A stretch of 64,000 bases of DNA from Clostridia bacterium (GTDB lineage Bacteria; Bacillota; Clostridia; Christensenellales; Aristaeellaceae), in the NCBI GenBank assembly GCA_017428385.1, contig JAFRQX010000033.1:62001-126000 (forward strand), given 5' to 3'. Positions 1-64,000 of this stretch are shown here, in pieces. Below the pieces are notes generated by a model. It saw only the letters and a program-made list of their open reading frames with translations, had not been told where the DNA came from and made no database searches. The stretch's first letter is position 1. Every line of letters starts with the position of its first letter. The position numbers and the translations under genes are program-made.

Positions 1-305
1 TGCCCGGGCCGGGCCGGGCCGCGCTGATAATCTCCGCTGCGGGTGTCCGCATTGGGAATCAGGATTGCCATCGGGGTACCGGTGGTACGGCCTTCAAAAA
101 CGCCGCTGACAATCCGGAAGGGATCCGCTTCCTGCCGGGCAGTGGAAATACGGCCGGCAGGACGGCGAAGAGTCAGCTGGGAAGCGATAAATTCCTCATC
201 CACCGGGATGCCGGGCGCAAGGCCGTCGATGACCGCGCCGATTTCGGCTCCGTGGCTTTCACCGAACAGTGTGACGGTGAGGGAAGTGCCAAAGGTATTC
301 TTCAT
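1..305 (-). CDS. aroC: Chorismate synthase, N-terminal part (cut by window edge)
   Basis: Reading leftward from ATG at 305, the protein begins [19 protein letters not shown] and continues with a REDPFRI-like stretch ([11 protein letters not shown]) and the [10 protein letters not shown] segment, all typical of chorismate synthase. The enzyme converts 5-enolpyruvylshikimate-3-phosphate to chorismate using reduced FMN, the last common step to aromatic amino acids. About 101 residues of a usual 350-390 are visible; the rest lies beyond base 1. A GGGAG ribosome site precedes the start. It lies 52 bases downstream of aroB on the same strand, so the two probably form a shikimate operon. Identification is from sequence motifs and context and is strong. 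Confidence 0.93.
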
Positions 306-357
306 AACAACTCCCATTTTTTTTATTCATAATCATCTGCGAATGTGACTGGTATGC

Positions 358-1416
358 TTATGAGAGGAAAAAACCGGTGTAGCGCTGACGGAGTTCCTCC
401 GGGGTGAGTTCCTTCTCTGTAAAGGTACCGACGGCGTCCACGAGGATGGAGCGAATCTTTCCCCCGAACTTCTTTTTATCATGGACGACTGCCTGCATAA
501 CCTGATCCGGGTCGGAATCGCAGGTTGTTGGAAGTCCAAGCTTAGCCAGCACAGGAAGCAGGCGTTCCCGGACTGCATCCGAGCACATCGGCAGCATGCC
601 GAGAGCCACACATTCACCGTGCAGCATCCCGTTTTTGACGTTGACGCTTTCAATGCCGTGGCCGAGGGTGTGACCGAAATTCAGGACGCGGCGCAGTCCC
701 TGTTCTTTTTCATCTTTTTCCACCACGTCCCTTTTCGTATGAAGCGCATCGGAAATGATCCGGATCAAAGCCGGAGAAGGCCGGCCGGAAGCGAGCAGGG
801 CAAGCTCCGCTTCATAATCGAGGGATTCAAAACGGGCGAAGGCTTCCTGATCGAAACAAAGCGCCATTTTGACTGCTTCAGCCAGACCGTTGGAGATCTG
901 ACGCCGGGAAAGGGTGGACAGGGTGGTGGGATCAATCAGGACACGGCGCGGTTGGTAAAACGCGCCGACGACGTTTTTGATACCATCCAGGTCAATGGCG
1001 GTCTTCCCTCCGATGGAAGAGTCCACCTGGGACAGGACGGTGGTGGGAATGTTGTAGAAATCGATGCCGCGCATATAACAGGCCGCAGCAAAACCTGACA
1101 TATCGCCAACCACGCCGCCGCCGACAGCGACCACGCAGTCGCCGCGTCCCATGCCGAAAGCCAGCATGCGGCTGAGCAGCATACGGAAATGATCAAAGTT
1201 TTTGCTGGCTTCGCCCTGGGGAATGCAGACAACTTCCGCCGCCAGGCTTGCAGCAGCAACGGAATCCGCATAGGATGCAGGTACGCCGGAATCGGTGACC
1301 ACCAGCACCTTCCGGTTCAGATTCAGCAGGTCTCCTGCCTGGCCCAGGCAGCAGGGCTCCAGCACGATATCATAACTGTTTACGCCAAGCGGCAGGGTGA
1401 TTGTTTCACGGTTCAT
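358..1416 (-). CDS. aroB: 3-dehydroquinate synthase
   Basis: A 352-residue protein of normal family length. It makes 3-dehydroquinate from DAHP in the shikimate pathway using NAD+ and a divalent metal. Visible signatures are the glycine-rich NAD-binding run GGGVVGDMSGFAA (about residues 99-111), the block IPTTVLSQVDSSIGGKTAID, the metal-ligand segment NGLAEAVKMAL, and the histidines in LNFGHTLGHGIE and MLHGECVALGM. The start ATG follows a good AGGGAGG site. aroC follows in the same direction. The upstream region is shared with the divergent glycosyltransferase. Confidence 0.95.
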   Translation of the reverse strand: MNRETITLPLGVNSYDIVLEPCCLGQAGDLLNLNRKVLVVTDSGVPASYADSVAAASLAAEVVCIPQGEASKNFDHFRMLLSRMLAFGMGRGDCVVAVGGGVVGDMSGFAAACYMRGIDFYNIPTTVLSQVDSSIGGKTAIDLDGIKNVVGAFYQPRRVLIDPTTLSTLSRRQISNGLAEAVKMALCFDQEAFARFESLDYEAELALLASGRPSPALIRIISDALHTKRDVVEKDEKEQGLRRVLNFGHTLGHGIESVNVKNGMLHGECVALGMLPMCSDAVRERLLPVLAKLGLPTTCDSDPDQVMQAVVHDKKKFGGKIRSILVDAVGTFTEKELTPEELRQRYTGFFLS

Positions 1417-1522
1417 CGGAATCCCTCCCTGAGGGAAACAATATACCCGGGAGTCAGGGATGTCAATGATCCATTGGGATTCCGTCCGTTTTCCTTCTGT
1501 TTTTCAGCGGGTGCGGACTGAT

Positions 1523-1551
1523 TTGCTTTTTTCTCCGGAACATGAGATAAT
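1523..1551 (+). promoter_or_regulatory. Candidate sigma-A promoter for the glycosyltransferase
   Basis: TTGCTT at 1523-1528 and GATAAT at 1546-1551 are separated by 17 bases, about 45 bases before the 1598 start. Just downstream, at 1565-1580, is a dyad ACAGAC-AAAC-GTCTGT which could be an operator or a leader hairpin; its function is not known. Confidence 0.5.
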
Positions 1552-1597
1552 ATTCAGGCTAAAAACAGACAAACGTCTGTGTTGAAGGTGAAATGCG

Positions 1598-2785
1598 ATG
1601 CTGAAGATCGGGCAATTTACAGATACATTTCTGCCGATTGTCGATGGCGTGGGCCGGGTGGTCCAGGCCTATTCAGAGACGCTGTGTAAAATGGGCCATC
1701 AGGTGACCGTAGTGGCGCCGATGTATGATACAGGTTTCCAGGGAGGTTTTCCTTTCCAGCTGGTGGAATATGTGGGCAGCAGCGTGCCGGGAATGAAACA
1801 GTACAAGGTCGGAGAGGCTGTGCTGGATGCCCACTACCGTCACCGGATCCGGATGATTGACCTGGATCTGATTCACGCGCACAGCCCTTTTACCGCCGGT
1901 TCGGAAGCACTTCGTCTCGCATCGGTCAGGAAGCTGCCGCTGGTGGCTACTTTCCATTCCAAGTATTATGATGATTTCCTCAAGGCAACCAGATCAGAAT
2001 CCATTGCCAAGGTGGGCGTCAAGCTGGTTGTGAATTTTTATAACCGCTGTGATGAAGTCTGGGCTGTGGGTAAAAACACTGCAGACGTACTGCGGGAATA
2101 CGGCTATGAGGGTGAAATCCAGGTGATGCCCAACGGCGCCACCCTGCGTACGGTTTCACCCGGTGACGTGGAGCAGGTCAACCTCAGGTGGAACCTGGGG
2201 ACGGATCCACTGATCCTCTTTGTGGGCCAGATGGACTGGAAGAAGAACATCCTGACCGTGCTGGAAGCCTGCGCAGAAATGAAAAAGGCCGGAACTCAAT
2301 ACCGGCTGCTGCTGGCAGGACAGGGGATGGACATGAACGCTATCGGCCAGAAGATTCATGATCTGAATATCCAGGACCGGGCGGAGCAGATCGGCCATAT
2401 CACGGACGCAAGCCTGCTGGATGCCCTTTATGCCAGGGCCAACCTGTTTGCGTTCCCTTCGCTGTATGACGCGGCTCCCATGGTAGTACGGGAGGCGGCT
2501 GTCATGGGGACTCCCTCTGTGATGGTCCGGAACAGTACCGCTGCGGAGATTATCCGCCACGGGGAGAACGGCCTGCTGTGCGACAATGATCCAAAGGATC
2601 TGGCGCGGGTGATGACGGAAACTCTGAAGGAACCGGAAAAGCTGAGCCTGATCGGTGAAACGGCCCGGGAGACAATTCCGGTACCCTGGGAGAAAGTGCT
2701 GGAGACAGCGGTTGAACGCTATGAGCGGCTGATTGCCCTGGGTAAAGAAGGAAAACTGAAGGACAAACGGAAAAGAGTGCTTTGA
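1598..2785 (+). CDS. GT4-family glycosyltransferase
   Basis: A 395-residue GT-B fold glycosyltransferase. The N-terminal half has the family's opening DTFLPIVDGVGRVV and IHAHSPFTAG; the C-terminal half has the donor-site pattern LFVGQMDWKKN, FPSLYDAAPMVVREAAVMGTPSV and an ENGLL motif typical of GT4 enzymes. The second Glu of the usual EX7E motif would fall near the PMVVREAAV stretch. Such enzymes add sugars to glycolipids or cell-wall polymers at the inner face of the membrane; the acceptor cannot be deduced here. It is a single-gene unit with its own candidate promoter and a strong terminator downstream. Confidence 0.85.
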   Translation: MLKIGQFTDTFLPIVDGVGRVVQAYSETLCKMGHQVTVVAPMYDTGFQGGFPFQLVEYVGSSVPGMKQYKVGEAVLDAHYRHRIRMIDLDLIHAHSPFTAGSEALRLASVRKLPLVATFHSKYYDDFLKATRSESIAKVGVKLVVNFYNRCDEVWAVGKNTADVLREYGYEGEIQVMPNGATLRTVSPGDVEQVNLRWNLGTDPLILFVGQMDWKKNILTVLEACAEMKKAGTQYRLLLAGQGMDMNAIGQKIHDLNIQDRAEQIGHITDASLLDALYARANLFAFPSLYDAAPMVVREAAVMGTPSVMVRNSTAAEIIRHGENGLLCDNDPKDLARVMTETLKEPEKLSLIGETARETIPVPWEKVLETAVERYERLIALGKEGKLKDKRKRVL

Positions 2786-2791
2786 AAATAT

Positions 2792-2838
2792 AAAACCGGG
2801 CGGTTCGTGGAGAGTATCCATGAACCGCCCGGTTTTTC
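2792..2838. terminator. Bidirectional intrinsic terminator
   Basis: AAACCGGGCGGTTC at 2793-2806 pairs with GAACCGCCCGGTTT at 2822-2835, flanked by A-rich and T-rich ends. It lies between the convergent glycosyltransferase and VanZ-glyoxalase genes and could serve both. Confidence 0.9.
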
Positions 2839-2847
2839 ATTGCGTTT

Positions 2848-3930
2848 TTACTCGGCACCGATGATTTCAATCTGCAGGTTATCCGGTCCGGTAAAACGGA
2901 GCAGCCGGCGGCCGGTGGCAGGATCCCGGCGGTAATCGCCAGGATGGATTCCGTTCGCTTCCAGCCGTGACCGTACCGAGGCAAGACGGGTCGCGAAAAG
3001 CGTCAGGTACTGGGCTTCCGGAACGGGTTCATCCGGTGAACAGATAACCTGGATCTGCGTTTTACCCATTTCAAAGAGATAAACCACATCACCGGATTCC
3101 CGGCGGTCGATCTGCTGGCGGAGACGGAAACCCAGGCGGTCCACAAAAAAGCTCCGGATCGCTTCTTCATCTGATCCCTTCAGCGTGGTACGGAACATAT
3201 GCGTTTTTTTGGTATAGGGGAAGAGGGTGCTGCGGCGGGCATGGCGTTTCCATGAACGGTAGGCCCGGAGTTCGCGACGCCAGCCGGGATGGGTAACCAC
3301 ATAGCCGACGGCGATATACAGCAGCTGGCCGATCAGCCCGCCGAGGGTGTTTGAGATGATGTCATCAAAATCATACATGCCGCGCCGGGAAATCAGCTGC
3401 AGGTTTTCCACCATGAAACTGAGCAGCAGGCAGAAAGCCACAGGACGGATCCTGACGCGTGCACGGAACCAGCGGAAGACATAGGGCAGCAGATAGCCAA
3501 CGGGCAGAAAAATCATCACGTTCAGATAGAACTGGGAAATGTCTTCCGGACGGACGATAGAAATCTGGGAAAAGGCGGAGGAAACGCCTTCCGTGAACAA
3601 CGTATGGAACCATCCGGAAAAACCGGTGGGAGTGGAGAACGCGTTTTTCAGATCCTCCAGGGGTGCAATATGTACAGTATAATACGCAGTTGACGCCCGG
3701 GAGAAGAAAACAAGCCAGGCAAAGAGCAGGAAATACAGGAATAACCCGATGGTCAGGAGCCTCTGCCGAAGCCTGAGCAGCCGGTCAGCGTTCGGATTGT
3801 CGCTCAGGCCGCCTTCCAGGTTCAGCCGCAGGCGCCGGCAGATCCGCCGATCCGCCCAGGGAAGCAGAAAAACCAGGAAAAGCACGAGGACGGTAATCAC
3901 GACATTCATCTTCAAACTGTTGAAATCCAT
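2848..3930 (-). CDS. VanZ-like membrane protein with C-terminal glyoxalase-fold domain
   Basis: A 360-residue protein in two parts. Residues 1-225 carry hydrophobic helices (about 8-25, 60-80, 125-145, 155-175, 195-215) and the VanZ-like features NVMIFLPVGYLLP and YDFDDIISNTLGGLIG. VanZ domains are linked to teicoplanin tolerance, but their chemistry is unclear. After a basic linker, residues 245-360 look like a vicinal-oxygen-chelate (glyoxalase/bleomycin-resistance) unit: TTLKGSDEEAIRSFFVDRLGF at its start and LLRFTGPDNLQIEIIG at its end. Fusion of the two is unusual. The start codon overlaps the stop of the upstream phospholipase-like gene (TAATG), so they are translated together. Domain calls are by eye. 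Confidence 0.75.
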   Translation of the reverse strand: MDFNSLKMNVVITVLVLFLVFLLPWADRRICRRLRLNLEGGLSDNPNADRLLRLRQRLLTIGLFLYFLLFAWLVFFSRASTAYYTVHIAPLEDLKNAFSTPTGFSGWFHTLFTEGVSSAFSQISIVRPEDISQFYLNVMIFLPVGYLLPYVFRWFRARVRIRPVAFCLLLSFMVENLQLISRRGMYDFDDIISNTLGGLIGQLLYIAVGYVVTHPGWRRELRAYRSWKRHARRSTLFPYTKKTHMFRTTLKGSDEEAIRSFFVDRLGFRLRQQIDRRESGDVVYLFEMGKTQIQVICSPDEPVPEAQYLTLFATRLASVRSRLEANGIHPGDYRRDPATGRRLLRFTGPDNLQIEIIGAE

Positions 3931-4868
3931 TACCGTGTCTCCTTTTCAGGGGGCAGCAGGGATTTGACCCGGTAATTCCGGGGATCATCCGCAGGCAGGC
4001 CGCTCAGGTAGGAATTGTTTCCGATCAGTTCAGAGATGCTTTCAACAGAACCTTCGCCGTACCGGACCAGACGGTAAGAAGCCTCAATCAGCTGCAGGGC
4101 AAACTGCCGGGCTTTTTCCCGCAGTTCCGGGAAACTTTCTGTGAAGGACAGTTCATGATCAAAAGGATGCTTCCAGGGACGGTGCTCCGTGTTTTCCGGA
4201 TCCAGGGAATGAAACTGGGATTCAGAATAGGCAAGGGAACAAAGCACGTCACGCTTTGTCCGCCGGGCTATCCGTGCGGCCAGGCCCTGCGGGTTTTCCA
4301 GCGCCCGGTAGCACAGCCGGTAACGGCGGCAGGAATGGTTCAGCGCCGACCAGCAGTTTTTCCAGCCGTAGACTTCTTCAAAGACAGCGTCCAGGTCCGG
4401 ACGCAGGGTTTCCGGCAGGTGAAGCCGGGGATAGTAATGCTCTGTGACGGGATGCTTTTCATTTTCATAACCGTCACGACGGAACTGCACCACATCCAGC
4501 GCATGCTCCAGGCTCATATGGCTGCGGGGAAAAACATGCTCTTCTGCAGTAACATAGATAATATAAGGATGAGCGATGCTGTCCAGCGCGTAATGGCAAA
4601 GGAAACCGGACAGATAGGAAAGCAGCTCCACCGGGGAAGCGGAGACCTGTGCCCGCCGGAGAAGGGTTGTCAGGAAAAGACCGGGTTTCCCGGTGTGCAT
4701 CCGGCGGCCGCGGCCTTCCCGGCGGTGCCAGGGTTTATACATGAACCAGACATCGGGGCCGAAAAGCGCAAAAGTATAAGGTTCGGGAATCAGATATTCC
4801 CGAACTTCCTCCGGCAGGGAGGCCAGAACTTCCCGGCCGAAAGCCGCATGAACCGCAACGTCAGGCAT
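3930..4868 (-). CDS. Zinc-dependent phospholipase C-like protein
   Basis: A 312-residue protein starting MPDVAVHAAFG. I chose ATG at 4868 because AGGTGAG sits just before it; the frame stays open further upstream but without a good start. It has the features of the zinc-dependent phospholipase C / S1-P1 nuclease-like group: an early His, FALFGPDVWFM (Asp), FLCHYALDSIAHPYI (His-Asp-His) and HMSLEHALDV (Glu-His). These match the expected metal ligands. No clear signal peptide is present, as in many clostridial members annotated this way. It overlaps the VanZ-glyoxalase gene by one base. Confidence 0.75.
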   Translation of the reverse strand: MPDVAVHAAFGREVLASLPEEVREYLIPEPYTFALFGPDVWFMYKPWHRREGRGRRMHTGKPGLFLTTLLRRAQVSASPVELLSYLSGFLCHYALDSIAHPYIIYVTAEEHVFPRSHMSLEHALDVVQFRRDGYENEKHPVTEHYYPRLHLPETLRPDLDAVFEEVYGWKNCWSALNHSCRRYRLCYRALENPQGLAARIARRTKRDVLCSLAYSESQFHSLDPENTEHRPWKHPFDHELSFTESFPELREKARQFALQLIEASYRLVRYGEGSVESISELIGNNSYLSGLPADDPRNYRVKSLLPPEKETR

Positions 4869-4907
4869 CGTTCTCACCTGTTCTTTCTGGGTGCAAATTA
4901 CCCATTC

Positions 4908-4936
4908 AGTATAACAATTTTTGCACAAACCGACAA
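4908..4936 (-). promoter_or_regulatory. Promoter for the phospholipase-VanZ pair
   Basis: On the minus strand TTGTCG (4936-4931) and TATACT (4913-4908) are 17 bases apart and lie 40 bases before the 4868 start. It is back to back with the plus-strand promoter at 4943. Confidence 0.6.
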
Positions 4937-4942
4937 GGACAA

Positions 4943-4971
4943 TTGCCCGGAATGCATTTGTGATATATAAT
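4943..4971 (+). promoter_or_regulatory. Promoter for the VanY-type peptidase
   Basis: TTGCCC at 4943-4948, 17-base spacer, perfect TATAAT at 4966-4971. The start codon follows 64 bases downstream, after an AGGAGGAG ribosome site. Confidence 0.8.
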
Positions 4972-5034
4972 CAAACTGATGACATCCGGGCTAAGCGCCG
5001 GGGAAAAGCCTTCAGATCGAAGGAGGAGATATAT

Positions 5035-6195
5035 ATGAAACACGGTTTACGGAACCTTACAGCGCTGCTGATGGCAGTGCTTATGCTGATGTGCCTGTGT
5101 CCGGAACAGGCTGCTTTCGCGGAGAATACAGCGGCGGAGGAATCCCAGACAACGGAACAAACCACCAAGACAAAAATGTCCGCCTCAGAGCTTCAGGCCC
5201 AGGGCATTCTCACAGTTGGAGCAAAAGGTGAGGAAGTGACCAAACTTCAGCAGCGGCTGAAGGACCTGGGATATCTGGACGGCAAAGTGGATGGCCAGTA
5301 TGGCGGCGGAACCAAGCGCGCGGTGATCGCCTTCCAGCGCCGGAACGGGCTGACCACAGACGGTGTGGCAGGCGCAGACACACAGAACAAGCTTTATGCG
5401 GAAGACGCACTGGCCGCACCGGACGGCAGTCCCGTAGATACGCTGGCCGGAGACGTTCCCATGCTGGTCAATAAGGAACATCCGCTGGCGGACGGTGAGT
5501 TTTTTACCCCGGCTGACCTGGTACAGCTGAATAAGGAACTGAGCAGCAAACTGGTTACGATCAAATACAAAAAGACCCGCGGTGTCAAAGCAGCCGTGGA
5601 TGCGCTGAAAGAGATGCTGGAAGCGGCGAAGGAAGACGGGATCGGCAAGTGGCAGATCAGCGCGGGCTACCGCACCTGGGACGACCAGGTCAGCATGCTG
5701 AACGCCAAGGTCAAGAGCATTCAGAAGAGCCACAAGGACTGGAGCAGCTCCAAAGCGCGCCGCTCCGCCCTGCGGACGGTGGCGGAACCGGGAAGCAGCG
5801 AGCATCACCTGGGACTGGCTTTTGATATCAACAAAAAAGGGGCTTCCAAATTCGCAGGTACGAAGCAGAGCGACTGGCTGAACGAGCACTGCTGGGAGTA
5901 CGGATTCATTATCCGCTACCAGAAAGAAAAGGAAAAGATCACCGGTTTTGAAGCGGAACCCTGGCATATCCGCTATGTGGGGATAGAACATGCCCTGTAT
6001 ATGAGGGATCATGATCTGTGTCTGGAGGAATATATCCAGGGACTGGAAGATGGAAGCATTCAGAATCCGGTCACCCGGTCAGCGAATGACGCGGACTCCG
6101 GCAATACAAATGAAACGATTGAATCGGATCCGGGAGAATCCTCGGATGAGCCTTCGGAAGAGACAGAAGAACTGACAGAAGAACCCGCAGCATAA
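5035..6195 (+). CDS. Secreted D-alanyl-D-alanine carboxypeptidase (VanY/M15B) with peptidoglycan-binding domain
   Basis: A 386-residue secreted protein. I chose ATG at 5035 because of the AGGAGGAG site and the signal peptide (residues 1-29, ending AAFA). Residues about 58-122 form a PG_binding_1 repeat (GAKGEEVTKLQQRLKDLGYL, TKRAVIAFQRRNGL). Residues about 185-325 are the M15B peptidase: zinc motif SEHHLGLAFD gives His257 and Asp264, and EPWH gives His311. The C-terminal tail from about 345 is acidic and low in complexity. The enzyme would trim the terminal D-Ala from cell-wall peptides outside the membrane. Confidence 0.9.
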   Translation: MKHGLRNLTALLMAVLMLMCLCPEQAAFAENTAAEESQTTEQTTKTKMSASELQAQGILTVGAKGEEVTKLQQRLKDLGYLDGKVDGQYGGGTKRAVIAFQRRNGLTTDGVAGADTQNKLYAEDALAAPDGSPVDTLAGDVPMLVNKEHPLADGEFFTPADLVQLNKELSSKLVTIKYKKTRGVKAAVDALKEMLEAAKEDGIGKWQISAGYRTWDDQVSMLNAKVKSIQKSHKDWSSSKARRSALRTVAEPGSSEHHLGLAFDINKKGASKFAGTKQSDWLNEHCWEYGFIIRYQKEKEKITGFEAEPWHIRYVGIEHALYMRDHDLCLEEYIQGLEDGSIQNPVTRSANDADSGNTNETIESDPGESSDEPSEETEELTEEPAA

Positions 6196-6219
6196 GAAAG
6201 ATAAGAGCAGGTGAAACGT

Positions 6220-7197
6220 ATGCGTAAAAGAATCGTGGCGATCCTTGTGCTGCTGGTGCTGTTCCTCCTGACCGGCTGTGCCGGGAAACAGGAAACAGGC
6301 GGAGACAGTGCGTCTGTTGTGGTTGGCTTTTCCCAGCTGGGTGCGGAAAGCTCCTGGCGTATTGCCAATACTGTCAGCATGGAACAGGCCGCAAAAGAAG
6401 CTGGCTACGGGCTGATGATGGAAAACGCGAACCAGAAACAGGAAAAACAGATCGACGCGATTCGTTCCTTTATTGCATACCGGGTGGACGTGATTGTTTT
6501 CTCACCGATTGTGCAGACGGACTGGGACAATGTGCTGACGGAAGCCAAACAGGCCAATATTCCCGTGATTATCATGGACCGGATGATTGATACCCAGGAC
6601 GATACATTGTACAGGGCATACGTGGGCGCGGATTTCTATGCTGAAGGCGTAAGGGCCGGAGAATATCTGGTCCGGAAGGCGGACGCGCTGGGTGCGGAGC
6701 ATCTGCGCATTGTGGAAATCTGCGGTACGACGGGATCCACACCTATGCAGGACCGGCAGCGCGGTTTCATGGACGTGATCGGGAAAGATGAACGATTCAC
6801 CGTAATTGACAGCGTGGACGGAGATTTCCTCCAGTCCAAGGGCGAAGAATGCATGCGGAAACTCCTGCAGAAATACGGGACAGAAGGAATTGATGTGGTT
6901 TTCTCCCACAACGACGCCATGACGCTGGGTGCGCTGAATGTGCTGGAGAAAGAAAATGCAGCTTCATCCAAAGATATGATCATCATCACTGTGGACGGGG
7001 AAAAGGACGCAGTGGACGCCCTGAAAGCAGGAAGAATCAACTGTGTGGTGCAGTGCACGCCGCATTTGGGGCCTTCCGTGATGAAGCTGGTCAGGGATGT
7101 GACGGCCGGAAAGGATATTCCCAAAGTATATCATCCGGATGAGGGAGTGTTCAGCGACTTTGATGACCTGACTGATCCGGCGGTGGAGGGTTTCTGA
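6220..7197 (+). CDS. Sugar-binding lipoprotein of the YtfQ type, probable sensor partner of the next kinase
   Basis: A 325-residue type I periplasmic-binding protein with a lipobox (LLTGC, Cys near residue 20). ATG at 6220 is preferred over GTG at 6211 because AGGTG lies six bases before it. The body resembles E. coli YtfQ closely: VGFSQLGAESSWRIAN, NQKQEKQIDAIRSFIA, SPIVQTDWDNVL and DRQRGFMDVI. It ends one base before the LytS/YesM kinase start, while the importer below has its own binding protein. That arrangement matches the XylFII-LytS type, where a binding protein presents sugar to the kinase. The sensor role is inference; the ligand is probably a furanose-type sugar. Confidence 0.82.
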   Translation: MRKRIVAILVLLVLFLLTGCAGKQETGGDSASVVVGFSQLGAESSWRIANTVSMEQAAKEAGYGLMMENANQKQEKQIDAIRSFIAYRVDVIVFSPIVQTDWDNVLTEAKQANIPVIIMDRMIDTQDDTLYRAYVGADFYAEGVRAGEYLVRKADALGAEHLRIVEICGTTGSTPMQDRQRGFMDVIGKDERFTVIDSVDGDFLQSKGEECMRKLLQKYGTEGIDVVFSHNDAMTLGALNVLEKENAASSKDMIIITVDGEKDAVDALKAGRINCVVQCTPHLGPSVMKLVRDVTAGKDIPKVYHPDEGVFSDFDDLTDPAVEGF

Positions 7198-7198
7198 T

Positions 7199-8677
7199 AT
7201 GAAACGCAGCGGAATGACCAGCATTACCGCGCAGGTCCGCCGTTCGGTTTTTTCCATCGCCTTCCTGCTGGCTGTGCCGGCGGTGATCGGCCTGGTGGTT
7301 ATGATGCTTTATTCCTCCCGGACCCAGGCCATGATCCGGAGGATGGACGCCATAGCCGGGATGAAACCCGCACTGGAAAGCACTATTGCTGAGAACCTGT
7401 TCTCTGTCGCTGCCGGCCGGACCACTTTCCAGGACAGCGGCGTGCAGGAACTGATTGCTGAGACGGACAATACACTGGATATGCTCCTGGCGGAGACTGA
7501 AGGCAGCGGACAGATGCAGCTGACCATCGCCCGGCGGACAATGAGCACGCTGGAACAGTATGTGTTCAGGGTACGGGACGGCATGGAAGCCGGAACACCC
7601 ATCAGTACAATTGAAAAAATCGTGGATGAAGTCCGTGACGTCGGGCGTCTGGTATCAGACATGCTGGATGCCTTTACTACGGAGGAAATTGCCAATGCCT
7701 CGGTTGTCAGCGGACGGCTGAGAATCATTGTGATGATCGCCGCGGTGGCAGAGGTGCTGCTGCTCCTGATTGCCTTCCTGCGCACACGGTATGAAACAAA
7801 CAAGCTGACAGAATCGATTCATTCTTCCATCTATTCATTGGAAGGAACGGTCCGACGGATCGCGGAAGGAAACTTCGGCGACCGGGTGCAGGGCATGAAC
7901 GTGGAAGAACTGCGTGACCTGGGCGAAAAGGTCAACCAGATGGCGGACCGGCTGGAAACCCTGATTGCACAGATCCGCCAGAACCAGGACCACCTGGCGC
8001 GGGCAGAACTGCGCACGCTGCAGGCACAGATCAATCCTCACTTCCTGTACAATACGCTGGACGCCATTGTCTGGCAGGCTGAATCGGGTAAAGGAGAAGA
8101 AGTGGTTCACCTGACCCGTAACCTGAGCGACTTCTTCCGGATCTCCCTGTCCGCCGGTGCAGACTGGATTCCGGTGAGCCAGGAACTGAAGCATGTGTCC
8201 GCCTACCTGAGTATCCAGAAAACCAGGTACCGGGATATCCTGGACTATGAAGTGGATCAGCCGGAAGGCCTGGAAGAAATCTACATGCTCAAGCTGCTGC
8301 TTCAGCCGCTGGTTGAGAATGCCTTGTATCACGGAATCAAGAATAAGCGGGGCGGCGGTATGATCCGGGTAAAGGTTCAGATCCAGAACCGGATTATGAC
8401 ATTCACGGTGGCCGATACAGGAAAGGGAATGACACCGGAACAGCTGGAAGAAGTGGAAACGCTCCTGAAAGAGAACATACCGACAGCCCAGCCTGCACCT
8501 GAACCGGGACATTCCGGTTTCGGTATGCGGAACGTGGACATGCGCATCCGCCTGTATTACGGTAAAAAGACCGGCCTGCTGATCAGTTCAGGACCGGAGG
8601 GAACCCAGGTATCATTCAGTATTCCGATTCGTACAAGGGAGGAAATCGACCATGATGAAAGTCTTTCTCGTGGATGA
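7199..8677 (+). CDS. LytS/YesM-family sensor histidine kinase
   Basis: A 492-residue membrane kinase. Transmembrane helices are near residues 13-36 and 178-198, enclosing an extracellular sensor of about 140 residues. A HAMP linker follows (about 200-255), then the His_kinase domain with phospho-acceptor His281 in NPHFLYNTLDA. The ATPase part shows LVENALYHGI (N box) and DTGKGM plus GFGMRNVDMR (G boxes). It starts one base after the binding lipoprotein and overlaps the YesN regulator by 26 bases, so all three are co-expressed. Probable job: sense sugar bound to the lipoprotein and phosphorylate the regulator. Confidence 0.92.
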   Translation: MKRSGMTSITAQVRRSVFSIAFLLAVPAVIGLVVMMLYSSRTQAMIRRMDAIAGMKPALESTIAENLFSVAAGRTTFQDSGVQELIAETDNTLDMLLAETEGSGQMQLTIARRTMSTLEQYVFRVRDGMEAGTPISTIEKIVDEVRDVGRLVSDMLDAFTTEEIANASVVSGRLRIIVMIAAVAEVLLLLIAFLRTRYETNKLTESIHSSIYSLEGTVRRIAEGNFGDRVQGMNVEELRDLGEKVNQMADRLETLIAQIRQNQDHLARAELRTLQAQINPHFLYNTLDAIVWQAESGKGEEVVHLTRNLSDFFRISLSAGADWIPVSQELKHVSAYLSIQKTRYRDILDYEVDQPEGLEEIYMLKLLLQPLVENALYHGIKNKRGGGMIRVKVQIQNRIMTFTVADTGKGMTPEQLEEVETLLKENIPTAQPAPEPGHSGFGMRNVDMRIRLYYGKKTGLLISSGPEGTQVSFSIPIRTREEIDHDESLSRG

Positions 8678-10220
8678 TGAAATTGCTATCCGGGAGAATC
8701 TCCGGAATTCCTTTCCATGGGAAGAGAAAGGCTATCAGCTGGTTGGCGAAGCACCGGACGGCGAAATGGCGCTGCCCATGCTGCGGGACCTGAACGCGGA
8801 CATCCTCCTGACCGATATCCGGATGCCTTTTATGGATGGAATCAAGCTGTGTGAAGAAGTGCAGCGTACAATGCCGTGGGTGGAACGGATCATCCTTTCC
8901 GGCTACGACGACTTTACCTATGCAAGGAAGGCAATTTCCCTGGGCGTGAAGGAATACCTGCTGAAGCCGGTGACCGCAGCGGAACTGGAGGCTGCGCTGA
9001 ACCGGGTCAGCCGCCAGATTGAGGAGAAACGCCGCGACCGGGAAAACCTGACGGCACTGCGGGAACGCCTGTCCTCCGGCAACCAGTTCCTGCGGGACAA
9101 GCTGCTGGCCTCCCTGTTTACGGATGAAGGGGACAGCGAGGATGACGCGGCCATGCTCCGGCAGATGCGGGAGCTGGGGGTGAACCTGAAGGCGGGCTGC
9201 TATGCCGTGATCGACATTGCTTTCCCGGCGGAAGGGGAGAAACGGATCAGCTGCCGGAACGCACTGACTTCCCTGGCAGAAATGAGCGGCGGCGGAGTGT
9301 ACGTCTGCGGCGCACCGAAGGGAGCCCGGGCACTGGTGCTTGGCGACAATCCGGAAGACACGGAGGAACGGGCCTATTCCTTCGCCAATTCGGCGATGCA
9401 CCTGCCGGAACTGGCCCAGGAGAAGCGGCTGCTGATCTCTGTGGGAGAAACGGTGACGGATTTCCGGGATATCCGGCAGTCCATGAAGGGAGCCCGGCAT
9501 GCCCGGCACCTGCAGGGCCCTGAGGCAAACGAAGAGCGGAGAATCATCGGCGTCAACGAAAACAACAGCCAGCTGCAGCCCCTGTCCGAAACCGAACTGA
9601 GCCCGCTGTATGAGCGGCTGCAGTATGCTTCCGAGGAGGAAGTGGAACCGATCCTGACGGAGTATACCCGATCCCTGGATCCTTCCCTGGCACTGGGGTA
9701 TCTTCGGGTTGCCGGACTGCTGGCGGCGCGCAGGATTATCCAGGAGGGGGAGGGCGTGCCTAAGGAAGTGCTGTCGGATGATACGGTGGAGGAAGCCCTT
9801 CGTACCGAAGGTGAAGAAGGCTTCCACCTGCTGGCAGAACTGCTCCGGAAGGCAATTGCCTTCCGGAACCGGAACCGGGCCGGATACGGGGATCCGACCA
9901 TCAGCCGGGCCAGGGCCTATCTATCCGAACACTATGCGGATCCGAACCTGATGCTGCAGGATGTGGCCGGAGAAGTACATCTGTCCCAGAGCCATTTTTC
10001 CACGGTTTTTGCCCAGGAAACCGGCCTGACCTTCACTCAGTACCTGACAGCGCTTCGGATCGGCAAAGCCAAGGAACTGCTTGAAGCAACGGAGATGAGA
10101 TCCTCCCAGATCGCCCAGGAAGTAGGGTACAATGATTCCCATTATTTCAGCTATCTGTTCAAGAAAACCACGGGGATGACCCCCAGCGAATTCCGCCGGA
10201 ACAACCGGACCGGGGAGTAA
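8652..10220 (+). CDS. YesN-family response regulator with AraC-type DNA-binding domain
   Basis: A 522-residue regulator. The receiver domain (1-120) begins MMKVFLVDDE with phospho-acceptor Asp55 in LLTDIRMPFMDG and the conserved Lys in YLLKP. A middle region of unknown fold follows. The C-terminal about 100 residues are an AraC HTH pair: ISRARAYLSEHYADPNLML, LSQSHFSTVFAQETG and the closing SQIAQEVGYNDSHYFSYLFKK. The start overlaps the kinase gene, with GGGAGG nine bases before it. The downstream importer operon is its most likely target; this is inference from position. Confidence 0.92.
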   Translation: MMKVFLVDDEIAIRENLRNSFPWEEKGYQLVGEAPDGEMALPMLRDLNADILLTDIRMPFMDGIKLCEEVQRTMPWVERIILSGYDDFTYARKAISLGVKEYLLKPVTAAELEAALNRVSRQIEEKRRDRENLTALRERLSSGNQFLRDKLLASLFTDEGDSEDDAAMLRQMRELGVNLKAGCYAVIDIAFPAEGEKRISCRNALTSLAEMSGGGVYVCGAPKGARALVLGDNPEDTEERAYSFANSAMHLPELAQEKRLLISVGETVTDFRDIRQSMKGARHARHLQGPEANEERRIIGVNENNSQLQPLSETELSPLYERLQYASEEEVEPILTEYTRSLDPSLALGYLRVAGLLAARRIIQEGEGVPKEVLSDDTVEEALRTEGEEGFHLLAELLRKAIAFRNRNRAGYGDPTISRARAYLSEHYADPNLMLQDVAGEVHLSQSHFSTVFAQETGLTFTQYLTALRIGKAKELLEATEMRSSQIAQEVGYNDSHYFSYLFKKTTGMTPSEFRRNNRTGE

Positions 10221-10236
10221 AAAAATCAACTTCAGG

Positions 10237-10247
10237 GAAACGATTTC
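10237..10247 (+). promoter_or_regulatory. Candidate LacI-type half-operator upstream of the importer
   Basis: GAAACGATTTC contains the octamer AAACGATT, which also occurs in the dyad at the nearby LacI gene promoter (17112-17131). No experiment supports it; the call rests on shared sequence and position 144 bases before the importer start. Confidence 0.3.
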
Positions 10248-10299
10248 AAACCGGATCCGCAAACCGACATGGCAGAAACGGAAAAAAACAAACCAAAAC

Positions 10300-10338
10300 A
10301 ATAATCCTCTGTATTTCCATCACAGGGGATTATTTTTA
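10300..10338 (+). terminator. Terminator or attenuator before the importer operon
   Basis: AATAATCCTCTGT pairs with ACAGGGGATTATT (one U-G pair), followed by TTT. It could end the sensor transcript or act as an attenuator for the importer. A weak promoter-like pair overlaps it (TTTCCA 10314-10319, 17 bases, TATACT 10337-10342). Confidence 0.7.
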
Positions 10339-10390
10339 TACTGTAACCAACATGGCAGGAATGCCAAAAATGAAATGGAGGTTTTTTACC

Positions 10391-11362
10391 ATGAAGAAAC
10401 TGTTGGCTCTGGTTATCGCACTGGTGATGGTGCTGGCCGCGACTTCCGCTTTCGCGGAGGGACTGCTGAAGATCGGTTACGTCCAGGTCGGACATGAATC
10501 TGACTGGCGTATGGCGAACACCCAGAACTACTACGACGTTTTCACTGAAGACGCCGGATTCGAACTCGAACTGATCGACTGCGACAACGACCACGCTCTC
10601 CAGCTGTCCAAGGTTCGTGAGTTCGTTCAGAAGGACTTCGACTACATCGTTATCGACCCGATCCAGACCGCTGGCTGGGACGATGTTCTGAAAGAGGTTC
10701 AGGAAGCCGGAATCCCCTGCATCATCGCTGACCGTTCCGTGGATGCTTCCGATGAACTGTACACCACCGCTGTTGGTACCGACATGACCGCTGAAGGCGT
10801 AACCGCCGGTAAGTGGCTGGAAGAATACCTGGCCGGCAAGGCTGCCAAGATCCTGGTGATCGAAGGCTCCACCGGTTCCTCCGCTGCCATCGGCCGTGCT
10901 GAAGGCTTCAACAAGGTTGCTGCTGATCATCCCGAATGGGAAATCCTGGCCAGCCAGGACGGCGACTTCACCCAGAACGGCGGACAGGCTGTTATGGAAG
11001 ACTTCATCAAGCGCTTCCCCGAATTCGACGTGGTTGTGTGCCACAACGATAACGAAGCCTACGGCGCCATGGACGCTATGGACGCTGCCGGCATCAAGTA
11101 CGGCGTTGGCGAAAAGATCATCATCTCCTTCGACGCTACCAAGGAAGGCCTGACCCGCACGCTGGCCGGCCAGATCCTGTGCAACGTTGAATGCAACCCC
11201 ATCCAGGCTGTTATCGTCAAGAACGTTATCGAGGACATCCAGGCTGGCAAAGACATTCCGAAGTTCACCCTCGTGCCCGACGAAGGCTTCTGCGCTCCCG
11301 GAATCGAAAGCGCTCTCGTGACCGTCATGACCGACGAAGTTCTGGCTGCCCGCAAGTATTAA
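10391..11362 (+). CDS. ytfQ: Sugar ABC transporter substrate-binding protein, YtfQ type
   Basis: A 323-residue secreted binding protein with signal peptide MKKLLALVIALVMVLAATSA and cleavage after AFA. ATG at 10391 has a TGGAGG site ten bases before it; a longer upstream frame lacks this. The fold is type I (Peripl_BP_4): IGYVQVGHESDWRMAN, DRSVDASDELY and VVVCHNDNEAYGAMDA match the YtfQ galactofuranose-binding pattern. Codon choice is strongly biased (GGC, CTG, AAG), fitting high expression. A perfect hairpin separates it from the ATPase gene, as often seen where the binding protein is made in excess. The ligand call follows the two-permease set downstream and is probable, not proven. Confidence 0.88.
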   Translation: MKKLLALVIALVMVLAATSAFAEGLLKIGYVQVGHESDWRMANTQNYYDVFTEDAGFELELIDCDNDHALQLSKVREFVQKDFDYIVIDPIQTAGWDDVLKEVQEAGIPCIIADRSVDASDELYTTAVGTDMTAEGVTAGKWLEEYLAGKAAKILVIEGSTGSSAAIGRAEGFNKVAADHPEWEILASQDGDFTQNGGQAVMEDFIKRFPEFDVVVCHNDNEAYGAMDAMDAAGIKYGVGEKIIISFDATKEGLTRTLAGQILCNVECNPIQAVIVKNVIEDIQAGKDIPKFTLVPDEGFCAPGIESALVTVMTDEVLAARKY

Positions 11363-11408
11363 TCAGAAAAACAGCAGCCGGTTCTGCGAAGAAACAAGAG
11401 ACACTCAG

Positions 11409-11434
11409 CGGAAGGAACCGGAAGGTTCCTTCCG
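11409..11434 (+). other. Perfect 11-bp hairpin with GGAA loop between binding-protein and ATPase genes
   Basis: CGGAAGGAACC pairs exactly with GGTTCCTTCCG around a GGAA tetraloop. There is no following T run, so it looks more like an mRNA-stabilising or partial-termination element than a full terminator. It would raise the dose of the binding protein relative to the membrane subunits. Confidence 0.7.
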
Positions 11435-11562
11435 CCTTTGATGTTAAAACCGCCATTTCAAAAAGAAGGAAACATGCTTCTGGATGCTGAATTATGCAGC
11501 AACAGAGTCAGATAGAAAAGACAGTAACAATCCTACAGATCAGTATGAAAGGGTAAGCAGTC

Positions 11563-13077
11563 ATGAGCAATGAAGTGATCCTCAGCATGCGCGGCATCTG
11601 CATGACGTTCCCTGGCGTAAAGGCATTGAGCAATGTTGATTTTACGCTCAGGAGCGGAGAGATACACGCACTGATGGGGGAAAACGGCGCGGGAAAATCC
11701 ACCCTGATCAAATGCCTGACGGGCGTCAATGATTTTGAAAAGGGCGAGATCTTCATGGGACCGGAAATGCGTCCCATCAGGAACCACTCCACACTGGAAG
11801 CACAGAAAAACGGTATTGCCACGGTGTACCAGGAAGTTAACCTCTGTCCCAACCTGAGCGTGGCGGAGAATCTTTTCATCGGCCGCGAGCCGCTGACGAA
11901 GTTTGGCACCATCAATCATAAAGCCATGCTGAACCGGGCCCGGGAACTGATGAAAAAGCTGGACATCCAGGTGGACGTAACCCAGGCGTTGGAGAATTAT
12001 TCCATCGCCCTGCAGCAGATGATCGCCATTGCCCGCGCTGTGGACATGGAGAGCAAGGTGCTGATCCTGGACGAGCCCACTTCTTCCCTGGACGACAACG
12101 AAGTGGAAAAGCTGTTCAAGATGATGAGAGCCCTCCGGGATGAAGGAATCGGCATCATCTTCGTTACCCACTTCCTGGAGCAGGTTTACGCGGTTTGCGA
12201 CCGGATTACGGTGCTCCGCAACGGCCAGCTGGTAGGCGAGTATGAAATCTCCGACCTGCCCCGCCTCAAGCTGGTGGCAGCCATGATGGGTAAGGATTTC
12301 GACGACCTGCAGTCCATCAAATCCAAGGAAGACGAAGCTGTTTCCGAGGAAGTGCTGATTGACGCAAAGGGCCTGAGCCATGTGCGTAAGATCAAGCCTT
12401 TTGATCTTGATATTCATAAGGGTGAGGTTATCGGCCTGACCGGCCTGCTGGGCAGCGGCCGCAGTGAACTGGCCCGCTGCATTTACGGTGCGGACAAGGC
12501 GCAGACCGGCACCCTGAAGGTAAAGGGAAAAGAAACAAAAATCAACGCGCCGATCGACGCCATGCGGCTGGGTATGGGCCTGCTGCCTGACGATCGGAAG
12601 GCAGAAGGTATAGTGGAAGACCTGTCTGTCCGTGAGAACATTATGCTGGCGATGCAGTCCCTGGCGGGCGTTGTGAAACGGATCCCGATGGAAAAGCAGA
12701 TGGAGATCACAAAGAAGTTCATCGATCTGCTGGACATCAAAACACCCAGTACAGAGACGCTGGTCAAACAGCTGTCCGGCGGCAATCAGCAAAAGGTAAT
12801 CATTGCCCGCTGGCTGGCAACCAACCCGGACTTCCTGATCCTGGACGAGCCTACCCGCGGTATCGACGTCGGTACCAAGACGGAGATCCAGAAGCTGGTG
12901 GTGGACCTGGCGCACCAGGGGAAGAGCGTGATCTTCATTTCTTCCGAAATCGAAGAGATGCTCCGTACCTGCAACCGCCTCGCGGTACTGCGTGACGGGG
13001 AAAAGGTGGGAGAACTGACGGAAGATCTGTCCCAGGAGTCAGTGATGAAAGTCATTGCCGGAGGTGAGCGGAGTTGA
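11563..13077 (+). CDS. ytfR: Sugar ABC transporter ATP-binding protein (double ATPase), YtfR/MglA type
   Basis: A 504-residue protein with two ABC domains. The first has Walker A GENGAGKST (near residue 38), Q-loop region and Walker B VLILDEPTSSLD; its signature is the degenerate NYSIALQQ. The second has GLLGSGRSELAR in place of a strict Walker A, signature LSGGNQQK and Walker B FLILDEPTRGIDVG. This asymmetry is normal for the sugar CUT2 class. It would power uptake through the two permeases encoded next. It overlaps the following permease by four bases (TTGA). Confidence 0.93.
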   Translation: MSNEVILSMRGICMTFPGVKALSNVDFTLRSGEIHALMGENGAGKSTLIKCLTGVNDFEKGEIFMGPEMRPIRNHSTLEAQKNGIATVYQEVNLCPNLSVAENLFIGREPLTKFGTINHKAMLNRARELMKKLDIQVDVTQALENYSIALQQMIAIARAVDMESKVLILDEPTSSLDDNEVEKLFKMMRALRDEGIGIIFVTHFLEQVYAVCDRITVLRNGQLVGEYEISDLPRLKLVAAMMGKDFDDLQSIKSKEDEAVSEEVLIDAKGLSHVRKIKPFDLDIHKGEVIGLTGLLGSGRSELARCIYGADKAQTGTLKVKGKETKINAPIDAMRLGMGLLPDDRKAEGIVEDLSVRENIMLAMQSLAGVVKRIPMEKQMEITKKFIDLLDIKTPSTETLVKQLSGGNQQKVIIARWLATNPDFLILDEPTRGIDVGTKTEIQKLVVDLAHQGKSVIFISSEIEEMLRTCNRLAVLRDGEKVGELTEDLSQESVMKVIAGGERS

Positions 13078-14165
13078 AAAGTGTGATTAACTGGCTGAAA
13101 AAGGTATCCAAGAAACCGTTGTTCCTGCCGCTGGTCAGCGTTTTCCTGGTGCTGGTTATCAATCTGGTGTATGACGCCATACAGGGCAACTATGTTTTTG
13201 AATTCCTGAAGTTTGAGCTGAAGGAAGGCGCACTGTACGGCCGTATCATCGATATTCTCAACCGCGGCAGCGAGGCGGCTATCCTGGCGATCGGTATGAC
13301 GCTGGTGGTTTCCTCCTCTGCCGGTACGGATATTTCCGTGGGCTCCGTGATGAGCCTGGCCGGCAGCCTGTGCTGTATGCTGCTTGCCGGATTCGGCGTG
13401 ACACATGTGCGTGAGCTTGGCGAACTGCAGATGCCGATTTTCGTCGGCGTGATTGCCGGTATTGCTGTGGCCGGCCTGTGCGGCCTGTTCAACGGCTTCC
13501 TGGTGGCAAAGATGAAGATACAGCCAATGGTAGCTACGCTGATCTTCTTTACCGCAGGGCGCGCCATCGGCCTGCTGCTCACAAACAATAAGATGGTTTA
13601 CATCCATCTGGAGCAGTTCAAGGTATTCGGCGGAAAACTGTGGATTTTCCCCACGCCTACGGTGATTGCGGCGGCATGTATCCTGGTTATGGCGATTATC
13701 CTGAAAACAACCTCCCTGGGCATGTATGTACAGTCCGTGGGTATCAACCCGAAAGCATCCAGGATTGCCGGTATCAACTCTGTGGCGATTATCCTGCTGT
13801 GCTACGTGATCTGCGGCCTGTTCTCCGGCGTGGCCGGTATCGTGGCCACATCCCGTATCTATTCGGCTGACTCCAACAATATCGGCCTGAACCTGGAGCT
13901 GGACGCAATCCTGGCGGTAGCCCTGGGCGGCAACAGCCTGGGCGGCGGCCGGTTTAACCTGGCAGGCTCCATTATCGGCGCCTATACCATCCAGGCCATT
14001 ACGACCACCATGTACGCGCTGGGTGTTGCCAAGGCTCAGGCTCCCGTGTATAAAGCGATCATCGTGATCCTGATCGTGGTGGTGCAGTCTCCGGCGGTGA
14101 AAGCGTACTTTGCGCATCGCAAGGCACAGAAAGAGGGCGGCCTTGCAGTCGCGGGAAGGAGCTGA
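13074..14165 (+). CDS. ytfT: Sugar ABC transporter permease 1, YtfT type
   Basis: A 363-residue membrane protein of the BPD_transp_2 (CUT2) family with about eight to ten hydrophobic helices. Diagnostic stretches are GTDISVGSVMSLAG, ATSRIYSADSNNIG and ALGGNSLGGGRFNLAGSIIGA. The start is TTG, overlapping the ATPase stop, with GGAGG upstream inside the ATPase gene. Having two different CUT2 permeases in tandem is the hallmark of the YtfQ-YtfR-YtfT-YjfF galactofuranose importer. Confidence 0.88.
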   Translation: MKSVINWLKKVSKKPLFLPLVSVFLVLVINLVYDAIQGNYVFEFLKFELKEGALYGRIIDILNRGSEAAILAIGMTLVVSSSAGTDISVGSVMSLAGSLCCMLLAGFGVTHVRELGELQMPIFVGVIAGIAVAGLCGLFNGFLVAKMKIQPMVATLIFFTAGRAIGLLLTNNKMVYIHLEQFKVFGGKLWIFPTPTVIAAACILVMAIILKTTSLGMYVQSVGINPKASRIAGINSVAIILLCYVICGLFSGVAGIVATSRIYSADSNNIGLNLELDAILAVALGGNSLGGGRFNLAGSIIGAYTIQAITTTMYALGVAKAQAPVYKAIIVILIVVVQSPAVKAYFAHRKAQKEGGLAVAGRS

Positions 14166-14170
14166 GCAAA

Positions 14171-15232
14171 ATGGAAAAGAACAACATGAACAAAAAGAAG
14201 AATATCAACAGCCATTCCATACTGCTGCTCATCACCGTGGGCTTGTTTATCCTGCTGTACGCAGCCGGATACTTCATGTATGGCTTCGGAGCCAATGCCA
14301 AGGGCTTTGAAAAGCTCCAGAACTTCCTCGATATTTTCCGGACCAACGCGGCCCTGATCTGTATTGCCTGCGGTATGACCTGTGTTATGCTGACCGGCGG
14401 TATTGATATTTCCGTCGGCTCCCTGGTGGCGATGGACTGTATGATCCTGTCCGTCGGCATGGAGAACAGCGGGATTTCTCCCACGCTGCTGGTGCCCTTT
14501 GTGCTGCTGATCGGTATTGTGTTCGGCGCGGTACAGGGCTACCTGATCGGTTACCTGGGAATCCAGCCCTTCATCGTGACGATGGCAGGCATGTTCTTTG
14601 CCCGCGGTATGACGGCCATGATCTGTACGGACCAGGTCAACATCACAGTGGACAACTGGTTCAAGCAGGTGGCGGGCATCAAGGTGTATATGCCCTTTGA
14701 ACTGGGCGCTGTGGTCAACAAGCGCGGCGTCAAGATGGTACCCTATGTGAATATTCCGGTGATTATCGCGCTGGTGGTTGTGGTGCTGGTGTTCCTGATG
14801 CTGCGCTACACCCGGACAGGCCGCAGCATGTACGCGGTGGGCGGCAACCAGCAGAGCGCCGCACTGATGGGCCTGAACACCAAGCGGACCAAGATGATCA
14901 CATACATCCTGTCTTCCTTCCTGTGCTCCATCGGCGGCGTGCTGTACTGCATGAATACCATGTGCGGCACCACCACCCAGGCGCTGGGCCTGGAAATGAA
15001 GGCCATTTCCTCCGCGGTTATCGGCGGTACGCTGCTGACCGGCGGCGTGGGCAACGTGTTCGGTTCCTTCGTCGGCGTGCTGATCAACGGTACGATCAAC
15101 AGCCTGGTCAGCTTCAACGGAGAACTGACACGGCTGGGCGGTACGGTACCCAATGTGGTATCCGCCTTCCTGCTGTTTGTGTTCATCATGCTGCAGGCGG
15201 TATTTGCCAAGCTGCGTGAACGGAAACAGTAA
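14171..15232 (+). CDS. yjfF: Sugar ABC transporter permease 2, YjfF type
   Basis: A 353-residue CUT2 permease, five bases after permease 1. It shares the family motifs GGIDISVGSLVAMD, AVGGNQQSAALMGLN and AVIGGTLLTGGVGNVFGS, and has a short basic cytosolic N terminus. The two permeases would form a heterodimeric channel with the double ATPase. It is the last gene of the importer operon and is followed by a strong terminator. Confidence 0.88.
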   Translation: MEKNNMNKKKNINSHSILLLITVGLFILLYAAGYFMYGFGANAKGFEKLQNFLDIFRTNAALICIACGMTCVMLTGGIDISVGSLVAMDCMILSVGMENSGISPTLLVPFVLLIGIVFGAVQGYLIGYLGIQPFIVTMAGMFFARGMTAMICTDQVNITVDNWFKQVAGIKVYMPFELGAVVNKRGVKMVPYVNIPVIIALVVVVLVFLMLRYTRTGRSMYAVGGNQQSAALMGLNTKRTKMITYILSSFLCSIGGVLYCMNTMCGTTTQALGLEMKAISSAVIGGTLLTGGVGNVFGSFVGVLINGTINSLVSFNGELTRLGGTVPNVVSAFLLFVFIMLQAVFAKLRERKQ

Positions 15233-15247
15233 ACCGAAAGAAAATAT

Positions 15248-15285
15248 AAAAGCCGTATCCGGTTTCAGGCCGGATACGGCTTTTC
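15248..15285. terminator. Bidirectional terminator after the importer operon
   Basis: AAAAGCCGTATCCGG (15248-15262) pairs with CCGGATACGGCTTTT (15270-15284). It lies between the convergent permease and secreted-protein genes. Confidence 0.92.
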
Positions 15286-15297
15286 TGATTGCTGTGA

Positions 15298-16107
15298 TTA
15301 TTCGCCGGCAAAGATGATATCATCCCGGAGCCGGTAGAGCGTGGCACCACATTTCTTACGGCAGAAGAAGCCGACCCATTCGTCAATGGACAGTTCGCAG
15401 TCATACATGACCTTTCCGTAACGAAGGCCGTTGATCCGTTTACCGCTCCGGTTGCTCTCCAGGGAGCGGACCGTGTCGGTTTCGGGATCATAATCCGACA
15501 TGAAAATGGCGCTGTGGGCGCCCTTGCCGCCGGAGTAATCGCCTGTCATCTGGAAGAAATCGCCCTTTCGGGTCTGCTTCATGAATTCCCGGGCGAGCGC
15601 GATATTTTCGTCCCTGGAAAGGGATTTATCATACAGGAACTGGGCCGCAATCTCAAAGGGATTACCGTCGGAGGCAGGAATATCTTCCCAGCAGTAGCCA
15701 TAAGCGTAAGGCTTGCACTTCTTTTCCGGCAGGTTGTTGGGAATTTTCAGCTCCTTATCCGGGTACTCCGCCATCCGGTAACGCTCCCGTGTCTGCCGGA
15801 AGAGATGAACGGTGAAATTCTTGCAGACGTAGATATCGCCCTTGTAATGGGCGCGCTGAAGCTTGCCGTTGGCTTTATCGTAGAGTTCTTTACCCAGGGA
15901 GATGATGTCCTCAATAAAAGCATCCCGGGCAACGGAAGAGGCCTCTTCCCCGTCCGGAGAAGAGGCGGTCTCATCGGAGAGGATTTCCTCATCCAGAGAA
16001 ATATCTTCGGTCTCTTCTTCCCCGTATACCGGGACGGAGAAAAGACACAGTATCAAGAGAAGGGCAGCCAGCAGGAAGGAAAGGCTCCTGCGCGAGGTAA
16101 ATGGCAT
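15298..16107 (-). CDS. Secreted protein of unknown function, possible papain-like (NlpC/CHAP) fold
   Basis: A 269-residue secreted protein with signal peptide (1-29, ending VYG) and an acidic stretch to about residue 60. I do not recognise a family with certainty. A Cys in YVCKNFTVHLFRQ, followed about 100 residues later by a His in GGKGAHSAIFMSDYD, has the order and spacing seen in NlpC/P60- or CHAP-type cysteine hydrolases that cut peptidoglycan. Several conserved-looking aromatic residues surround these. Its start overlaps the stop of the LacI gene (ATGA), so it is co-transcribed with the repressor; the functional link is not clear. Confidence 0.65.
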   Translation of the reverse strand: MPFTSRRSLSFLLAALLLILCLFSVPVYGEEETEDISLDEEILSDETASSPDGEEASSVARDAFIEDIISLGKELYDKANGKLQRAHYKGDIYVCKNFTVHLFRQTRERYRMAEYPDKELKIPNNLPEKKCKPYAYGYCWEDIPASDGNPFEIAAQFLYDKSLSRDENIALAREFMKQTRKGDFFQMTGDYSGGKGAHSAIFMSDYDPETDTVRSLESNRSGKRINGLRYGKVMYDCELSIDEWVGFFCRKKCGATLYRLRDDIIFAGE

Positions 16108-17090
16108 CAGACGGTTTCTCCTTCAATCAACTTACCGGAAACAGTAACCTGTTTCGGCATATGACTGTCCGGGAATTCGATCGCGTCGATCAGCAGGCTG
16201 AAAACTTCCTTGGCAATGCGCGGGGTATCCTGACAGTAGGTGGTCAGCCGCGGCGTAATCATCTGGCTCATGAGAATGCCGTCGTATCCGACCAGGCTGA
16301 TATCATCGGGTACCTTGATTCCCTGGGCTTCCAGCAGCCACAGGGCACCGAGGCAGCTGTAGTCGTCGGGACAAAGGACGCAGGTGGGTTTTTCTTTCTG
16401 CTGAAGCAGCTCCTGAATATAAGCGGCGCAGTCTGCGGAATTATGGAAGTGTCCCTCACGAACATATTCCACAGGAACACGAATACCCAATTCTGCACAG
16501 ATCTTGTAGAATCCTGCAAGACGTTCACGGCTGACCGCACCTTTTTCACCCTGGATGAATGCGATCTTGCGATGGCCGCGGGCGTAGATGTGACGGACAA
16601 TCTGTTCCATACTCCTGCGGTTATCACTGGTGACGCAGTCCACACCTTCGTAGGTATGGTCTATGATGACGGTGGGAATGCTGCTGGTAGCCAGACGGAT
16701 GATGCCGGCAGATTCAAAATCGGCCTGAACCACGATGACACCGTCCAGGCTCCGCTGCCGGGCGTGCTCGTAGTAGTTGCTTTCAGCGAAACCGCCCCGG
16801 CCGATGAAGGTAAGGTCGTAACCGTTGCGTTCAGCTTCCAGGCGAAGCTCGTCGAAAAGCGAACTGAAATATTCATGATTCATCCGGTCTTCATAGATGA
16901 TGCCGATGTTGTTGGATTTGCTGGTCTTCAGCGTTCTGGCAGCGGCATTCGGATAATATCCCATATCCTTGGCCGTCTGGCAGATGAATGCGGTCCTCTC
17001 CCTGCTGTCGCTAGTTAAACCGTTCAGAGCACGGGAGACCGTTGCGACGGATACACCGCACACCTCCGCTATATCCTTCAATCTGACCAT
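16107..17090 (-). CDS. LacI-family transcriptional regulator
   Basis: A 327-residue repressor. The N terminus is a classic LacI helix-turn-helix, VRLKDIAEVCGVSVATVSRA, with the hinge region LNG and following residues, then a sugar-binding-protein-like effector domain (NNIGIIYEDRMNHEYFSSLFDEL, VLCPDDYSCLGALWLLEAQGI, PDDISLVGYDG). The promoter at 17144-17172 is strong, and a dyad at 17112-17131 lies between it and the start, a position that suggests autorepression. The convergent importer operon is a likely target because of the shared AAACGATT octamer at 10238-10245. The effector is probably a sugar. Confidence 0.9.
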   Translation of the reverse strand: MVRLKDIAEVCGVSVATVSRALNGLTSDSRERTAFICQTAKDMGYYPNAAARTLKTSKSNNIGIIYEDRMNHEYFSSLFDELRLEAERNGYDLTFIGRGGFAESNYYEHARQRSLDGVIVVQADFESAGIIRLATSSIPTVIIDHTYEGVDCVTSDNRRSMEQIVRHIYARGHRKIAFIQGEKGAVSRERLAGFYKICAELGIRVPVEYVREGHFHNSADCAAYIQELLQQKEKPTCVLCPDDYSCLGALWLLEAQGIKVPDDISLVGYDGILMSQMITPRLTTYCQDTPRIAKEVFSLLIDAIEFPDSHMPKQVTVSGKLIEGETV

Positions 17091-17111
17091 GATCGAATGA
17101 ATCCTCCTTCC

Positions 17112-17131
17112 GCAAATCGGTAATCGTTTGC
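17112..17131 (-). promoter_or_regulatory. Candidate LacI operator at its own promoter
   Basis: Imperfect palindrome with GCAAA and TTTGC arms (GCAAACGATTACCGATTTGC on the minus strand), just downstream of the -10 box. The pattern resembles LacI/PurR-type sites. Confidence 0.4.
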
Positions 17132-17143
17132 TGTTTTTTCATC

Positions 17144-17172
17144 ATTTTACAGCAAAATGTAACTGACGTCAA
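17144..17172 (-). promoter_or_regulatory. Promoter of the LacI gene
   Basis: Minus strand TTGACG (17172-17167), 17-base spacer, TAAAAT (17149-17144), 54 bases before the start. Confidence 0.78.
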
Positions 17173-17213
17173 CTAAATTTACAATAATTGCGTAACTAAA
17201 AATTAGACAAAGG

Positions 17214-17241
17214 AAAAGACAGCAATGTAACTGCTGTCTTT
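17214..17241 (-). terminator. Terminator of thiT
   Basis: AAAGACAGCA (17215-17224) pairs with TGCTGTCTTT (17232-17241). Read on the minus strand it ends in TTTTCCTTT, 22 bases after the thiT stop. Confidence 0.8.
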
Positions 17242-17262
17242 ATAAGGAAATATCAGATATTT

Positions 17263-17847
17263 TCAGCGGATGTCTTCCCGACGGATAAACCTGGCCAGGG
17301 GCTGATAGATCAGCATGGCGATGACCATGGTTACCACAAGCTCTGCCAGCATATACCAGCCGTTATACAGGAAGGAATAAATCCAGGGATTGGTCATGGT
17401 CATGTTCATGAAGGATTCCGGCATCCACACACCCCAGATCCAGGCACCGCTGATCAGGTGGCAGATGAACCGAAGCACGAAGGTAACAACGATGCCGACA
17501 GCCAGGCTCTTGCGGGTCTTGCCAAGAACGGTGTCGAAGAAACCGGAGAAACCGATGGCGGTATAGGCAATGATATAGTCCAGCAGGATAACGCCGACGG
17601 CCATAATAAAGTTGGCAGCATATCCGACGTTGTCCAGGCCGAGCAGGAGCTGGATTGCACTGTAAACAAAGGCGGTGGGAACACCCCACTTCCAGCCCCA
17701 GCGGTGGCTGATCAGTACAACGGGCAGCATGCTGGCGATGGTAACGCCGCCACCGAAAGGCAGGTCAATCTTCAGAAGGCTCAGTACGGTTCCCAGCGCG
17801 ATCATAATGGCGCTTTCGGTCAGTTTGCGGGTCAGGTTTTTATTCAT
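17263..17847 (-). CDS. thiT: Thiamine ECF transporter S component
   Basis: A 194-residue membrane protein with six hydrophobic helices, the S (substrate-binding) subunit of an energy-coupling-factor transporter for thiamine. The family N terminus NKNLTRKLTESAIMIALGTV is clear, and the region HLISGAWIWGVWMPE near residue 130 matches the thiamine-site loop of ThiT. ATG at 17847 is chosen because AAGGAGG precedes it; an upstream in-frame ATG would lie in the riboswitch terminator. Expression is governed by the TPP riboswitch just upstream. The shared ECF energising module is not in this window. Confidence 0.93.
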   Translation of the reverse strand: MNKNLTRKLTESAIMIALGTVLSLLKIDLPFGGGVTIASMLPVVLISHRWGWKWGVPTAFVYSAIQLLLGLDNVGYAANFIMAVGVILLDYIIAYTAIGFSGFFDTVLGKTRKSLAVGIVVTFVLRFICHLISGAWIWGVWMPESFMNMTMTNPWIYSFLYNGWYMLAELVVTMVIAMLIYQPLARFIRREDIR

Positions 17848-17881
17848 GGTTTTCCTCCTTTTCTGATCCGGCGGACATAAG

Positions 17882-17909
17882 AAAACCCACATGCCTGAAG
17901 ACATGCGGG
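17882..17909 (-). terminator. Riboswitch-controlled terminator before thiT
   Basis: Minus-strand RNA CCCGCAUG pairs with CAUGUGGG, including one G-U pair that works only in this direction, followed by UUUU. It is the switching hairpin of the TPP riboswitch. Confidence 0.85.
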
Positions 17910-17931
17910 AAACGGCTTTGGATGGTATGAC

Positions 17932-18012
17932 CGCTTCCCTACGGTAGGATTACCTACACAGGTTCCAAGGGTCGGGCGATGCCCTCTCAGCCGGAAACCG
18001 GCCCCCCCAGCG
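17932..18012 (-). ncRNA. TPP riboswitch (THI element)
   Basis: On the minus strand the RNA has the conserved CUGAGAGGG core, then ACCCUUGGAACCUG, and closes with the near-invariant GUAGGGAAG. Ends CGCU and AGCG form helix P1. It is preceded by a consensus promoter and followed by a terminator, giving transcription shut-off of thiT when TPP is plentiful. Confidence 0.96.
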
Positions 18013-18037
18013 TGCATGTTCGCATCGGAACAGCGAC

Positions 18038-18065
18038 ATTATATCACCGGGGCTTTGTTTGTCAA
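18038..18065 (-). promoter_or_regulatory. Promoter of the TPP riboswitch-thiT transcript
   Basis: Perfect TTGACA (18065-18060) and TATAAT (18043-18038) on the minus strand with a 16-base spacer, 25 bases before helix P1. Confidence 0.92.
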
Positions 18066-18205
18066 CAGATTGAGGCGTCTTTCGATACGCGAAAGTGAGA
18101 AACAGACAGGAAGGATTCCGCAGGAGTTTGCGCGGCCGGGCAGGAGATTGCCGGGAAACCGGGGAATATCTGCTATATACTCCGGGGGAAAGCGAGGACT
18201 GAACC

Positions 18206-18835
18206 GTGAGACGGTGTGTGATTGTGGGCGGAGCAGGGATTTGTGAATATCAGCGTATCCGTGACAGCCTGCGGGAGGATGACTGGTTTGTATACTGTGA
18301 CGGCGGACTGAAACATGTACAGGAGCTCGGACGGAAACCAGACCTGATTGTGGGAGACTTTGATTCGTACGAGCGGCCGGAAACGGATACGGAAACAATT
18401 GTCCTGCCCTGTGAGAAAGATGATACGGATACTGTTTACGCGGTGAAGGAAGCCGTGAGGTGCGGTTTCAGGGAATTCCTGCTGATTGGTGTGATCGGGG
18501 AAAGATTTGATCACACCTTCGGCAACGTATCGCTGCTGCTTTACCTGGATGACCTGGGGATTCCGGCCTGCATCCTGGATGATTATTCCGAGATGAGGAT
18601 CGTCTCCCGGGAAACAGCGGAAGTGAAGGATGACTGTTCCTGGTTCTCCCTGCTGAATATCAGCGGAACCGCAAAAGGAATTACAATCCTGAACGCGAAG
18701 TATCCGCTGGAGGATGGGGAAATTACCAGCGAGTATCAGTACGGCATCAGCAATGAAGTTCTTCCCGGTAAAACGGCCTGTGTATCCGTCCGGGAAGGGC
18801 GGCTCCTGCTGGTAAAGGTATTCGGACAGAACTGA
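18206..18835 (+). CDS. thiN: Thiamine pyrophosphokinase
   Basis: A 209-residue enzyme that transfers pyrophosphate from ATP to thiamine to make TPP. Typical elements: start MRRCVIVGGAG, YCDGGLKHV, the PDLIVGDFDS signature (Asp residues for Mg-ATP), the KDDTDTVYAVKEA block and GVIGERFDHTFGN. The start codon is GTG at 18206. It is divergent from thiT, so uptake and activation of thiamine sit side by side; this gene has no riboswitch of its own that I can see. Confidence 0.93.
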   Translation: MRRCVIVGGAGICEYQRIRDSLREDDWFVYCDGGLKHVQELGRKPDLIVGDFDSYERPETDTETIVLPCEKDDTDTVYAVKEAVRCGFREFLLIGVIGERFDHTFGNVSLLLYLDDLGIPACILDDYSEMRIVSRETAEVKDDCSWFSLLNISGTAKGITILNAKYPLEDGEITSEYQYGISNEVLPGKTACVSVREGRLLLVKVFGQN

Positions 18836-18868
18836 TTGTTTGTTTCTTGTTCTTTCAGGATTCTCCCC

Positions 18869-18897
18869 TTGACGGGGTTCGGGTTTCGTAATACGAT
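18869..18897 (+). promoter_or_regulatory. Promoter of the T-box leader
   Basis: TTGACG 18869-18874, 17-base spacer, TACGAT 18892-18897. Confidence 0.72.
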
Positions 18898-18903
18898 TGC
18901 GAT

Positions 18904-19168
18904 GCAATGATGGAGATCCAGTAGGGAACAGATAATCCGCACAGAGAGCTGCCGGGAGGTGCGAGGCAGCCGGAGCTGTTTATCCGAAATACTCTCCGGA
19001 GCTGTAATCTGAATCCTGCAAGGGTAGTAGGAAAGCCGGGGGCGCCCGATACAGCGCAAAGGATATGAAAGTATCCGGAGGCCGACCCTGAACGGGGCGG
19101 CAAATACGAGGTGGTACCGCGGAGTTGATTCGCCCTCTGTGTCCGAACAGACACGGAGGGCTTTTTTT
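18904..19168 (+). ncRNA. T-box leader, predicted tyrosine (UAC) specifier
   Basis: The T-box sequence GGTGGTACCGCGG (19110-19122) is unmistakable. Stem I is complete: GGAGA (18912-18916) pairs with UCUCC (18993-18997); the specifier loop has AGUA on the 5' side and GAAAUAC (18986-18992) on the 3' side; the distal part has AGAGAGCUGCC and GGUG. By alignment with glyQS (GAA-A-GGC), the codon here is UAC, tyrosine. The acceptor-pairing base in UGGU is U, fitting A73. A stem III hairpin lies at 19061-19076. The leader controls the symporter at 19200, switching on when tRNA is uncharged. The codon reading is less sure than the T-box itself. Confidence 0.92.
19132..19168 (+). terminator. T-box-controlled terminator
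   Basis: GCCCTCTGTGTC pairs with GACACGGAGGGC (one U-G pair), followed by seven T. It competes with the antiterminator that contains the T-box bulge. Confidence 0.93.
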
Positions 19169-19199
19169 ATGAAACGGTATCACAGAAAGAAGGAATAGT

Positions 19200-20804
19200 A
19201 TGGCATTTGGTGATCTGGCACTCAAACTTGGTATGCTGTTGGTTTTCTTCGGCGTCATGGTCTATGTCGGTTTCTACTGCAGAAAGCATTCCACCGACGT
19301 GAACGGATTTGTGCTCGGCGGACGGAGCGTCGGCCCCTGGCTGACGGCGTTTGCTTACGGTACCTCCTATTTCTCCGCCGTTATTTTTGTCGGCTATGCC
19401 GGACAATTCGGCTGGAAGTTCGGTATTGCCGCCACTTGGGTGGGTATCGGCAACGCCCTGATCGGTTCGCTGATGGCCTGGGTGATCCTCGGACGGCGCA
19501 CCCGGATTATGACGCAGCATCTGTCCAGTGCCACAATGCCTGACTTCTTTGAGAAGCGGTTTGACGCGACTTCCCTGAAAATTGCTGCTTCCATTATCAT
19601 CTTTATCTTCATGATTCCTTATACCGCGTCCCTGTACAACGGACTGAGCCGTCTTTTCCGGATGGCCTTCAATATTGACTACTCTGTTTGTGTGATCGTT
19701 ATGGCAGTGCTGACCGCCATTTACGTGATTGTCGGCGGCTACATGGCAACGGCCGTGAACGACTTTATCCAGGGCATCATCATGCTGGTGGGTATCGTCG
19801 CGGTGATCGGGGCCGTGCTGGGCAGCAAGGGCGGCTTCATGGCTTCCCTGGAAGGACTGTCTGCGGCAAAGGATACCAGCGAGGGCTTTATAAACGGCAC
19901 CGTTCCCGGGATCTTCAACTCCTTCTTCGGACCGGATCCGCTGAGCTTGCTGGGCGTCGTGCTGCTGACTTCCCTGGGTACCTGGGGACTTCCCCAGATG
20001 GTCGGTAAGTTCTATGCCATCAAGAGCGAGGGTTCCATTCACAAGGGAACCATTATCTCCACACTCTTCGCCATGGTGGTTGCCGGCGGCTGCTATTTCC
20101 TGGGCGGTTTCGGGCGTCTCTTTGCCGCTGAACTCGGTGCAGCGGAAGGCGGAAATCCGGCGGGCGGTTTTGACAACGTAATCCCGACGATGCTGCAGAC
20201 CCTGTCTCCCTTCCTGATTGCGGTCGTAATCATCCTGGTGCTCTCCGCATCCATGTCCACCCTGTCTTCCCTGGTGCTGACCTCTTCTTCCACGGTGACG
20301 CTGGACCTGCTCAAGGGCCGCGCAATCAAGGATATGGACGAGAAGAAGCAGCTGCTGGTGATGCGGGTACTGATCGTGGTATTCATCATCATTTCCGCCG
20401 CCCTGGCGATTGTCCAGGCAAACTCCAGCGTGGCCTTCATTGCCCAGGCAATGGGCGTCAGCTGGGGCGCCATGGCCGGCGCGTTCCTCGCTCCTTTCCT
20501 CTACGGCCTGTACTGGAAGCGGACCACGAAGACCGGCTGCTGGGCTGCCATGATCTTCTCCTCTGTTTTCATGATCATTGATATGCTGGCCAACCTGAAA
20601 GTGCTGAACATCAGCCTCGGCTTCCTGCAGTCCCCGATCAACGCGGGTGCCTTCTGCATGATTGCAGGCCTGATCATCGTTCCGCTGATCAGCCTGATTT
20701 CCAAGGCACCGGACAAGGATACGGTGGATCGTATCTTCTCCTGCTATGAGCGGAAGGTCATTGTTACCGCCAAGGATTCCATTGAAACCGAAACAGAAGG
20801 CTGA
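19200..20804 (+). CDS. Sodium:solute symporter (SSS family), predicted amino-acid importer under T-box control
   Basis: A 534-residue membrane protein with about 13 hydrophobic helices of the LeuT-fold SSS family (relatives of PutP and SGLT). Family features include GFVLGGRSVGPWLTAFAYGTSYFSA near the N terminus, GGYMATAVNDFIQG in the middle, and LSASMSTLSSLVLTSSS, a sodium-site-like Ser-rich helix. The T-box leader shows that its product responds to shortage of an amino acid, most likely tyrosine, so an amino-acid substrate is more probable than a sugar. The substrate is inferred from the regulation, not from the protein. Confidence 0.88.
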   Translation: MAFGDLALKLGMLLVFFGVMVYVGFYCRKHSTDVNGFVLGGRSVGPWLTAFAYGTSYFSAVIFVGYAGQFGWKFGIAATWVGIGNALIGSLMAWVILGRRTRIMTQHLSSATMPDFFEKRFDATSLKIAASIIIFIFMIPYTASLYNGLSRLFRMAFNIDYSVCVIVMAVLTAIYVIVGGYMATAVNDFIQGIIMLVGIVAVIGAVLGSKGGFMASLEGLSAAKDTSEGFINGTVPGIFNSFFGPDPLSLLGVVLLTSLGTWGLPQMVGKFYAIKSEGSIHKGTIISTLFAMVVAGGCYFLGGFGRLFAAELGAAEGGNPAGGFDNVIPTMLQTLSPFLIAVVIILVLSASMSTLSSLVLTSSSTVTLDLLKGRAIKDMDEKKQLLVMRVLIVVFIIISAALAIVQANSSVAFIAQAMGVSWGAMAGAFLAPFLYGLYWKRTTKTGCWAAMIFSSVFMIIDMLANLKVLNISLGFLQSPINAGAFCMIAGLIIVPLISLISKAPDKDTVDRIFSCYERKVIVTAKDSIETETEG

Positions 20805-20831
20805 GCCAAAGACAGCCTGAAGAGTATATGA

Positions 20832-20867
20832 AGAGGACGCATCTCCGGATGCTTCCTCTTTCTTTTC
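20832..20867 (+). terminator. Terminator after the symporter
   Basis: AGAGGA-CGCATC and GGATGC-TTCCTCT pair imperfectly and are followed by TTCTTTTC. Confidence 0.75.
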
Positions 20868-20986
20868 AATAACAGACTGCGGCACAGGATTACAGACGGC
20901 TGTGACAACCGGAAATTCCTTATATTTCCTTCCCCAAAGGAGGTATCAGGGCACCGGAAAATAAATTATCAAATTGTTACAAATGT

Positions 20987-21016
20987 TTGACAAAAACTGG
21001 GGTTCTGTGGTAAAAT
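20987..21016 (+). promoter_or_regulatory. Promoter of the first DUF3048 gene
   Basis: Perfect TTGACA at 20987-20992, 18-base spacer, TAAAAT at 21011-21016. A GTTAC motif at 20976-20980 lies just upstream. The rest of the 250-base gap before it holds only the symporter terminator. Confidence 0.8.
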
Positions 21017-21055
21017 GCAAACCGTTTTCAAGTATACTTTTGGAGGTGCACTCTC

Positions 21056-22315
21056 ATGAAGAAATTGCTGAGTCTGGTAATGGCCATCGCACTGATTCTC
21101 AGCATGTCTGCAGCTTCTGCAGATCCGATCAGTGTTGACGGTCTTGCCAAACGGAATATTAAAATCAATGAAGCAGGTCTGAATCCCTCTGCCGATGAAA
21201 TGATTGCCCAGATGACCAGCCCCACTACGGGCAGACAGCTGGATACCATCGAATATCCCGATGGATTCGTCGGAACTGCTGTGACCGGTGTTTATCAGCC
21301 GATCCTGGTTCAGATTTCCAATGCCGGCGGCGGTGTGAATACGGACTCCAAGGGCCGGCCGACTACCGCTCCGATCAATGCCCAGTATGCTGACGTTGTG
21401 TACGAAGCCTGCCAGGCCAATTCCTCCAATGGCGGAACCCTGACCCGTTTCAGCATGCTGTTCTCTGACACTGTTCCGGATTATGTTGGCTTTGTGCGCA
21501 GCACGCGTTCCACCCATCCCAGAATCCGCCAGGAGTGGGACTGCGCTTTCGTAACGTCCGGTTATTCTACCGCGGACGTTCCGCAGGAATGGAAGAACTT
21601 CGGCGTAATGAATCCCCAGAGCGCCACGCCTGATAATCCCGGTCTTGTGTATGTGCAGAACTTCCCGAAGGTCTGGGCAAAGTACATGTTCCACTGCACC
21701 AATATCTATGATGCCAACGACCATGTGTACCAGCTGGCAAACATTGTGCAGAATGTTATTCCCAAGGATCATGTTCCGGCCAACCACACCTTTAAATTCA
21801 CGGATGAAGTCCCCGCAGGCGGCGATTCCGGTGTGATTGCCTATATTACTTTCGGCGGCGGCACCAAGACGGACAGCCGTCTGGAGTATGATGAAGAAAC
21901 CAATACATACATCCGCTACGTCCCCATGAGCGGCCAGGATGACTTCGCTTATCGTGCCCAGACGCTGGTGAACCCGAAACTGAGCTCCAAGAACGTAAAC
22001 GGCTCCAGGGTGGTTATGGTTGAGCCCGATGAACGCGTATACGGCGATCTGGTTACCTTTACCAATGTTATCGTGCAGGGCATTACCATGAACTGGCGCG
22101 GCAGTGAACGTCCTGATCCCGAACTGACCGGCACCGGCAACGCTGATTATTTCATCGGCGGCAAACACTACACCGGCGTATGGCAGCGCAAGGATTACAA
22201 CAGCCGCACTGTGTTCTACGGCGAAGACGGCAATGAAATCGAACTGATGCGCGGCAAGACGCTGATCGTTCTGCTGGACTACAACAACAAGGGCAGAAGC
22301 TTACAGTACGAATAA
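21056..22315 (+). CDS. Secreted DUF3048-type protein, copy 1
   Basis: A 419-residue secreted protein with signal peptide (1-22, ending ASA). It resembles DUF3048 (YerB-like) proteins: a PILVQISNAGG element, then YADVVYEA, a TRFSMLFSDTVPDYVGFVRSTR segment close to the family's G-x-V-R-S motif, and later GNADYFIGGKHYTGVW and DGNEIELMRGKT. Biochemical function of the family is unknown. Unlike YerB it lacks a clear lipobox. A near copy follows at 22453, and the gene has its own strong promoter. Confidence 0.8.
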   Translation: MKKLLSLVMAIALILSMSAASADPISVDGLAKRNIKINEAGLNPSADEMIAQMTSPTTGRQLDTIEYPDGFVGTAVTGVYQPILVQISNAGGGVNTDSKGRPTTAPINAQYADVVYEACQANSSNGGTLTRFSMLFSDTVPDYVGFVRSTRSTHPRIRQEWDCAFVTSGYSTADVPQEWKNFGVMNPQSATPDNPGLVYVQNFPKVWAKYMFHCTNIYDANDHVYQLANIVQNVIPKDHVPANHTFKFTDEVPAGGDSGVIAYITFGGGTKTDSRLEYDEETNTYIRYVPMSGQDDFAYRAQTLVNPKLSSKNVNGSRVVMVEPDERVYGDLVTFTNVIVQGITMNWRGSERPDPELTGTGNADYFIGGKHYTGVWQRKDYNSRTVFYGEDGNEIELMRGKTLIVLLDYNNKGRSLQYE

Positions 22316-22338
22316 ATCCGGAATCCACCGGATTTCCG

Positions 22339-22370
22339 GGAACCACTTTTCGAAGTGGTTCCTTTTTCTT
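22339..22370 (+). terminator. Terminator between the two DUF3048 genes
   Basis: GGAACCACTT and AAGTGGTTCC enclose TTCG and are followed by TTTTTCTT. Confidence 0.92.
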
Positions 22371-22452
22371 AAGCAAAGGCGCAGTATCATGATGAAGAAT
22401 ATCACGGAACCGGAATGACAGACGGATCCGGAGATATCCGGGGGAGAAAAAC

Positions 22453-23718
22453 ATGAAAAAACTGACAAGTGTATTGCTGGCCCTGATCCTGATCCTGGGG
22501 ACGACATCGGCTATGGCGAGTCCCAAGGAGATCGATGGCCTGACCCCCAGGGATATCAAGATCAATCCCGCGGGACTGAATCCGTCTGCGGAAGAAATGA
22601 TTGCCCAGGGAATCAGCCCTACCACAGGCAGGAAACTGAGCAGTATTAAATGCCCGGACACCTTTGCCGGCGTGGCGGTTGACGGACAATACCGGCCCTT
22701 CATGGTTCAGATTTCCAATGCGAATAACGGCGTGGGAACGGTGAAGGGCGGACTGTATGCTCCCGCACCAGTAAACGGTTCCTATGCGGACGTGGTGTAT
22801 GAAGCCTGCCAGCGCCAGGGCGGTGCCGAGACCCGTATGAGCATGATTTTTTCCGATACGATTCCGGACTATGTGGGATATATTCGCAGTACACGCTTAA
22901 CACATCCGAGAATCCGGCAGGAATGGAATGCATTTTTCTGCACTTCCGGATATACCAATGCAGACGTTCCGGATGAATGGCGGAAACTGGGTGTCAAAAA
23001 TCCGATGTCCAAGAACCGGAATGCGAAGGATCCCGGGATTATCTACGTAGGTGACGCAGGGGAAAACAAACCGTGGAAACAATACGTCAGGCGCGTGAAG
23101 GGAATCAAGGATGTAAACAGCGAGGTGTTCCTGCTGAAGGACCTGCTGGACAACGTGGTGCCCAAGGATCACGTTCCAGCTAACCATACATGGAAATTTA
23201 CAGATGAAATACCTGCCGGCGGCGACAGGGGTGAAATAATCTATGTGACTTTCGGCAGCAAATACGATTCCGACAGCCGACTGGAATATGATGAGGATGA
23301 AAACGTCTACATCCGGTATGTAGCGGTGGACAATTATGTGGATATGCCCTACCGTGAAACGGCCCTGATCGGCGCCGAGAATGTGGAAGAGAGAAACAGT
23401 AAAGGCCAGCTGGTCAGAAGGGTTGCCTATGAACAGAAAATTCCCGGGAATACCATCACGTTCAGCAATGTGATTATTCAGGGAATCAAGATGAAATGGA
23501 AAGGCGGCGCACGGCCTGATCCCGTTCTGATCGGCACAGGAAACGCTGACTACTTTATGGGCGGAAAACACATTGCCGGCGTATGGGAACGGACGGATTA
23601 CGACAGCCGTACGGTCTTCTACGGAGAAGACGGTAATGAAATTGAGCTTCAGCGGGGACGCACGCTGATCATCCTGATGGGATATAATAATAAGAAGAGT
23701 AAAGTCAGCTACGAATAA
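22453..23718 (+). CDS. Secreted DUF3048-type protein, copy 2
   Basis: A 421-residue paralogue of the preceding gene, alike along its whole length: RDIKINPAGLNPSAEEMIAQ, YADVVYEACQRQGG, IPDYVGYIRSTRLTHPRIRQEWN, GNADYFMGGKHIAGVW and the closing tyrosine-glutamate. It has a signal peptide ending AMA. The copies are clearly related yet well diverged, so the duplication is not recent. A terminator separates them, which suggests separate control. Function unknown; extracellular. Confidence 0.8.
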   Translation: MKKLTSVLLALILILGTTSAMASPKEIDGLTPRDIKINPAGLNPSAEEMIAQGISPTTGRKLSSIKCPDTFAGVAVDGQYRPFMVQISNANNGVGTVKGGLYAPAPVNGSYADVVYEACQRQGGAETRMSMIFSDTIPDYVGYIRSTRLTHPRIRQEWNAFFCTSGYTNADVPDEWRKLGVKNPMSKNRNAKDPGIIYVGDAGENKPWKQYVRRVKGIKDVNSEVFLLKDLLDNVVPKDHVPANHTWKFTDEIPAGGDRGEIIYVTFGSKYDSDSRLEYDEDENVYIRYVAVDNYVDMPYRETALIGAENVEERNSKGQLVRRVAYEQKIPGNTITFSNVIIQGIKMKWKGGARPDPVLIGTGNADYFMGGKHIAGVWERTDYDSRTVFYGEDGNEIELQRGRTLIILMGYNNKKSKVSYE

Positions 23719-23823
23719 GCGTCGAACAGACGGAAATGAAGGCTGTCCGGGCAGATATGTGACCGTCTGATACATGAAGAGTAATTTTTCGTTACAGTTT
23801 TTGCACTGGTATGTAACAAACCC

Positions 23824-23852
23824 TTGATTTTTTCTAATAAGTATTATACAAT
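23824..23852 (+). promoter_or_regulatory. Candidate promoter of the OmpR-type two-component operon
   Basis: TTGATT 23824-23829, 17-base spacer, TACAAT 23847-23852. GTTAC/GTAAC motifs surround it at 23791, 23813 and 23866, possibly sites for the regulator encoded next. Confidence 0.55.
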
Positions 23853-23885
23853 TCGTACAGTATTGGTTACGAAAGGGTGTTTTCA

Positions 23886-24578
23886 GTGGGAAAAAGGATC
23901 CTCCTGGTGGACGACGAACCTCTGATCCTGAAGGGCCTGAAATATACGCTGGAACAGGAAGGTTACGAGACAGACAGTGCCATGGACGGAGAAGAAGCCC
24001 TGTCCAAGTTTGAGACGGGTTCTTTTGATCTGATCCTTCTGGATGTGATGCTTCCGAAGCTGGACGGTATTGCTGTCTGCCAGAGGATTCGTGAACGGAG
24101 CGATATCCCGATCATCATGCTGACCGCAAAGGGCGAGGATATGGATAAGATCCTTGGCCTTGAGTACGGCGCGGATGATTATATGACCAAGCCTTTCAAT
24201 ATCCTTGAGGTGAAGGCTCGCATCAAGACGATTCTTCGTCGCGTTTCCGGAAGCGTTCAGCAGCAGGAACACCGGGTGATCCGTGTTCACGATATGGAAG
24301 TGAACCTGATCAAGCGCAGCGTGACCCTCGGCGGCAAAGACATTAAGCTGACCGCAAAGGAATTTGATCTGCTGCAGATGTTCGTGACGAACCGGGGCAC
24401 TGTTTTCAGCAGAGAACAGATGCTTGAAACCGTATGGAAATATGATTATGCCGGCGACGCCCGTACGGTGGATGTTCATATCCGCCGTCTGAGGGAAAAG
24501 ATTGAACGGGATACATCAAAGCCTGAATTCATCTTTACCAAATGGGGAGTTGGTTACTATTTCACGGATCAGGACTAA
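23886..24578 (+). CDS. OmpR/PhoP-family response regulator
   Basis: A 230-residue regulator: receiver domain (phospho-acceptor Asp53 in LILLDVMLPKLDG, conserved Lys in YMTKPF) and a winged-helix DNA-binding domain (LTAKEFDLLQMFVTNRG, DYAGDARTVDVHIRRLREKI). I chose GTG at 23886 because AAAGGG lies a few bases before it; an in-frame GTG nine bases earlier falls inside that site. It pairs with the overlapping histidine kinase and resembles regulators of envelope stress or wall metabolism. Confidence 0.92.
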   Translation: MGKRILLVDDEPLILKGLKYTLEQEGYETDSAMDGEEALSKFETGSFDLILLDVMLPKLDGIAVCQRIRERSDIPIIMLTAKGEDMDKILGLEYGADDYMTKPFNILEVKARIKTILRRVSGSVQQQEHRVIRVHDMEVNLIKRSVTLGGKDIKLTAKEFDLLQMFVTNRGTVFSREQMLETVWKYDYAGDARTVDVHIRRLREKIERDTSKPEFIFTKWGVGYYFTDQD

Positions 24579-26022
24579 ACTCGCATTCTTGGCCAGCATC
24601 AGGTGGAAAATCCTGCTGGCCTTTTTTCTCATTGTGGGTCTTTCTTTTTTTGTGGCCGCGACAAGCCTGAACGGCATGGTCAAGGACTATCTGTTTGAAC
24701 AGCGCAAACGCGATGATATTGCAAAGACCGGGAAGCTTGCCCAGAAGGCGGCTCCTCTTTTTCAGTCTGTCTCTTCAAACGAACTGAATGACCTGCTGGA
24801 GGAAGAGGCGGAAACCATGGACGGCCGCCTGATCCTGATTGATAATGACGGAAAAATCCAGTATGACACCTTCCAGAGCCTGTGCGGACAGAGGACACAG
24901 GTGGATGAGGTGATCCGTGTCCTGAGAGGGGAAACGGTCAAGGATTACGGAATCCATACCCCTGGAAAATCAGTGGTGGAGGCTATGAGCGGAGAAGCCG
25001 CCGAATATGTGGCCTACAGCACCTACGAGATGAACGGCTATAAGGGCAGGATCGGCGCGGCAATGTTTGTGAGCAAGATCCAGAGCCTGGTGAATTCCAT
25101 TGAGCGGGTGGAGGTTCAGCTGCTGCGCGTGTTTGCTGTGATCGCGGTGGCTGCGCTGGCCTTTGCCCTGCTGCTGAGCCGGCTGCTGACGAACCCGATC
25201 ACCGCCGTGAGCCGGACCATGAGGAAAATGGGAAAAGGCGACCTGAGCGTCCGTGTGCCGGTACGGGGCAGCGGTGAGCTGAGGGAACTGGCTGAAAACT
25301 ACAATACCATGGCATCACAGCTGGAAAGCCTGGACAAGACCAGGAACCAGTTTGTGTCAAACGCGAGCCACGAACTGAAAACACCGCTGGCGACCATGAA
25401 GATCCTGCTGGAATCCATGATTTACGAGCCGGATATGCCCGCAGAGGTCCGGGCGGACTTCATGAAGGACATGAACCATGAAATTGACCGCCTGACCGGG
25501 ATTGTCACGGACCTGCTGGTGCTGACCCGGATGGATAACGGTGAGGAAATGAAGCGCGGCATCGTGAACATGACCGAGCTGACCCGGGAGACCATCCATC
25601 AGCTGACTCCGGCCGCGGAAAAGAATAACCAGACGCTGACCGGCGACGTGCAGGAAGAGCTGTTCCTGTACGGAGATAAGAGCAAGCTGAGCCAGATCCT
25701 TTACAACCTGATGGACAACGCGATCAAATACACCCCGGAAGAGGGAAGAATATCCGTATCCCTGCGGGAGGAAGACGGCAATATCGTCTGGCGGGTGAAG
25801 GATAACGGTATCGGTATTCCGGAAGAGGACAAGGAACATATCTTTGAACGTTTCTACCGGGTGGACAAGGCCAGGGGCCGGGAGACCGGCGGAACGGGCC
25901 TGGGCCTGAGCATCGTGAAACAGATGGTCCGGATGCATGACGGTACCATTACCGTTGAGAGCAATCCGGGAAAGGGCTCTGAGTTTACAGTGACATTCCC
26001 GCAGGAAGGAGCGGAGCCATGA
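24502..26022 (+). CDS. HAMP-domain sensor histidine kinase
   Basis: A membrane kinase of up to 506 residues. Transmembrane helices lie near residues 36-55 and 211-231, with an extracellular sensor between. HAMP follows (TNPITAVSRTMRKMGKGDL), then the phospho-acceptor His290 in FVSNASHELKTPLATM and the ATPase boxes NLMDNAIKYT, DNGIGIPEEDKEHIFERF and GTGLGLSIVKQM. The start is uncertain: TTG at 24502 has GAGGG at a good distance but overlaps the regulator by 77 bases; TTG at 24550 or 24589 are alternatives. It probably reports on the envelope, given the lipoprotein and HtrA genes beyond. Confidence 0.9.
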   Translation: MNGIHQSLNSSLPNGELVTISRIRTKLAFLASIRWKILLAFFLIVGLSFFVAATSLNGMVKDYLFEQRKRDDIAKTGKLAQKAAPLFQSVSSNELNDLLEEEAETMDGRLILIDNDGKIQYDTFQSLCGQRTQVDEVIRVLRGETVKDYGIHTPGKSVVEAMSGEAAEYVAYSTYEMNGYKGRIGAAMFVSKIQSLVNSIERVEVQLLRVFAVIAVAALAFALLLSRLLTNPITAVSRTMRKMGKGDLSVRVPVRGSGELRELAENYNTMASQLESLDKTRNQFVSNASHELKTPLATMKILLESMIYEPDMPAEVRADFMKDMNHEIDRLTGIVTDLLVLTRMDNGEEMKRGIVNMTELTRETIHQLTPAAEKNNQTLTGDVQEELFLYGDKSKLSQILYNLMDNAIKYTPEEGRISVSLREEDGNIVWRVKDNGIGIPEEDKEHIFERFYRVDKARGRETGGTGLGLSIVKQMVRMHDGTITVESNPGKGSEFTVTFPQEGAEP

Positions 26023-27572
26023 TGAAAAAAGGATTATGCCTTTTACTGGCGCTCTGCTTCCTGTTCCTCCTGGATGGATGCGCGGGAAGGAAAATTGAGG
26101 ATTACCAGACGCCGGCGTCAACCCTTCCACCGGCAGCGGCACGCTATACCGCACCGGATGGCGACGGGATTGTCATGGAGAATCTGAAATACCAGATTTA
26201 TCTTCCGGCCAGGGACGGGCTTCGCCTCGTATCCCGGGAAGTGACAATAGACGCGGAAAACCTGAATGACGCCGTGGAAAAGCTGATGAAGCAGCTGCTC
26301 AGCTATGAAGGAGATACGGACGCGAAACCCCTGGGCGGAAGCAAACCGCTGGAACTGTATGGGACGCATCCCATTGAAATCAGCGGCGGCATCTGCACGG
26401 TGAACCTGACCCGTGCGGCGAAGCAGCTGAAACTGAGCGAGTATTACAAGCACTGCCTGGCGATTTCCACGACCCTGTGCGAACTGAATGATATTAATGG
26501 GGTGAACATCCTGGTGGAGGATGAAAGCCTTCCGCTGGATACGCCCGGATACCTGCCCATGGGAACCCTGATGGGCCATGCAGGAGAATCGCTTCCGGTG
26601 CTGTGGGAACAGATGGAAGCGAAAAAAACCCCGATGACGCCTACAGACAAGGATCCGGGCAGGAATCCCCTGAACGCGCTTGCAACGCTGTATTATCCGC
26701 TGCCGGACAGCCGGGGTATTGCCTGTACGATCCGTATGGTCAATTTCGCGGGCCAGACCCCCGCGCAGCTGACAACCAAACTGATGGATGAAATCAGCTC
26801 TGAACGGCGGGCGTTGTCAGGCGGACAGAACTTTCCGAAACTGACGGAACTGCTGCTGCATGATCCTGTGACGAGTGACCTGCCGGACGGCGGACGGCTC
26901 CTGACAGTGAGCCTGCGGGAAGATGCAGAGTCTGTACTGGAGGCCGCCAAGACGGACCTGGCCTGCTGCGTGGCGGCACTGACCTATACCCTGACGACTT
27001 TTATTCCTGACATTTCCGCGGTGTGTATCCGGATCGGCGACAAGGCGAAAACGGAGCTGAAAACGCCCCGGTTTGATCCGGTGATTGCACTGAGCGGTAT
27101 GGTGAAACGCAGCGCCGTGGAGCAGTTCCTGACAAGCAGCGTGACCGTTTATTTTGCCCGGAACGGGATTCTTTGTGAATGCGAGCGGCCTGTGGCACCC
27201 CGGTCTGTGGACAGCCTCCGGACGCAGCTGTGCGCCCTGATGGAAGGCCCTGACGAATCTGAAAGGGAAGACGGAATCAAGGCGACGCTGCCGGGTACGG
27301 TTCGTGAATACGACATTCTGGGGATTTCCGCGGAGGGGGACACACTGCTTGTGAACCTGAGTGAAAACTTCCGGACAGCGATCCTGGAACAGGGTGCGGA
27401 GAAAGAGGCCCTGGCCTGCTACAGCATGGTGAATACGCTGTGCAAGAATACCGGAACGAAACGGGTACGCTTCTTCTTCGAAGGGGCGCAGGTGGAATAC
27501 GTTGCGGGGACGATCTACTGGGCCGGAGAGTTTATGTATAATATTGGCCTGGCTGAAAAAGGGCTGGGATAA
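26019..27572 (+). CDS. GerMN-domain lipoprotein
   Basis: A 517-residue lipoprotein with lipobox LLDGCAG (Cys near residue 21). It seems to hold two GerMN-like units: about 50-180 (YQIYLPARDGLRLVSREV ... GICTVNLT) and about 365-490 (VTVYFARNGILCECERPV ... DTLLVNLSENF). GerMN domains occur in spore germination and sporulation lipoproteins and in wall-associated proteins next to two-component systems. The start overlaps the kinase stop (ATGA), so the three form one operon, as in lipoprotein-modulated two-component systems. Confidence 0.85.
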   Translation: MMKKGLCLLLALCFLFLLDGCAGRKIEDYQTPASTLPPAAARYTAPDGDGIVMENLKYQIYLPARDGLRLVSREVTIDAENLNDAVEKLMKQLLSYEGDTDAKPLGGSKPLELYGTHPIEISGGICTVNLTRAAKQLKLSEYYKHCLAISTTLCELNDINGVNILVEDESLPLDTPGYLPMGTLMGHAGESLPVLWEQMEAKKTPMTPTDKDPGRNPLNALATLYYPLPDSRGIACTIRMVNFAGQTPAQLTTKLMDEISSERRALSGGQNFPKLTELLLHDPVTSDLPDGGRLLTVSLREDAESVLEAAKTDLACCVAALTYTLTTFIPDISAVCIRIGDKAKTELKTPRFDPVIALSGMVKRSAVEQFLTSSVTVYFARNGILCECERPVAPRSVDSLRTQLCALMEGPDESEREDGIKATLPGTVREYDILGISAEGDTLLVNLSENFRTAILEQGAEKEALACYSMVNTLCKNTGTKRVRFFFEGAQVEYVAGTIYWAGEFMYNIGLAEKGLG

Positions 27573-27577
27573 AATAT

Positions 27578-27609
27578 AAAAGGACTGGGATATGATCCCG
27601 GTCCTTTTA
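27578..27609 (+). terminator. Terminator of the two-component/GerMN operon
   Basis: AAAAGGACTGGGAT pairs with ATCCCGGTCCTTTT (one G-U pair). Confidence 0.85.
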
Positions 27610-27640
27610 ATGAATAATGAAAACTGAAGACTGAAAACTT
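27610..27640 (+). repeat. Short A-rich degenerate repeat (GAA-TGA/CTGAA units)
   Basis: Runs of GAATAATGAAAACTGAAGACTGAAAAC directly after a terminator. Similar stretches stand at 61139-61173 and 62507-62540, also at 3' ends of genes beside terminators. Confidence 0.5.
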
Positions 27641-27712
27641 AAGAATTATAGTGTTTTGCTGCAGGAGAATGCGTAAGCAGGCTTCCGGCATTTTCAGTAA
27701 AAAAGATGATAA

Positions 27713-27732
27713 GTTCATATTGCGTTCATATT
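27713..27732 (+). promoter_or_regulatory. Direct repeat upstream of htrA, candidate response-regulator site
   Basis: GTTCATATT occurs twice with an 11-base period (27713-27721 and 27724-27732), one helical turn apart, the usual layout for OmpR-family regulators. No clear -35/-10 pair is evident beside it. Confidence 0.4.
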
Positions 27733-27787
27733 CCGGACAAAAAGGGGGGATAGAATATAACCGAAAACCGGAAAGGAGGTTTTTGAG

Positions 27788-29071
27788 ATGAGAAAGATTA
27801 TGAATAAGAAAGTCCTGGGTGTGATTGCCCTGGCGCTTGTTTGTGTATTTGCGGGTACTGTGATTGGTGCCACGCAGCCTTCCGCCAGTGCGGAAGAAAA
27901 GGTTGTGCTGACTTCTCCCTTTACGGAGGCGATTGCCAAGGTTCGGGACAGCGTTGTCGGCGTAAACAACTATCAGATCGTCAACAACAATTACGGCGGA
28001 TATGACAACTTCGGCGGATACTTCCCCTGGAGCTATTTCGGCGGAGGTTACGGGAACGGATATGGTAACGGCTACGGATACAGCCAGCCTGATTCCTCCC
28101 AGGAAATCAAGTATGGCAGCGGCTCCGGTGTGGTGATTGAAAAGGAATATGTGCTGACCAACTACCATGTGGTGGAAGGCGCCCACAGCCTGAAGATTTC
28201 CATCGGCGATGATGAGAAGAACCTGTACGACGCGACCGTGGTGGCGAGCGATTCCGACAAGGACGTAGCTGTGCTGAAGGTGCCCGGCCTGCCGCTGGAG
28301 CCGGTTGAACTGGGCGACAGCGACGAACTGGTGATCGGCGACTGGGTGGTCAATATCGGCAACCCCATCGGATTTACCGGTACCGCCACCGCGGGTATTG
28401 TTTCCGGTCTGAACCGGGAAATCGAATCCGATAATACCAAGCCTGACAAATACGGAAAGAACAGCCCTGTCGTGAACCGCATGATCCAGACGGACGCTGC
28501 CATCAACAGCGGTAACAGCGGCGGCGGTATGTTCAACACAGCCGGCCAGCTGGTTGGTATTCCGACCCTGAAGTACACCGGTACCCGCTACAGCGCCAAC
28601 GCCACCGTTGAAAGCATCGGCATGTGCATCCCGATCAACGAGGCCAAGGACGTGATTGAAGCGGCACTGAGCGGCAAGGGCAACGTGGAAGAAAACCAGC
28701 AGGCCCCGACGGACGGCGAAGGAACTACCGGCGGACTGACAGGAAAGCCCCGGATGGGTGTTACCGTCAGCACGGTGAAGGATACCAACGGCCAGCTGCC
28801 GAGAGGCGCTTATGTGGTCAGCGTGGATGAAGGCAGCCCGGCAGCAGAAGCAGGCCTGAAAACGGGCGATATCATGGTCGAAGTGAACGGCCAGGTGATT
28901 ACCACCGTGTCGGAAGAAATTGAGATCATCTCTCAGCTGAAGGAAGGCGACGAGGTTGCTGTGAGAGTCTGGCGGCCTGAAAGCGTGTCTGAAGACGGAC
29001 GGATTTCCACTGAAGGCGACTATCTTGACCTGACAGTCAAACTGGCGGTTGTGGACGAAATCGCCCAGTAA
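27788..29071 (+). CDS. htrA: HtrA/DegP-type serine protease with PDZ domain
   Basis: A 427-residue membrane-anchored protease with an N-terminal signal anchor (about 8-28). The trypsin-like triad is intact: His127 (TNYHVVEG), Asp159 (SDKDVAVLK), Ser244 (NSGNSGGGMF). A PDZ domain follows at about 315-400 (GAYVVSVDEGSPAAEAGLKTGDIMVEVNGQ). Residues about 66-98 are an unusual glycine/tyrosine-rich linker before the protease domain. It degrades or refolds damaged proteins outside the membrane. The start is set by AAAGGAGG nine bases upstream. Position after an envelope-type two-component system recalls CssRS control of HtrA in Bacillus. Confidence 0.94.
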   Translation: MRKIMNKKVLGVIALALVCVFAGTVIGATQPSASAEEKVVLTSPFTEAIAKVRDSVVGVNNYQIVNNNYGGYDNFGGYFPWSYFGGGYGNGYGNGYGYSQPDSSQEIKYGSGSGVVIEKEYVLTNYHVVEGAHSLKISIGDDEKNLYDATVVASDSDKDVAVLKVPGLPLEPVELGDSDELVIGDWVVNIGNPIGFTGTATAGIVSGLNREIESDNTKPDKYGKNSPVVNRMIQTDAAINSGNSGGGMFNTAGQLVGIPTLKYTGTRYSANATVESIGMCIPINEAKDVIEAALSGKGNVEENQQAPTDGEGTTGGLTGKPRMGVTVSTVKDTNGQLPRGAYVVSVDEGSPAAEAGLKTGDIMVEVNGQVITTVSEEIEIISQLKEGDEVAVRVWRPESVSEDGRISTEGDYLDLTVKLAVVDEIAQ

Positions 29072-29086
29072 TAATCCACAAAACGG

Positions 29087-29128
29087 AACCGGCTCCGGAA
29101 GATCATTCCGGAGCCGGTTTTTTATTTT
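29087..29128. terminator. Bidirectional terminator between htrA and prs
   Basis: AACCGGCTCCGGAA (29087-29100) pairs with TTCCGGAGCCGGTT (29106-29119), then TTTTTATTTT. Confidence 0.93.
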
Positions 29129-29138
29129 GTTTAAGTAA

Positions 29139-30356
29139 TCAGACCAGGCGCATACCCGCGGCCATCTGCTCGTTATTGTAGCGCTTGAGCAGGGCATGAA
29201 TCCGATCGTAGGGATTCAGGAGCTTGCTGAGGCTGCGGTCGTGGTTCAGGGTGGCGATGATGAAGGAGATATACTTGCTCATATCCGCTTCAATAAACCA
29301 CTCGGTTTCCGCCAGTTCAGGCTTGCGGTAAGTCAGGTTGGTGGAAATGACCCGGTCGATGAAGCCGTTGCGGTAGGCTTCTTCGAAGGCATCCAGGCCG
29401 TTGGTGAAGAGGGCGAAGGTGCAGCCGGCGAAGATGCGGTTGGCCTTGCGCTTTTTCAGCTCTTTCGCCAGGTCGATGATACTCTCACCGCTGGACAGCA
29501 TATCGTCCGCGACGAAAACGTCTTTGCCTTCCACGCTGTCACCCAGGTATTCATGAGCAACGATGGGATTGCGGCCGTTCACGATGCGGGTGTAATCACG
29601 ACGCTTGTAGAACAGACCCATATCCAGCCCCAGGACAGAGGCATAGAAGATGTTGCGGTCGATGGCGCCTTCATCCGGGGAGACGATCATCATGTGTTCC
29701 TTATCGATCCGCAGGGTCTTGTCCTTCTTGAGCAGAGCCTTGAAGATCTGATAGCTGGGCATGATGCTTTCAAAACCGGTGGTGGGGATGGCGTTCTGAA
29801 CCCGGGGATCATGTGCGTCAAAGGTGATGATGTTGCTGACACCCATGTTCTCCAGTTCCTGAAGGGCCATGGCACAGTCCAGGCTCTCACGGGCAGAGCG
29901 GCGGTGCTGCCGGCCTTCATACAGCATAGGCATGATGACCGTGACACGCTTGGCCTTGCCGCCCATGGCGGCGATGATCCGCTTCAGGTTGGCGAAATGC
30001 TCGTCCGGACTCATCGGAATGCGGCGGCCGAACATCTCATATTCGACATTGTAGGCACCGGGGTCACAGAGAATGTACATATCGTAACCGCGGATGCTCT
30101 CTTTGATCATGCCCTTGGCTTCACCGTTGCCGAAGCGGGGACAGGTGACATCGATCAGGAAGTCCTGCCGCTCCGCACCGGGGGTGGTGCTCATGTCGCC
30201 GGGCATTGATTCTTCGGTATGATCCTGCCACTTTTTCAGCCAGCTGTTCACCTTGATACCCATCTCTTCGGTACCGGGCATGGCGATTAGCCCCAGAGGA
30301 CCAACGGGATAAGTCAGAAATGAGTCTTTGTTCCAGGTACTGACAAAATCTGTCAT
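29139..30356 (-). CDS. prs: Ribose-phosphate pyrophosphokinase, long form
   Basis: A 405-residue PRPP synthetase, about 90 residues longer than the usual 315. It makes PRPP from ribose-5-phosphate and ATP for nucleotide, His and Trp synthesis. Family elements: MPMLYEGRQHRRSARESLDCAMALQEL (ATP/ribose loop), TFDAHDPRVQN, and the PRPP-binding DVFVADDMLSSGESIIDLA. Extra sequence lies mainly at the N terminus (about 70 residues including RQDFLIDVTCPRFGNGEAKG) and at the C terminus. The upstream promoter is a fair match. The long form occurs in some Clostridia; whether allosteric control differs is unknown. Confidence 0.88.
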   Translation of the reverse strand: MTDFVSTWNKDSFLTYPVGPLGLIAMPGTEEMGIKVNSWLKKWQDHTEESMPGDMSTTPGAERQDFLIDVTCPRFGNGEAKGMIKESIRGYDMYILCDPGAYNVEYEMFGRRIPMSPDEHFANLKRIIAAMGGKAKRVTVIMPMLYEGRQHRRSARESLDCAMALQELENMGVSNIITFDAHDPRVQNAIPTTGFESIMPSYQIFKALLKKDKTLRIDKEHMMIVSPDEGAIDRNIFYASVLGLDMGLFYKRRDYTRIVNGRNPIVAHEYLGDSVEGKDVFVADDMLSSGESIIDLAKELKKRKANRIFAGCTFALFTNGLDAFEEAYRNGFIDRVISTNLTYRKPELAETEWFIEADMSKYISFIIATLNHDRSLSKLLNPYDRIHALLKRYNNEQMAAGMRLV

Positions 30357-30398
30357 GACGATCCTCCCTCATGCGATCAGGAAAACTCGAACAGAGTT

Positions 30399-30427
30399 AT
30401 TATACTATCATTTTTTTGTTATGAGAA
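30399..30427 (-). promoter_or_regulatory. Promoter of prs
   Basis: Minus strand TTCTCA (30427-30422), 17 bases, TATAAT (30404-30399). Confidence 0.58.
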
Positions 30428-30485
30428 GTGAGAATCTGGTTTTTTCTGATGCTATTTTGGCCATGTATACGATTACATGGGAATC

Positions 30486-30514
30486 TTGCACACATATGAC
30501 GATTTTACTATAAT
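30486..30514 (+). promoter_or_regulatory. Promoter of the leucine-rich secreted protein
   Basis: TTGCAC 30486-30491, 17-base spacer, perfect TATAAT 30509-30514. Confidence 0.82.
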
Positions 30515-30547
30515 AGGAAATCATACGGGAAAGGTTGGAATGGCAGG

Positions 30548-31507
30548 ATGGTATTAAAAAGAATAGCGTTGCTTCTTCTTGTGCTCCTTATGCTGGTCAC
30601 ACAGACATTGGCCGAGGAAACGGAAAAAGTTACTTACAGAGATATCACTGTAGACAAGTATACGGAGTATGTGGACCTGGGAGACCGCAAGGTGCTCCAG
30701 TGGGATAAACTCTATGACTTCCTGCTGCAACTGCCCAACCTGAAAAAGGTTGATATGTACAACGTGATTGTGAACCTGCAGGTGTATAATAAACTGAAAG
30801 AGCTTTTCCCGGACGTTCAGTTTGGCGTTTCATTCAGGTACGGCGCCCACAGGGTACGGACAGATGACACTGCTTTTTCCACACTGTGGGCAGAAGGCGC
30901 CAGGAAATATAACTATGATGAAATCGCGATGATGACCTGGTGCACCAACCTGTACGCGCTGGATATCGGACATCAGCCGGTGAAGAAGCTGGATTTCCTG
31001 TATGAACTGCCGGAACTCAGGGTGCTGATTGTTGCATTGTGCGACCTGACGGACATTACGCCCATCGCAAGCCTGAAGCACCTGGAATACCTGGAGATTT
31101 TCCACAACAAGATTACTGACGTTTCCTGCCTGAAGGACCTGAAATACCTGATGGACCTGGACCTGGTACAGAATTATGTGGAGGATCTGACGCCGCTGAC
31201 GGAGATAAAGAGCCTGAAGCGCCTGTGGATTTACCGGAATATCAAGCACGATCTGGAATCGCCGGATATGGAAACGGTTCAGATGCTGCAGGAGGCGCTG
31301 CCGGACTGCCAGATTGAAGCAAGGGGAACCTCCCGTTCCAAGGGCTGGGTACGGCATCCGCATCAGGAGGTTATCCAGCGGATCTTCCACTCCAAGGTCT
31401 ATGAACCGTTTGCGGATTCTGATCCGGAAAACATGCCTGAACCGTGGCGTACGGAATACCTGGAGAAGAGCGGAGAAACGGCTCAGGCTGAAGCTGCCCA
31501 GCAGTGA
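30548..31507 (+). CDS. Secreted leucine-rich-repeat protein, copy A
   Basis: A 319-residue secreted protein with signal peptide (1-22, ending TLA). From about residue 130 it has five internalin-like leucine-rich repeats: LYALDIGHQPVKKLDFL, LRVLIVALCDLTDITPI, LEYLEIFHNKITDVSCL, LMDLDLVQNYVEDLTPL and LKRLWIYRN. The N-terminal part (LPNLKKVDMYN) may be another. The C-terminal tail has a GWVRHP element shared with the paralogue at 52685. These repeats usually bind proteins or glycans; the target is unknown. No wall-anchor motif is visible. Confidence 0.82.
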   Translation: MVLKRIALLLLVLLMLVTQTLAEETEKVTYRDITVDKYTEYVDLGDRKVLQWDKLYDFLLQLPNLKKVDMYNVIVNLQVYNKLKELFPDVQFGVSFRYGAHRVRTDDTAFSTLWAEGARKYNYDEIAMMTWCTNLYALDIGHQPVKKLDFLYELPELRVLIVALCDLTDITPIASLKHLEYLEIFHNKITDVSCLKDLKYLMDLDLVQNYVEDLTPLTEIKSLKRLWIYRNIKHDLESPDMETVQMLQEALPDCQIEARGTSRSKGWVRHPHQEVIQRIFHSKVYEPFADSDPENMPEPWRTEYLEKSGETAQAEAAQQ

Positions 31508-31548
31508 AACCGCGGGGCAGGGCGCATTATTATATGGGAAGGAATATG

Positions 31549-32904
31549 ATGAGAAAGACGATAAGAGCCGCGCTTGCTTTGCTTGCGGTGATCTGCCTGC
31601 TTGCGGGTACAGCCTGTTCCGCCGGGGCGGAAACCCTGCAGGAATGCCATAAAGTAACCAATAAGGCAGAGATCACCACGCAGAAGAACAAGTCGCAGGT
31701 AAAACTGTGGCACGTGGAAACAGCACATCCTGCGGTGACCGAGGAAATCAACGGTATTGCTTCGGCCTGGGCGGAAGAGCTGGGATCTGATCTGCCGAAA
31801 GCCGGCAACAACGGCAAGAAAAACAGCCGGCTGGATGTGGAAATCCGGTACAGCCGGACAGGCCTCCACTGGATGAGCTTCCTGGTGCAGGCGAGAACCA
31901 CTTATCATCAGCAGCTGAAAGCCCAGAAGTTTACCACCCGGACCTATAATATGGAGACCGGGGAACAGATCCGGCTGACGGATATTTTTGATGATACGGA
32001 CGAGATCTGGACTATGCTGGGAGAAAAGGTCCGGCAGGCCCTGACGGACTACTGGCCGGACGAGGAACCGGATGAGGCAGCCCTGAACCGCCTTTGCGAA
32101 CAGGAAGCCCTGGAAGAAGCGGACTTTACCCTTCACGGAATGTCCCTGGTGCTGCATTACCCGGCAGAGATCCTGTATCCGGATCATTTCACCCTGATGG
32201 ACGTGACACTGTTCTACCCGGAAATCCGGGACATGATGACCGAGACGGGCAGAACTGAAACCAACAATGAAGCCTATTACAAAACCTGCGCGCTGACTTT
32301 TGACGACGGCCCCAGCGCCAAGAATACGCCCGGCGTACTGGACGCACTGATGGAAACCGGTGCGCGCGGAACCTTTTTCGTAATCGGAAACCGGATCAAG
32401 GAGAACCGCTGGCTGGTTCAGCGGGAGCATGACAACGGCAACGCGATCGGCGCGCACAACTGGCATCACGGAAATGTAACCAAATCCTCCGGATCGGCCT
32501 TGCGCGCCATGCCGCAAAAAGTCAATACCGCAATGATCAAATCCATCGGTATTCCGGTGCGCTATGACCGGGTGCCGGGCGGGCGTTATCCGAGGATGGT
32601 TGAGGTGAAGGTGGGCTGGGCCTATATCCAGTGGAGCCTGGACACCTATGACTGGCGCGGACTGAGCACCTCGGCTGTGCTGAACAAGGTGAAGAAAAAA
32701 CTGCATGACGGAGATATCATTCTTTGCCATGACATCAAAAACAATACTCCGGAATCGACACGCCAGATTGTGCGATACCTGGAGGAAGAAGGTTATATGC
32801 CGCTCACAATTGATGAGCTTTTTGCAAAGGATGGCGTGAAACTGGAAAAATATAAGGTCTATTACCGCTGTGACCAGGGAGACACGTCCATCCGGAAGGA
32901 CTGA
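31549..32904 (+). CDS. Secreted polysaccharide deacetylase, PdaC-like
   Basis: A 451-residue secreted enzyme. ATG at 31549 is preferred (another ATG is at 31546) because AAGGA lies five bases before it. After the signal peptide, residues about 25-235 resemble the DUF4163/DUF3298 region found in B. subtilis PdaC. The NodB domain (about 245-430) is intact: catalytic-base motif TFDDG (Asp252, Asp253), metal motif His303-x3-His307 in AHNWHHG, RVPGGRYP, DTYDW and LCHD. It would remove acetyl groups from peptidoglycan or another glycan outside the cell. The 3' end nearly touches the convergent diguanylate cyclase. Confidence 0.9.
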   Translation: MRKTIRAALALLAVICLLAGTACSAGAETLQECHKVTNKAEITTQKNKSQVKLWHVETAHPAVTEEINGIASAWAEELGSDLPKAGNNGKKNSRLDVEIRYSRTGLHWMSFLVQARTTYHQQLKAQKFTTRTYNMETGEQIRLTDIFDDTDEIWTMLGEKVRQALTDYWPDEEPDEAALNRLCEQEALEEADFTLHGMSLVLHYPAEILYPDHFTLMDVTLFYPEIRDMMTETGRTETNNEAYYKTCALTFDDGPSAKNTPGVLDALMETGARGTFFVIGNRIKENRWLVQREHDNGNAIGAHNWHHGNVTKSSGSALRAMPQKVNTAMIKSIGIPVRYDRVPGGRYPRMVEVKVGWAYIQWSLDTYDWRGLSTSAVLNKVKKKLHDGDIILCHDIKNNTPESTRQIVRYLEEEGYMPLTIDELFAKDGVKLEKYKVYYRCDQGDTSIRKD

Positions 32905-32905
32905 T

Positions 32906-34813
32906 TTATTCCGGGTTTTCCGGGAAAGGCTGCCCAGCTTTACGGGCAGCTTTTTTCTTTTGTTTGTTCCGGTACATCAGGGAATCCGCACCCCGGATGC
33001 ATTCATCCAGGGGTTTGCGTTCCTCTTTGGTGGTGCGGACGACGCCGATGGAAAGACTCAGGACAAAGGGAATGCCGGAGGTGCGGTTGTATTCATCCGC
33101 GGTGGCGTCAATTTCCTCGCAAAGGGAGGGATTGCAGCCGCTGTCGATGATGATGAACTCATCGCCGCCATAACGCATAATGAAGGCGTTTTCGGAACAA
33201 ATCCGCTGGAGGATCCGGGCGGAGGCTTTCAGCGCGGCATCGCCGGATTCATGACCGAAACGGTCGTTGATGGCCTTCATATCATTCATATCAATGAAGA
33301 GCACCTGGACGGAGCCTTCGGAAGCGATCAGGTCATCATAACGCTGCTGTCCGAAGCGGGACAGGCCGAAACGGTTGTAAAGGCCGGTGAGCGCGTCATG
33401 GACATACAGCTCATCCAGGGTATCATTCAGGTTGTGAAGCAGGCTCTTTTTCCGCACGTTTTCAATGGCAATTTCCAGAAAGTTCAGGATGCTTTCGTGC
33501 AGGTTATGTTTCGCCGCACCACAGATGCCGTTCATGACGATATAGCCGATGGAATAGGTGTTGTAGTGCAGCGGATAGAAGATCAGGAAGGGTTCGTTCT
33601 CCATCAGGTGCTCCGGCAGGAGGCTGCTGGTAGGGAAGCGGACGATTTCGTTATCCGCGCTGCTGTCAAACAGTACCATGGTGGAATCAAAATGCTCCGC
33701 ATAACGCGGCCACATGTTTTTATCATAATTGTCGAAGTAATATTCGTTGATGCACAGGTACACATTGTCACAGCCGAAAATGGCATGGCTTCTGTTGAAA
33801 ATGCTCATGAGGTCCTGCAGATCCTGGGCTTCGAACAGCTCTTCAGCCATCAGGTCCTGCTTGATATAGAAGGAACGGAGGAAACGGGTCTGCTGGAAAT
33901 ACAGGTCGCGGATCACGCCGCGGCGCGGCGCGTTATGACAGCCGCAGGATTCGGAACAGATCAGGTCATACCCGAAGGAAATGCGGGTACGGGTTTCCGC
34001 TCCCCGGATCATGCCGAGCAGCACGTCCGCCGCAAAATAGTCCAGCTTGCTGTGGTCCGTATGGACGGTGGAAAGGCGGGGACTGGAGAGCTCCGCGGAG
34101 GGAAGGTTGTCAAAACCGCAGACCAGTACGTCCCTGGGAATCCGGAGACCGTTTTCCTGCAGCGTTTCCATCAGGCCGAGGGCCATTTCATCGTTTGCAC
34201 AGATGAAGGCATCCGGCAGGGGATGCTTTTCACGGATCCAGCGTTTTGCCAGGTCCACGGCATCGCTGGGACGCCAGGTACATTCGACAATTTCGATCTG
34301 TTCCTTCGGAATGCCGTTATCCCGGCAGGCGGCCATGAAACCGCTCAGACGGTCCGGCCCCTCGGAACCGCAGTGGAGGTTGCCGGTCAGGTAGACCAGG
34401 CGGCGGGCACCGTGTTCACGGATGACATGCTCGGTCATATCATACTGTGCCTGGATATTGTCAAAGAAAACAAGGGAACACCCCTTCAGCTCCTGTCCGA
34501 TGGCAACTGCAGGGATGCCGCTTTCTTCTATTTGTTTTTCGAGAGATTCACGGGCGGAACGCAGGACAATCTGGTTGCTCTGGATGAGCAGGCCGTCAAA
34601 GCAGGACAAATTAGGCAGCTGAAAAATCGTGTATTCACTTCGGTCCTTGTCATTTCCCTGATCTTTGCCGAAGCAGTCGAATACACGGATCTGCACATCT
34701 GGATGATCCACGGTATACTGTGTCAACCCGTGGAGGGTGCTTTCCACCAGCTCGTAATTCCAGTCGGCTGTGAGAAAAGCAATCCGAAACTTTTTCTTCT
34801 GATCCGCAGCCAT
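32906..34813 (-). CDS. Diguanylate cyclase with LacI-type sugar-sensing domain
   Basis: A 635-residue protein without signal peptide or membrane helix, so cytosolic. Residues about 8-290 match the effector domain of LacI repressors (RIAFLTADWNYELVESTLHGL, PDAFICANDEMALGLMETLQENGLRIP, LVCGFDNLPSAELSSPRLSTV) but no helix-turn-helix precedes it. Residues about 310-465 look like a GAF-type linker. The C-terminal GGDEF domain (about 470-620) has DALTGLYNR, FIDMNDMKAINDRFGH and an intact RYGGDEF active site; the usual inhibitory RxxD is absent. It should make c-di-GMP in response to a small ligand. Start ATG 34813 follows AGGGAA. Confidence 0.9.
   Translation of the reverse strand: MAADQKKKFRIAFLTADWNYELVESTLHGLTQYTVDHPDVQIRVFDCFGKDQGNDKDRSEYTIFQLPNLSCFDGLLIQSNQIVLRSARESLEKQIEESGIPAVAIGQELKGCSLVFFDNIQAQYDMTEHVIREHGARRLVYLTGNLHCGSEGPDRLSGFMAACRDNGIPKEQIEIVECTWRPSDAVDLAKRWIREKHPLPDAFICANDEMALGLMETLQENGLRIPRDVLVCGFDNLPSAELSSPRLSTVHTDHSKLDYFAADVLLGMIRGAETRTRISFGYDLICSESCGCHNAPRRGVIRDLYFQQTRFLRSFYIKQDLMAEELFEAQDLQDLMSIFNRSHAIFGCDNVYLCINEYYFDNYDKNMWPRYAEHFDSTMVLFDSSADNEIVRFPTSSLLPEHLMENEPFLIFYPLHYNTYSIGYIVMNGICGAAKHNLHESILNFLEIAIENVRKKSLLHNLNDTLDELYVHDALTGLYNRFGLSRFGQQRYDDLIASEGSVQVLFIDMNDMKAINDRFGHESGDAALKASARILQRICSENAFIMRYGGDEFIIIDSGCNPSLCEEIDATADEYNRTSGIPFVLSLSIGVVRTTKEERKPLDECIRGADSLMYRNKQKKKAARKAGQPFPENPE
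32927..32960 (+). terminator. Terminator of the deacetylase gene, inside the 3' end of the convergent cyclase gene
   Basis: GCTGCCC (32929-32935) pairs with GGGCAGC (32944-32950), then TTTTTTCTTTT. The minus-strand coding region covers this same DNA. Confidence 0.82.
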
Positions 34814-34866
34814 ATAGATTCCCTGCAACTTGTTACATATTTACAATACATCAGTACAGCTATAAA

Positions 34867-34896
34867 AATATACACTAAAACTTGCCAAAATGTCAA
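34867..34896 (-). promoter_or_regulatory. Promoter of the diguanylate cyclase
   Basis: Minus strand TTGACA (34896-34891), 18-base spacer, TATATT (34872-34867). An AAACGATT octamer at 34911-34918 sits just upstream. Confidence 0.75.
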
Positions 34897-34971
34897 TCTT
34901 TTACAGGGCGAAACGATTTGGTTTTACGGGCATCGGACGTTAGAAATCCACTATGCAAAACGGATAGAAAA

Positions 34972-34980
34972 TGCTATAAT
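34972..34980 (+). promoter_or_regulatory. Extended -10 promoter of the DUF6273 gene
   Basis: TGCTATAAT, an extended -10 box with perfect TATAAT; no convincing -35 box. Confidence 0.55.
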
Positions 34981-35035
34981 ACATAAGATGTCCATGATTT
35001 ATGGATTGCTTTGTGTTCGGAAAGGTGAAACGGTA

Positions 35036-35920
35036 ATGAAGGAACGGAAGAATACCAGTATGCATGGGAGAAAATGGCTGGCAGCACTCCTGGCGGCGGT
35101 TCTTCTGCTGGCTTCGTGCGCCCTGGCTGAAGACGGACTGGAAGGCTATTCCAAAGAAAAAGGGTATACCTATCTGCGGCTCGGACGTTATCCGCAGACT
35201 GCAGAGGGCGGCATTGAGCCGATCCTGTGGCGGGTTCTGACAAAGGATGACGAGAAGGCCTACCTGCTCAGTGAATATATTCTCTTTGCCAGGGCACTGC
35301 ACAACAACAGGAATGAATACGCAAAATTCAAGGGTGATTTCGCCCAGACCGAGCTGTGCCAGTACCTGAACACGACGTTTACAGAAGCTGCTTTTACTGA
35401 GGAAGAGCTGTCCATGCTGCTTCCCTGTGAAAACTTCGGCAAGGTATTCCTGATCACCCGGGAAGATATGAAGAACAAGGAAATCGGACTGGGTGCCTGG
35501 ACATCCAAGAAGGATCCGACCCTGAAGCAGATCCAGGAGAATCCTGCTGTCCGGGCCTGGGGAACTGAATGGGCGATCAAAAACAACGGGTATGATCCGG
35601 CAGAGTACCCGGATCCGAAAGCAAAAGTACGGAACGCAACAGATACCGCGAACATTACGCTGGGCGAAAAGCGGCTGTACGTGTTCCAGGCGAAATACGG
35701 ATCCTGCAGCCCGTACTGGGGCAGGTCCCAATCCACCACTGACAAGAAACAGGCTGTCTGCACCAAGGACGGCGGCCAGGTCGGCCGGATTGAGGTCGGC
35801 CGGGATAATGAAGGCGTGCGTCCTGCCCTGTATCTGGCAGAGGGAAGCTACAGCATTATATCCGGATCCGGCACAATGGAGGATCCCTACGAGATCGTTC
35901 CCGCCGGCACTGAAGAGTAA
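35036..35920 (+). CDS. Secreted DUF6273-type protein
   Basis: A 294-residue exported protein. ATG at 35036 follows AAAGGTG; the frame is open far upstream but that part is antisense to the cyclase gene. Signal peptide 1-31, with LLASC as a possible lipobox or ALA as a cleavage site. The body matches the DUF6273 pattern: YLRLGRYPQTAEGGIEPILWRVL, YLLSEYILFARALHNN, FAQTELCQYLNTTF and the end block VGRDNEGVRPALYLA. The family is common in gut Clostridia, of unknown role, perhaps C-type-lectin-like or formylglycine-enzyme-like. It begins a run of co-directed genes. Confidence 0.8.
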   Translation: MKERKNTSMHGRKWLAALLAAVLLLASCALAEDGLEGYSKEKGYTYLRLGRYPQTAEGGIEPILWRVLTKDDEKAYLLSEYILFARALHNNRNEYAKFKGDFAQTELCQYLNTTFTEAAFTEEELSMLLPCENFGKVFLITREDMKNKEIGLGAWTSKKDPTLKQIQENPAVRAWGTEWAIKNNGYDPAEYPDPKAKVRNATDTANITLGEKRLYVFQAKYGSCSPYWGRSQSTTDKKQAVCTKDGGQVGRIEVGRDNEGVRPALYLAEGSYSIISGSGTMEDPYEIVPAGTEE

Positions 35921-35932
35921 GGAGAAAACGAT

Positions 35933-36931
35933 ATGAAGCGTAATACTGTCCGATGGATCGTCGCGGTACTGCTGCTGCTTGCACTGGCGGCCGGGCTTTC
36001 CTGTCCGTCCATTGTGGAAGCTGAAGAAGCAACGAAACTGCCGATGGATTTCACCAAGGGCGGCGTCAAGACAGATAAAGACAAGTGGATCTATGACGGG
36101 AAAACACCTGTTGCCTACAGCGATTCCACGATCGAGGTCACATCTGAAAAAAGCTCTGTAACCGCCAAGGTGAAGGGGAAGAACGTCAAGCATGAAGTCT
36201 GGGTGATCCGGATCAAGATCCAGGACGCTTCCCAGCTGCGCACCGCGGTGAGCAAGGATACCTACAACGGCCGCGGACAGGCGAAGGGCGAAGATATCGC
36301 AAAGAGCAAAAATGCCGTTGTTGCGATGAACGGGGATTTCTTCAAATACGAAAACGATGTAGGGTACGTTGTGCGCCAGGCTGAATTTATCCGGGACGCA
36401 ACGGATACCAGCCGGAAAAAGAAGGGCCAGCCGATCTGCTTCGATATGCTGGTGGTGGACAATGAGGGAGACTTCTATATTGTTCCCCAGGCCCGGACGA
36501 AGGAGATTGAGGCGTTCATCGAGAATACGCTGACCCCTGAAGGAAGAACCGTAATGGACACGTTCAACCTGGGACCCGCGCTCGTAATCGACGGAGAGGT
36601 GCAGGATATCGCTTCCTCCCAGGCGGCACAGCAGGGAGACTACCAGTGGAATTATCCCCAGCAGCGCATTGCGCTGGTGCAGACCGGACATCTGGAATAC
36701 GCCATTGTGGAAGTGTTCGGCCAGACGGACTCCACTGCCGGCCTGACATTGGAAGAGTTTGCGAATCTTATCGCGGAAAAGGTACCGGATGCCAAGATCG
36801 CCTATAACTTTGACGGCGGCGGATCCACAAACCTGATCCTGAACAACAAAAAGATCTGCAAGACCCCCGGTCTGCGGGAGATTACCGATATCATTTACTT
36901 TGCATCTGCTGAAGGCTACGTTGAGGAATAA
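35933..36931 (+). CDS. Secreted phosphodiester glycosidase-family protein
   Basis: A 332-residue exported protein (signal peptide to about residue 30) of the NAGPA / DUF2233 family, which includes the human uncovering enzyme and bacterial exopolysaccharide-processing proteins. Family markers: AVVAMNGDFF, FNLGPALVIDGE, QRIALVQTGHLEYAIVEV and the closing NFDGGGSTNL. It probably cleaves a sugar-1-phosphodiester in wall or capsule glycan. The start is 12 bases after the DUF6273 stop and the next gene begins three bases beyond its own stop, so it sits in an operon. Confidence 0.85.
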   Translation: MKRNTVRWIVAVLLLLALAAGLSCPSIVEAEEATKLPMDFTKGGVKTDKDKWIYDGKTPVAYSDSTIEVTSEKSSVTAKVKGKNVKHEVWVIRIKIQDASQLRTAVSKDTYNGRGQAKGEDIAKSKNAVVAMNGDFFKYENDVGYVVRQAEFIRDATDTSRKKKGQPICFDMLVVDNEGDFYIVPQARTKEIEAFIENTLTPEGRTVMDTFNLGPALVIDGEVQDIASSQAAQQGDYQWNYPQQRIALVQTGHLEYAIVEVFGQTDSTAGLTLEEFANLIAEKVPDAKIAYNFDGGGSTNLILNNKKICKTPGLREITDIIYFASAEGYVEE

Positions 36932-36934
36932 CAG

Positions 36935-37996
36935 ATGGAACCGATCAAACTGGGTTTTCTGACCATCTATCCCTTCGGTCTGCTGATGATTCTCCCAGCT
37001 TTGGGCGCGCTGCTGCTGGCAGCCCGGAGCATGGGGAAGGCAGGACTGAAAAAAGAAACCGCCGGCTGGTTTGCCCTGCTGGCGGTTCCGCTTTGCTTTG
37101 CGCTGGCACGGCTGGGCTTCTGCCTGTTCGTGATTGACCAGATGCTGGGGAGCGAAGACTTTGGCATGATCTTCCGGGTGAACGAAGGCGGCTTCCTGCT
37201 GTGGGGCGCGCTCTGCGGCGGCCTGCTGGCGGCCTGGATCACCGGAAAAATCACGAAACAGCCCTCCGCGAAAATCGCTGACTCTGCCGTTGTGGGGGCC
37301 TGCCTGCTGATTGCGGCGGGGCGGATCATCTGCGGCCTGATTTTCAAGGACCAGGGAATCGGTTTCCCGCTTTCAGACTGGTTCAACACGGACTGGCTGG
37401 ATCCGGAAGAGGCGGAATATGCCAACCGCTTCAGCCTGTTCGCGCTGGAAGATTACAGCTTCTTTGAACGGCTTCCTTTCGCCATCCAGAACTTCTATGA
37501 CGAATGGTGCTGGGCGATTTTTGTGCCGGAAGCCATCTGGGCGTGTGTGACAGCGTGGATTATCTCCCGGTGCCGGGCGAAGGACGGCGGGAAAACAATC
37601 CTGTTCATCATCCTGTATTCCTGCGGACAGATCGTGCTGGAGGCCATGCTGCGGGGCGAGGTGCTGCATCTGCCATGGCTGGGTTTCGTGCGGGCCAATC
37701 AGGTCATTTGCGCGGTCGCCCTGGTTGCGGTGATCTGCATCTGCCTGAAGAAGCTGGACAAGACGGAACGCGGCAAAGCTGCGCTGGTCTGCTTTGCCCA
37801 GGTGATCCCGGCTGTCCTGATCGTGGTGGCGATGGAATTCGCTGCTTTCGAGAAAAAAATCACCCTGATTCAATCCTGGCCCGCAGACGTCTGCCACCTG
37901 CTCGCAGGGCTGGCGTGCCTCTGGATGGGATTGGCTGCAGGGCATGTGTGGCAACGGGTCTACGCTTTACAAGCCCCGTCGGATCTGGTAAAATAA
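36935..37996 (+). CDS. Lgt-like membrane protein lacking a key catalytic residue
   Basis: A 353-residue protein with seven or eight membrane helices that aligns with prolipoprotein diacylglyceryl transferase. Compare EGGFLLWGALCGGLLAA with Lgt's GGLSFHGGLIG, AAGRIICGLIF with GAGRLGNFING, and EAMLRGEVLHLP with the Lgt Arg loop. The essential His of the first motif is Trp here, and the Asn of GRLGN is lost, while both Arg remain. A true lipoprotein-modifying role is therefore doubtful; it may be a repurposed paralogue. It is in the secreted-protein operon and lies 119 bases before rnfC. Confidence 0.72.
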   Translation: MEPIKLGFLTIYPFGLLMILPALGALLLAARSMGKAGLKKETAGWFALLAVPLCFALARLGFCLFVIDQMLGSEDFGMIFRVNEGGFLLWGALCGGLLAAWITGKITKQPSAKIADSAVVGACLLIAAGRIICGLIFKDQGIGFPLSDWFNTDWLDPEEAEYANRFSLFALEDYSFFERLPFAIQNFYDEWCWAIFVPEAIWACVTAWIISRCRAKDGGKTILFIILYSCGQIVLEAMLRGEVLHLPWLGFVRANQVICAVALVAVICICLKKLDKTERGKAALVCFAQVIPAVLIVVAMEFAAFEKKITLIQSWPADVCHLLAGLACLWMGLAAGHVWQRVYALQAPSDLVK

Positions 37997-38115
37997 GGTA
38001 TCCGAAAAAACTACATTCCATGGTGCCCACTACGACGCCGGCACGGTAACTTACAACCCTGCCCGGTCGTTTGCGGTTAATACAAAAACACATTATGAAA
38101 GGAGTCGGCATTGCA

Positions 38116-39465
38116 GTGAAAAACACATTTCGCGGCGGCGTACATCCCGCAGGTCATAAGGACCTGAGCCGGGAAAGCCGTCTGCGTCTCTTCGATCCGA
38201 AGGGAGAGATGGTTTTCCCGCTTTCCATGCACATTGGAAAACCCGCGAAACCGGTGGTGAAAAAGAATGATGAGGTGAAGGTGGGGCAGTTGCTCGCGGA
38301 AGCGGACGGCTTTGTTTCCGCACCGATTCATTCCAGCTGTTCGGGTAAGGTGAAGGCAATTGAAAAGCGCCGGGTGCTGGGCGGCGGCATGGCAGAATGC
38401 ATTGTCATCGACAATGACGGACTGTTCACGCCCGCGGAAGATTATACCCAGCGGACGGACGCTTCCAAACTGTCCAACAGCGACATCATCCAGCGGGTAC
38501 AGAAGGCCGGCATCGTCGGCCTGGGCGGCGCAGGTTTCCCGACGGCTGTAAAACTCCAGCCGAAGAATGCTGACGCGATCGAATACGTGATCGCCAACGG
38601 CGCTGAGTGCGAGCCGTACCTGACCTGCAATGATCAGCTGATGCGGATCCATTCCAATGAGATCGCGGAAGGCCTGGAGCTGGTGCTTCGGCTTTTCCCG
38701 AACGCCGAAGGTGTAATCTGCATCGAGGATAACAAACCCGAAGCCATTGAGGCGATGAGCCGTGTTGTATCGGATAAGCCGAAGATCAGCGTACGGACCA
38801 TGATTACCAAGTACCCCCAGGGCGGTGAGCGCAGCCTGATCCAGGCTGTGGCCGGTGTGGATTTCCCCACCAGCAAGCTGCCCGCTGACGTGGGTTGCGT
38901 GGTGCAGAACGTTGGAACGCTATACGCGATCCAGCGCGCTGTGCTCTACGGAGAACCGCTGTTCAGCCAGTGCTTCACCATTACCGGTGAGGCGGTTGCA
39001 GAACCCGGAAACTATATGGTCCGGGTGGGCACCAGCTATGCCGAACTGCTGGAAGCTGCAGGCGGTGTGAAGGAAGGCATGGAGATCCGCAAGGCTCTCT
39101 CCGGCGGACCCATGATGGGTATTGCCATCGGTTCACTGGACATCCCGATCCAGAAGCAGAACAACGGCCTGACGCTGCTGGCGGAGGACCCGGTGGAAGC
39201 GGCGGAAGCCGTGATGACCAGCTGCTTGCGCTGCGGACGCTGCACAACGGTGTGCCCGATGGGCCTGACACCCCAGCTGATGTGCGATGCGGCGGTGGCC
39301 GGCGACCTGGAACGGTATGAGAAGAAGCTGTACGGCATGGACTGCATCCAGTGCGGCAGCTGCAGCTTTGCCTGCCCGGCCAAACGGCCCCTGACGCCTA
39401 CGTTCAAGCAGGCGAAGGCAGAAATCCTTGAGAAGAGAAAACGGGAAGGAGGCGCTCAGAAGTGA
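38116..39465 (+). CDS. rnfC: Rnf complex subunit C
   Basis: A 449-residue peripheral subunit of the Rnf ferredoxin:NAD+ oxidoreductase. GTG at 38116 is chosen because the protein then begins KNTFRGGVHPAGHKDLS, the family N terminus, with AAAGGAG 11 bases before. It carries the NADH/FMN-binding stretch GLGGAGFPTAVK and, near the C terminus, two 4Fe-4S motifs, CLRCGRCTTVCP and CIQCGSCSFACP. RnfC passes electrons between NADH and the complex at the inner face of the membrane. The 119-base gap upstream holds no clear promoter or terminator. The stop overlaps the next start (GTGA). Confidence 0.95.
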   Translation: MKNTFRGGVHPAGHKDLSRESRLRLFDPKGEMVFPLSMHIGKPAKPVVKKNDEVKVGQLLAEADGFVSAPIHSSCSGKVKAIEKRRVLGGGMAECIVIDNDGLFTPAEDYTQRTDASKLSNSDIIQRVQKAGIVGLGGAGFPTAVKLQPKNADAIEYVIANGAECEPYLTCNDQLMRIHSNEIAEGLELVLRLFPNAEGVICIEDNKPEAIEAMSRVVSDKPKISVRTMITKYPQGGERSLIQAVAGVDFPTSKLPADVGCVVQNVGTLYAIQRAVLYGEPLFSQCFTITGEAVAEPGNYMVRVGTSYAELLEAAGGVKEGMEIRKALSGGPMMGIAIGSLDIPIQKQNNGLTLLAEDPVEAAEAVMTSCLRCGRCTTVCPMGLTPQLMCDAAVAGDLERYEKKLYGMDCIQCGSCSFACPAKRPLTPTFKQAKAEILEKRKREGGAQK

Positions 39466-41015
39466 ATATGCTGAATCTTTCCGCGGCTCCTCACGCAAGA
39501 GATAAATGGACTACTCCGTTCATCATGCGGATGGTCACCCTGAGCCTGCTGCCTGCCACGATTGTGGGTATCCTGGTATACGGCTGGAACGCCTTCGGCG
39601 TTGTGGCACTGGCAATTGTTTCCGCTGTGGCGTCTGAATGGCTTTTCTGCAAAGCCTGCAAAAAGCCCAGCACTATCTGGGACGGCAGCGCGGTGGTTAC
39701 CGGTCTTCTGCTGGCCTTGTCCCTGGGACCGCAGACGCCCCTGTATATCCCGGTGATCGGTTCCGTGTTCGCTATTGTGGTATGCAAGTGCTGCTTCGGC
39801 GGTCTGGGCAAGAACTTCATCAACCCCGCACTGGCAGCCCGCTGCTTCCTGCTGATTTCCTTCGCAAACGCGATGGCAATCAAGCCGATTGTGGACACAG
39901 TCGCGTCCGCGACTCCCGTCGGCGCTATGAAAGCCGGCGAGGTGGTGGATATCACCAAGATGTTCCTGGGCACGGCGGACGGCGTAATCGGCAGCTCCAT
40001 CCTGGCGCTGCTGGTGGGCGGCCTGCTGCTCTGGAGCCTGGATATCATCCATGGCCAGATCTGCTTCTCCGTGCTGATCGGCTTCACCGTGTTCCTGGGC
40101 CTCTTCGGTGGAAAAGGCTTTGATCCCGCCTACCTGCTGGCGCACCTGTGCGGCGGCGGTGTGGTGATGGGTGCCTTCTTCATGGCCACGGACTATGTGA
40201 CCAGTCCTGTCAGCCGCCTGGGTCAGTTCATTTACGGCTGCCTGATCGGCGTGCTGGGCGGACTGTTCCGCCTGAAGGGCAACACGGCAGACTCCTTCAG
40301 CTACGCGATCATTATCGGCAACGTATGCTCTCCCCTGATTGATACTTATATCGTTCAGAAACCCTTCGCCTACAGGAAGATCGGCAAGACCCGGAAGACC
40401 AGCAAAGAGCCCTTCCGGATTCCGAAGCCTGTGATCGCCCTGACGCTGATTGCGGCGATCGCCGGTGTGGCGCTGAGCGGTGTGTATTCCATGACCAAGG
40501 ATACCATTGAAGAACAGAAGCTGCAGGCGGAGCGGGCTTCCTACAGGGAAGTGTGCCCCGAGGCAGAGACCTTTGAAGACTCCGAAGCCGCGAAGGCAAA
40601 GCTGGAAGAGCTGGCCGGCGGAAACTGGGGAACGAACTTCGGTTCCACCCGGATCAACGAGGCGATTGTGGGCAAGGATGCCGCCGGTAATGTGGTCGGC
40701 TATGCCCTGAGTGTCTCTTCCAAGGGCTTCGGCGGCGACGTAACCATGGCGCTGGGCCTGACCCCGGACGGCGAAGTGAAGAAGATTTCCTTCACAGAGC
40801 TGAATGAAACCGCGGGCCTGGGCATGCGGGCCAATGAGGACTCCTTCAAGGATCAGTTCCCGGGCAAGAGCGGCGGCGTGAGCCTGGTGAAGGGTGACGC
40901 CGGAGAGAACGAGATCAGTGCCCTGACCGGCGCGACCATCACCTCCACGGCTGTGACCAACGCCCTGAATGCCGGCCTGGACTTCTATGATACTGTGCTG
41001 AAAGGAGGCAACTGA
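39462..41015 (+). CDS. rnfD: Fused Rnf subunits D and G
   Basis: A single 517-residue frame holds two subunits normally made apart. Residues 1-315 are RnfD: some eight membrane helices, TIWDGSAVVTGLLLALSLG, and the FMN-threonine site ASATPVG (Thr151). A basic linker (about 310-325) leads to an RnfG part: one membrane helix (about 328-348) and an external FMN domain with GFGGDVTMALGL and TGATITS (Thr492), a covalent FMN site made by ApbE. The gene order C-DG-E-A-B matches the usual C-D-G-E-A-B. GTG start 39462 has AGGAGG nine bases before. The frame is unbroken, with no sign of frameshift or internal start. Confidence 0.92.
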   Translation: MNMLNLSAAPHARDKWTTPFIMRMVTLSLLPATIVGILVYGWNAFGVVALAIVSAVASEWLFCKACKKPSTIWDGSAVVTGLLLALSLGPQTPLYIPVIGSVFAIVVCKCCFGGLGKNFINPALAARCFLLISFANAMAIKPIVDTVASATPVGAMKAGEVVDITKMFLGTADGVIGSSILALLVGGLLLWSLDIIHGQICFSVLIGFTVFLGLFGGKGFDPAYLLAHLCGGGVVMGAFFMATDYVTSPVSRLGQFIYGCLIGVLGGLFRLKGNTADSFSYAIIIGNVCSPLIDTYIVQKPFAYRKIGKTRKTSKEPFRIPKPVIALTLIAAIAGVALSGVYSMTKDTIEEQKLQAERASYREVCPEAETFEDSEAAKAKLEELAGGNWGTNFGSTRINEAIVGKDAAGNVVGYALSVSSKGFGGDVTMALGLTPDGEVKKISFTELNETAGLGMRANEDSFKDQFPGKSGGVSLVKGDAGENEISALTGATITSTAVTNALNAGLDFYDTVLKGGN

Positions 41016-41016
41016 G

Positions 41017-41727
41017 ATGAAAAAGTATATCGAACGCCTCTGGAACGGCCTGATTAAAGAAAACCCGGTCCTTGTACTGATGCTGGGCATGTGCCCGGCG
41101 CTGGCGGTTTCCACCCAGGCGTCCAACGGCATCGGCATGGGTCTGAGCACGCTGGCCGTGCTGGTACTGAGCAACTTCGTGATCAGCTGCCTGCGGAAGG
41201 TGATTCCGGATCAGGTTCGGCTTCCTGCCTACATCGTAATCGTCGCCAGCCTGGTGACGGTGACCGAACTGCTGATTGAAGCATATCTGCCCAGCCTCTA
41301 TGAGGCACTGGGCATCTACATTCCGCTGATCGTGGTGAACTGCATCATCCTCGGCCGTGCGGAAGCCTATGCGAACAAACATACCCCGCTGCTGTCCGTG
41401 ATGGACGGTATCGGCATGGGCCTTGGTTTTACCATTGCCCTGACCCTGGCGGGCATGATCCGTGAACTTCTCGGTGCGGGAACGGTCTTCGGATTCCGCC
41501 TGCTGCCGGAAAGCTTCGGTATGACGATCTTCATCCAGCCTCCGGGAGCCTTCCTGGTCTTCGCGCTGATCATTGCGGTGATGAATGCCATCGGCATCAA
41601 GACCCGTCAGCGCAAGCTGGTTGAGAGCGGCTGTGACGGCAACTGCGCACTGTGCAGCTCCGTATGCGAATCCCGGGATGCCGATCCGAAAGCTGAAGAA
41701 GAACAGAAGGGAGGCGCGGACGCATGA
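41017..41727 (+). CDS. rnfE: Rnf complex subunit E, with cysteine-rich C-terminal tail
   Basis: A 236-residue membrane subunit with six helices. Cys in LGMCPALAV and in VVNCIILGRA are positioned to help hold the intramembrane iron-sulfur cluster shared with RnfA. After the last helix the cytosolic tail has four cysteines in the pattern C-x3-C-x2-C-x3-C (CDGNCALCSSVC, about residues 209-220), followed by an acidic end. The tail could bind another cluster or metal; this is a guess. It starts one base after the DG stop and overlaps rnfA by four bases. Confidence 0.94.
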   Translation: MKKYIERLWNGLIKENPVLVLMLGMCPALAVSTQASNGIGMGLSTLAVLVLSNFVISCLRKVIPDQVRLPAYIVIVASLVTVTELLIEAYLPSLYEALGIYIPLIVVNCIILGRAEAYANKHTPLLSVMDGIGMGLGFTIALTLAGMIRELLGAGTVFGFRLLPESFGMTIFIQPPGAFLVFALIIAVMNAIGIKTRQRKLVESGCDGNCALCSSVCESRDADPKAEEEQKGGADA

Positions 41728-42308
41728 ATAACACGAGTCTGATTATGATCATCGTGACCAGCGCGCTGGTGCACAATGTGGTGCTGAACCAGTTCCTGGG
41801 CATCTGTTCCTTCCTGGGCGTGAGCAAACAGATGAAGGCCTCCATCAGCCTGGGCGGCGCGGTCATCTTCGTTATCACCATCGCCTCCGCTGTGGCAAGC
41901 CTGCTGTACGACTACGTCCTCAAGCCCCTGGGCATGGACTTCATGAAGACCATCATCTTTATCCTGGTCATTGCTGCCCTGGTGCAGATTGTGGAAATGT
42001 TCCTGAAGAAGAAGTCCCCGGCGGTGTACAAGGCCCTGGGTATCTATCTTCCCCTGATTACCACCAACTGCGCGGTGCTGGGCGTTGCCCTGACCAACGT
42101 GCAGGACGGCTACAACTTCATCCAGTGCGTGACCAGCGGCTTCGGCACGGCTGTGGGCTATACCATCGCCATCGTGCTGCTGGCGGGCATCCGGTCCCGG
42201 ATCAATGAAAAGGACCTGCCCGCTCCGCTGCGGGGCGCGCCCATTGTCATGATCGCTGCCGCGCTGATGTCCATCGCGTTTATGGGCTTCGGCGGCCTGG
42301 TACTGTGA
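41724..42308 (+). CDS. rnfA: Rnf complex subunit A
   Basis: A 194-residue, six-helix membrane subunit. VLNQFLGICSFLGVS and LITTNCAVLGVAL contain the conserved cysteines that, with those of RnfE, carry the central iron-sulfur cluster moving electrons through the membrane. It overlaps rnfE (ATGA) and is 16 bases ahead of rnfB. Confidence 0.95.
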   Translation: MNNTSLIMIIVTSALVHNVVLNQFLGICSFLGVSKQMKASISLGGAVIFVITIASAVASLLYDYVLKPLGMDFMKTIIFILVIAALVQIVEMFLKKKSPAVYKALGIYLPLITTNCAVLGVALTNVQDGYNFIQCVTSGFGTAVGYTIAIVLLAGIRSRINEKDLPAPLRGAPIVMIAAALMSIAFMGFGGLVL

Positions 42309-42324
42309 GAGGAGGGGCGGACAG

Positions 42325-43119
42325 ATGAACATTATTCTGATCACGACCCTGGTTATCGCGGTCATCGGTATCTGCGTCGGCGCGGGCCTGGTTTTCACCG
42401 GCAAGAAGTTTGCGGTGGAAGTGGACGAACGGGAAGTGGCCGTGCGGGAACAGCTCCCCGGCAACAACTGCGGCGCCTGTGGTTATGCAGGCTGTGACGC
42501 GCTGGCCGGCGCCATTGCCCGGGGCGAAGCTCCGGTAAACGCCTGCCCGGTAGGCGGCGCGCCTGTGGCCCAGGCAATCGGCGACATCATGGGAACCACT
42601 GCCGGTGCAATGGAACGCAAGGTTGCGTTCGTGGCCTGCAAGGGCACCTGCGAAGTGACAAAGAACCAGGGCAACTATATCGGCATCAAGGACTGCCGGA
42701 CCGCTGTGCTTTCCGGCATGAATATCACGGACTGTATCTACGGCTGCCTGGGCTTCGGCTCCTGCGCCGAGGTTTGTCCGGAACAGGCCATCTCCATTCA
42801 GAACGGTGTTGCCGTTGTGAACCGGAACCGCTGCGTCAGCTGCGGTCTGTGTGCCAAGACCTGCCCGAGGGGCCTGATCTCCCTGATTCCGGAAAGCCGG
42901 ATCATCCGCGTTCAGTGCTCCAACCGGGATAAGGGTCCGGTTGTCCGGAAAATGTGCTCCGCCGGCTGCATCGGCTGCGGCCTGTGCGTAAAGCAGTGTG
43001 AATCCGAAGCCATCGCGTTTGACGGCACACTGGCCCGGATTGATCCGGAAAAGTGCACCCTCTGCGGCAAGTGCGCGGAGAAGTGCCCCGCCAAGGTCAT
43101 CATGACCACTCCGAATTAA
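42325..43119 (+). CDS. rnfB: Rnf complex subunit B, ferredoxin-type
   Basis: A 264-residue subunit that takes electrons from reduced ferredoxin. One N-terminal membrane anchor (3-25) is followed by the Fes motif NNCGACGYAGCDALA and four more ferredoxin-like cysteine groups: GCLGFGSCAEVCP, CVSCGLCAKTCP, CIGCGLCVKQCE and CTLCGKCAEKCP. That allows about five 4Fe-4S clusters, at the high end but usual for clostridial RnfB. It is the last subunit of the complex; the FMN-NrfA gene starts 13 bases later behind its own GGAGGG site. Confidence 0.95.
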   Translation: MNIILITTLVIAVIGICVGAGLVFTGKKFAVEVDEREVAVREQLPGNNCGACGYAGCDALAGAIARGEAPVNACPVGGAPVAQAIGDIMGTTAGAMERKVAFVACKGTCEVTKNQGNYIGIKDCRTAVLSGMNITDCIYGCLGFGSCAEVCPEQAISIQNGVAVVNRNRCVSCGLCAKTCPRGLISLIPESRIIRVQCSNRDKGPVVRKMCSAGCIGCGLCVKQCESEAIAFDGTLARIDPEKCTLCGKCAEKCPAKVIMTTPN

Positions 43120-43132
43120 TGGAGGGAAGAAA

Positions 43133-46100
43133 ATGGACTATTTTGCTAAGAAACAATGGATCCGGATCGCAATCTGCGCGGTGCTGGTGGCGGCGATCGT
43201 CCTGGCGATGACCGGTGTGTTCAGCGGAACCGAATCCCTGAAGTATGACCCGTCCGCCAAGAAACTGGCTGCCGGTGAGTCTGAAGCGGAAGCAGCCATG
43301 CAGGGCTTTGGCGGTGACGTTACGGCGCATCTTGTCCTGGAGGGCAACACGGTCAAGGAACTGACCATCGATACGCCGAACGAGACCGAAGGTCTGGGCA
43401 AGCGCGCGTCTGACGCGGAATTCACTGACCAGTTCATCGGCAAGGACGGTCCCTTCACCTTCGGTGAAAACGGCGTTGAAGCCCTGTCCGGCGCTACCGT
43501 GACTTCCACGGCTGCCCTGAAGGCGATCAACAAGGCCATCACCGGTGAGGAAGCGGCCGAAGAACCCGCCGCGGAAGAACCGGCCAAGGAACCTGAAGCG
43601 GCTGCGGCGGATGAGAATGCCATCACCGCAACGGAGCAGGGCTTCGGCGGCAACGTGACAGTACACGTCACCCTGGACGGCGACAAGATCCAGACACTGA
43701 CCATTGATACGCCCAATGAAACCGCTGGCCTGGGCCAGCGGGCTTCCGAAGCGACGTTCACCGATCAGTTCGTTGGCAAGAGCGGCCCCTTCACCTACGG
43801 CGAAGACGGAATCGTAGCGCTGACCGGTGCGACGATCACCTCCGAAGCTGCGCTGAAGGCGATCAACAGCGTTGTGCCGGCGGCTGAACAGAACGAAGAA
43901 GCTGCACCGGCAGAAGAATCTGCAGAAGCGATCGGAACGGCTGCTGCAACAGATGCTGCCGCTGTGACCGCATCGGAGCAGGGCTTCGGCGGCGACGTGA
44001 CAGTGCACGTCACCCTGGACGGAGACAAGATCCAGGCACTGACCATCAATACACCCAATGAAACCGCCGGACTGGGCCAGCGGGCTTCCGAAGCGGCCTT
44101 TACCGATCAGTTTATCGGCAAGAGCGGCCCCTTCACCTACGGCGAAGACGGAATCGAAGCGCTGACCGGCGCGACGATCACCTCCAATGCCGCCCTGAAG
44201 GCGATCAACAGTGTGATGCCCGCGGCTGAACAGAAGGAAGAAGCCGCCGCGACGGAAGAACCGGCTGCGGAAGCAACGGCTGAACCTGTTGCTGAAGCGA
44301 CAGCTGAACCTGCACCGGAAGCAACCGAAGCACCCGCGGAAAAGGCTGAGACAAAGCAGGAAGCTGCTTCTGACGGACAGGCTTACGCTGTTTACCGTGC
44401 AACGAAGGAGAATGCCTTCAGCAAGGTAACGGTTACCGCTTCCGCCAAGAACGGCGCCCTGACAGACGTGAAGATCACTTCCGAAGGCGAAGAGGGCAAG
44501 GACCTGCTGACGGATGAAATCCGCAGCGAGTGGGCCAAGGCCATCCTGGAAAGCGGCAGTGCGGCGCCGGATGCCATCACAGGCGCGACCCTGAAATTCT
44601 CCGCCGGTTCCGTGCAGGAAGCCATGGAAGAAATCCTGGCCCGGATGAACGGGGAAACTGCTGCGGCTCCTGCTGAAGAGCCTGCGGCTGAAGAACCCAA
44701 GGCTGAGGAACCTGCCGCAGAAGAAGCCGTTTCCGAAACAAAGGAAGAGCCTGCTGCAGCCGCCCCTGAAAAGGTGGTACCGCTTTATGCTGCCTACCGT
44801 GCGGAAGCTGAGAACAACTTCAGTAAGGTAACAGTCATTGCTTCAGCGAAGAACGGACAGCTGACGGCTGTAAAAATCCTCTCCGAGGGAGAAGGAAACA
44901 ACGACCTGCTGACGGATGCCATCCGAGAGGAGTGGGCCAAGGCGATCCTGGAGAGCGGCAGCGCGGCTCCGGACGCCATCACCGGCGCAACTCTGCAGTT
45001 CTCTGCCGGTTCCGTGCAGAAAGCCATGGAGGAGATCCTGGCAAAGATGGCGGGCGGCGGGACAGCTGCGGATAAACCTGCGGCAGAGACGCCTGCGGAA
45101 GAACCCAAGGAAGAGAATAATACATCCGCGATAAGCGGCAGCGATATGCTGTCGCTTATCGCTGTTTCTATGGGTAAAGAACAGGAAAACAGTTATGTGA
45201 CAGATTATCTGGAACAGGATCCATATCTGGTGAACATTTATGAAGGATATGGGTTTGCAAAGGATTATGGCAGCGCCCGCGGACATTCCTACACCCTGAC
45301 GGATGTGGCAAAGACACAGCGGCCGCATCCAAAGGCCAACTGCCTGACCTGCAAGACGCCGGATATGCACAAGATGATTGAGGAACTGGGCGTCGGCGTC
45401 TATTCCATGGCTTTTGACGAGGTCATGGCTCAGATGACACAGCCGATCTCCTGTTATACCTGTCATGGAGCGGATGACGGTAACGGCGGCAAGATGGTTG
45501 TCACCCACCAGTATGTGAACGAGGCGCTGGGCGCGAACATCAGTGAAATCAAGGCGGCATCGCTGTCCTGCGGACAGTGCCATATTGAATACTATTTCAC
45601 GCCGGAAGACAGCGAAACCATGATGCCGTACCACAGCAAGGCGGAAATGACGCCTGAGGCGATACTGGCCTATTATGACGCGATGGGCTTCTTCGACTGG
45701 GAACAGCCGGGAACCGGAACAAAGATGCTCAAGGCGCAGCATCCGGAACTGGAAACCTGGGCGTATGGCAAACATGCCGCCATGCTCAGCTGCGCCGACT
45801 GCCATATGCCGACAGTCACAATGGAGAACGGCATGCAGTATCACGATCATCACCTGGTGAGCCCGCTGCAGAACGAAGTTCTGCTGGAAAAATGCGCTTC
45901 CTGTCATGGGAGCGCTGATAACACCATTGCCCTGGTGCGGGATATTCAGGCTAAAGTTACAGCGCGTGAGACAGAAGTGGGCAACCTGCTGTCCGGTCTG
46001 AAGGATAAACTGACGGAGACGGTTTCCGCCGGACAGATGGGCGAAGAAGATCTGAATGCGGTTCGGAAACTGCATCGTGAAGCGCAGTGGTTCTTTGATT

Positions 46101-46567
46101 TCTGCTATGTGGAAAACTCAGAGGGTGCACATAACTCCGCACTGGCCTACCGCTGTCTGGACACTGCTGAAACGAAGATCGGCGAAGCTATGAATCTGAT
46201 TGCTTCTGCGGGAATGACAGACGTAAGCGCACAGATGCCTTCCGAGGAAGCACCTGCAGAAGGAGAGGCGGCTCCGAAAACGCCTCCGATGTATGCAGGC
46301 TATCGTGTGGAAAAGGAAAACGCGTTCAGTAAGATTACTGTTATCGCCTCCGCCAGGAACGGGATGCTGACCAGCATGAAGATCCTTTCGGAAGGTGAAG
46401 AGGGAAAAGATCTGCTGACGGATGAAATCAAAGAGGAATGGGCGAAGGCTGTTCTGGAGAGCCAAAGCGCGGCACCGGACGCCATTACCGGCGCAACGCT
46501 TGCATTTTCTGCAGCTTCTGTACAGGAAGCGGTAACAGAAATCCTGGACAAGGCGTCCGGCAGATAA
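43133..46567 (+). CDS. nrfA: Membrane-anchored pentaheme nitrite reductase (NrfA) fused to six FMN-binding domains
   Basis: A 1144-residue protein in the Rnf operon. A membrane anchor (about 11-31) is followed by three RnfG-like FMN domains with covalent-FMN threonines at 122, 234 and 348, then two FMN domains of another subtype (Thr486, Thr620), joined by Ala/Glu/Pro-rich linkers. Residues about 685-1030 are ammonia-forming nitrite reductase: heme motifs at 737 (CLTCK, the lysine-ligated active heme), 774, 813, 887 and 921, with ARGHSYTL, HIEYYF and YHDHH supplying the expected active-site Arg, Tyr and His. A sixth FMN domain ends the protein (Thr1122). Ordinary NrfA is about 450-500 residues. 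Likely acts outside the membrane, taking electrons from Rnf. Confidence 0.9.
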   Translation: MDYFAKKQWIRIAICAVLVAAIVLAMTGVFSGTESLKYDPSAKKLAAGESEAEAAMQGFGGDVTAHLVLEGNTVKELTIDTPNETEGLGKRASDAEFTDQFIGKDGPFTFGENGVEALSGATVTSTAALKAINKAITGEEAAEEPAAEEPAKEPEAAAADENAITATEQGFGGNVTVHVTLDGDKIQTLTIDTPNETAGLGQRASEATFTDQFVGKSGPFTYGEDGIVALTGATITSEAALKAINSVVPAAEQNEEAAPAEESAEAIGTAAATDAAAVTASEQGFGGDVTVHVTLDGDKIQALTINTPNETAGLGQRASEAAFTDQFIGKSGPFTYGEDGIEALTGATITSNAALKAINSVMPAAEQKEEAAATEEPAAEATAEPVAEATAEPAPEATEAPAEKAETKQEAASDGQAYAVYRATKENAFSKVTVTASAKNGALTDVKITSEGEEGKDLLTDEIRSEWAKAILESGSAAPDAITGATLKFSAGSVQEAMEEILARMNGETAAAPAEEPAAEEPKAEEPAAEEAVSETKEEPAAAAPEKVVPLYAAYRAEAENNFSKVTVIASAKNGQLTAVKILSEGEGNNDLLTDAIREEWAKAILESGSAAPDAITGATLQFSAGSVQKAMEEILAKMAGGGTAADKPAAETPAEEPKEENNTSAISGSDMLSLIAVSMGKEQENSYVTDYLEQDPYLVNIYEGYGFAKDYGSARGHSYTLTDVAKTQRPHPKANCLTCKTPDMHKMIEELGVGVYSMAFDEVMAQMTQPISCYTCHGADDGNGGKMVVTHQYVNEALGANISEIKAASLSCGQCHIEYYFTPEDSETMMPYHSKAEMTPEAILAYYDAMGFFDWEQPGTGTKMLKAQHPELETWAYGKHAAMLSCADCHMPTVTMENGMQYHDHHLVSPLQNEVLLEKCASCHGSADNTIALVRDIQAKVTARETEVGNLLSGLKDKLTETVSAGQMGEEDLNAVRKLHREAQWFFDFCYVENSEGAHNSALAYRCLDTAETKIGEAMNLIASAGMTDVSAQMPSEEAPAEGEAAPKTPPMYAGYRVEKENAFSKITVIASARNGMLTSMKILSEGEEGKDLLTDEIKEEWAKAVLESQSAAPDAITGATLAFSAASVQEAVTEILDKASGR
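43634..44217 (+). repeat. Tandem near-identical FMN-domain repeats, 342-base period
   Basis: The DNA for FMN domains 2 and 3 (from 43634 and from 43976) is almost the same over about 230 bases, with mostly silent differences. Domains 4 and 5 are a looser pair with a 402-base period. This points to internal duplication within the gene. Confidence 0.8.
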
Positions 46568-46589
46568 AAAGAATCGGCTGAATCATTAC

Positions 46590-46622
46590 GGAGACCGCGG
46601 ACGTAATGCATCCGCGGTCTCC
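46590..46622 (+). other. Strong hairpin between nrfA and resB
   Basis: GGAGACCGCGGA pairs exactly with TCCGCGGTCTCC around a nine-base loop. No T run follows, so it may be an mRNA processing or partial-termination site within one operon. Confidence 0.7.
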
Positions 46623-46643
46623 CTTGTATAAGGAAAAGAGATC

Positions 46644-47936
46644 ATGAAAAAGATCGGAAAATTCCTTTCTTCCATGCCATTTGCGATTACGCTGCTGGTG
46701 CTGCTGGCCGCGGCCTGCGCGTTCAGTTCCACTGTTTCACAGGGACAAGCATATGAATACTACGCAGCGCAGTATGGAGAGAGAACTGCCGGACTGATCC
46801 TGGCACTGCATCTGGACGACGCGTTTCACAGCTGGTGGTTTATCGGATTGAGCGTGTTTTTGTGCCTGAATCTGCTCTGCTGCAACCTGATCCGGCTGCC
46901 CGGACTGCTGAAACGGGTTCGCACCTTTGCAAAACCGGACGGCACCACTGCATCAAATGCCACGGCTGAAGCGGAAGGCACAGGGGATCCGCATCGCTTG
47001 TTTGCGGCATTGCATATGCCGTCGGTTCGTGAAAGTGAGAACGGTCAGCTTTATGCGACCGGGAACCGGGCCGGATTCTGGGGCGCGTGGGTTTGCCATC
47101 TGGGCATTCTTTTGCTGATCCTTGGGTTTGCACTGGGACAGATTACCATGAAACAATATACAGTCTATGCCCTGCCCGGACAAACAAAAGGGATGGACGA
47201 TTCCGGATTGCAGGTGACGGTAGATGATCTTCAGATCCTGCGCGCGGAGAGCGGCGCAGTGCAGCAGTACACAGCTGAGCTGACTGTATTGGATCCTGTG
47301 AATCATACGGAGGAAAAAGGAACAACCGGTGTAAATGCGCCGGCGAATTTATACGGTTATAAATTCTTCCAGAATTCTGTGGGCTGGGGCGCTGACGTAC
47401 GGGTGCTGAAAAACGGACAGGAACTGCAGAAGGAGGGACTTTGCGTCGGCGAGTTCTTCGCAATCTCGGACAAGCCGGAGCTGGTGATCTATTTTCCAGC
47501 GTTTTATCCGGATTATTCAGGAGAACCGAAACAGAGTGATCCGTCTTTGCCGGTGAAGGATCCGGCGTACCTGTACCAGGTCTATTACCAGGGTCAGATT
47601 CTCGGCATGAATGTACTGAAAGCCGGGGAAGAACTGACAATTGACGAGTATACAGTGCTGTTTGAAAATCCAAGGAACTATACGCTGCTGGCAGTTAAAC
47701 GCGATGTTTTTACCTGGCTGGTGCTGCTGGGGGGCCTGGTTACACTGGCCGGCCTGGTGATGGCTTTCTGGCTGCAGCCGAGGGCTGTCTGCGCGGTGAA
47801 AGAAGGGGAAAACTGGCATGTGTTTGGCCGATGTCAAAAGGGAGGAGTCCTTTTCCGGGAGGAATTCCTGAAGGCGGCCGCGGAGACCGGATTTACCCCT
47901 TGCAAATCCTCAGATATTGAAGGAGATGATGCATGA
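46644..47936 (+). CDS. resB: Cytochrome c biogenesis protein ResB (System II)
   Basis: A 430-residue membrane protein with helices near 10-30, 68-88, 150-170 and 352-375 and a large external domain between. It fits ResB/Ccs1, half of the System II heme-lyase that attaches heme to CxxCH motifs outside the membrane: AITLLVLLAAACAFSSTVSQ at the start, AGFWGAWVCHLGILLLILGF and NSVGWGADVRV. Its stop overlaps the ccsA start (ATGA). The only c-type cytochrome seen in the window is the NrfA fusion just upstream, its obvious client. Confidence 0.9.
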   Translation: MKKIGKFLSSMPFAITLLVLLAAACAFSSTVSQGQAYEYYAAQYGERTAGLILALHLDDAFHSWWFIGLSVFLCLNLLCCNLIRLPGLLKRVRTFAKPDGTTASNATAEAEGTGDPHRLFAALHMPSVRESENGQLYATGNRAGFWGAWVCHLGILLLILGFALGQITMKQYTVYALPGQTKGMDDSGLQVTVDDLQILRAESGAVQQYTAELTVLDPVNHTEEKGTTGVNAPANLYGYKFFQNSVGWGADVRVLKNGQELQKEGLCVGEFFAISDKPELVIYFPAFYPDYSGEPKQSDPSLPVKDPAYLYQVYYQGQILGMNVLKAGEELTIDEYTVLFENPRNYTLLAVKRDVFTWLVLLGGLVTLAGLVMAFWLQPRAVCAVKEGENWHVFGRCQKGGVLFREEFLKAAAETGFTPCKSSDIEGDDA

Positions 47937-48751
47937 TGCTTCAGGCGGAAAACACGCTGTTCACAATTGTTGTGATTGGTTATTTTATCCTTACGGCCCT
48001 GAACTTCGCTTTTGTGATCCTGAAGAAGGACGCGCTGGCCAAAGTTGCATTCGGGATTCAGACGGGGATTTTCCTGCTGCATACTGCTGCGCTTGTACTG
48101 CGGGGAATCGGCGCGGGGCACTGGCCGATGACGAACCAGTATGAGTTTGCCACCAGCTTTGCCTGGGCGCTTTGCCTGGTCAGCCTGGTTTTTATCCGGA
48201 AGTATCGCTTTCCGGTGCTGGGGGCTTTTTCTTCGCCGCTGATTCTGCTGATGATTGGCTATGCAGCCATGCAAAGCAGGGAAGTGAAGGAACTGATGCC
48301 TTCATTGCGTTCCAGCTGGCTGGCTTTTCATGTTTCCACGGCGATCATCGCATATGGATCTTTCGGGGTTGCCTTTGTCCTTTCCCTGATCTTCCTCTTC
48401 CGGGGAAGAATCAAGGGAGAAGGGTTCTGGGGACAGCACATTCCGCAGCCGGAAAAGCTGGATATGATCAGCTACCGGAGCGTATGCCTGGGAATGCTGT
48501 TTCTGACACTTACGATTCTGACCGGAGCAATCTGGGCTGAACAGGCCTGGGGCAGTTACTGGTCCTGGGATCCGAAGGAAACCTGGTCACTGGTGACCTG
48601 GATTATTTACGCGATTTACCTTCACCTGCGGATACGCAGAGGCTGGAGAGGGAAGGCCGCAGCCTGGTTTGCCGTGATCGGCTTTATCTGTGTGATATTT
48701 ACCTATATCGGTGTGAATACGTTCCTGCCGGGTATTCATAGTTATGCATAA
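47933..48751 (+). CDS. ccsA: Cytochrome c biogenesis protein CcsA/ResC (System II)
   Basis: A 272-residue protein with about eight membrane helices. It has the tryptophan-rich heme-handling WWD segment WGSYWSWDPKETWSLVTW followed by a histidine in YLHLR, and further histidines in AFHVSTAII and near the C terminus (GIHSYA), as expected for heme delivery by CcsA. With ResB it forms the System II synthase. It overlaps resB by four bases and is followed after 15 bases by an esterase gene. Confidence 0.93.
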   Translation: MMLQAENTLFTIVVIGYFILTALNFAFVILKKDALAKVAFGIQTGIFLLHTAALVLRGIGAGHWPMTNQYEFATSFAWALCLVSLVFIRKYRFPVLGAFSSPLILLMIGYAAMQSREVKELMPSLRSSWLAFHVSTAIIAYGSFGVAFVLSLIFLFRGRIKGEGFWGQHIPQPEKLDMISYRSVCLGMLFLTLTILTGAIWAEQAWGSYWSWDPKETWSLVTWIIYAIYLHLRIRRGWRGKAAAWFAVIGFICVIFTYIGVNTFLPGIHSYA

Positions 48752-48766
48752 TAAGGAGGAAAACCT

Positions 48767-49819
48767 GTGAGTTTCCAGACTATTGAGATCACGGCGGAGA
48801 TGCCGGAGATCCGCCTGATGGGGCGGATGGACAAAACACACAAGCCGCTGGCGCTGGACTGGACCGGGAGCGGGATGGAATTCCGCTTCCGCGGAACGGA
48901 CGCCTGGGCAAAGCTGGAGGCGCCGGTTGCTTCCCCGATCATGTGGATGATTGTGCTGGCGGACGGGCAGCCGATTACCCGCTTTCCGGTGGAACCAGGG
49001 ATCCGGATGTATCCGCTGCTGCTGGGCCTGGAGGCGGAACAGGAACGGACGGTTACCCTGATGAAGGAAACCCAGTGCATGCCGGATCAGCCGGCGGCAA
49101 CTGTGCTGCTTCACAGCCTGCGCATCGACGGGGAGCTGCTGGAACTGTCGGCGAAGGAACACAGGATCGAATTCATCGGCGACAGCCTGACCAGCGGCGA
49201 AGGCGCGCTGGCGGCCCGGGACAACATGGAATGGGTGACGCCCTGGTTTACGGCCCGGGGGAACTATTCCTGGTACGCCTGCGAGGCGCTGAACGCGGAA
49301 CGGAGCATCCTGTCCCAGAGCGGCTGGGGCGTATGCTGGGATTATCAGCATACGGAAAAGAACAACATGACCGACGCCTATGAATATACCGCCGGCGTGC
49401 TGCAGGGGCCGGATGCGGAGGCACGGGGATGCCGGAAACCCTGGGATTTCAGCTCCTGGCAGCCGGATATTGTCTGTATCCGCCTGCTGACCAACGACAA
49501 CAACGGTATGAACGAACGGCAGTCCTTTGAGGCGGACAGGGAAACGGCGATCCAGGGTGCTGTGAACCTGATCCGGAAGGTGAGGAAATATAACCCGGAA
49601 GCTCAAATTGTCTGGATTCTGCCCGGCACCGAATGCCATCCGGAACTGGCGGCGGAAGCTGTCCGCCGGGTGCAGGCGGAAGGCATGAAGGAAGTGTATT
49701 CCTTTGTGATGCCGGATTACGGCGAGGAAGAAACAGGCGCAAGATGGCACCCCAACGCGGAGTACAACCGGAAAGTCGGGACAATGCTGGGAGAATTCCT
49801 GAAAGAAATTCAGAATTAA
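48767..49819 (+). CDS. SGNH/GDSL-type carbohydrate esterase, CE2-like
   Basis: A 350-residue protein without signal peptide. The N-terminal half (1-125) is beta-rich, like the jelly-roll of family 2 acetyl esterases. The C-terminal half has the SGNH motifs: IEFIGDSLTSGEG (nucleophile Ser), a Gly in the GWGV turn, TNDNN (Asn) and the closing ARWHPN (catalytic His). It probably removes acetyl groups from sugars inside the cell. GTG start with AAGGAGG. It is co-directed with the cytochrome genes but has no evident link to them. Confidence 0.82.
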   Translation: MSFQTIEITAEMPEIRLMGRMDKTHKPLALDWTGSGMEFRFRGTDAWAKLEAPVASPIMWMIVLADGQPITRFPVEPGIRMYPLLLGLEAEQERTVTLMKETQCMPDQPAATVLLHSLRIDGELLELSAKEHRIEFIGDSLTSGEGALAARDNMEWVTPWFTARGNYSWYACEALNAERSILSQSGWGVCWDYQHTEKNNMTDAYEYTAGVLQGPDAEARGCRKPWDFSSWQPDIVCIRLLTNDNNGMNERQSFEADRETAIQGAVNLIRKVRKYNPEAQIVWILPGTECHPELAAEAVRRVQAEGMKEVYSFVMPDYGEEETGARWHPNAEYNRKVGTMLGEFLKEIQN

Positions 49820-49867
49820 TTGTCCCGACAAAAGCATTTTCTGTTCGGTATTTTTACTGTACCTTCG

Positions 49868-49896
49868 TTGACTCACAGGGAAGGGAAACCTATAAT
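49868..49896 (+). promoter_or_regulatory. Strong promoter of the 2-oxoacid oxidoreductase operon
   Basis: TTGACT 49868-49873, 17-base spacer, perfect TATAAT 49891-49896, 33 bases before the first gene. Confidence 0.9.
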
Positions 49897-49928
49897 AGGC
49901 TTAATCATTTTCTAAGGAGGCGGAAGTC

Positions 49929-50132
49929 ATGGCCAAGCTGACCATCGACCGTGAGACCTGCAAGGGCTGCGGCCTCTGTGCCGATGTCTGTCCCAAGCAT
50001 CTGCTTGCGCTGAGCAAGGAGATCAACACCAAAGGATATCATCCCATCGGAATTACGGATCAGGAAGCCTGCATCGGCTGCGCGTTCTGCGCACGCATGT
50101 GCCCCGACGCCGTAATCAAAGTGGAGAAATAA
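49929..50132 (+). CDS. 2-oxoacid:ferredoxin oxidoreductase, ferredoxin-like delta subunit
   Basis: A 67-residue protein with two 4Fe-4S motifs, CKGCGLCADVCP and CIGCAFCARMCP. As the first gene of the delta-alpha-beta-gamma set it would carry electrons from the TPP enzyme to ferredoxin. An AAGGAGG site lies close to its start, and the next gene begins 17 bases downstream. Confidence 0.92.
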   Translation: MAKLTIDRETCKGCGLCADVCPKHLLALSKEINTKGYHPIGITDQEACIGCAFCARMCPDAVIKVEK

Positions 50133-50148
50133 AGGAGGAAGCGAATCC

Positions 50149-51225
50149 ATGGGTGAAAAAATGCTCATGAAGGGAAATGAAGCTATCGCCGAAGCCGCGA
50201 TCCAGGCAGGATGCCGCTTCTTCTTCGGCTATCCCATTACCCCTCAGAACCAGATTCCGGAATACATGTCCAAGCGGCTGCCGAAGATTGAAGGCGGCTG
50301 TTTCCTGCAGGCGGAGAGTGAAGTAGCCGCTATCAATATGGTCTACGGTGCGGCCGGCGCCGGAGCGAGGGTTATGACCTCTTCCTCCAGCCCGGGAATC
50401 TCCCTGAAGCAGGAAGGCATCAGCTATATTGTGGGTGCGGAACTGCCCTGCGTTATCGTGAACATGGTGCGCGGCGGCCCCGGACTGGGTTCTATCCAGC
50501 CTGCCCAGAGCGACTACTATCAGTCTACCCGCGGCGGCGGACACGGCGACTATCGGATGCTGGTGCTGGCTCCCTCTTCCGTTCAGGAAGCAGTGGAACT
50601 GACACAGGAAGCATTTGACCTGGCGGACAAGTACCGCAATCCCGTGCTGATCATGGGCGACGGCCTGATCGGCCAGATGATGGAGCCCGTGGAGATGCCG
50701 GAACGCAAGGAGCGGACCGACCTGCCTGAGAAGACCTGGGCGGCGACCGGCTGGACGCCGGACTGCGGCCGGGACCGGGCGATCATCAACTCCCTGTACA
50801 TCGATCCCGCTGTACTGGAAAAGCATGTGAACAAGCTGTACGCCAAGTACGCTGTTATGGAACAGACCGAATGCCGCTGGCAGGAAGAAATGACTGATGA
50901 CGCGGATTTCGTGATTGTCGCCTACGGCACCACGGCCCGTATTGCCCGCAGCGCCATGCGCAAGCTGCGCGAAGAAGGCATCAAGGCCGGCCTGATCCGT
51001 CCCATCACCCTGTGGCCCTTCCCGGCGGCTGCGATTGCCAAGGCTGCTGAGCATGCCAAGGCTTTCCTGACCGTGGAAATGAGCATGGGTCAGATGGTGG
51101 ATGACGTGAAGCTGGCTGTGGACGGCAAAAAGCCCGTTCACTTCTTCGGCCGTACCGGCGGTATTGTGCCGACGGTCCGGGAGATCATCACCCAGGTTGA
51201 AAATCTTGCCAAGGAGGGGAAATAA
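50149..51225 (+). CDS. vorB: 2-oxoacid:ferredoxin oxidoreductase, alpha subunit (VorB/KorA type)
   Basis: A 358-residue subunit with the pyrimidine-binding start of the pyruvate-ferredoxin oxidoreductase family: [27 protein letters not shown], then [21 protein letters not shown] and [15 protein letters not shown]. The later transketolase-C-like half includes [15 protein letters not shown]. Members act on branched-chain 2-oxoacids or 2-oxoglutarate rather than pyruvate; the exact substrate cannot be told. It makes acyl-CoA and reduced ferredoxin, the fuel for Rnf. Confidence 0.92.
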
Positions 51226-51227
51226 GC

Positions 51228-51965
51228 ATGGCTGTTGTGTATGAAAAAACAAAGCTGCTGACCGACAAGCCGCTGCATTATTGCCCCGGCTGTACCCACG
51301 GTATTATCCATCGTCTGGTGGCGGAAGCCATCGACGAACTGGGCATCCAGGGAAAGACCATTGGTATCGCGCCGGTTGGCTGCGCCGTGTTTGCCTATGA
51401 TTATTTCAACTGCGACATGATGGAAGCCGCTCACGGCCGTGCTCCGGCTGTGGCTACCGGCTGCAAGCGGGTGAACCCGAACAACATCGTGTTTACCTAT
51501 CAGGGAGACGGTGACCTCGCCTCCATCGGCGCGGCGGAAATCACCCATGCGGCGACCCGCGGCGAGAATATCACCGTAATCTTCGTCAACAATGCCATTT
51601 ACGGCATGACCGGCGGCCAGATGGCGCCCACCACCCTGCCGGGCCAGGTGACCACCACCTCTCCCTATGGCCGGGATCCCAAGCTGTGCGGCTATCCCAT
51701 CCGGGTCAGTGAAATGCTGGCTACCCTGGACGGTCCCGCCTACATCTCCCGCGTATCCGTGCATGACGTGAAGCACATCATGGAAGCCAAGAAGTCCATC
51801 AAGAAGGCATTCGAAATGCAGATTGCCGGCAAGGGCTTCTCCCTGGTGGAAGTGCTGTCCGCCTGCCCCACCAACTGGGGAATGACGCCCCAGGAGGCAC
51901 TGAAGTGGGTGGAAGCCAACATGATTCCCCAGTACCCGCTGGGTGTGAAAAAGGAGGTTGAGTGA
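51228..51965 (+). CDS. 2-oxoacid:ferredoxin oxidoreductase, beta (TPP-binding) subunit
   Basis: A 245-residue TPP-binding subunit. It shows [14 protein letters not shown] at the N terminus, the GDGDLASIG start of the TPP motif and its [11 protein letters not shown] end, plus [14 protein letters not shown]. It pairs with the alpha subunit, starting two bases after it, and uses TPP, linking it to the thiamine genes at 17-19 kb. Confidence 0.93.
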
Positions 51966-51968
51966 TTC

Positions 51969-52505
51969 ATGGAAGCTCAATTTCTGATTGCAGGTTTCGG
52001 CGGACAGGGCGTGCTGCTGATCGGCCAGCTGCTGGCCAAGGCTGCCATGCACGAGGGGATGAACGTTTCCTGGATGCCTTCCTACGGCCCGGAAATGCGC
52101 GGCGGCGAAGCCAACTGCGCCGTGGTTATCTCCGATGAACCCATCGGTTCTCCGCTGGTGACGGAAATCCCGATCGCCGTGATTATGAACAAGCCCAGCA
52201 TGATCAAGTTCACTCCCGCTATGGAAAAGGGCGGCATCATGCTGTACAACTCCTCCCTGATCGATATCACCCCCGACCGGGACGATATCACCGCGATTCC
52301 CGTGGATTGCAACGGCATTGCTGAACAGCTCGGCAACAGCCGGACCGCCAACATGGTTATGCTTGGCGCGATCCTGGAGAAGACCGGCGTAGTGAGCATC
52401 GACTCCGCCATGGAAGCCCTGAAGGCCACCTTCGGCCCCAAAAAGGAACACCTGCTGCCTATCAACCGGCAGGCCATGGAAAAAGGTGCCGAAGCCGTCA
52501 AATAA
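51969..52505 (+). CDS. 2-oxoacid:ferredoxin oxidoreductase, gamma subunit
   Basis: A 178-residue subunit with the family's opening EAQFLIAGFGGQGVLLIGQLLA and SYGPEMRGGEANCAVVIS. It completes the heterotetramer and is followed by a strong terminator. Its start lies three bases after the beta-subunit stop. Confidence 0.92.
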   Translation: MEAQFLIAGFGGQGVLLIGQLLAKAAMHEGMNVSWMPSYGPEMRGGEANCAVVISDEPIGSPLVTEIPIAVIMNKPSMIKFTPAMEKGGIMLYNSSLIDITPDRDDITAIPVDCNGIAEQLGNSRTANMVMLGAILEKTGVVSIDSAMEALKATFGPKKEHLLPINRQAMEKGAEAVK

Positions 52506-52518
52506 ACCTTGTACTGAA

Positions 52519-52555
52519 AACAGCCCGCAGCCTTATGCTGCGGGCTGTTCTGCGT
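52519..52555 (+). terminator. Terminator of the oxidoreductase operon
   Basis: AACAGCCCGCAG pairs with CTGCGGGCTGTT, followed by CTGCGTTT (weak T run). Confidence 0.82.
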
Positions 52556-52684
52556 TTCCACCCGCATTGACAACGGATAGGAAGTATGAGAAAATTTCTT
52601 TTATGTTCAGAACCTCCGCTGTCCGGAAACAGCCGGGTTCTGCCAATTCCGGAGAAGAAAACTGCCAAAGGGGAAGAGACCGAT

Positions 52685-53725
52685 ATGCGTTTTATCAAGC
52701 GTCTGATCCTGTGCACGATCCTTGTGATGCTGTGCCTGATTTCAAGCCAGTGTTTTGCTGAAACAAAGTCATTTTCTTCAGTCAAAGCCGCCATCGAATA
52801 TGTGAACACCAATCAGCCGGCTGAGCTGACCCTGGAAAAGAACAAGTTCAAGCCGACGGATCTGCTGAAAATCAAGAACGCGATGCCGGAAAACTCCGTT
52901 TTTCATTTTACGACAGCCTGGGGGAAAGTCACATTCTCCGATGACGTGGAGGAGCTTGACCTGAAACCCAAGGACGCCGGAGTGACCATTGATGAGCTGC
53001 GGGCTATCGTCCAGCTTTGCCCCAACCTGAAAAGCGTCGACAACTCCAATAAGGCAAATCCGTCCAACAAGGATATGATTCCGCTGATCGAGGAGTATCC
53101 GGATATCCATTTTGACTGGAAAATCAACCTGGGCAAGGGACATTACGTCTCCTCCAAAGCCACCGTTTATTCAACAATGAACCGGATCGGTTCCGGGAAG
53201 GAACTGAATTCCAGCAACCTGGAACTGCTGAAATACTGCCCCAACCTGAAGGCGCTCGATATCGGACACAATAACGTGACCGCCCTGGACTTCCTGCAGT
53301 ATGTACCTGACCTGGAACTGCTGATTATTGCGGACAACGAGGTGACCGATATTACGCCCATCGGACAGCTGAAGCACCTGAAATACGCGGAACTGTTCAA
53401 GAATTCCTTCAGCGATCTGTCGGCACTGGCCAACTGCACGGAACTGCTGGACCTGAACATCACCTGGTGCCCTGTGACCGATCTTTCCCCGCTGGATGAC
53501 ATCCAGACGCTGGAACGCTTCTGGGCGAATATGATGCGCAAACTGCCTGAGGAACAGATCGGCCGCTTCCGGGAAAAGCATCCCAATACAGAGTCGTATT
53601 TTTATCCATCCCATGCTGCCACAGTTGATGGATGGCGGGATCATCCCCGGTACAAGCATTATATCTGGTGCTTTAAGAACCATCAGTGGATTCCGTTTGA
53701 TGAACCGCTGCCGACCAAGAAATAA
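52685..53725 (+). CDS. Secreted leucine-rich-repeat protein, copy B
   Basis: A 346-residue secreted protein. ATG at 52685 begins the signal peptide MRFIKRLILCTILVMLCL (cleavage after CFA near 25); AAAGGGGA lies about ten bases before. Repeats include LKALDIGHNNVTALDFL, LELLIIADNEVTDITPI, LKYAELFKNSFSDLSAL and LLDLNITWCPVTDLSPL. It is a paralogue of the 30548 protein, sharing LDIGH, the TDITPI repeat and a C-terminal GWRDHP element. Probably binds a surface partner; function unknown. Confidence 0.83.
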   Translation: MRFIKRLILCTILVMLCLISSQCFAETKSFSSVKAAIEYVNTNQPAELTLEKNKFKPTDLLKIKNAMPENSVFHFTTAWGKVTFSDDVEELDLKPKDAGVTIDELRAIVQLCPNLKSVDNSNKANPSNKDMIPLIEEYPDIHFDWKINLGKGHYVSSKATVYSTMNRIGSGKELNSSNLELLKYCPNLKALDIGHNNVTALDFLQYVPDLELLIIADNEVTDITPIGQLKHLKYAELFKNSFSDLSALANCTELLDLNITWCPVTDLSPLDDIQTLERFWANMMRKLPEEQIGRFREKHPNTESYFYPSHAATVDGWRDHPRYKHYIWCFKNHQWIPFDEPLPTKK

Positions 53726-53818
53726 AGGCGGTTTACTGCCTGATCCGGATAATGCAGGAACGCTTTGGAAACGGACTTTTATCCATGATACAAAGCGTAT
53801 ATTGGCCGTGCTTCAACA

Positions 53819-53847
53819 TTGACTTTTTGGCCGGTTTCCTGTATCGT
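53819..53847 (+). promoter_or_regulatory. Promoter of gpmI
   Basis: TTGACT 53819-53824, 17-base spacer, TATCGT 53842-53847. Confidence 0.6.
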
Positions 53848-53924
53848 TTATAGGGTTAGACTATTCCCGCTCCGGCTTGTCCGGAAAGGGATTCCTAATA
53901 TCTGTTACAGGAGGAAATTCCGAT

Positions 53925-55505
<1,581 letters not shown>

Positions 55506-55513
55506 AAAACACG

Positions 55514-55546
55514 GACAGCCGGGCCGATTGCCCGGCTGTCATTTTG
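55514..55546 (+). terminator. Terminator of gpmI
   Basis: GACAGCCGGGC pairs with GCCCGGCTGTC, then ATTTTG. Confidence 0.88.
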
Positions 55547-55578
55547 TCAGAAAAGAAATTTGATTGGGAGTGAATCCG

Positions 55579-56571
55579 GTGAACCTGTATACATGCCCTG
55601 TGCCTCGCAGGGAAGGACCGGTATTTGACCGCCAGGCCAGGCTGCGGACCGAAGCTCCGGTGTTTGTAATCGGAGCGGTTAACATGGACCTGGCCGGAAC
55701 ACCAACGAATCCGCTGCGTGAGGGAGATTCCAACCCCGGGCGGATCACCCTGACCCCCGGCGGGGTAGGCAGGAACATTGCGGAAAACCTGAGCCTGCTG
55801 GGCAGAAAGGTTTCCCTGATTACCATCATGGGGGAAGATCCCTACGCGGGGATCATCCGGGAGCACTGCCTGAAGGCCGGCATTGACCTGCAGTACAGTT
55901 TTACGGAACCCAGGGAAAGCACTTCAGCCTACCTGTGCATCAACGGCCAGGACGGCGACCTGAACGTGGCTGTATCGGACATGTCCATCTGCGACAAGCT
56001 GACCCCGGACAAGCTGGAACCCCTGCTGCCGGTGCTGAACCACGGAAGCATGGTGATCGCGGACGCGAACCTGCCGGAGGAAACGCTGGCGTGGCTCGCG
56101 AAACATATTACTGTACCGATGGCGGCGGATCCGGTATCCGTATCCAAGGCGGCGCGCCTGAAACCGCTGCTTTCCCGCCTGACGCTGCTGAAACCCAATG
56201 TGCCGGAAGCGGAGCTGCTGACGGGCATGACCATCGGCGGAGACGCCGACCTGCCGAAGGCGGCGGACGCGCTGCACCGGCTGGGTGTTCAGCGGGTCTA
56301 TATTTCCCTGGGCGGAAAAGGCGTGTGGGCGGATGACGCCCGGGAGGGCGGCGTGCTGCTTCCCTGCATACCGGGTCCTGTGGTGAATTCCTCCGGCTGC
56401 GGCGACGCCTTTGTGGCGGCTGCGGCGGACGCTTACCTGAGCGGCCTGAACACCATGCAGGCGGCAGACCGGGCATTGGCGGCTTCCGCCATCTGCGCGG
56501 AGGATTCCGCGGCAGTGAGCCCGAAATTAAGTAATAAAGCAATTGATCTGAAACTGGGTCTTTCAATGTAA
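55579..56571 (+). CDS. psuK: PfkB-family kinase, probable pseudouridine kinase
   Basis: A 330-residue sugar kinase. GTG at 55579 is chosen for the GGGAGTGA site five bases ahead. PfkB motifs are present: GAVNMDLAG and PGGVGRNIAENLSLLG near the N terminus, and the catalytic GPVVNSSGCGDAFVAAA close to the C terminus. The PfkB family covers many substrates, but the psuG gene 15 bases downstream indicates pseudouridine, phosphorylated to pseudouridine-5'-phosphate during RNA-nucleoside salvage. Confidence 0.88.
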   Translation: MNLYTCPVPRREGPVFDRQARLRTEAPVFVIGAVNMDLAGTPTNPLREGDSNPGRITLTPGGVGRNIAENLSLLGRKVSLITIMGEDPYAGIIREHCLKAGIDLQYSFTEPRESTSAYLCINGQDGDLNVAVSDMSICDKLTPDKLEPLLPVLNHGSMVIADANLPEETLAWLAKHITVPMAADPVSVSKAARLKPLLSRLTLLKPNVPEAELLTGMTIGGDADLPKAADALHRLGVQRVYISLGGKGVWADDAREGGVLLPCIPGPVVNSSGCGDAFVAAAADAYLSGLNTMQAADRALAASAICAEDSAAVSPKLSNKAIDLKLGLSM

Positions 56572-56586
56572 AAAGGAGCATTCGTT

Positions 56587-57504
56587 ATGAATCTGAGCAA
56601 ATATCTTTCCGTATCTCCTGAAGTGCAGGAAGCACTGGCGGCCAACAAGCCTGTTGTGGCCCTTGAATCCACCATTATCTCCCACGGTATGCCTTATCCC
56701 CAGAATGTGGAGACAGCGCTGAACGTGGAGAAGATCATCCGGGAGAACGGCGCCGTACCGGCGACCATTGCCATCATCCAGGGAAAGATTACCGTGGGCT
56801 GCACCCCGGAACAGATTGAATACCTGGGCAAGAAAGGCCTGGCGGTTACCAAGGCCAGCCGCCGCGACCTGCCGGTGCTGCTGATGCGCGGCGAGGACGG
56901 TGCGACCACTGTGACCACCACCATGATCGGCGCGGCCCTGGCGGGCATCCGGGTATTCGCCACCGGCGGTATCGGCGGTGTGCACCGCGGCGCGGAAACC
57001 ACCATGGATATTTCCGCTGACCTGGAAGAACTGGCACAGACTCCGGTGATGGTGATCTGCGCGGGCGCCAAGAGCATCCTGGACCTGGGACTGACCCTGG
57101 AGTACCTGGAGACACACGGTGTGCCGGTGATCGGTTACGGTACGGAAGAACTGCCCGCATTCTATACCCGTTCCTCCGGCTTTAAGGTGGACTACCGCCT
57201 GGATACCCCCAAGGAAGTGGCGGACGCCTTCAAGGTAAAACTGGACTGCGGCCTGCAGGGCGGTATGCTGGTGACCAATCCGATTCCGGAGGAGTACTCC
57301 ATGGATCCGGATTACATCAACAAAAACATTGACGAAGCGATTGCCGAATGTGAAAAGCTGGGCATTCACGGGAAACAGACTACGCCATACCTGCTGGACA
57401 AGATCCAGAAGCTGACCGGCGGCGATTCCCTGAAAGCGAACATCCAGCTGGTTTTCAACAACGCAAGGCTCGGCGCAAAGATCGCAAAGGCCCTGTGCGA
57501 ATAA
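56587..57504 (+). CDS. psuG: Pseudouridine-5'-phosphate glycosidase
   Basis: A 305-residue enzyme of normal length that splits the C-C glycosidic bond of pseudouridine-5'-phosphate to uracil and ribose-5-phosphate. Strong signatures: VALESTIISHGMPYPQN, VPATIAIIQGKITVG, KASRRDLP, TVTTTMIGAALAGI, FATGGIGGVHRGAE and CAGAKSILDLGLTLEYLET. It forms a two-gene operon with psuK. Confidence 0.95.
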   Translation: MNLSKYLSVSPEVQEALAANKPVVALESTIISHGMPYPQNVETALNVEKIIRENGAVPATIAIIQGKITVGCTPEQIEYLGKKGLAVTKASRRDLPVLLMRGEDGATTVTTTMIGAALAGIRVFATGGIGGVHRGAETTMDISADLEELAQTPVMVICAGAKSILDLGLTLEYLETHGVPVIGYGTEELPAFYTRSSGFKVDYRLDTPKEVADAFKVKLDCGLQGGMLVTNPIPEEYSMDPDYINKNIDEAIAECEKLGIHGKQTTPYLLDKIQKLTGGDSLKANIQLVFNNARLGAKIAKALCE

Positions 57505-57546
57505 TAAAGGTCATTCCGGTATCAGAACCGAAAGGGGAGAGGTTCC

Positions 57547-58335
57547 ATGGCATTTATACAGGTTCAGTTTTTCTCCGCAGCACTGAATGTGGCATCCACT
57601 GTGAATGTGATCCTGCCTGAGGTCAACCAGGGCATTGGGATGGGTTCGTCCAAGGATGAACGCCCGCCGAAAGTGCTGTACCTGCTGCACGGATACAGCG
57701 ATGATCATTCGATCTGGATGCGGCGGACTTCCGTGGAACGGTACGCGGCGAACCATAACCTGGCGGTGATTATGCCGGCGGTCAATCACAGCTTTTACTG
57801 CAACGAGGTCTACGGGGAAAAATACTGGGACTATGTGAGCGACGAGCTGCCGAGGACGATGCACCGATTCTTCCGCCTGAGCAGCAAACCGGAAGATACC
57901 TATGTGGCCGGCCTGAGCATGGGCGGATACGGTGCCATGAGGCTCGCCCTGACCTATCCGGAGCACTTCGCCGGCGCGGCTTCCTTCAGCGGCGCGGTGG
58001 ACCTGGAAACGATCTTCTATCAGCGGCATCTGGGTACCGAGATTGACCGGGTATTCGGTGAGCAGAAGCAGATCAAAGGCTCGGAGTACGACCTCTTCTA
58101 CCTGACGGAGAAGAACGCAAAGGCCGCGCATAAGCCCTGGCTGTACGTCAGCTGCGGCACGAAGGACTTCCTCTTTGATCAGCACAAGGCGTTTGTTCCG
58201 AACCTGAGAAAGAACGGCTGGACTGTGATGAGCCATGAGGAACCGGACGCCGTCCATGAATGGGGATTCTGGGACCAGCAGATCAAGGCGTTCATCGAAC
58301 TGATTTACGCAAGAGAAGATACAGAAAGGGATTGA
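57547..58335 (+). CDS. Alpha/beta-hydrolase esterase (EstA / esterase D type)
   Basis: A 262-residue cytosolic hydrolase. It has LLHGYSDDHSIW (oxyanion region), the nucleophile elbow GLSMGGYGAM, and the catalytic His in VHEWGFWD. It resembles tributyrin esterases and S-formylglutathione hydrolases of Firmicutes, which deacylate short acyl esters, possibly acetylated sugars. It is in the same direction as psuG, 42 bases later; a link is uncertain. Its stop codon overlaps the promoter of the FMN riboswitch. Confidence 0.87.
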   Translation: MAFIQVQFFSAALNVASTVNVILPEVNQGIGMGSSKDERPPKVLYLLHGYSDDHSIWMRRTSVERYAANHNLAVIMPAVNHSFYCNEVYGEKYWDYVSDELPRTMHRFFRLSSKPEDTYVAGLSMGGYGAMRLALTYPEHFAGAASFSGAVDLETIFYQRHLGTEIDRVFGEQKQIKGSEYDLFYLTEKNAKAAHKPWLYVSCGTKDFLFDQHKAFVPNLRKNGWTVMSHEEPDAVHEWGFWDQQIKAFIELIYAREDTERD

Positions 58336-58360
58336 CGAACGGGAAAGAAGTCCCTATAAT
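58332..58360 (+). promoter_or_regulatory. Promoter of the FMN riboswitch-ribU transcript
   Basis: TTGACG 58332-58337, 17-base spacer, perfect TATAAT 58355-58360. Confidence 0.92.
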
Positions 58361-58388
58361 GTACCCGTACATTGCGTACCACTTAAAG

Positions 58389-58504
58389 CTTCTTCGGGGA
58401 TGGGTGAAATTCCCTACCGGCGGTAAAGCCCGCGAACTGAGCATCTGCTCAGCCGATCCGGTCAGATTCCGGAGCCGACAGTAAAGTCTGGATGAGAGAA
58501 GAAC
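58389..58504 (+). ncRNA. FMN riboswitch (RFN element)
   Basis: It shows the conserved core CUUCGGGGAUGGGUGAAAUU, CCCUACCGGCGGUAAAGCCCGCGA, GCCGAUCCGGU, CCGGAGCCGACAGU and AAAGUCUGGAUGAGAGAAGA in order. It lies between a consensus promoter and ribU and should lower ribU expression when FMN is high. Confidence 0.96.
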
Positions 58505-58522
58505 GGAAACAGAGTCATATAT

Positions 58523-58540
58523 GCGCGTGCGCGCGCTTTT
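58523..58540 (+). terminator. Short terminator-like hairpin after the FMN riboswitch
   Basis: GCGCG-TGCG-CGCGC followed by TTTT. This or the larger hairpin at 58548 may be the riboswitch's expression platform. Confidence 0.6.
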
Positions 58541-58547
58541 AGCTCTC

Positions 58548-58588
58548 CGCCCCCTTGAAGCAAACCGAGAAGTTGCTTTGAGGGGGCG
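58548..58588 (+). terminator. Large hairpin before ribU, possible riboswitch expression platform
   Basis: CGCCCCCTTGAAGCAA pairs with TTGCTTTGAGGGGGCG, with two G-U pairs; no true T run follows (CGCTCATTT). It stops short of the ribosome site at about 58600. Confidence 0.65.
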
Positions 58589-58615
58589 CGCTCATTTGAA
58601 GGAGGGCTTTCAGCC

Positions 58616-59209
58616 ATGGTTAGCACAACAAAGACCCGTTTCTCCGTCGGCGTGATGACCCGCGTCGCCATTCTGGCGGCTGCCGCATCCATCCTGTTCC
58701 TGATCCAGATCCCGATCGTTGCCTTCTATAAACTGGATCTGTCCAACATCCCGGTTCTGCTGGGCGCGTTCTCCATGGGCCCCATTCCGGGCATGATGAT
58801 CCTGGCGCTCAAGAGCCTGATCGGCCTGCTGTCTTCCTCCAGCGCCGGCATCGGCGAACTGGCGGACTTCATCATGGGCGCCGCACTGGTGCTTCCCGCC
58901 GCGCTGATCTACCAGCAGAACAAGACCCGGAAGAGCGCGATCATCGGTATGGCTGTCGGCACTCTGTGCATGGTGATTGCCGGCGTGCTGGCGAACAAGT
59001 ATATCATGCTGCCTTTCTACATGGGCGCTTTCCACATGGATATGGACGGTATCCTGCGGTTTGCCAATGTGGCAGGCGTTGACAGCGAGTGGAAGCTGCT
59101 GCTCATGATCACCGGTCCCTTCAACCTGCTGAAGGGTGTGGTGCTGAGCGTGGTGGCCGGCCTGATCTACAAGCCGCTGTCCCCGATCCTTCACGCGAAG
59201 GTTCGTTAA
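58616..59209 (+). CDS. ribU: Riboflavin ECF transporter S component
   Basis: A 197-residue membrane protein with six helices, the substrate-binding unit for riboflavin uptake by an ECF transporter. RibU-like features: VGVMTRVAILAAAASILFLIQIP at the first helix, YKLDLSNIPVLLGAFSMGP (the Asp-Pro segment lining the flavin site) and ALKSLIGLL. The FMN riboswitch upstream confirms the flavin link. ATG 58616 follows GAAGGAGGG. It would feed FMN and FAD pools, including the covalent FMN of the Rnf-NrfA proteins. Confidence 0.94.
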   Translation: MVSTTKTRFSVGVMTRVAILAAAASILFLIQIPIVAFYKLDLSNIPVLLGAFSMGPIPGMMILALKSLIGLLSSSSAGIGELADFIMGAALVLPAALIYQQNKTRKSAIIGMAVGTLCMVIAGVLANKYIMLPFYMGAFHMDMDGILRFANVAGVDSEWKLLLMITGPFNLLKGVVLSVVAGLIYKPLSPILHAKVR

Positions 59210-59241
59210 TGAAGCTTTATCCTTATCCTCATCCTACAGGA

Positions 59242-59277
59242 CCGGGCAGGGAGAAATCCCTCCCGGCCCATTTTTTT
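59242..59277 (+). terminator. Terminator of ribU
   Basis: CCGGGCAGGGA pairs with TCCCTCCCGG (one bulged C), then a run of seven T. Confidence 0.9.
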
Positions 59278-59389
59278 CATGCTTTTTCCGGGTATACATG
59301 GTATAATCCGAATAACCCGGTTTACGGGAGCACCAATTCACGGTCGATGCCGGATTGTATTTGAGACCGGAGAGGGGAAAGACAAGCAT

Positions 59390-61132
59390 ATGCCGATGGA
59401 CGGACTGACGGTGGGATTTGCCGCCAGGGAACTGAATGAAATCCTCCGGGACGGGCGGATTGACAAGATCACCCAGCCGGAGCGCGATACAGTTGTGCTG
59501 GTGATACGTGCGGGAGGCGCGAATCACCGGCTTCTTCTGTGTGCCTCGCCGAACAATGCCCGCTGCCATCTGACGATGAACAATTATTCCAATCCGCTTG
59601 AACCGCCGGCGATGTGCATGCTGATGCGCAAGCAGATTTCCGGCGCGCGGATTACGGAAATAAGGCAGGTTGAGGGAGACCGGATCGTCTATGTGGATAT
59701 GGACGCGGTCAACGAACTGGGAGATCACGTGCTCCGGCGCCTCGTGCTGGAGATCATGGGCAGGCATTCCAACCTGCTACTGCTGGATGAAAATGACCGG
59801 ATTCTGGAAGCGACCCGCCATGTGAACCCGGAAATGAGCCGGGTGCGGCAGATCCAGCCCGGAATGACCTATCTGCCGCCGCCTGCACAGGACAAGCTGA
59901 ATCCGGAAACGCTGACAGAGGAAGCACTGTATGTCCGGCTGAACGCAATGCCGGATGCCCGGCTGAGCCGTGCACTGGCGGAGAGCATCACCGGTCTCAG
60001 CCGTGCGTCGGCGGATGAACTGGCCTGCCGCGTGCTGCAGCCCGGGGAGGAAAAGCCGGCAGACCTGAAGAATGCCTGCGAACGTCTGGCAGCGTTCCTG
60101 AAAAAGCTGCCGTCCATGGTGGACGCCCGGGTACTGATGAAGGATAACGGAGAGGCGGAGGACGTTTTCCCCTTTGCTTATCTGTCCAGACCGACAGACC
60201 AGCAGCGCCCCTGCAAAACGCTGAGCGAAGCACTGGAGGTCTACTTCGGGACGCGGGATGCCAGGGAGAGACTGAACCAGAAGAGTGCCACGATGATCCG
60301 GATGCTGAAGAGCCAGCTGGAACGCTGTCAGCGGAAGCTGGCGATCCAGCTGGAAGAGCTTTCTTCCGCGGAGCGGATGGATGAATACCGCCGGATGGGA
60401 GAGGCAATCAACGCCAATCTCTATCAGCTGAAAAAAGGCATGACGGAGGCGGAACTACCCGACTGGAATGATCCGGACGGGGGAACGCTGACGGTACCGC
60501 TGGATATCCGTCTGACGCCCAGCCAGAACGCCCAGAAATACTTCAAGAAATACCAGAAAGCCCGTTCTGCCATGGAAATCGCCGCGCAGCAGCGGGACAA
60601 GACCCTGGAGGAAACGGACTACCTGGAGGGCATGCTGCTGGACGTGGACAAGTGCGTCGGTGAAAGTGAGCTGGAGGAGATCCGCCAGGAGCTGGTACGC
60701 ACCGGCTACATGAAAAAGAACACCAACCGCCGCCAGCAGCGCCAGCTGCCCGGCAGCAAACCGTACCGCTATGTTTCCGCGGACGGAATTGAAATCCTGG
60801 TAGGCAAGAACGCTGCCCAGAACGACCGGATTACCCTCGGCACAAAGGGCGAAAACACCTGGCTGCATGCCAAGGATATGCCGGGAAGCCACGTGGTGAT
60901 CTGCCACGAGGGAGAGGTTCCCCTGGCAACGATGAAGCAGGCGGCAATGCTGGCAGCCTGGTACAGCAAGGGACAGCGGAGCTCGCTGGTGCCGGTGGAC
61001 TATACCCTGCGGAAGTATGTTAAAAAGCCTTCCGGGGCAGCGCCCGGGAAGGTGATCTATACGCACCAGAAAACCGCGTATATGACGCCGGAAGAAGAAG
61101 AGATTAAGAAGATCAGGCTTGTGGAAGCATGA
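59390..61132 (+). CDS. rqcH: Rqc2/RqcH-type ribosome quality control factor (NFACT, FbpA-like)
   Basis: A 580-residue protein of normal family length. The NFACT-N part starts MPMDGLTVGFAARELNEIL and has GRHSNLLLLDENDRI; a helical coiled-coil middle (about 280-430) with QLERCQRKLAIQLEEL follows; the C-terminal NFACT-R domain shows YRYVSADGIEILVGKNAAQND and TWLHAKDMPGSHVVI. In bacteria RqcH binds stalled 50S subunits and adds alanine tails to unfinished chains for breakdown; older annotations call it fibronectin-binding protein. ATG 59390 is chosen from the family N terminus; GAGGGG lies about 12 bases before. Confidence 0.94.
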   Translation: MPMDGLTVGFAARELNEILRDGRIDKITQPERDTVVLVIRAGGANHRLLLCASPNNARCHLTMNNYSNPLEPPAMCMLMRKQISGARITEIRQVEGDRIVYVDMDAVNELGDHVLRRLVLEIMGRHSNLLLLDENDRILEATRHVNPEMSRVRQIQPGMTYLPPPAQDKLNPETLTEEALYVRLNAMPDARLSRALAESITGLSRASADELACRVLQPGEEKPADLKNACERLAAFLKKLPSMVDARVLMKDNGEAEDVFPFAYLSRPTDQQRPCKTLSEALEVYFGTRDARERLNQKSATMIRMLKSQLERCQRKLAIQLEELSSAERMDEYRRMGEAINANLYQLKKGMTEAELPDWNDPDGGTLTVPLDIRLTPSQNAQKYFKKYQKARSAMEIAAQQRDKTLEETDYLEGMLLDVDKCVGESELEEIRQELVRTGYMKKNTNRRQQRQLPGSKPYRYVSADGIEILVGKNAAQNDRITLGTKGENTWLHAKDMPGSHVVICHEGEVPLATMKQAAMLAAWYSKGQRSSLVPVDYTLRKYVKKPSGAAPGKVIYTHQKTAYMTPEEEEIKKIRLVEA

Positions 61133-61138
61133 GCTTCC

Positions 61139-61173
61139 AATGAAGAATGAAGAATGAAAAATGAAGAATGAAG
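61139..61173 (+). repeat. A-rich GAATGAA-type short repeat after rqcH
   Basis: Five near copies of AATGAAG/AATGAAA in a row, directly after the rqcH stop and before a terminator. The same kind of tract stands at 62507-62540 and 27610-27640. Confidence 0.6.
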
Positions 61174-61181
61174 TGTCAACA

Positions 61182-61213
61182 AAACTCCCGCCGGATTAAT
61201 CCGGCGGGAGTTT
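61182..61213. terminator. Bidirectional terminator between rqcH and the xylanase
   Basis: AAACTCCCGCCGGATT and AATCCGGCGGGAGTTT form a perfect 32-base palindrome. Confidence 0.92.
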
Positions 61214-61239
61214 CTGCATTTTTATACTGTTCCGGCAAA

Positions 61240-62490
61240 TCATAAGTCTGTGGGAGTAGCCGGAGAATCGCCTTTCAGGGTGTGGTAGACGGAGTCGAAG
61301 CATGTTTTGATTTTGTAGTTGGTGGTCAGCAGGCAGCCGTAGGGGCTGTTCAGGTTATAGACATAATTGCCTTTCATAACGGCAGGAGCATCCACCAGAC
61401 CCCAGATGCAAACGGCGGTCAGCGGCGCGTTCTCTTCCGTGTTGGCCTTCATGAAGACGTCGCTGAACAGCTTTGAATAGAAAGCGTCATGTTCCGCAAC
61501 CTTGGTCTTGTCAAAGTTACGGACAGCCATTTCCGTCAGCTGTACTTCCATACCCAGGGACGCGTAGGTTTCGATGGATTCCTTCACATTGGTGATGATG
61601 GACGGATCCAGGCAGCCGTCCTGGACACCGTAGCCGCCCATATATCCCTGCATGCCGACACCGTCGATCAGGGAACGGGGATTGCCTTCCTCATCCTTCG
61701 CGTAGGACTGGATGCTTTTCACCAGTGCGCAGGCGGCTTTGCGCTTGGCCGGGAAGAACAGATTATAGTCGTTATAGTACAGTTTGATATCCGCACCGAG
61801 TTTGTCTATGGCATTCCGCGCGCAGAGGAACGCGAACTCGACGTAGTCATCCCCGGCATACTCCAGGAAGCAGTTTTTGTCTCCGTTCCGTTTGGTGCGC
61901 AGATGGCGCAGATCCATCACGCTGTATTCGCCGCCATTATCGCCGATGGCCTCATTGACAACATCCCAGCAGTAGATCACGCCTGGAAATTTCTTTTCAA
62001 AATGGTTGATGACCCGCTCAATATAGCAGGCAAGGCGAGCCCGGATCGTTTCCTTGTCCGCGATGGGTTTTGCCATGTTATAATCTTCATGGAAGAACCA
62101 CTGGGTCATATAGGCGTCCCAGACCAATACATGCCCGCGGACCCGGATGCCGTTCTGCTGCGCCCAGGTAAGCATGGCGTCCGCCCGGGAGTAGCTCATA
62201 CAGGGCATGCCGTCCTTGGCGGATTTCGAAGCGCCTTCGTCCAGCAGGGAATAGGCCTTGGTCTCGTTGCAGCATGTGACGGAATTGAAATGCCGGGCCA
62301 GGAAATTCATGAAGGTCTGGTTCCTCATGTCGTCATAGCTGAAGGCACCGCCAAACTTAAAACCATAAGGTTCGGCCAGCTGCCACATTGGATCATAATC
62401 TTCCGAAACCGTGCCGGCCTCTTCAGCCGGGACAGACAGGGGAATCAGGCAGAAAAGCAGAGACAGGAACAGGGCAAGAAAGCGTTTCAT
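61240..62490 (-). CDS. Secreted GH10 endo-1,4-beta-xylanase
   Basis: A 416-residue secreted enzyme with signal peptide (1-22, ending VPA). The single GH10 catalytic domain has the usual marks: NSVTCCNETKAYSL, VRGHVLVWDAYMTQWF, acid/base Glu180 in WDVVNEA and nucleophile Glu320 in VQLTEMAV, with ICIWGLVDAPA near the end. No carbohydrate-binding module or wall anchor is seen. It cuts xylan chains outside the cell. Its presence points to a plant-polysaccharide habitat. It is downstream of, and co-directed with, the uridine kinase-like gene but separated by a terminator. Confidence 0.94.
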   Translation of the reverse strand: MKRFLALFLSLLFCLIPLSVPAEEAGTVSEDYDPMWQLAEPYGFKFGGAFSYDDMRNQTFMNFLARHFNSVTCCNETKAYSLLDEGASKSAKDGMPCMSYSRADAMLTWAQQNGIRVRGHVLVWDAYMTQWFFHEDYNMAKPIADKETIRARLACYIERVINHFEKKFPGVIYCWDVVNEAIGDNGGEYSVMDLRHLRTKRNGDKNCFLEYAGDDYVEFAFLCARNAIDKLGADIKLYYNDYNLFFPAKRKAACALVKSIQSYAKDEEGNPRSLIDGVGMQGYMGGYGVQDGCLDPSIITNVKESIETYASLGMEVQLTEMAVRNFDKTKVAEHDAFYSKLFSDVFMKANTEENAPLTAVCIWGLVDAPAVMKGNYVYNLNSPYGCLLTTNYKIKTCFDSVYHTLKGDSPATPTDL

Positions 62491-62506
62491 AGGGAAAGTC
62501 TCCTTT

Positions 62507-62540
62507 AGTGAAGAGTGAAGAGTGAAAAAGTGAAAAAGTG
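62507..62540 (-). repeat. A-rich GAAGAGTGAA-type short repeat upstream of the xylanase
   Basis: AGTGAAG/AGTGAAA units follow each other over 34 bases. On the minus strand this gives CACTTTTTCACTTTTTCAC, which also supplies the T tract for the terminator at 62540-62568. Confidence 0.55.
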
Positions 62541-62568
62541 TCTGATATCAGCTATGCTGATATCAGAC
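62526..62568 (-). terminator. Terminator of the uridine kinase-like gene
   Basis: GTCTGATATCAGC pairs exactly with GCTGATATCAGAC (62540-62552 and 62556-62568), followed on the minus strand by CACTTTTTCACTTTTT. It includes the stop codon of the gene. Confidence 0.8.
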
Positions 62569-64000
62569 CTCCTCCATGGTGCAGCCGCCGATGAATTCAC
62601 GCAGCAGGGAGAGCGGCGGAATCTCGCTCAGCACTTCCTCATCCACATCCGGCAGGTAGTTCAGGGCTTTGATCAGCCGACGGGAGAGCAGGTAGTTCGG
62701 GGAATCGGAAGGCACGTCCATGAGCAGCTTGAAGGCATACAGCTTCAGGATCGGCAGCTCATAATGGAGCGCGGTGTTGAACATGCTGTCCGCATTCTCC
62801 TGATAGGTGAAAATGTATTTTTCCTCCGCACGACGAACCCGGGGCCAGAGCTCCAGGGTTGTTTCCGGCGGATAGCCGCGGAACTGATTGTCCCGGACGA
62901 TCCGGCGCAGCAAACGGACGTCTGTGGTGCGGATCCGGTTGTGGTCGTCCAGGTTCAGGCAGGTCAGGGCGCTGGCGAAGACCCGGTATATCTCGTCTGC
63001 GGGGAGCATATCGCAAACCACCGGATTCAGGCCGTGAATGCCTTCCATGATGATGATTTCACCGGGCGCGAGAGCGGTGGGCGGCGTCAGGTAGTCCTTG
63101 ACGCCGGAAGCAAAGTCAAAGTTGGGCATGAAGACTTCCTCGCCGTTCAACAGGCCGGTCAGGGTATCGGAAAGGAGCTTCAGGTCCAGCGCGTCAATGG
63201 AGTCATAATCCTTGGTGCCGTCCAGCTGCAGGGGCATATCGTCCCGATTGACAAAGAAGTCATCCATGGAGATGCGGCGGCAGGAATGACCGTACATCTG
63301 CAGGTGCACACCGAGGCGTCCGGAGAAGGTGGTTTTGCCGCTGGAGGAAGGACCGGCGACCAGGACAATATGTTTGTTCTGCTCGTGAATTTTCCGGGCA
63401 ATATCGTTGATGGCGGATTCATGCAGCGCTTCGTTGACGCGGATGAAATTCCGCAGCTTTTTCTCCTCAATCATCCGGGAAAGGTCCGAGACGTTGGTGA
63501 CGCCCAGAATCTCGCACCATTCCGCACTCTGGCTGAAAACCTCCAGGTGCTTCGGACGGTAGACATAGGGCGCCGCGTGTTCAAAGTCTGAACCGGCGGG
63601 CAGCTGCAGTACGAAGCCGCCGCGAAGCTCGAACATGGTGAAGACCTTCACATAGCCGGTGGAAACGGTCATGGCGCCGTAGAAGTACTCCCACATGCCG
63701 TCGATGCAGTACATGTTGAAATAGGGGGCAGGACGATGCTTCAGCAGGGAAACCTTGTCATCCTGCTGCTCTTCTTCGAAGTACCTGATGGCGTCGTCCT
63801 TTGTCCACCGTTTCTTTTCAAAGACGAGGTCCAGGTCAGTCAGCCGGCGCATCTCATTTTCAATCCGGACAATATCCTGGCGGTGCAGATCCAAGCCGGG
63901 GAGGCGGACAAAAACGCCATAGCCGACGGAATACTCGATCCTTACCCGCTGATAGGGATAAAGGTGGCGGAGCGCCAGCAGCATCACAAAACGCAGGGAG
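62563..64000 (-). CDS. Uridine kinase-like nucleoside kinase (5' end beyond window)
   Basis: At least 478 residues are visible and the frame stays open to base 64000, so the gene continues outside. The first visible part (FVMLLALRHLYPYQRVRIEYS) belongs to an N-terminal TGS/threonyl-tRNA-synthetase-like domain found in this kinase group; the whole family protein is about 550 residues. The kinase half has Walker A GPSSSGKTTFSGRL, RRISMDDFFVNRDD, IIIMEGIHGLNP and DHNRIRTTDVRLLRRIVRDN. It should phosphorylate uridine/cytidine or a related nucleoside with ATP or GTP. An apparent GTG at 63987 is not its true start. Confidence 0.88.
   Translation of the reverse strand, partial: SLRFVMLLALRHLYPYQRVRIEYSVGYGVFVRLPGLDLHRQDIVRIENEMRRLTDLDLVFEKKRWTKDDAIRYFEEEQQDDKVSLLKHRPAPYFNMYCIDGMWEYFYGAMTVSTGYVKVFTMFELRGGFVLQLPAGSDFEHAAPYVYRPKHLEVFSQSAEWCEILGVTNVSDLSRMIEEKKLRNFIRVNEALHESAINDIARKIHEQNKHIVLVAGPSSSGKTTFSGRLGVHLQMYGHSCRRISMDDFFVNRDDMPLQLDGTKDYDSIDALDLKLLSDTLTGLLNGEEVFMPNFDFASGVKDYLTPPTALAPGEIIIMEGIHGLNPVVCDMLPADEIYRVFASALTCLNLDDHNRIRTTDVRLLRRIVRDNQFRGYPPETTLELWPRVRRAEEKYIFTYQENADSMFNTALHYELPILKLYAFKLLMDVPSDSPNYLLSRRLIKALNYLPDVDEEVLSEIPPLSLLREFIGGCTMEEV

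Follow-up and report, generated by a model that had tools for sequence, protein, structure and literature searches.

Canonical NrfA nitrite reductases receive electrons from quinol through NrfH or NrfBCD and also reduce nitric oxide and hydroxylamine, and Rnf complexes are ion pumps. A cytochrome already connected with an Rnf complex, MmcA, is an electron conduit rather than a nitrite reductase, and is not known to carry FMN-binding domains. In Methanosarcina acetivorans, MmcA is reported to be an Rnf-linked multiheme c-type cytochrome that serves as outer electron conduit (PMC11024163, PMC6703419). Meheust et al. (2021, eLife) described Christensenellales "multi-flavinylated RnfGs" that also contain a multi-heme cytochrome domain (PMC8238504, Fig. 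6H), and FMN-binding domains of CbFMN4 and SaFMN3 were flavinylated when produced with ApbE (PMC10339131).

Here, we analyzed a window (the whole 64,000-nucleotide stretch of a Clostridia bacterium contig, JAFRQX010000033.1) that encodes a protein of 1144 residues next to rnf genes. From its N terminus, this protein comprises a membrane helix, three RnfG-like FMN_bind domains (hereafter beads), two beads of a second type, a pentaheme NrfA, and a sixth bead (Table 1). The preliminary description had proposed a single protein with six FMN domains of two subtypes, three of each, flanking one NrfA on both sides, and this proposal holds: the reading frame is open throughout, five beads precede the NrfA core and one follows it, and a Pfam scan identified the repeats as FMN_bind (E 2.3e-45, six stretches) alongside Cytochrom_C552 (E 4.8e-80). 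Six FMN_bind domains place it among putative multi-flavinylated proteins, defined by more than one such domain. Chance is excluded by these E-values together with recurrence across genomes, and collapse or expansion of repeats during assembly was ruled out because an independently assembled genome of the same genus (G374, one 3.39-Mb contig) encodes an identical architecture in 1143 residues. The linkers between domains span 25–50 residues, are mostly Ala/Glu/Pro-rich, and were modeled with low confidence; the full-length structure model (pTM 0.47) yields no flavin-heme distances.

Table 1. Coordinates within the window of the multi-FMN_bind/NrfA protein, its domains, and the neighboring genes.
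Feature	Coordinates	Strand	Basis
Multi-FMN_bind/NrfA protein, 1144 aa; beads 1,1,1,2,2,NrfA,2	43133..46567	+	Open frame; Pfam
N-terminal membrane helix, residues 3-29	43139..43219	+	Model helix; hydrophobic stretch after KKQWIR
Bead 1, RnfG-like FMN_bind, Thr122, EALSGAT	43295..43540	+	Pfam, motif
Bead 2, RnfG-like FMN_bind, Thr234, VALTGAT	43631..43876	+	Pfam, motif
Bead 3, RnfG-like FMN_bind, Thr348, EALTGAT	43973..44218	+	Pfam, motif
Bead 4, second FMN_bind type, Thr486, DAITGAT	44369..44650	+	Pfam, motif, fold match
Bead 5, second FMN_bind type, Thr620, DAITGAT	44771..45052	+	Single-bead Pfam scan, motif
Pentaheme NrfA core, residues 676-1023, CLTCK + four CxxCH	45158..46201	+	Pfam, motifs, model
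Bead 6, second FMN_bind type, Thr1122, DAITGAT, C-terminal to NrfA	46277..46558	+	Single-bead Pfam scan, motif
rnfC	38071..39465	+	TIGR01945 497.9 bits
rnfD::rnfG, one frame, operon's own RnfG FMN domain (ISALTGAT)	39462..41015	+	TIGR01946 228 bits over 9-302; FMN_bind 4.1e-16 over 422-506
rnfE	41017..41727	+	TIGR01948 243.9 bits
rnfA	41724..42308	+	TIGR01943 252 bits
rnfB	42325..43119	+	TIGR01944 91.3 bits, cut-off 68.7
resB, cytochrome c maturation system II	46644..47936	+	PF05140 1.5e-44
ccsB, cytochrome c maturation system II	47933..48751	+	TIGR03144 262.7 bits, cut-off 187.6
2-oxoacid:ferredoxin oxidoreductase cluster, just downstream of operon (67-aa ferredoxin-like, 49929; POR_N, 50149; TPP_enzyme_C, 51228; POR, 51969)	49929..52505	+	Pfam

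Scanned singly against Pfam FMN_bind, beads 1–3 gave E-values of 1.3e-12, 3.1e-13, and 1.3e-14, and beads 4–6 gave 2.1e-4, 5.6e-4, and 4.7e-4, with bead 4 slightly above and beads 5 and 6 slightly below the 22-bit cut-off. Assignment of the second type is further backed by its fold—an AlphaFold model (pLDDT 80) has domain 2 of SaFMN3, a crystallized covalent-FMN domain, as its best solved match (Z 11.7, 2.0 Å over 86 residues), and also matches domain 1 of CbFMN4 (Z 8.5). The (S/T)GAT motif was found in all six beads with the threonines where they had been placed, whereas the Asp at position -3 of the full Dxx(S/T)GA(S/T) motif occurs in beads 4–6 only, being replaced by Glu, Val, and Glu in beads 1–3. 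As an Asp-to-Ala exchange at this position had only a minor effect in one tested flavoprotein (PMC12052999), its lack in beads 1–3 does not predict loss of FMN. Covalent flavinylation of the beads is predicted.

The Cytochrom_C552 match covers residues 685–1039 (270.1 bits; cut-off 24.1), and the structure model of the core matches solved NrfAs (3ubr, E 3.8e-15). All five heme motifs are present, including that of the lysine heme (CLTCK, CYTCH, CGQCH, CADCH, and CASCH), as are the active-site Arg, Tyr, and His (R730, Y820, H870) and the calcium-site Glu, Lys, and Gln (E819, K867, Q869); none of the positions aligned to Escherichia coli R106, K126, E215, Y216, K261, Q263, and H264 varies across the 91 NrfA cores compared. 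Scores fell far below the cut-offs of the NCBIfam equivalogs for proteobacterial NrfA (NF008339, 215.5 vs 595 bits; TIGR03152, 176.4 vs 692.5), so NrfA identity is claimed at the family level only, as a divergent member. With its catalytic residues intact, the core is predicted to carry out the six-electron reduction of nitrite to ammonium.

The nrfA gene is the sixth of eight in the order rnfC-rnfD::rnfG-rnfE-rnfA-rnfB-nrfA-resB-ccsB, thus following rnfB and not lying between rnfD and rnfE. Against the RnfG profile TIGR01947 (cut-off 102), its product scored 73.5 bits and the RnfG domain fused to RnfD 95.2 bits. Reading the protein as an RnfG, in the manner of Meheust et al., was rejected, given that the RnfG of this operon is fused to RnfD. 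The oxidoreductase cluster just downstream is a likely source of reduced ferredoxin.

This operon recurs in approximately 80 genomes of Clostridia, Erysipelotrichaceae, and Spirochaetales, mostly from the ruminant gut. Among 79 homologous loci, rnfB lies directly upstream of nrfA in 66 of the 71 with room to see, and resB directly downstream in 73 of 75. The RnfD::RnfG fusion is present in every NrfA-operon locus having RnfD (65/65). Fifteen other Rnf regions from the same taxonomic order all lack it, among them those of two same-genus genomes without NrfA, and 41 sampled RnfDs of NrfA operons split from 16 conventional RnfDs with an SH-aLRT support of 100. Roughly three in four NrfAs encoded in the Rnf operon are bead-less. 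Beads were gained mainly in one NrfA clade of a tree with quick SH-aLRT supports, which was left unrooted because class-level outgroups sit on very long branches, and fusion of NrfA to beads persists throughout nearly the whole of that clade. The position of NrfA in the string varies among relatives (first, second, third, or last), and its being flanked by beads is therefore probably nothing special functionally. In proteins of the N11222 type, all beads lie beyond NrfA as seen from the membrane anchor, and one relative (L071) encodes RnfB and NrfA as a single frame, separated by a membrane helix. A long NrfA frame at another locus (L033) was discounted, as it overlaps rnfB in another frame.

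Single-family profile searches of the host genome detected one Rnf, one NrfA, and one ApbE (E 1.6e-86). NrfH (Cytochrom_NNT, PF03264) was absent from this and 20 other genomes, and from all 17 NrfA genomes of the order. UbiA, detected by the same search in 14 of 14 control genomes, had no match in the host genome and was missing from 16 of the 17 NrfA genomes of the order, the exception being G243; quinone absence is judged here from this one family, and scavenged quinone could still be used. A sole Rnf operon that holds the six-bead NrfA, in a genome with no detectable quinone-making genes, suggests anaerobic respiration from ferredoxin to nitrite without quinone, and feeding through NrfH and menaquinone appears unlikely.

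We consider it likely, on the strength of gene content and conservation, that the 1144-residue protein acts as terminal nitrite reductase in a dedicated Rnf chain that does not depend on quinone. This special Rnf would be fed by reduced ferredoxin, or by NADH via RnfC, and its RnfG flavin domain, fused to RnfD, would face the outer side of the membrane. Electrons leaving at this flavin would reach the membrane-anchored NrfA and its five hemes, matured by the products of the adjacent resB-ccsB, and would there reduce nitrite to ammonium. The beads, on their flexible tethers, are predicted substrates for flavinylation by the single ApbE. Instead of forming a fixed linear wire, they probably swing between Rnf and NrfA, relaying and storing electrons, and may also pass electrons to other outer reductases. 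We rejected a linear membrane-to-NrfA wire as generally applicable, since NrfA can precede every bead, and beads are evidently not needed for Rnf to feed NrfA, given the prevalence of bead-less NrfAs in the same operon. The fuller picture, toward which we lean slightly, is of an energy-conserving, quinone-free chain (ferredoxin to RnfD::G-type Rnf, covalent flavins, NrfA, and ammonium) with putatively coupled ion pumping and its own exchangeable flavin string, whose operon would have moved among Clostridia, Erysipelotrichales, and Spirochaetota in animal guts.

It is possible, if tentatively so, that the bead string serves as a hub, with RnfG reducing beads that supply NrfA, FMN_bind + FAD_binding_2 reductases, and perhaps extracellular acceptors, NrfA being one outlet among these. 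A bifurcated path has been proposed for Rnf multi-flavin/multiheme proteins (Meheust et al., PMC8238504). Six free-standing FMN_bind + FAD_binding_2 reductases are encoded elsewhere in the host genome, the place of NrfA along the string is free, with several relatives carrying beads past it, and FAD_binding_2 is fused to NrfA in two relatives (L037 and L131), the latter also having a separate four-bead protein in its operon. Nevertheless, the covalent NrfA fusion has been maintained in nearly the entire bead clade. This distribution of electrons is compatible with a dedicated chain to NrfA, and the two are not exclusive.

Doubtful, in our view, is that the main role of the system is cell-surface detoxification of nitrite, hydroxylamine, or nitric oxide, combined with service as an NAD+-sparing electron sink, without gain in ion gradient. 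NrfA enzymes do accept these substrates, and no molybdopterin oxidoreductase was detected in the host genome; nitrite would hence come from gut neighbors, as a molybdopterin-type nitrate reductase is lacking. Detoxification would not, however, need a whole dedicated, co-inherited Rnf lineage with RnfG fused to RnfD, and Rnf complexes are ion pumps.

Less probable still, the beads could be mainly structural spacers, or only partly flavinylated, carrying little current while RnfG reduces NrfA directly as in bead-less relatives. The bead-less form is the commoner one in this operon, beads 1–3 lack the motif Asp, and in three relatives (L026, L028, and L121) beads persist although none has a full (S/T)GA(S/T) motif. 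Yet even these decayed beads retain the final Thr/Ser, the Asp of type-2 beads is kept in all 32 motif-bearing copies, the window protein has six of six (S/T)GAT motifs intact, and ApbE flavinylates beads of the same fold in CbFMN4 and SaFMN3. Finally, supply of NrfA by a quinol pool or another donor, with the rnf neighborhood reflecting a shared transcript only, is very improbable: quinol feeding is canonical for NrfA and one relative has a UbiA match, but NrfH and UbiA are otherwise missing as described and the operon and RnfD::G fusion are conserved across phyla.

If true, the quinone-independent chain would offer a testable account of nitrite respiration in quinone-less fermenting gut bacteria, and Rnf would supply a terminal reductase directly. 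In the rumen, methane formation and the conversion of nitrite to ammonium compete for reducing power, and the latter process is relevant to nitrite poisoning under nitrate feeding. The protein is also a natural flavin-heme construct of free domain order for studies of multi-flavin electron transfer.

Among the matches listed by a literature search, mostly of open-access articles, we found no earlier report of the Rnf-NrfA operon, of the multiheme part being NrfA, of a dedicated Rnf lineage, or of a sliding NrfA position. MmcA counts as precedent for a multiheme cytochrome tied to Rnf. CbFMN4 and SaFMN3 (Tong et al. 2023, PMC10339131) are likewise secreted multi-bead FMN_bind proteins, and the second bead type shares their fold, but their beads number three or four and a heme domain is lacking. 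Reductases of the FMN_bind + FAD_binding_2 kind (fumarate and urocanate reductase type) similarly tether FMN_bind to an outer reductase, which here is NrfA instead, with L037 and L131 as chimeras of both kinds. NrfHA of Desulfovibrio vulgaris (2j7a) has in common with the window protein the NrfA fold, CxxCK plus four CxxCH, and active-site and Ca-site residues, whereas the latter is below equivalog cut-offs, lacks NrfH and detectable quinone synthesis, and has its own anchor, FMN beads, and an rnf operon. The multi-heme RnfGs of Meheust et al. are also encoded in an rnf gene cluster and likewise combine multiple FMN_bind domains with a multiheme domain in a single polypeptide; they probably belong to the same protein family. 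Those proteins were called RnfG and their cytochrome domain was left unnamed, whereas the multiheme part here is an NrfA that keeps every catalytic residue, the operon's true RnfG is the domain fused to RnfD, and bead-less NrfA is the commoner form.

The 1144-residue open frame is real. The preliminary description had read it as six FMN-binding domains around one pentaheme NrfA, and a Pfam scan bears this out, returning six FMN_bind stretches (hereafter beads) and a single Cytochrom_C552 (E 4.8e-80); the six attachment-motif threonines and five heme motifs are those that it listed. The sole refinement is that the Asp of the flavinylation motif is missing in beads 1-3; according to the ApbE review (PMC12052999), replacing this Asp with Ala had only a minor effect in one protein in which it was tried. 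Scanned singly, beads 1-3 (type 1, RnfG-like) matched FMN_bind at E 1e-12 to 1e-14, and beads 4-6 (type 2) gave remote matches at E 2e-4 to 6e-4, one slightly over and two slightly under the curated cut-off. An AlphaFold model of a type-2 bead (alignment of 39 sequences, pLDDT 80) placed two crystallised covalent-FMN domains at the top of its list of structural matches, SaFMN3-D2 (Z 11.7, 2.0 Å over 86 residues) and CbFMN4-D1 (Z 8.5), and resembles both in fold. The linkers between domains span 25-50 residues, have for the most part an Ala-, Glu- and Pro-rich composition and are mostly modelled with low confidence; the protein is a beads-on-a-string architecture, and a predicted helix at residues 3-29 is taken as its putative membrane anchor. 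The NrfA part matches solved NrfAs both in sequence and in fold (3ubr and 2rdz for the fold), and the positions aligned to R106, K126, E215, Y216, K261, Q263 and H264 of the E. coli enzyme are invariant in 91/91 homologous cores.

The gene is the sixth of eight in an operon ordered rnfC, rnfD::rnfG, rnfE, rnfA, rnfB, nrfA, resB, ccsB. This arrangement recurs in public genomes, from which 79 homologous loci were compared; the sampling is MAG-based and leans to ruminants, most of the loci coming from ruminant-gut MAGs assigned to Clostridia, Erysipelotrichaceae and Spirochaetales. In this set rnfB lies directly upstream of nrfA in 66/71 loci, resB directly downstream in 73/75, and RnfD is fused to RnfG in 65/65 operons. 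The 15 further Rnf regions compared within the order all encode RnfD separately, with no such fusion, and the RnfDs of NrfA operons form one side of a tree branch with support 100 (supports here and below are SH-aLRT from a short search). NrfA occurs in 17 of 396 sampled genomes of the order; in this genome and in 14 whose surroundings were fetched it sits in an rnf-nrfA operon, one contig was too short to tell, and the remaining genome (G356) carries a divergent NrfA outside any rnf operon. NrfA lacking an rnf operon also occurs in four further genomes of the class, mostly adjoining resB-ccsB.

Coordinates of features in the window and in related loci (L-numbers)
Feature	Location	Coordinates	Observation
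Open frame, 1016 aa	window	32870-35920	no Pfam match at E 1e-8
rnfD::rnfG	window	39462-41015	RnfG joined to RnfD in one protein, own attachment motif
nrfA with six beads	window	43133-46567	
2-oxoacid:ferredoxin oxidoreductase gene cluster	window	49929-52505	shortly 3' of the rnf-nrfA operon
NrfA fused to FMN_bind + FAD_binding_2 reductase	L037	9995-12916	fumarate/urocanate-reductase type, same operon slot
NrfA fused to FMN_bind + FAD_binding_2 reductase	L131	5764-8688	fumarate/urocanate-reductase type, same operon slot
Tandem NrfA	L047	12529-14964	two complete cores in one protein, ten heme motifs
RnfB + membrane helix + NrfA	L071	11714-13831	single open frame; true fusion or lost stop codon
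Stand-alone RnfG, 925 aa	L146 (same-family genome)	5887-8661	eight FMN_bind domains
Seven further FMN_bind proteins (L139-L145)	own genome, C4, C5, C8, C10, C23, C29		six with FAD_binding_2, one with C_GCAxxG_C_C

The genome, which is 99% complete, encodes one NrfA, one Rnf and one ApbE; outer flavin reductases are many. NrfH, UbiA and a molybdopterin oxidoreductase were not found in it, each function being judged from a single profile; across the 17 NrfA genomes of the order, the same profiles found NrfH in none and left UbiA unmatched in 16. Because there is one Rnf, no NrfH was found and quinone synthesis was not detected, the outer flavin of Rnf would be the simplest electron donor to NrfA, as the known layout of Rnf suggests. 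Nitrite would be supplied by other members of the community, since no molybdopterin-type nitrate reductase was found in this genome.

Beads are dispensable for the proposed transfer from Rnf to NrfA, as most homologues lack them: only 21 of 91 NrfA cores carry beads or FAD domains. By a quick tree only, one group of 22 cores takes in 20 of them, L037 being the sole exception; of the two seemingly bead-less members, L030 has its beads on an adjacent frame and the contig of L029 starts inside the gene. Where both bead types are fused to NrfA, type 1 always precedes type 2, and the core (N) varies in place along the string: the layouts N11222, 1N1222 and 11N122 have it first, second and third, and 11122N2 has it near the end. 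Bead 4, which precedes NrfA in the window, clusters with beads that follow it in L023 and L024 (support 99), so the relative positions of NrfA and beads have shifted. Recent tandem copies are found among the beads. In the nrfA genes of L026, L028 and L121, the interior of the bead motif has decayed (e.g. DVISSAT, DAVSGVT, DAITSAS) and the final Thr/Ser is kept. A fixed linear wire of beads is ruled out, since NrfA can precede all of them; a flexible relay, store or hub would fit.

In the literature searched, which covered few subscription papers, we found no earlier report of the NrfA identity, of a dedicated Rnf lineage with fused RnfD and RnfG, or of a sliding NrfA position. The kind of fusion is itself already known, as Meheust et al. 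note 'multi-flavinylated RnfGs' of Christensenellales that include a multiheme domain (PMC8238504).
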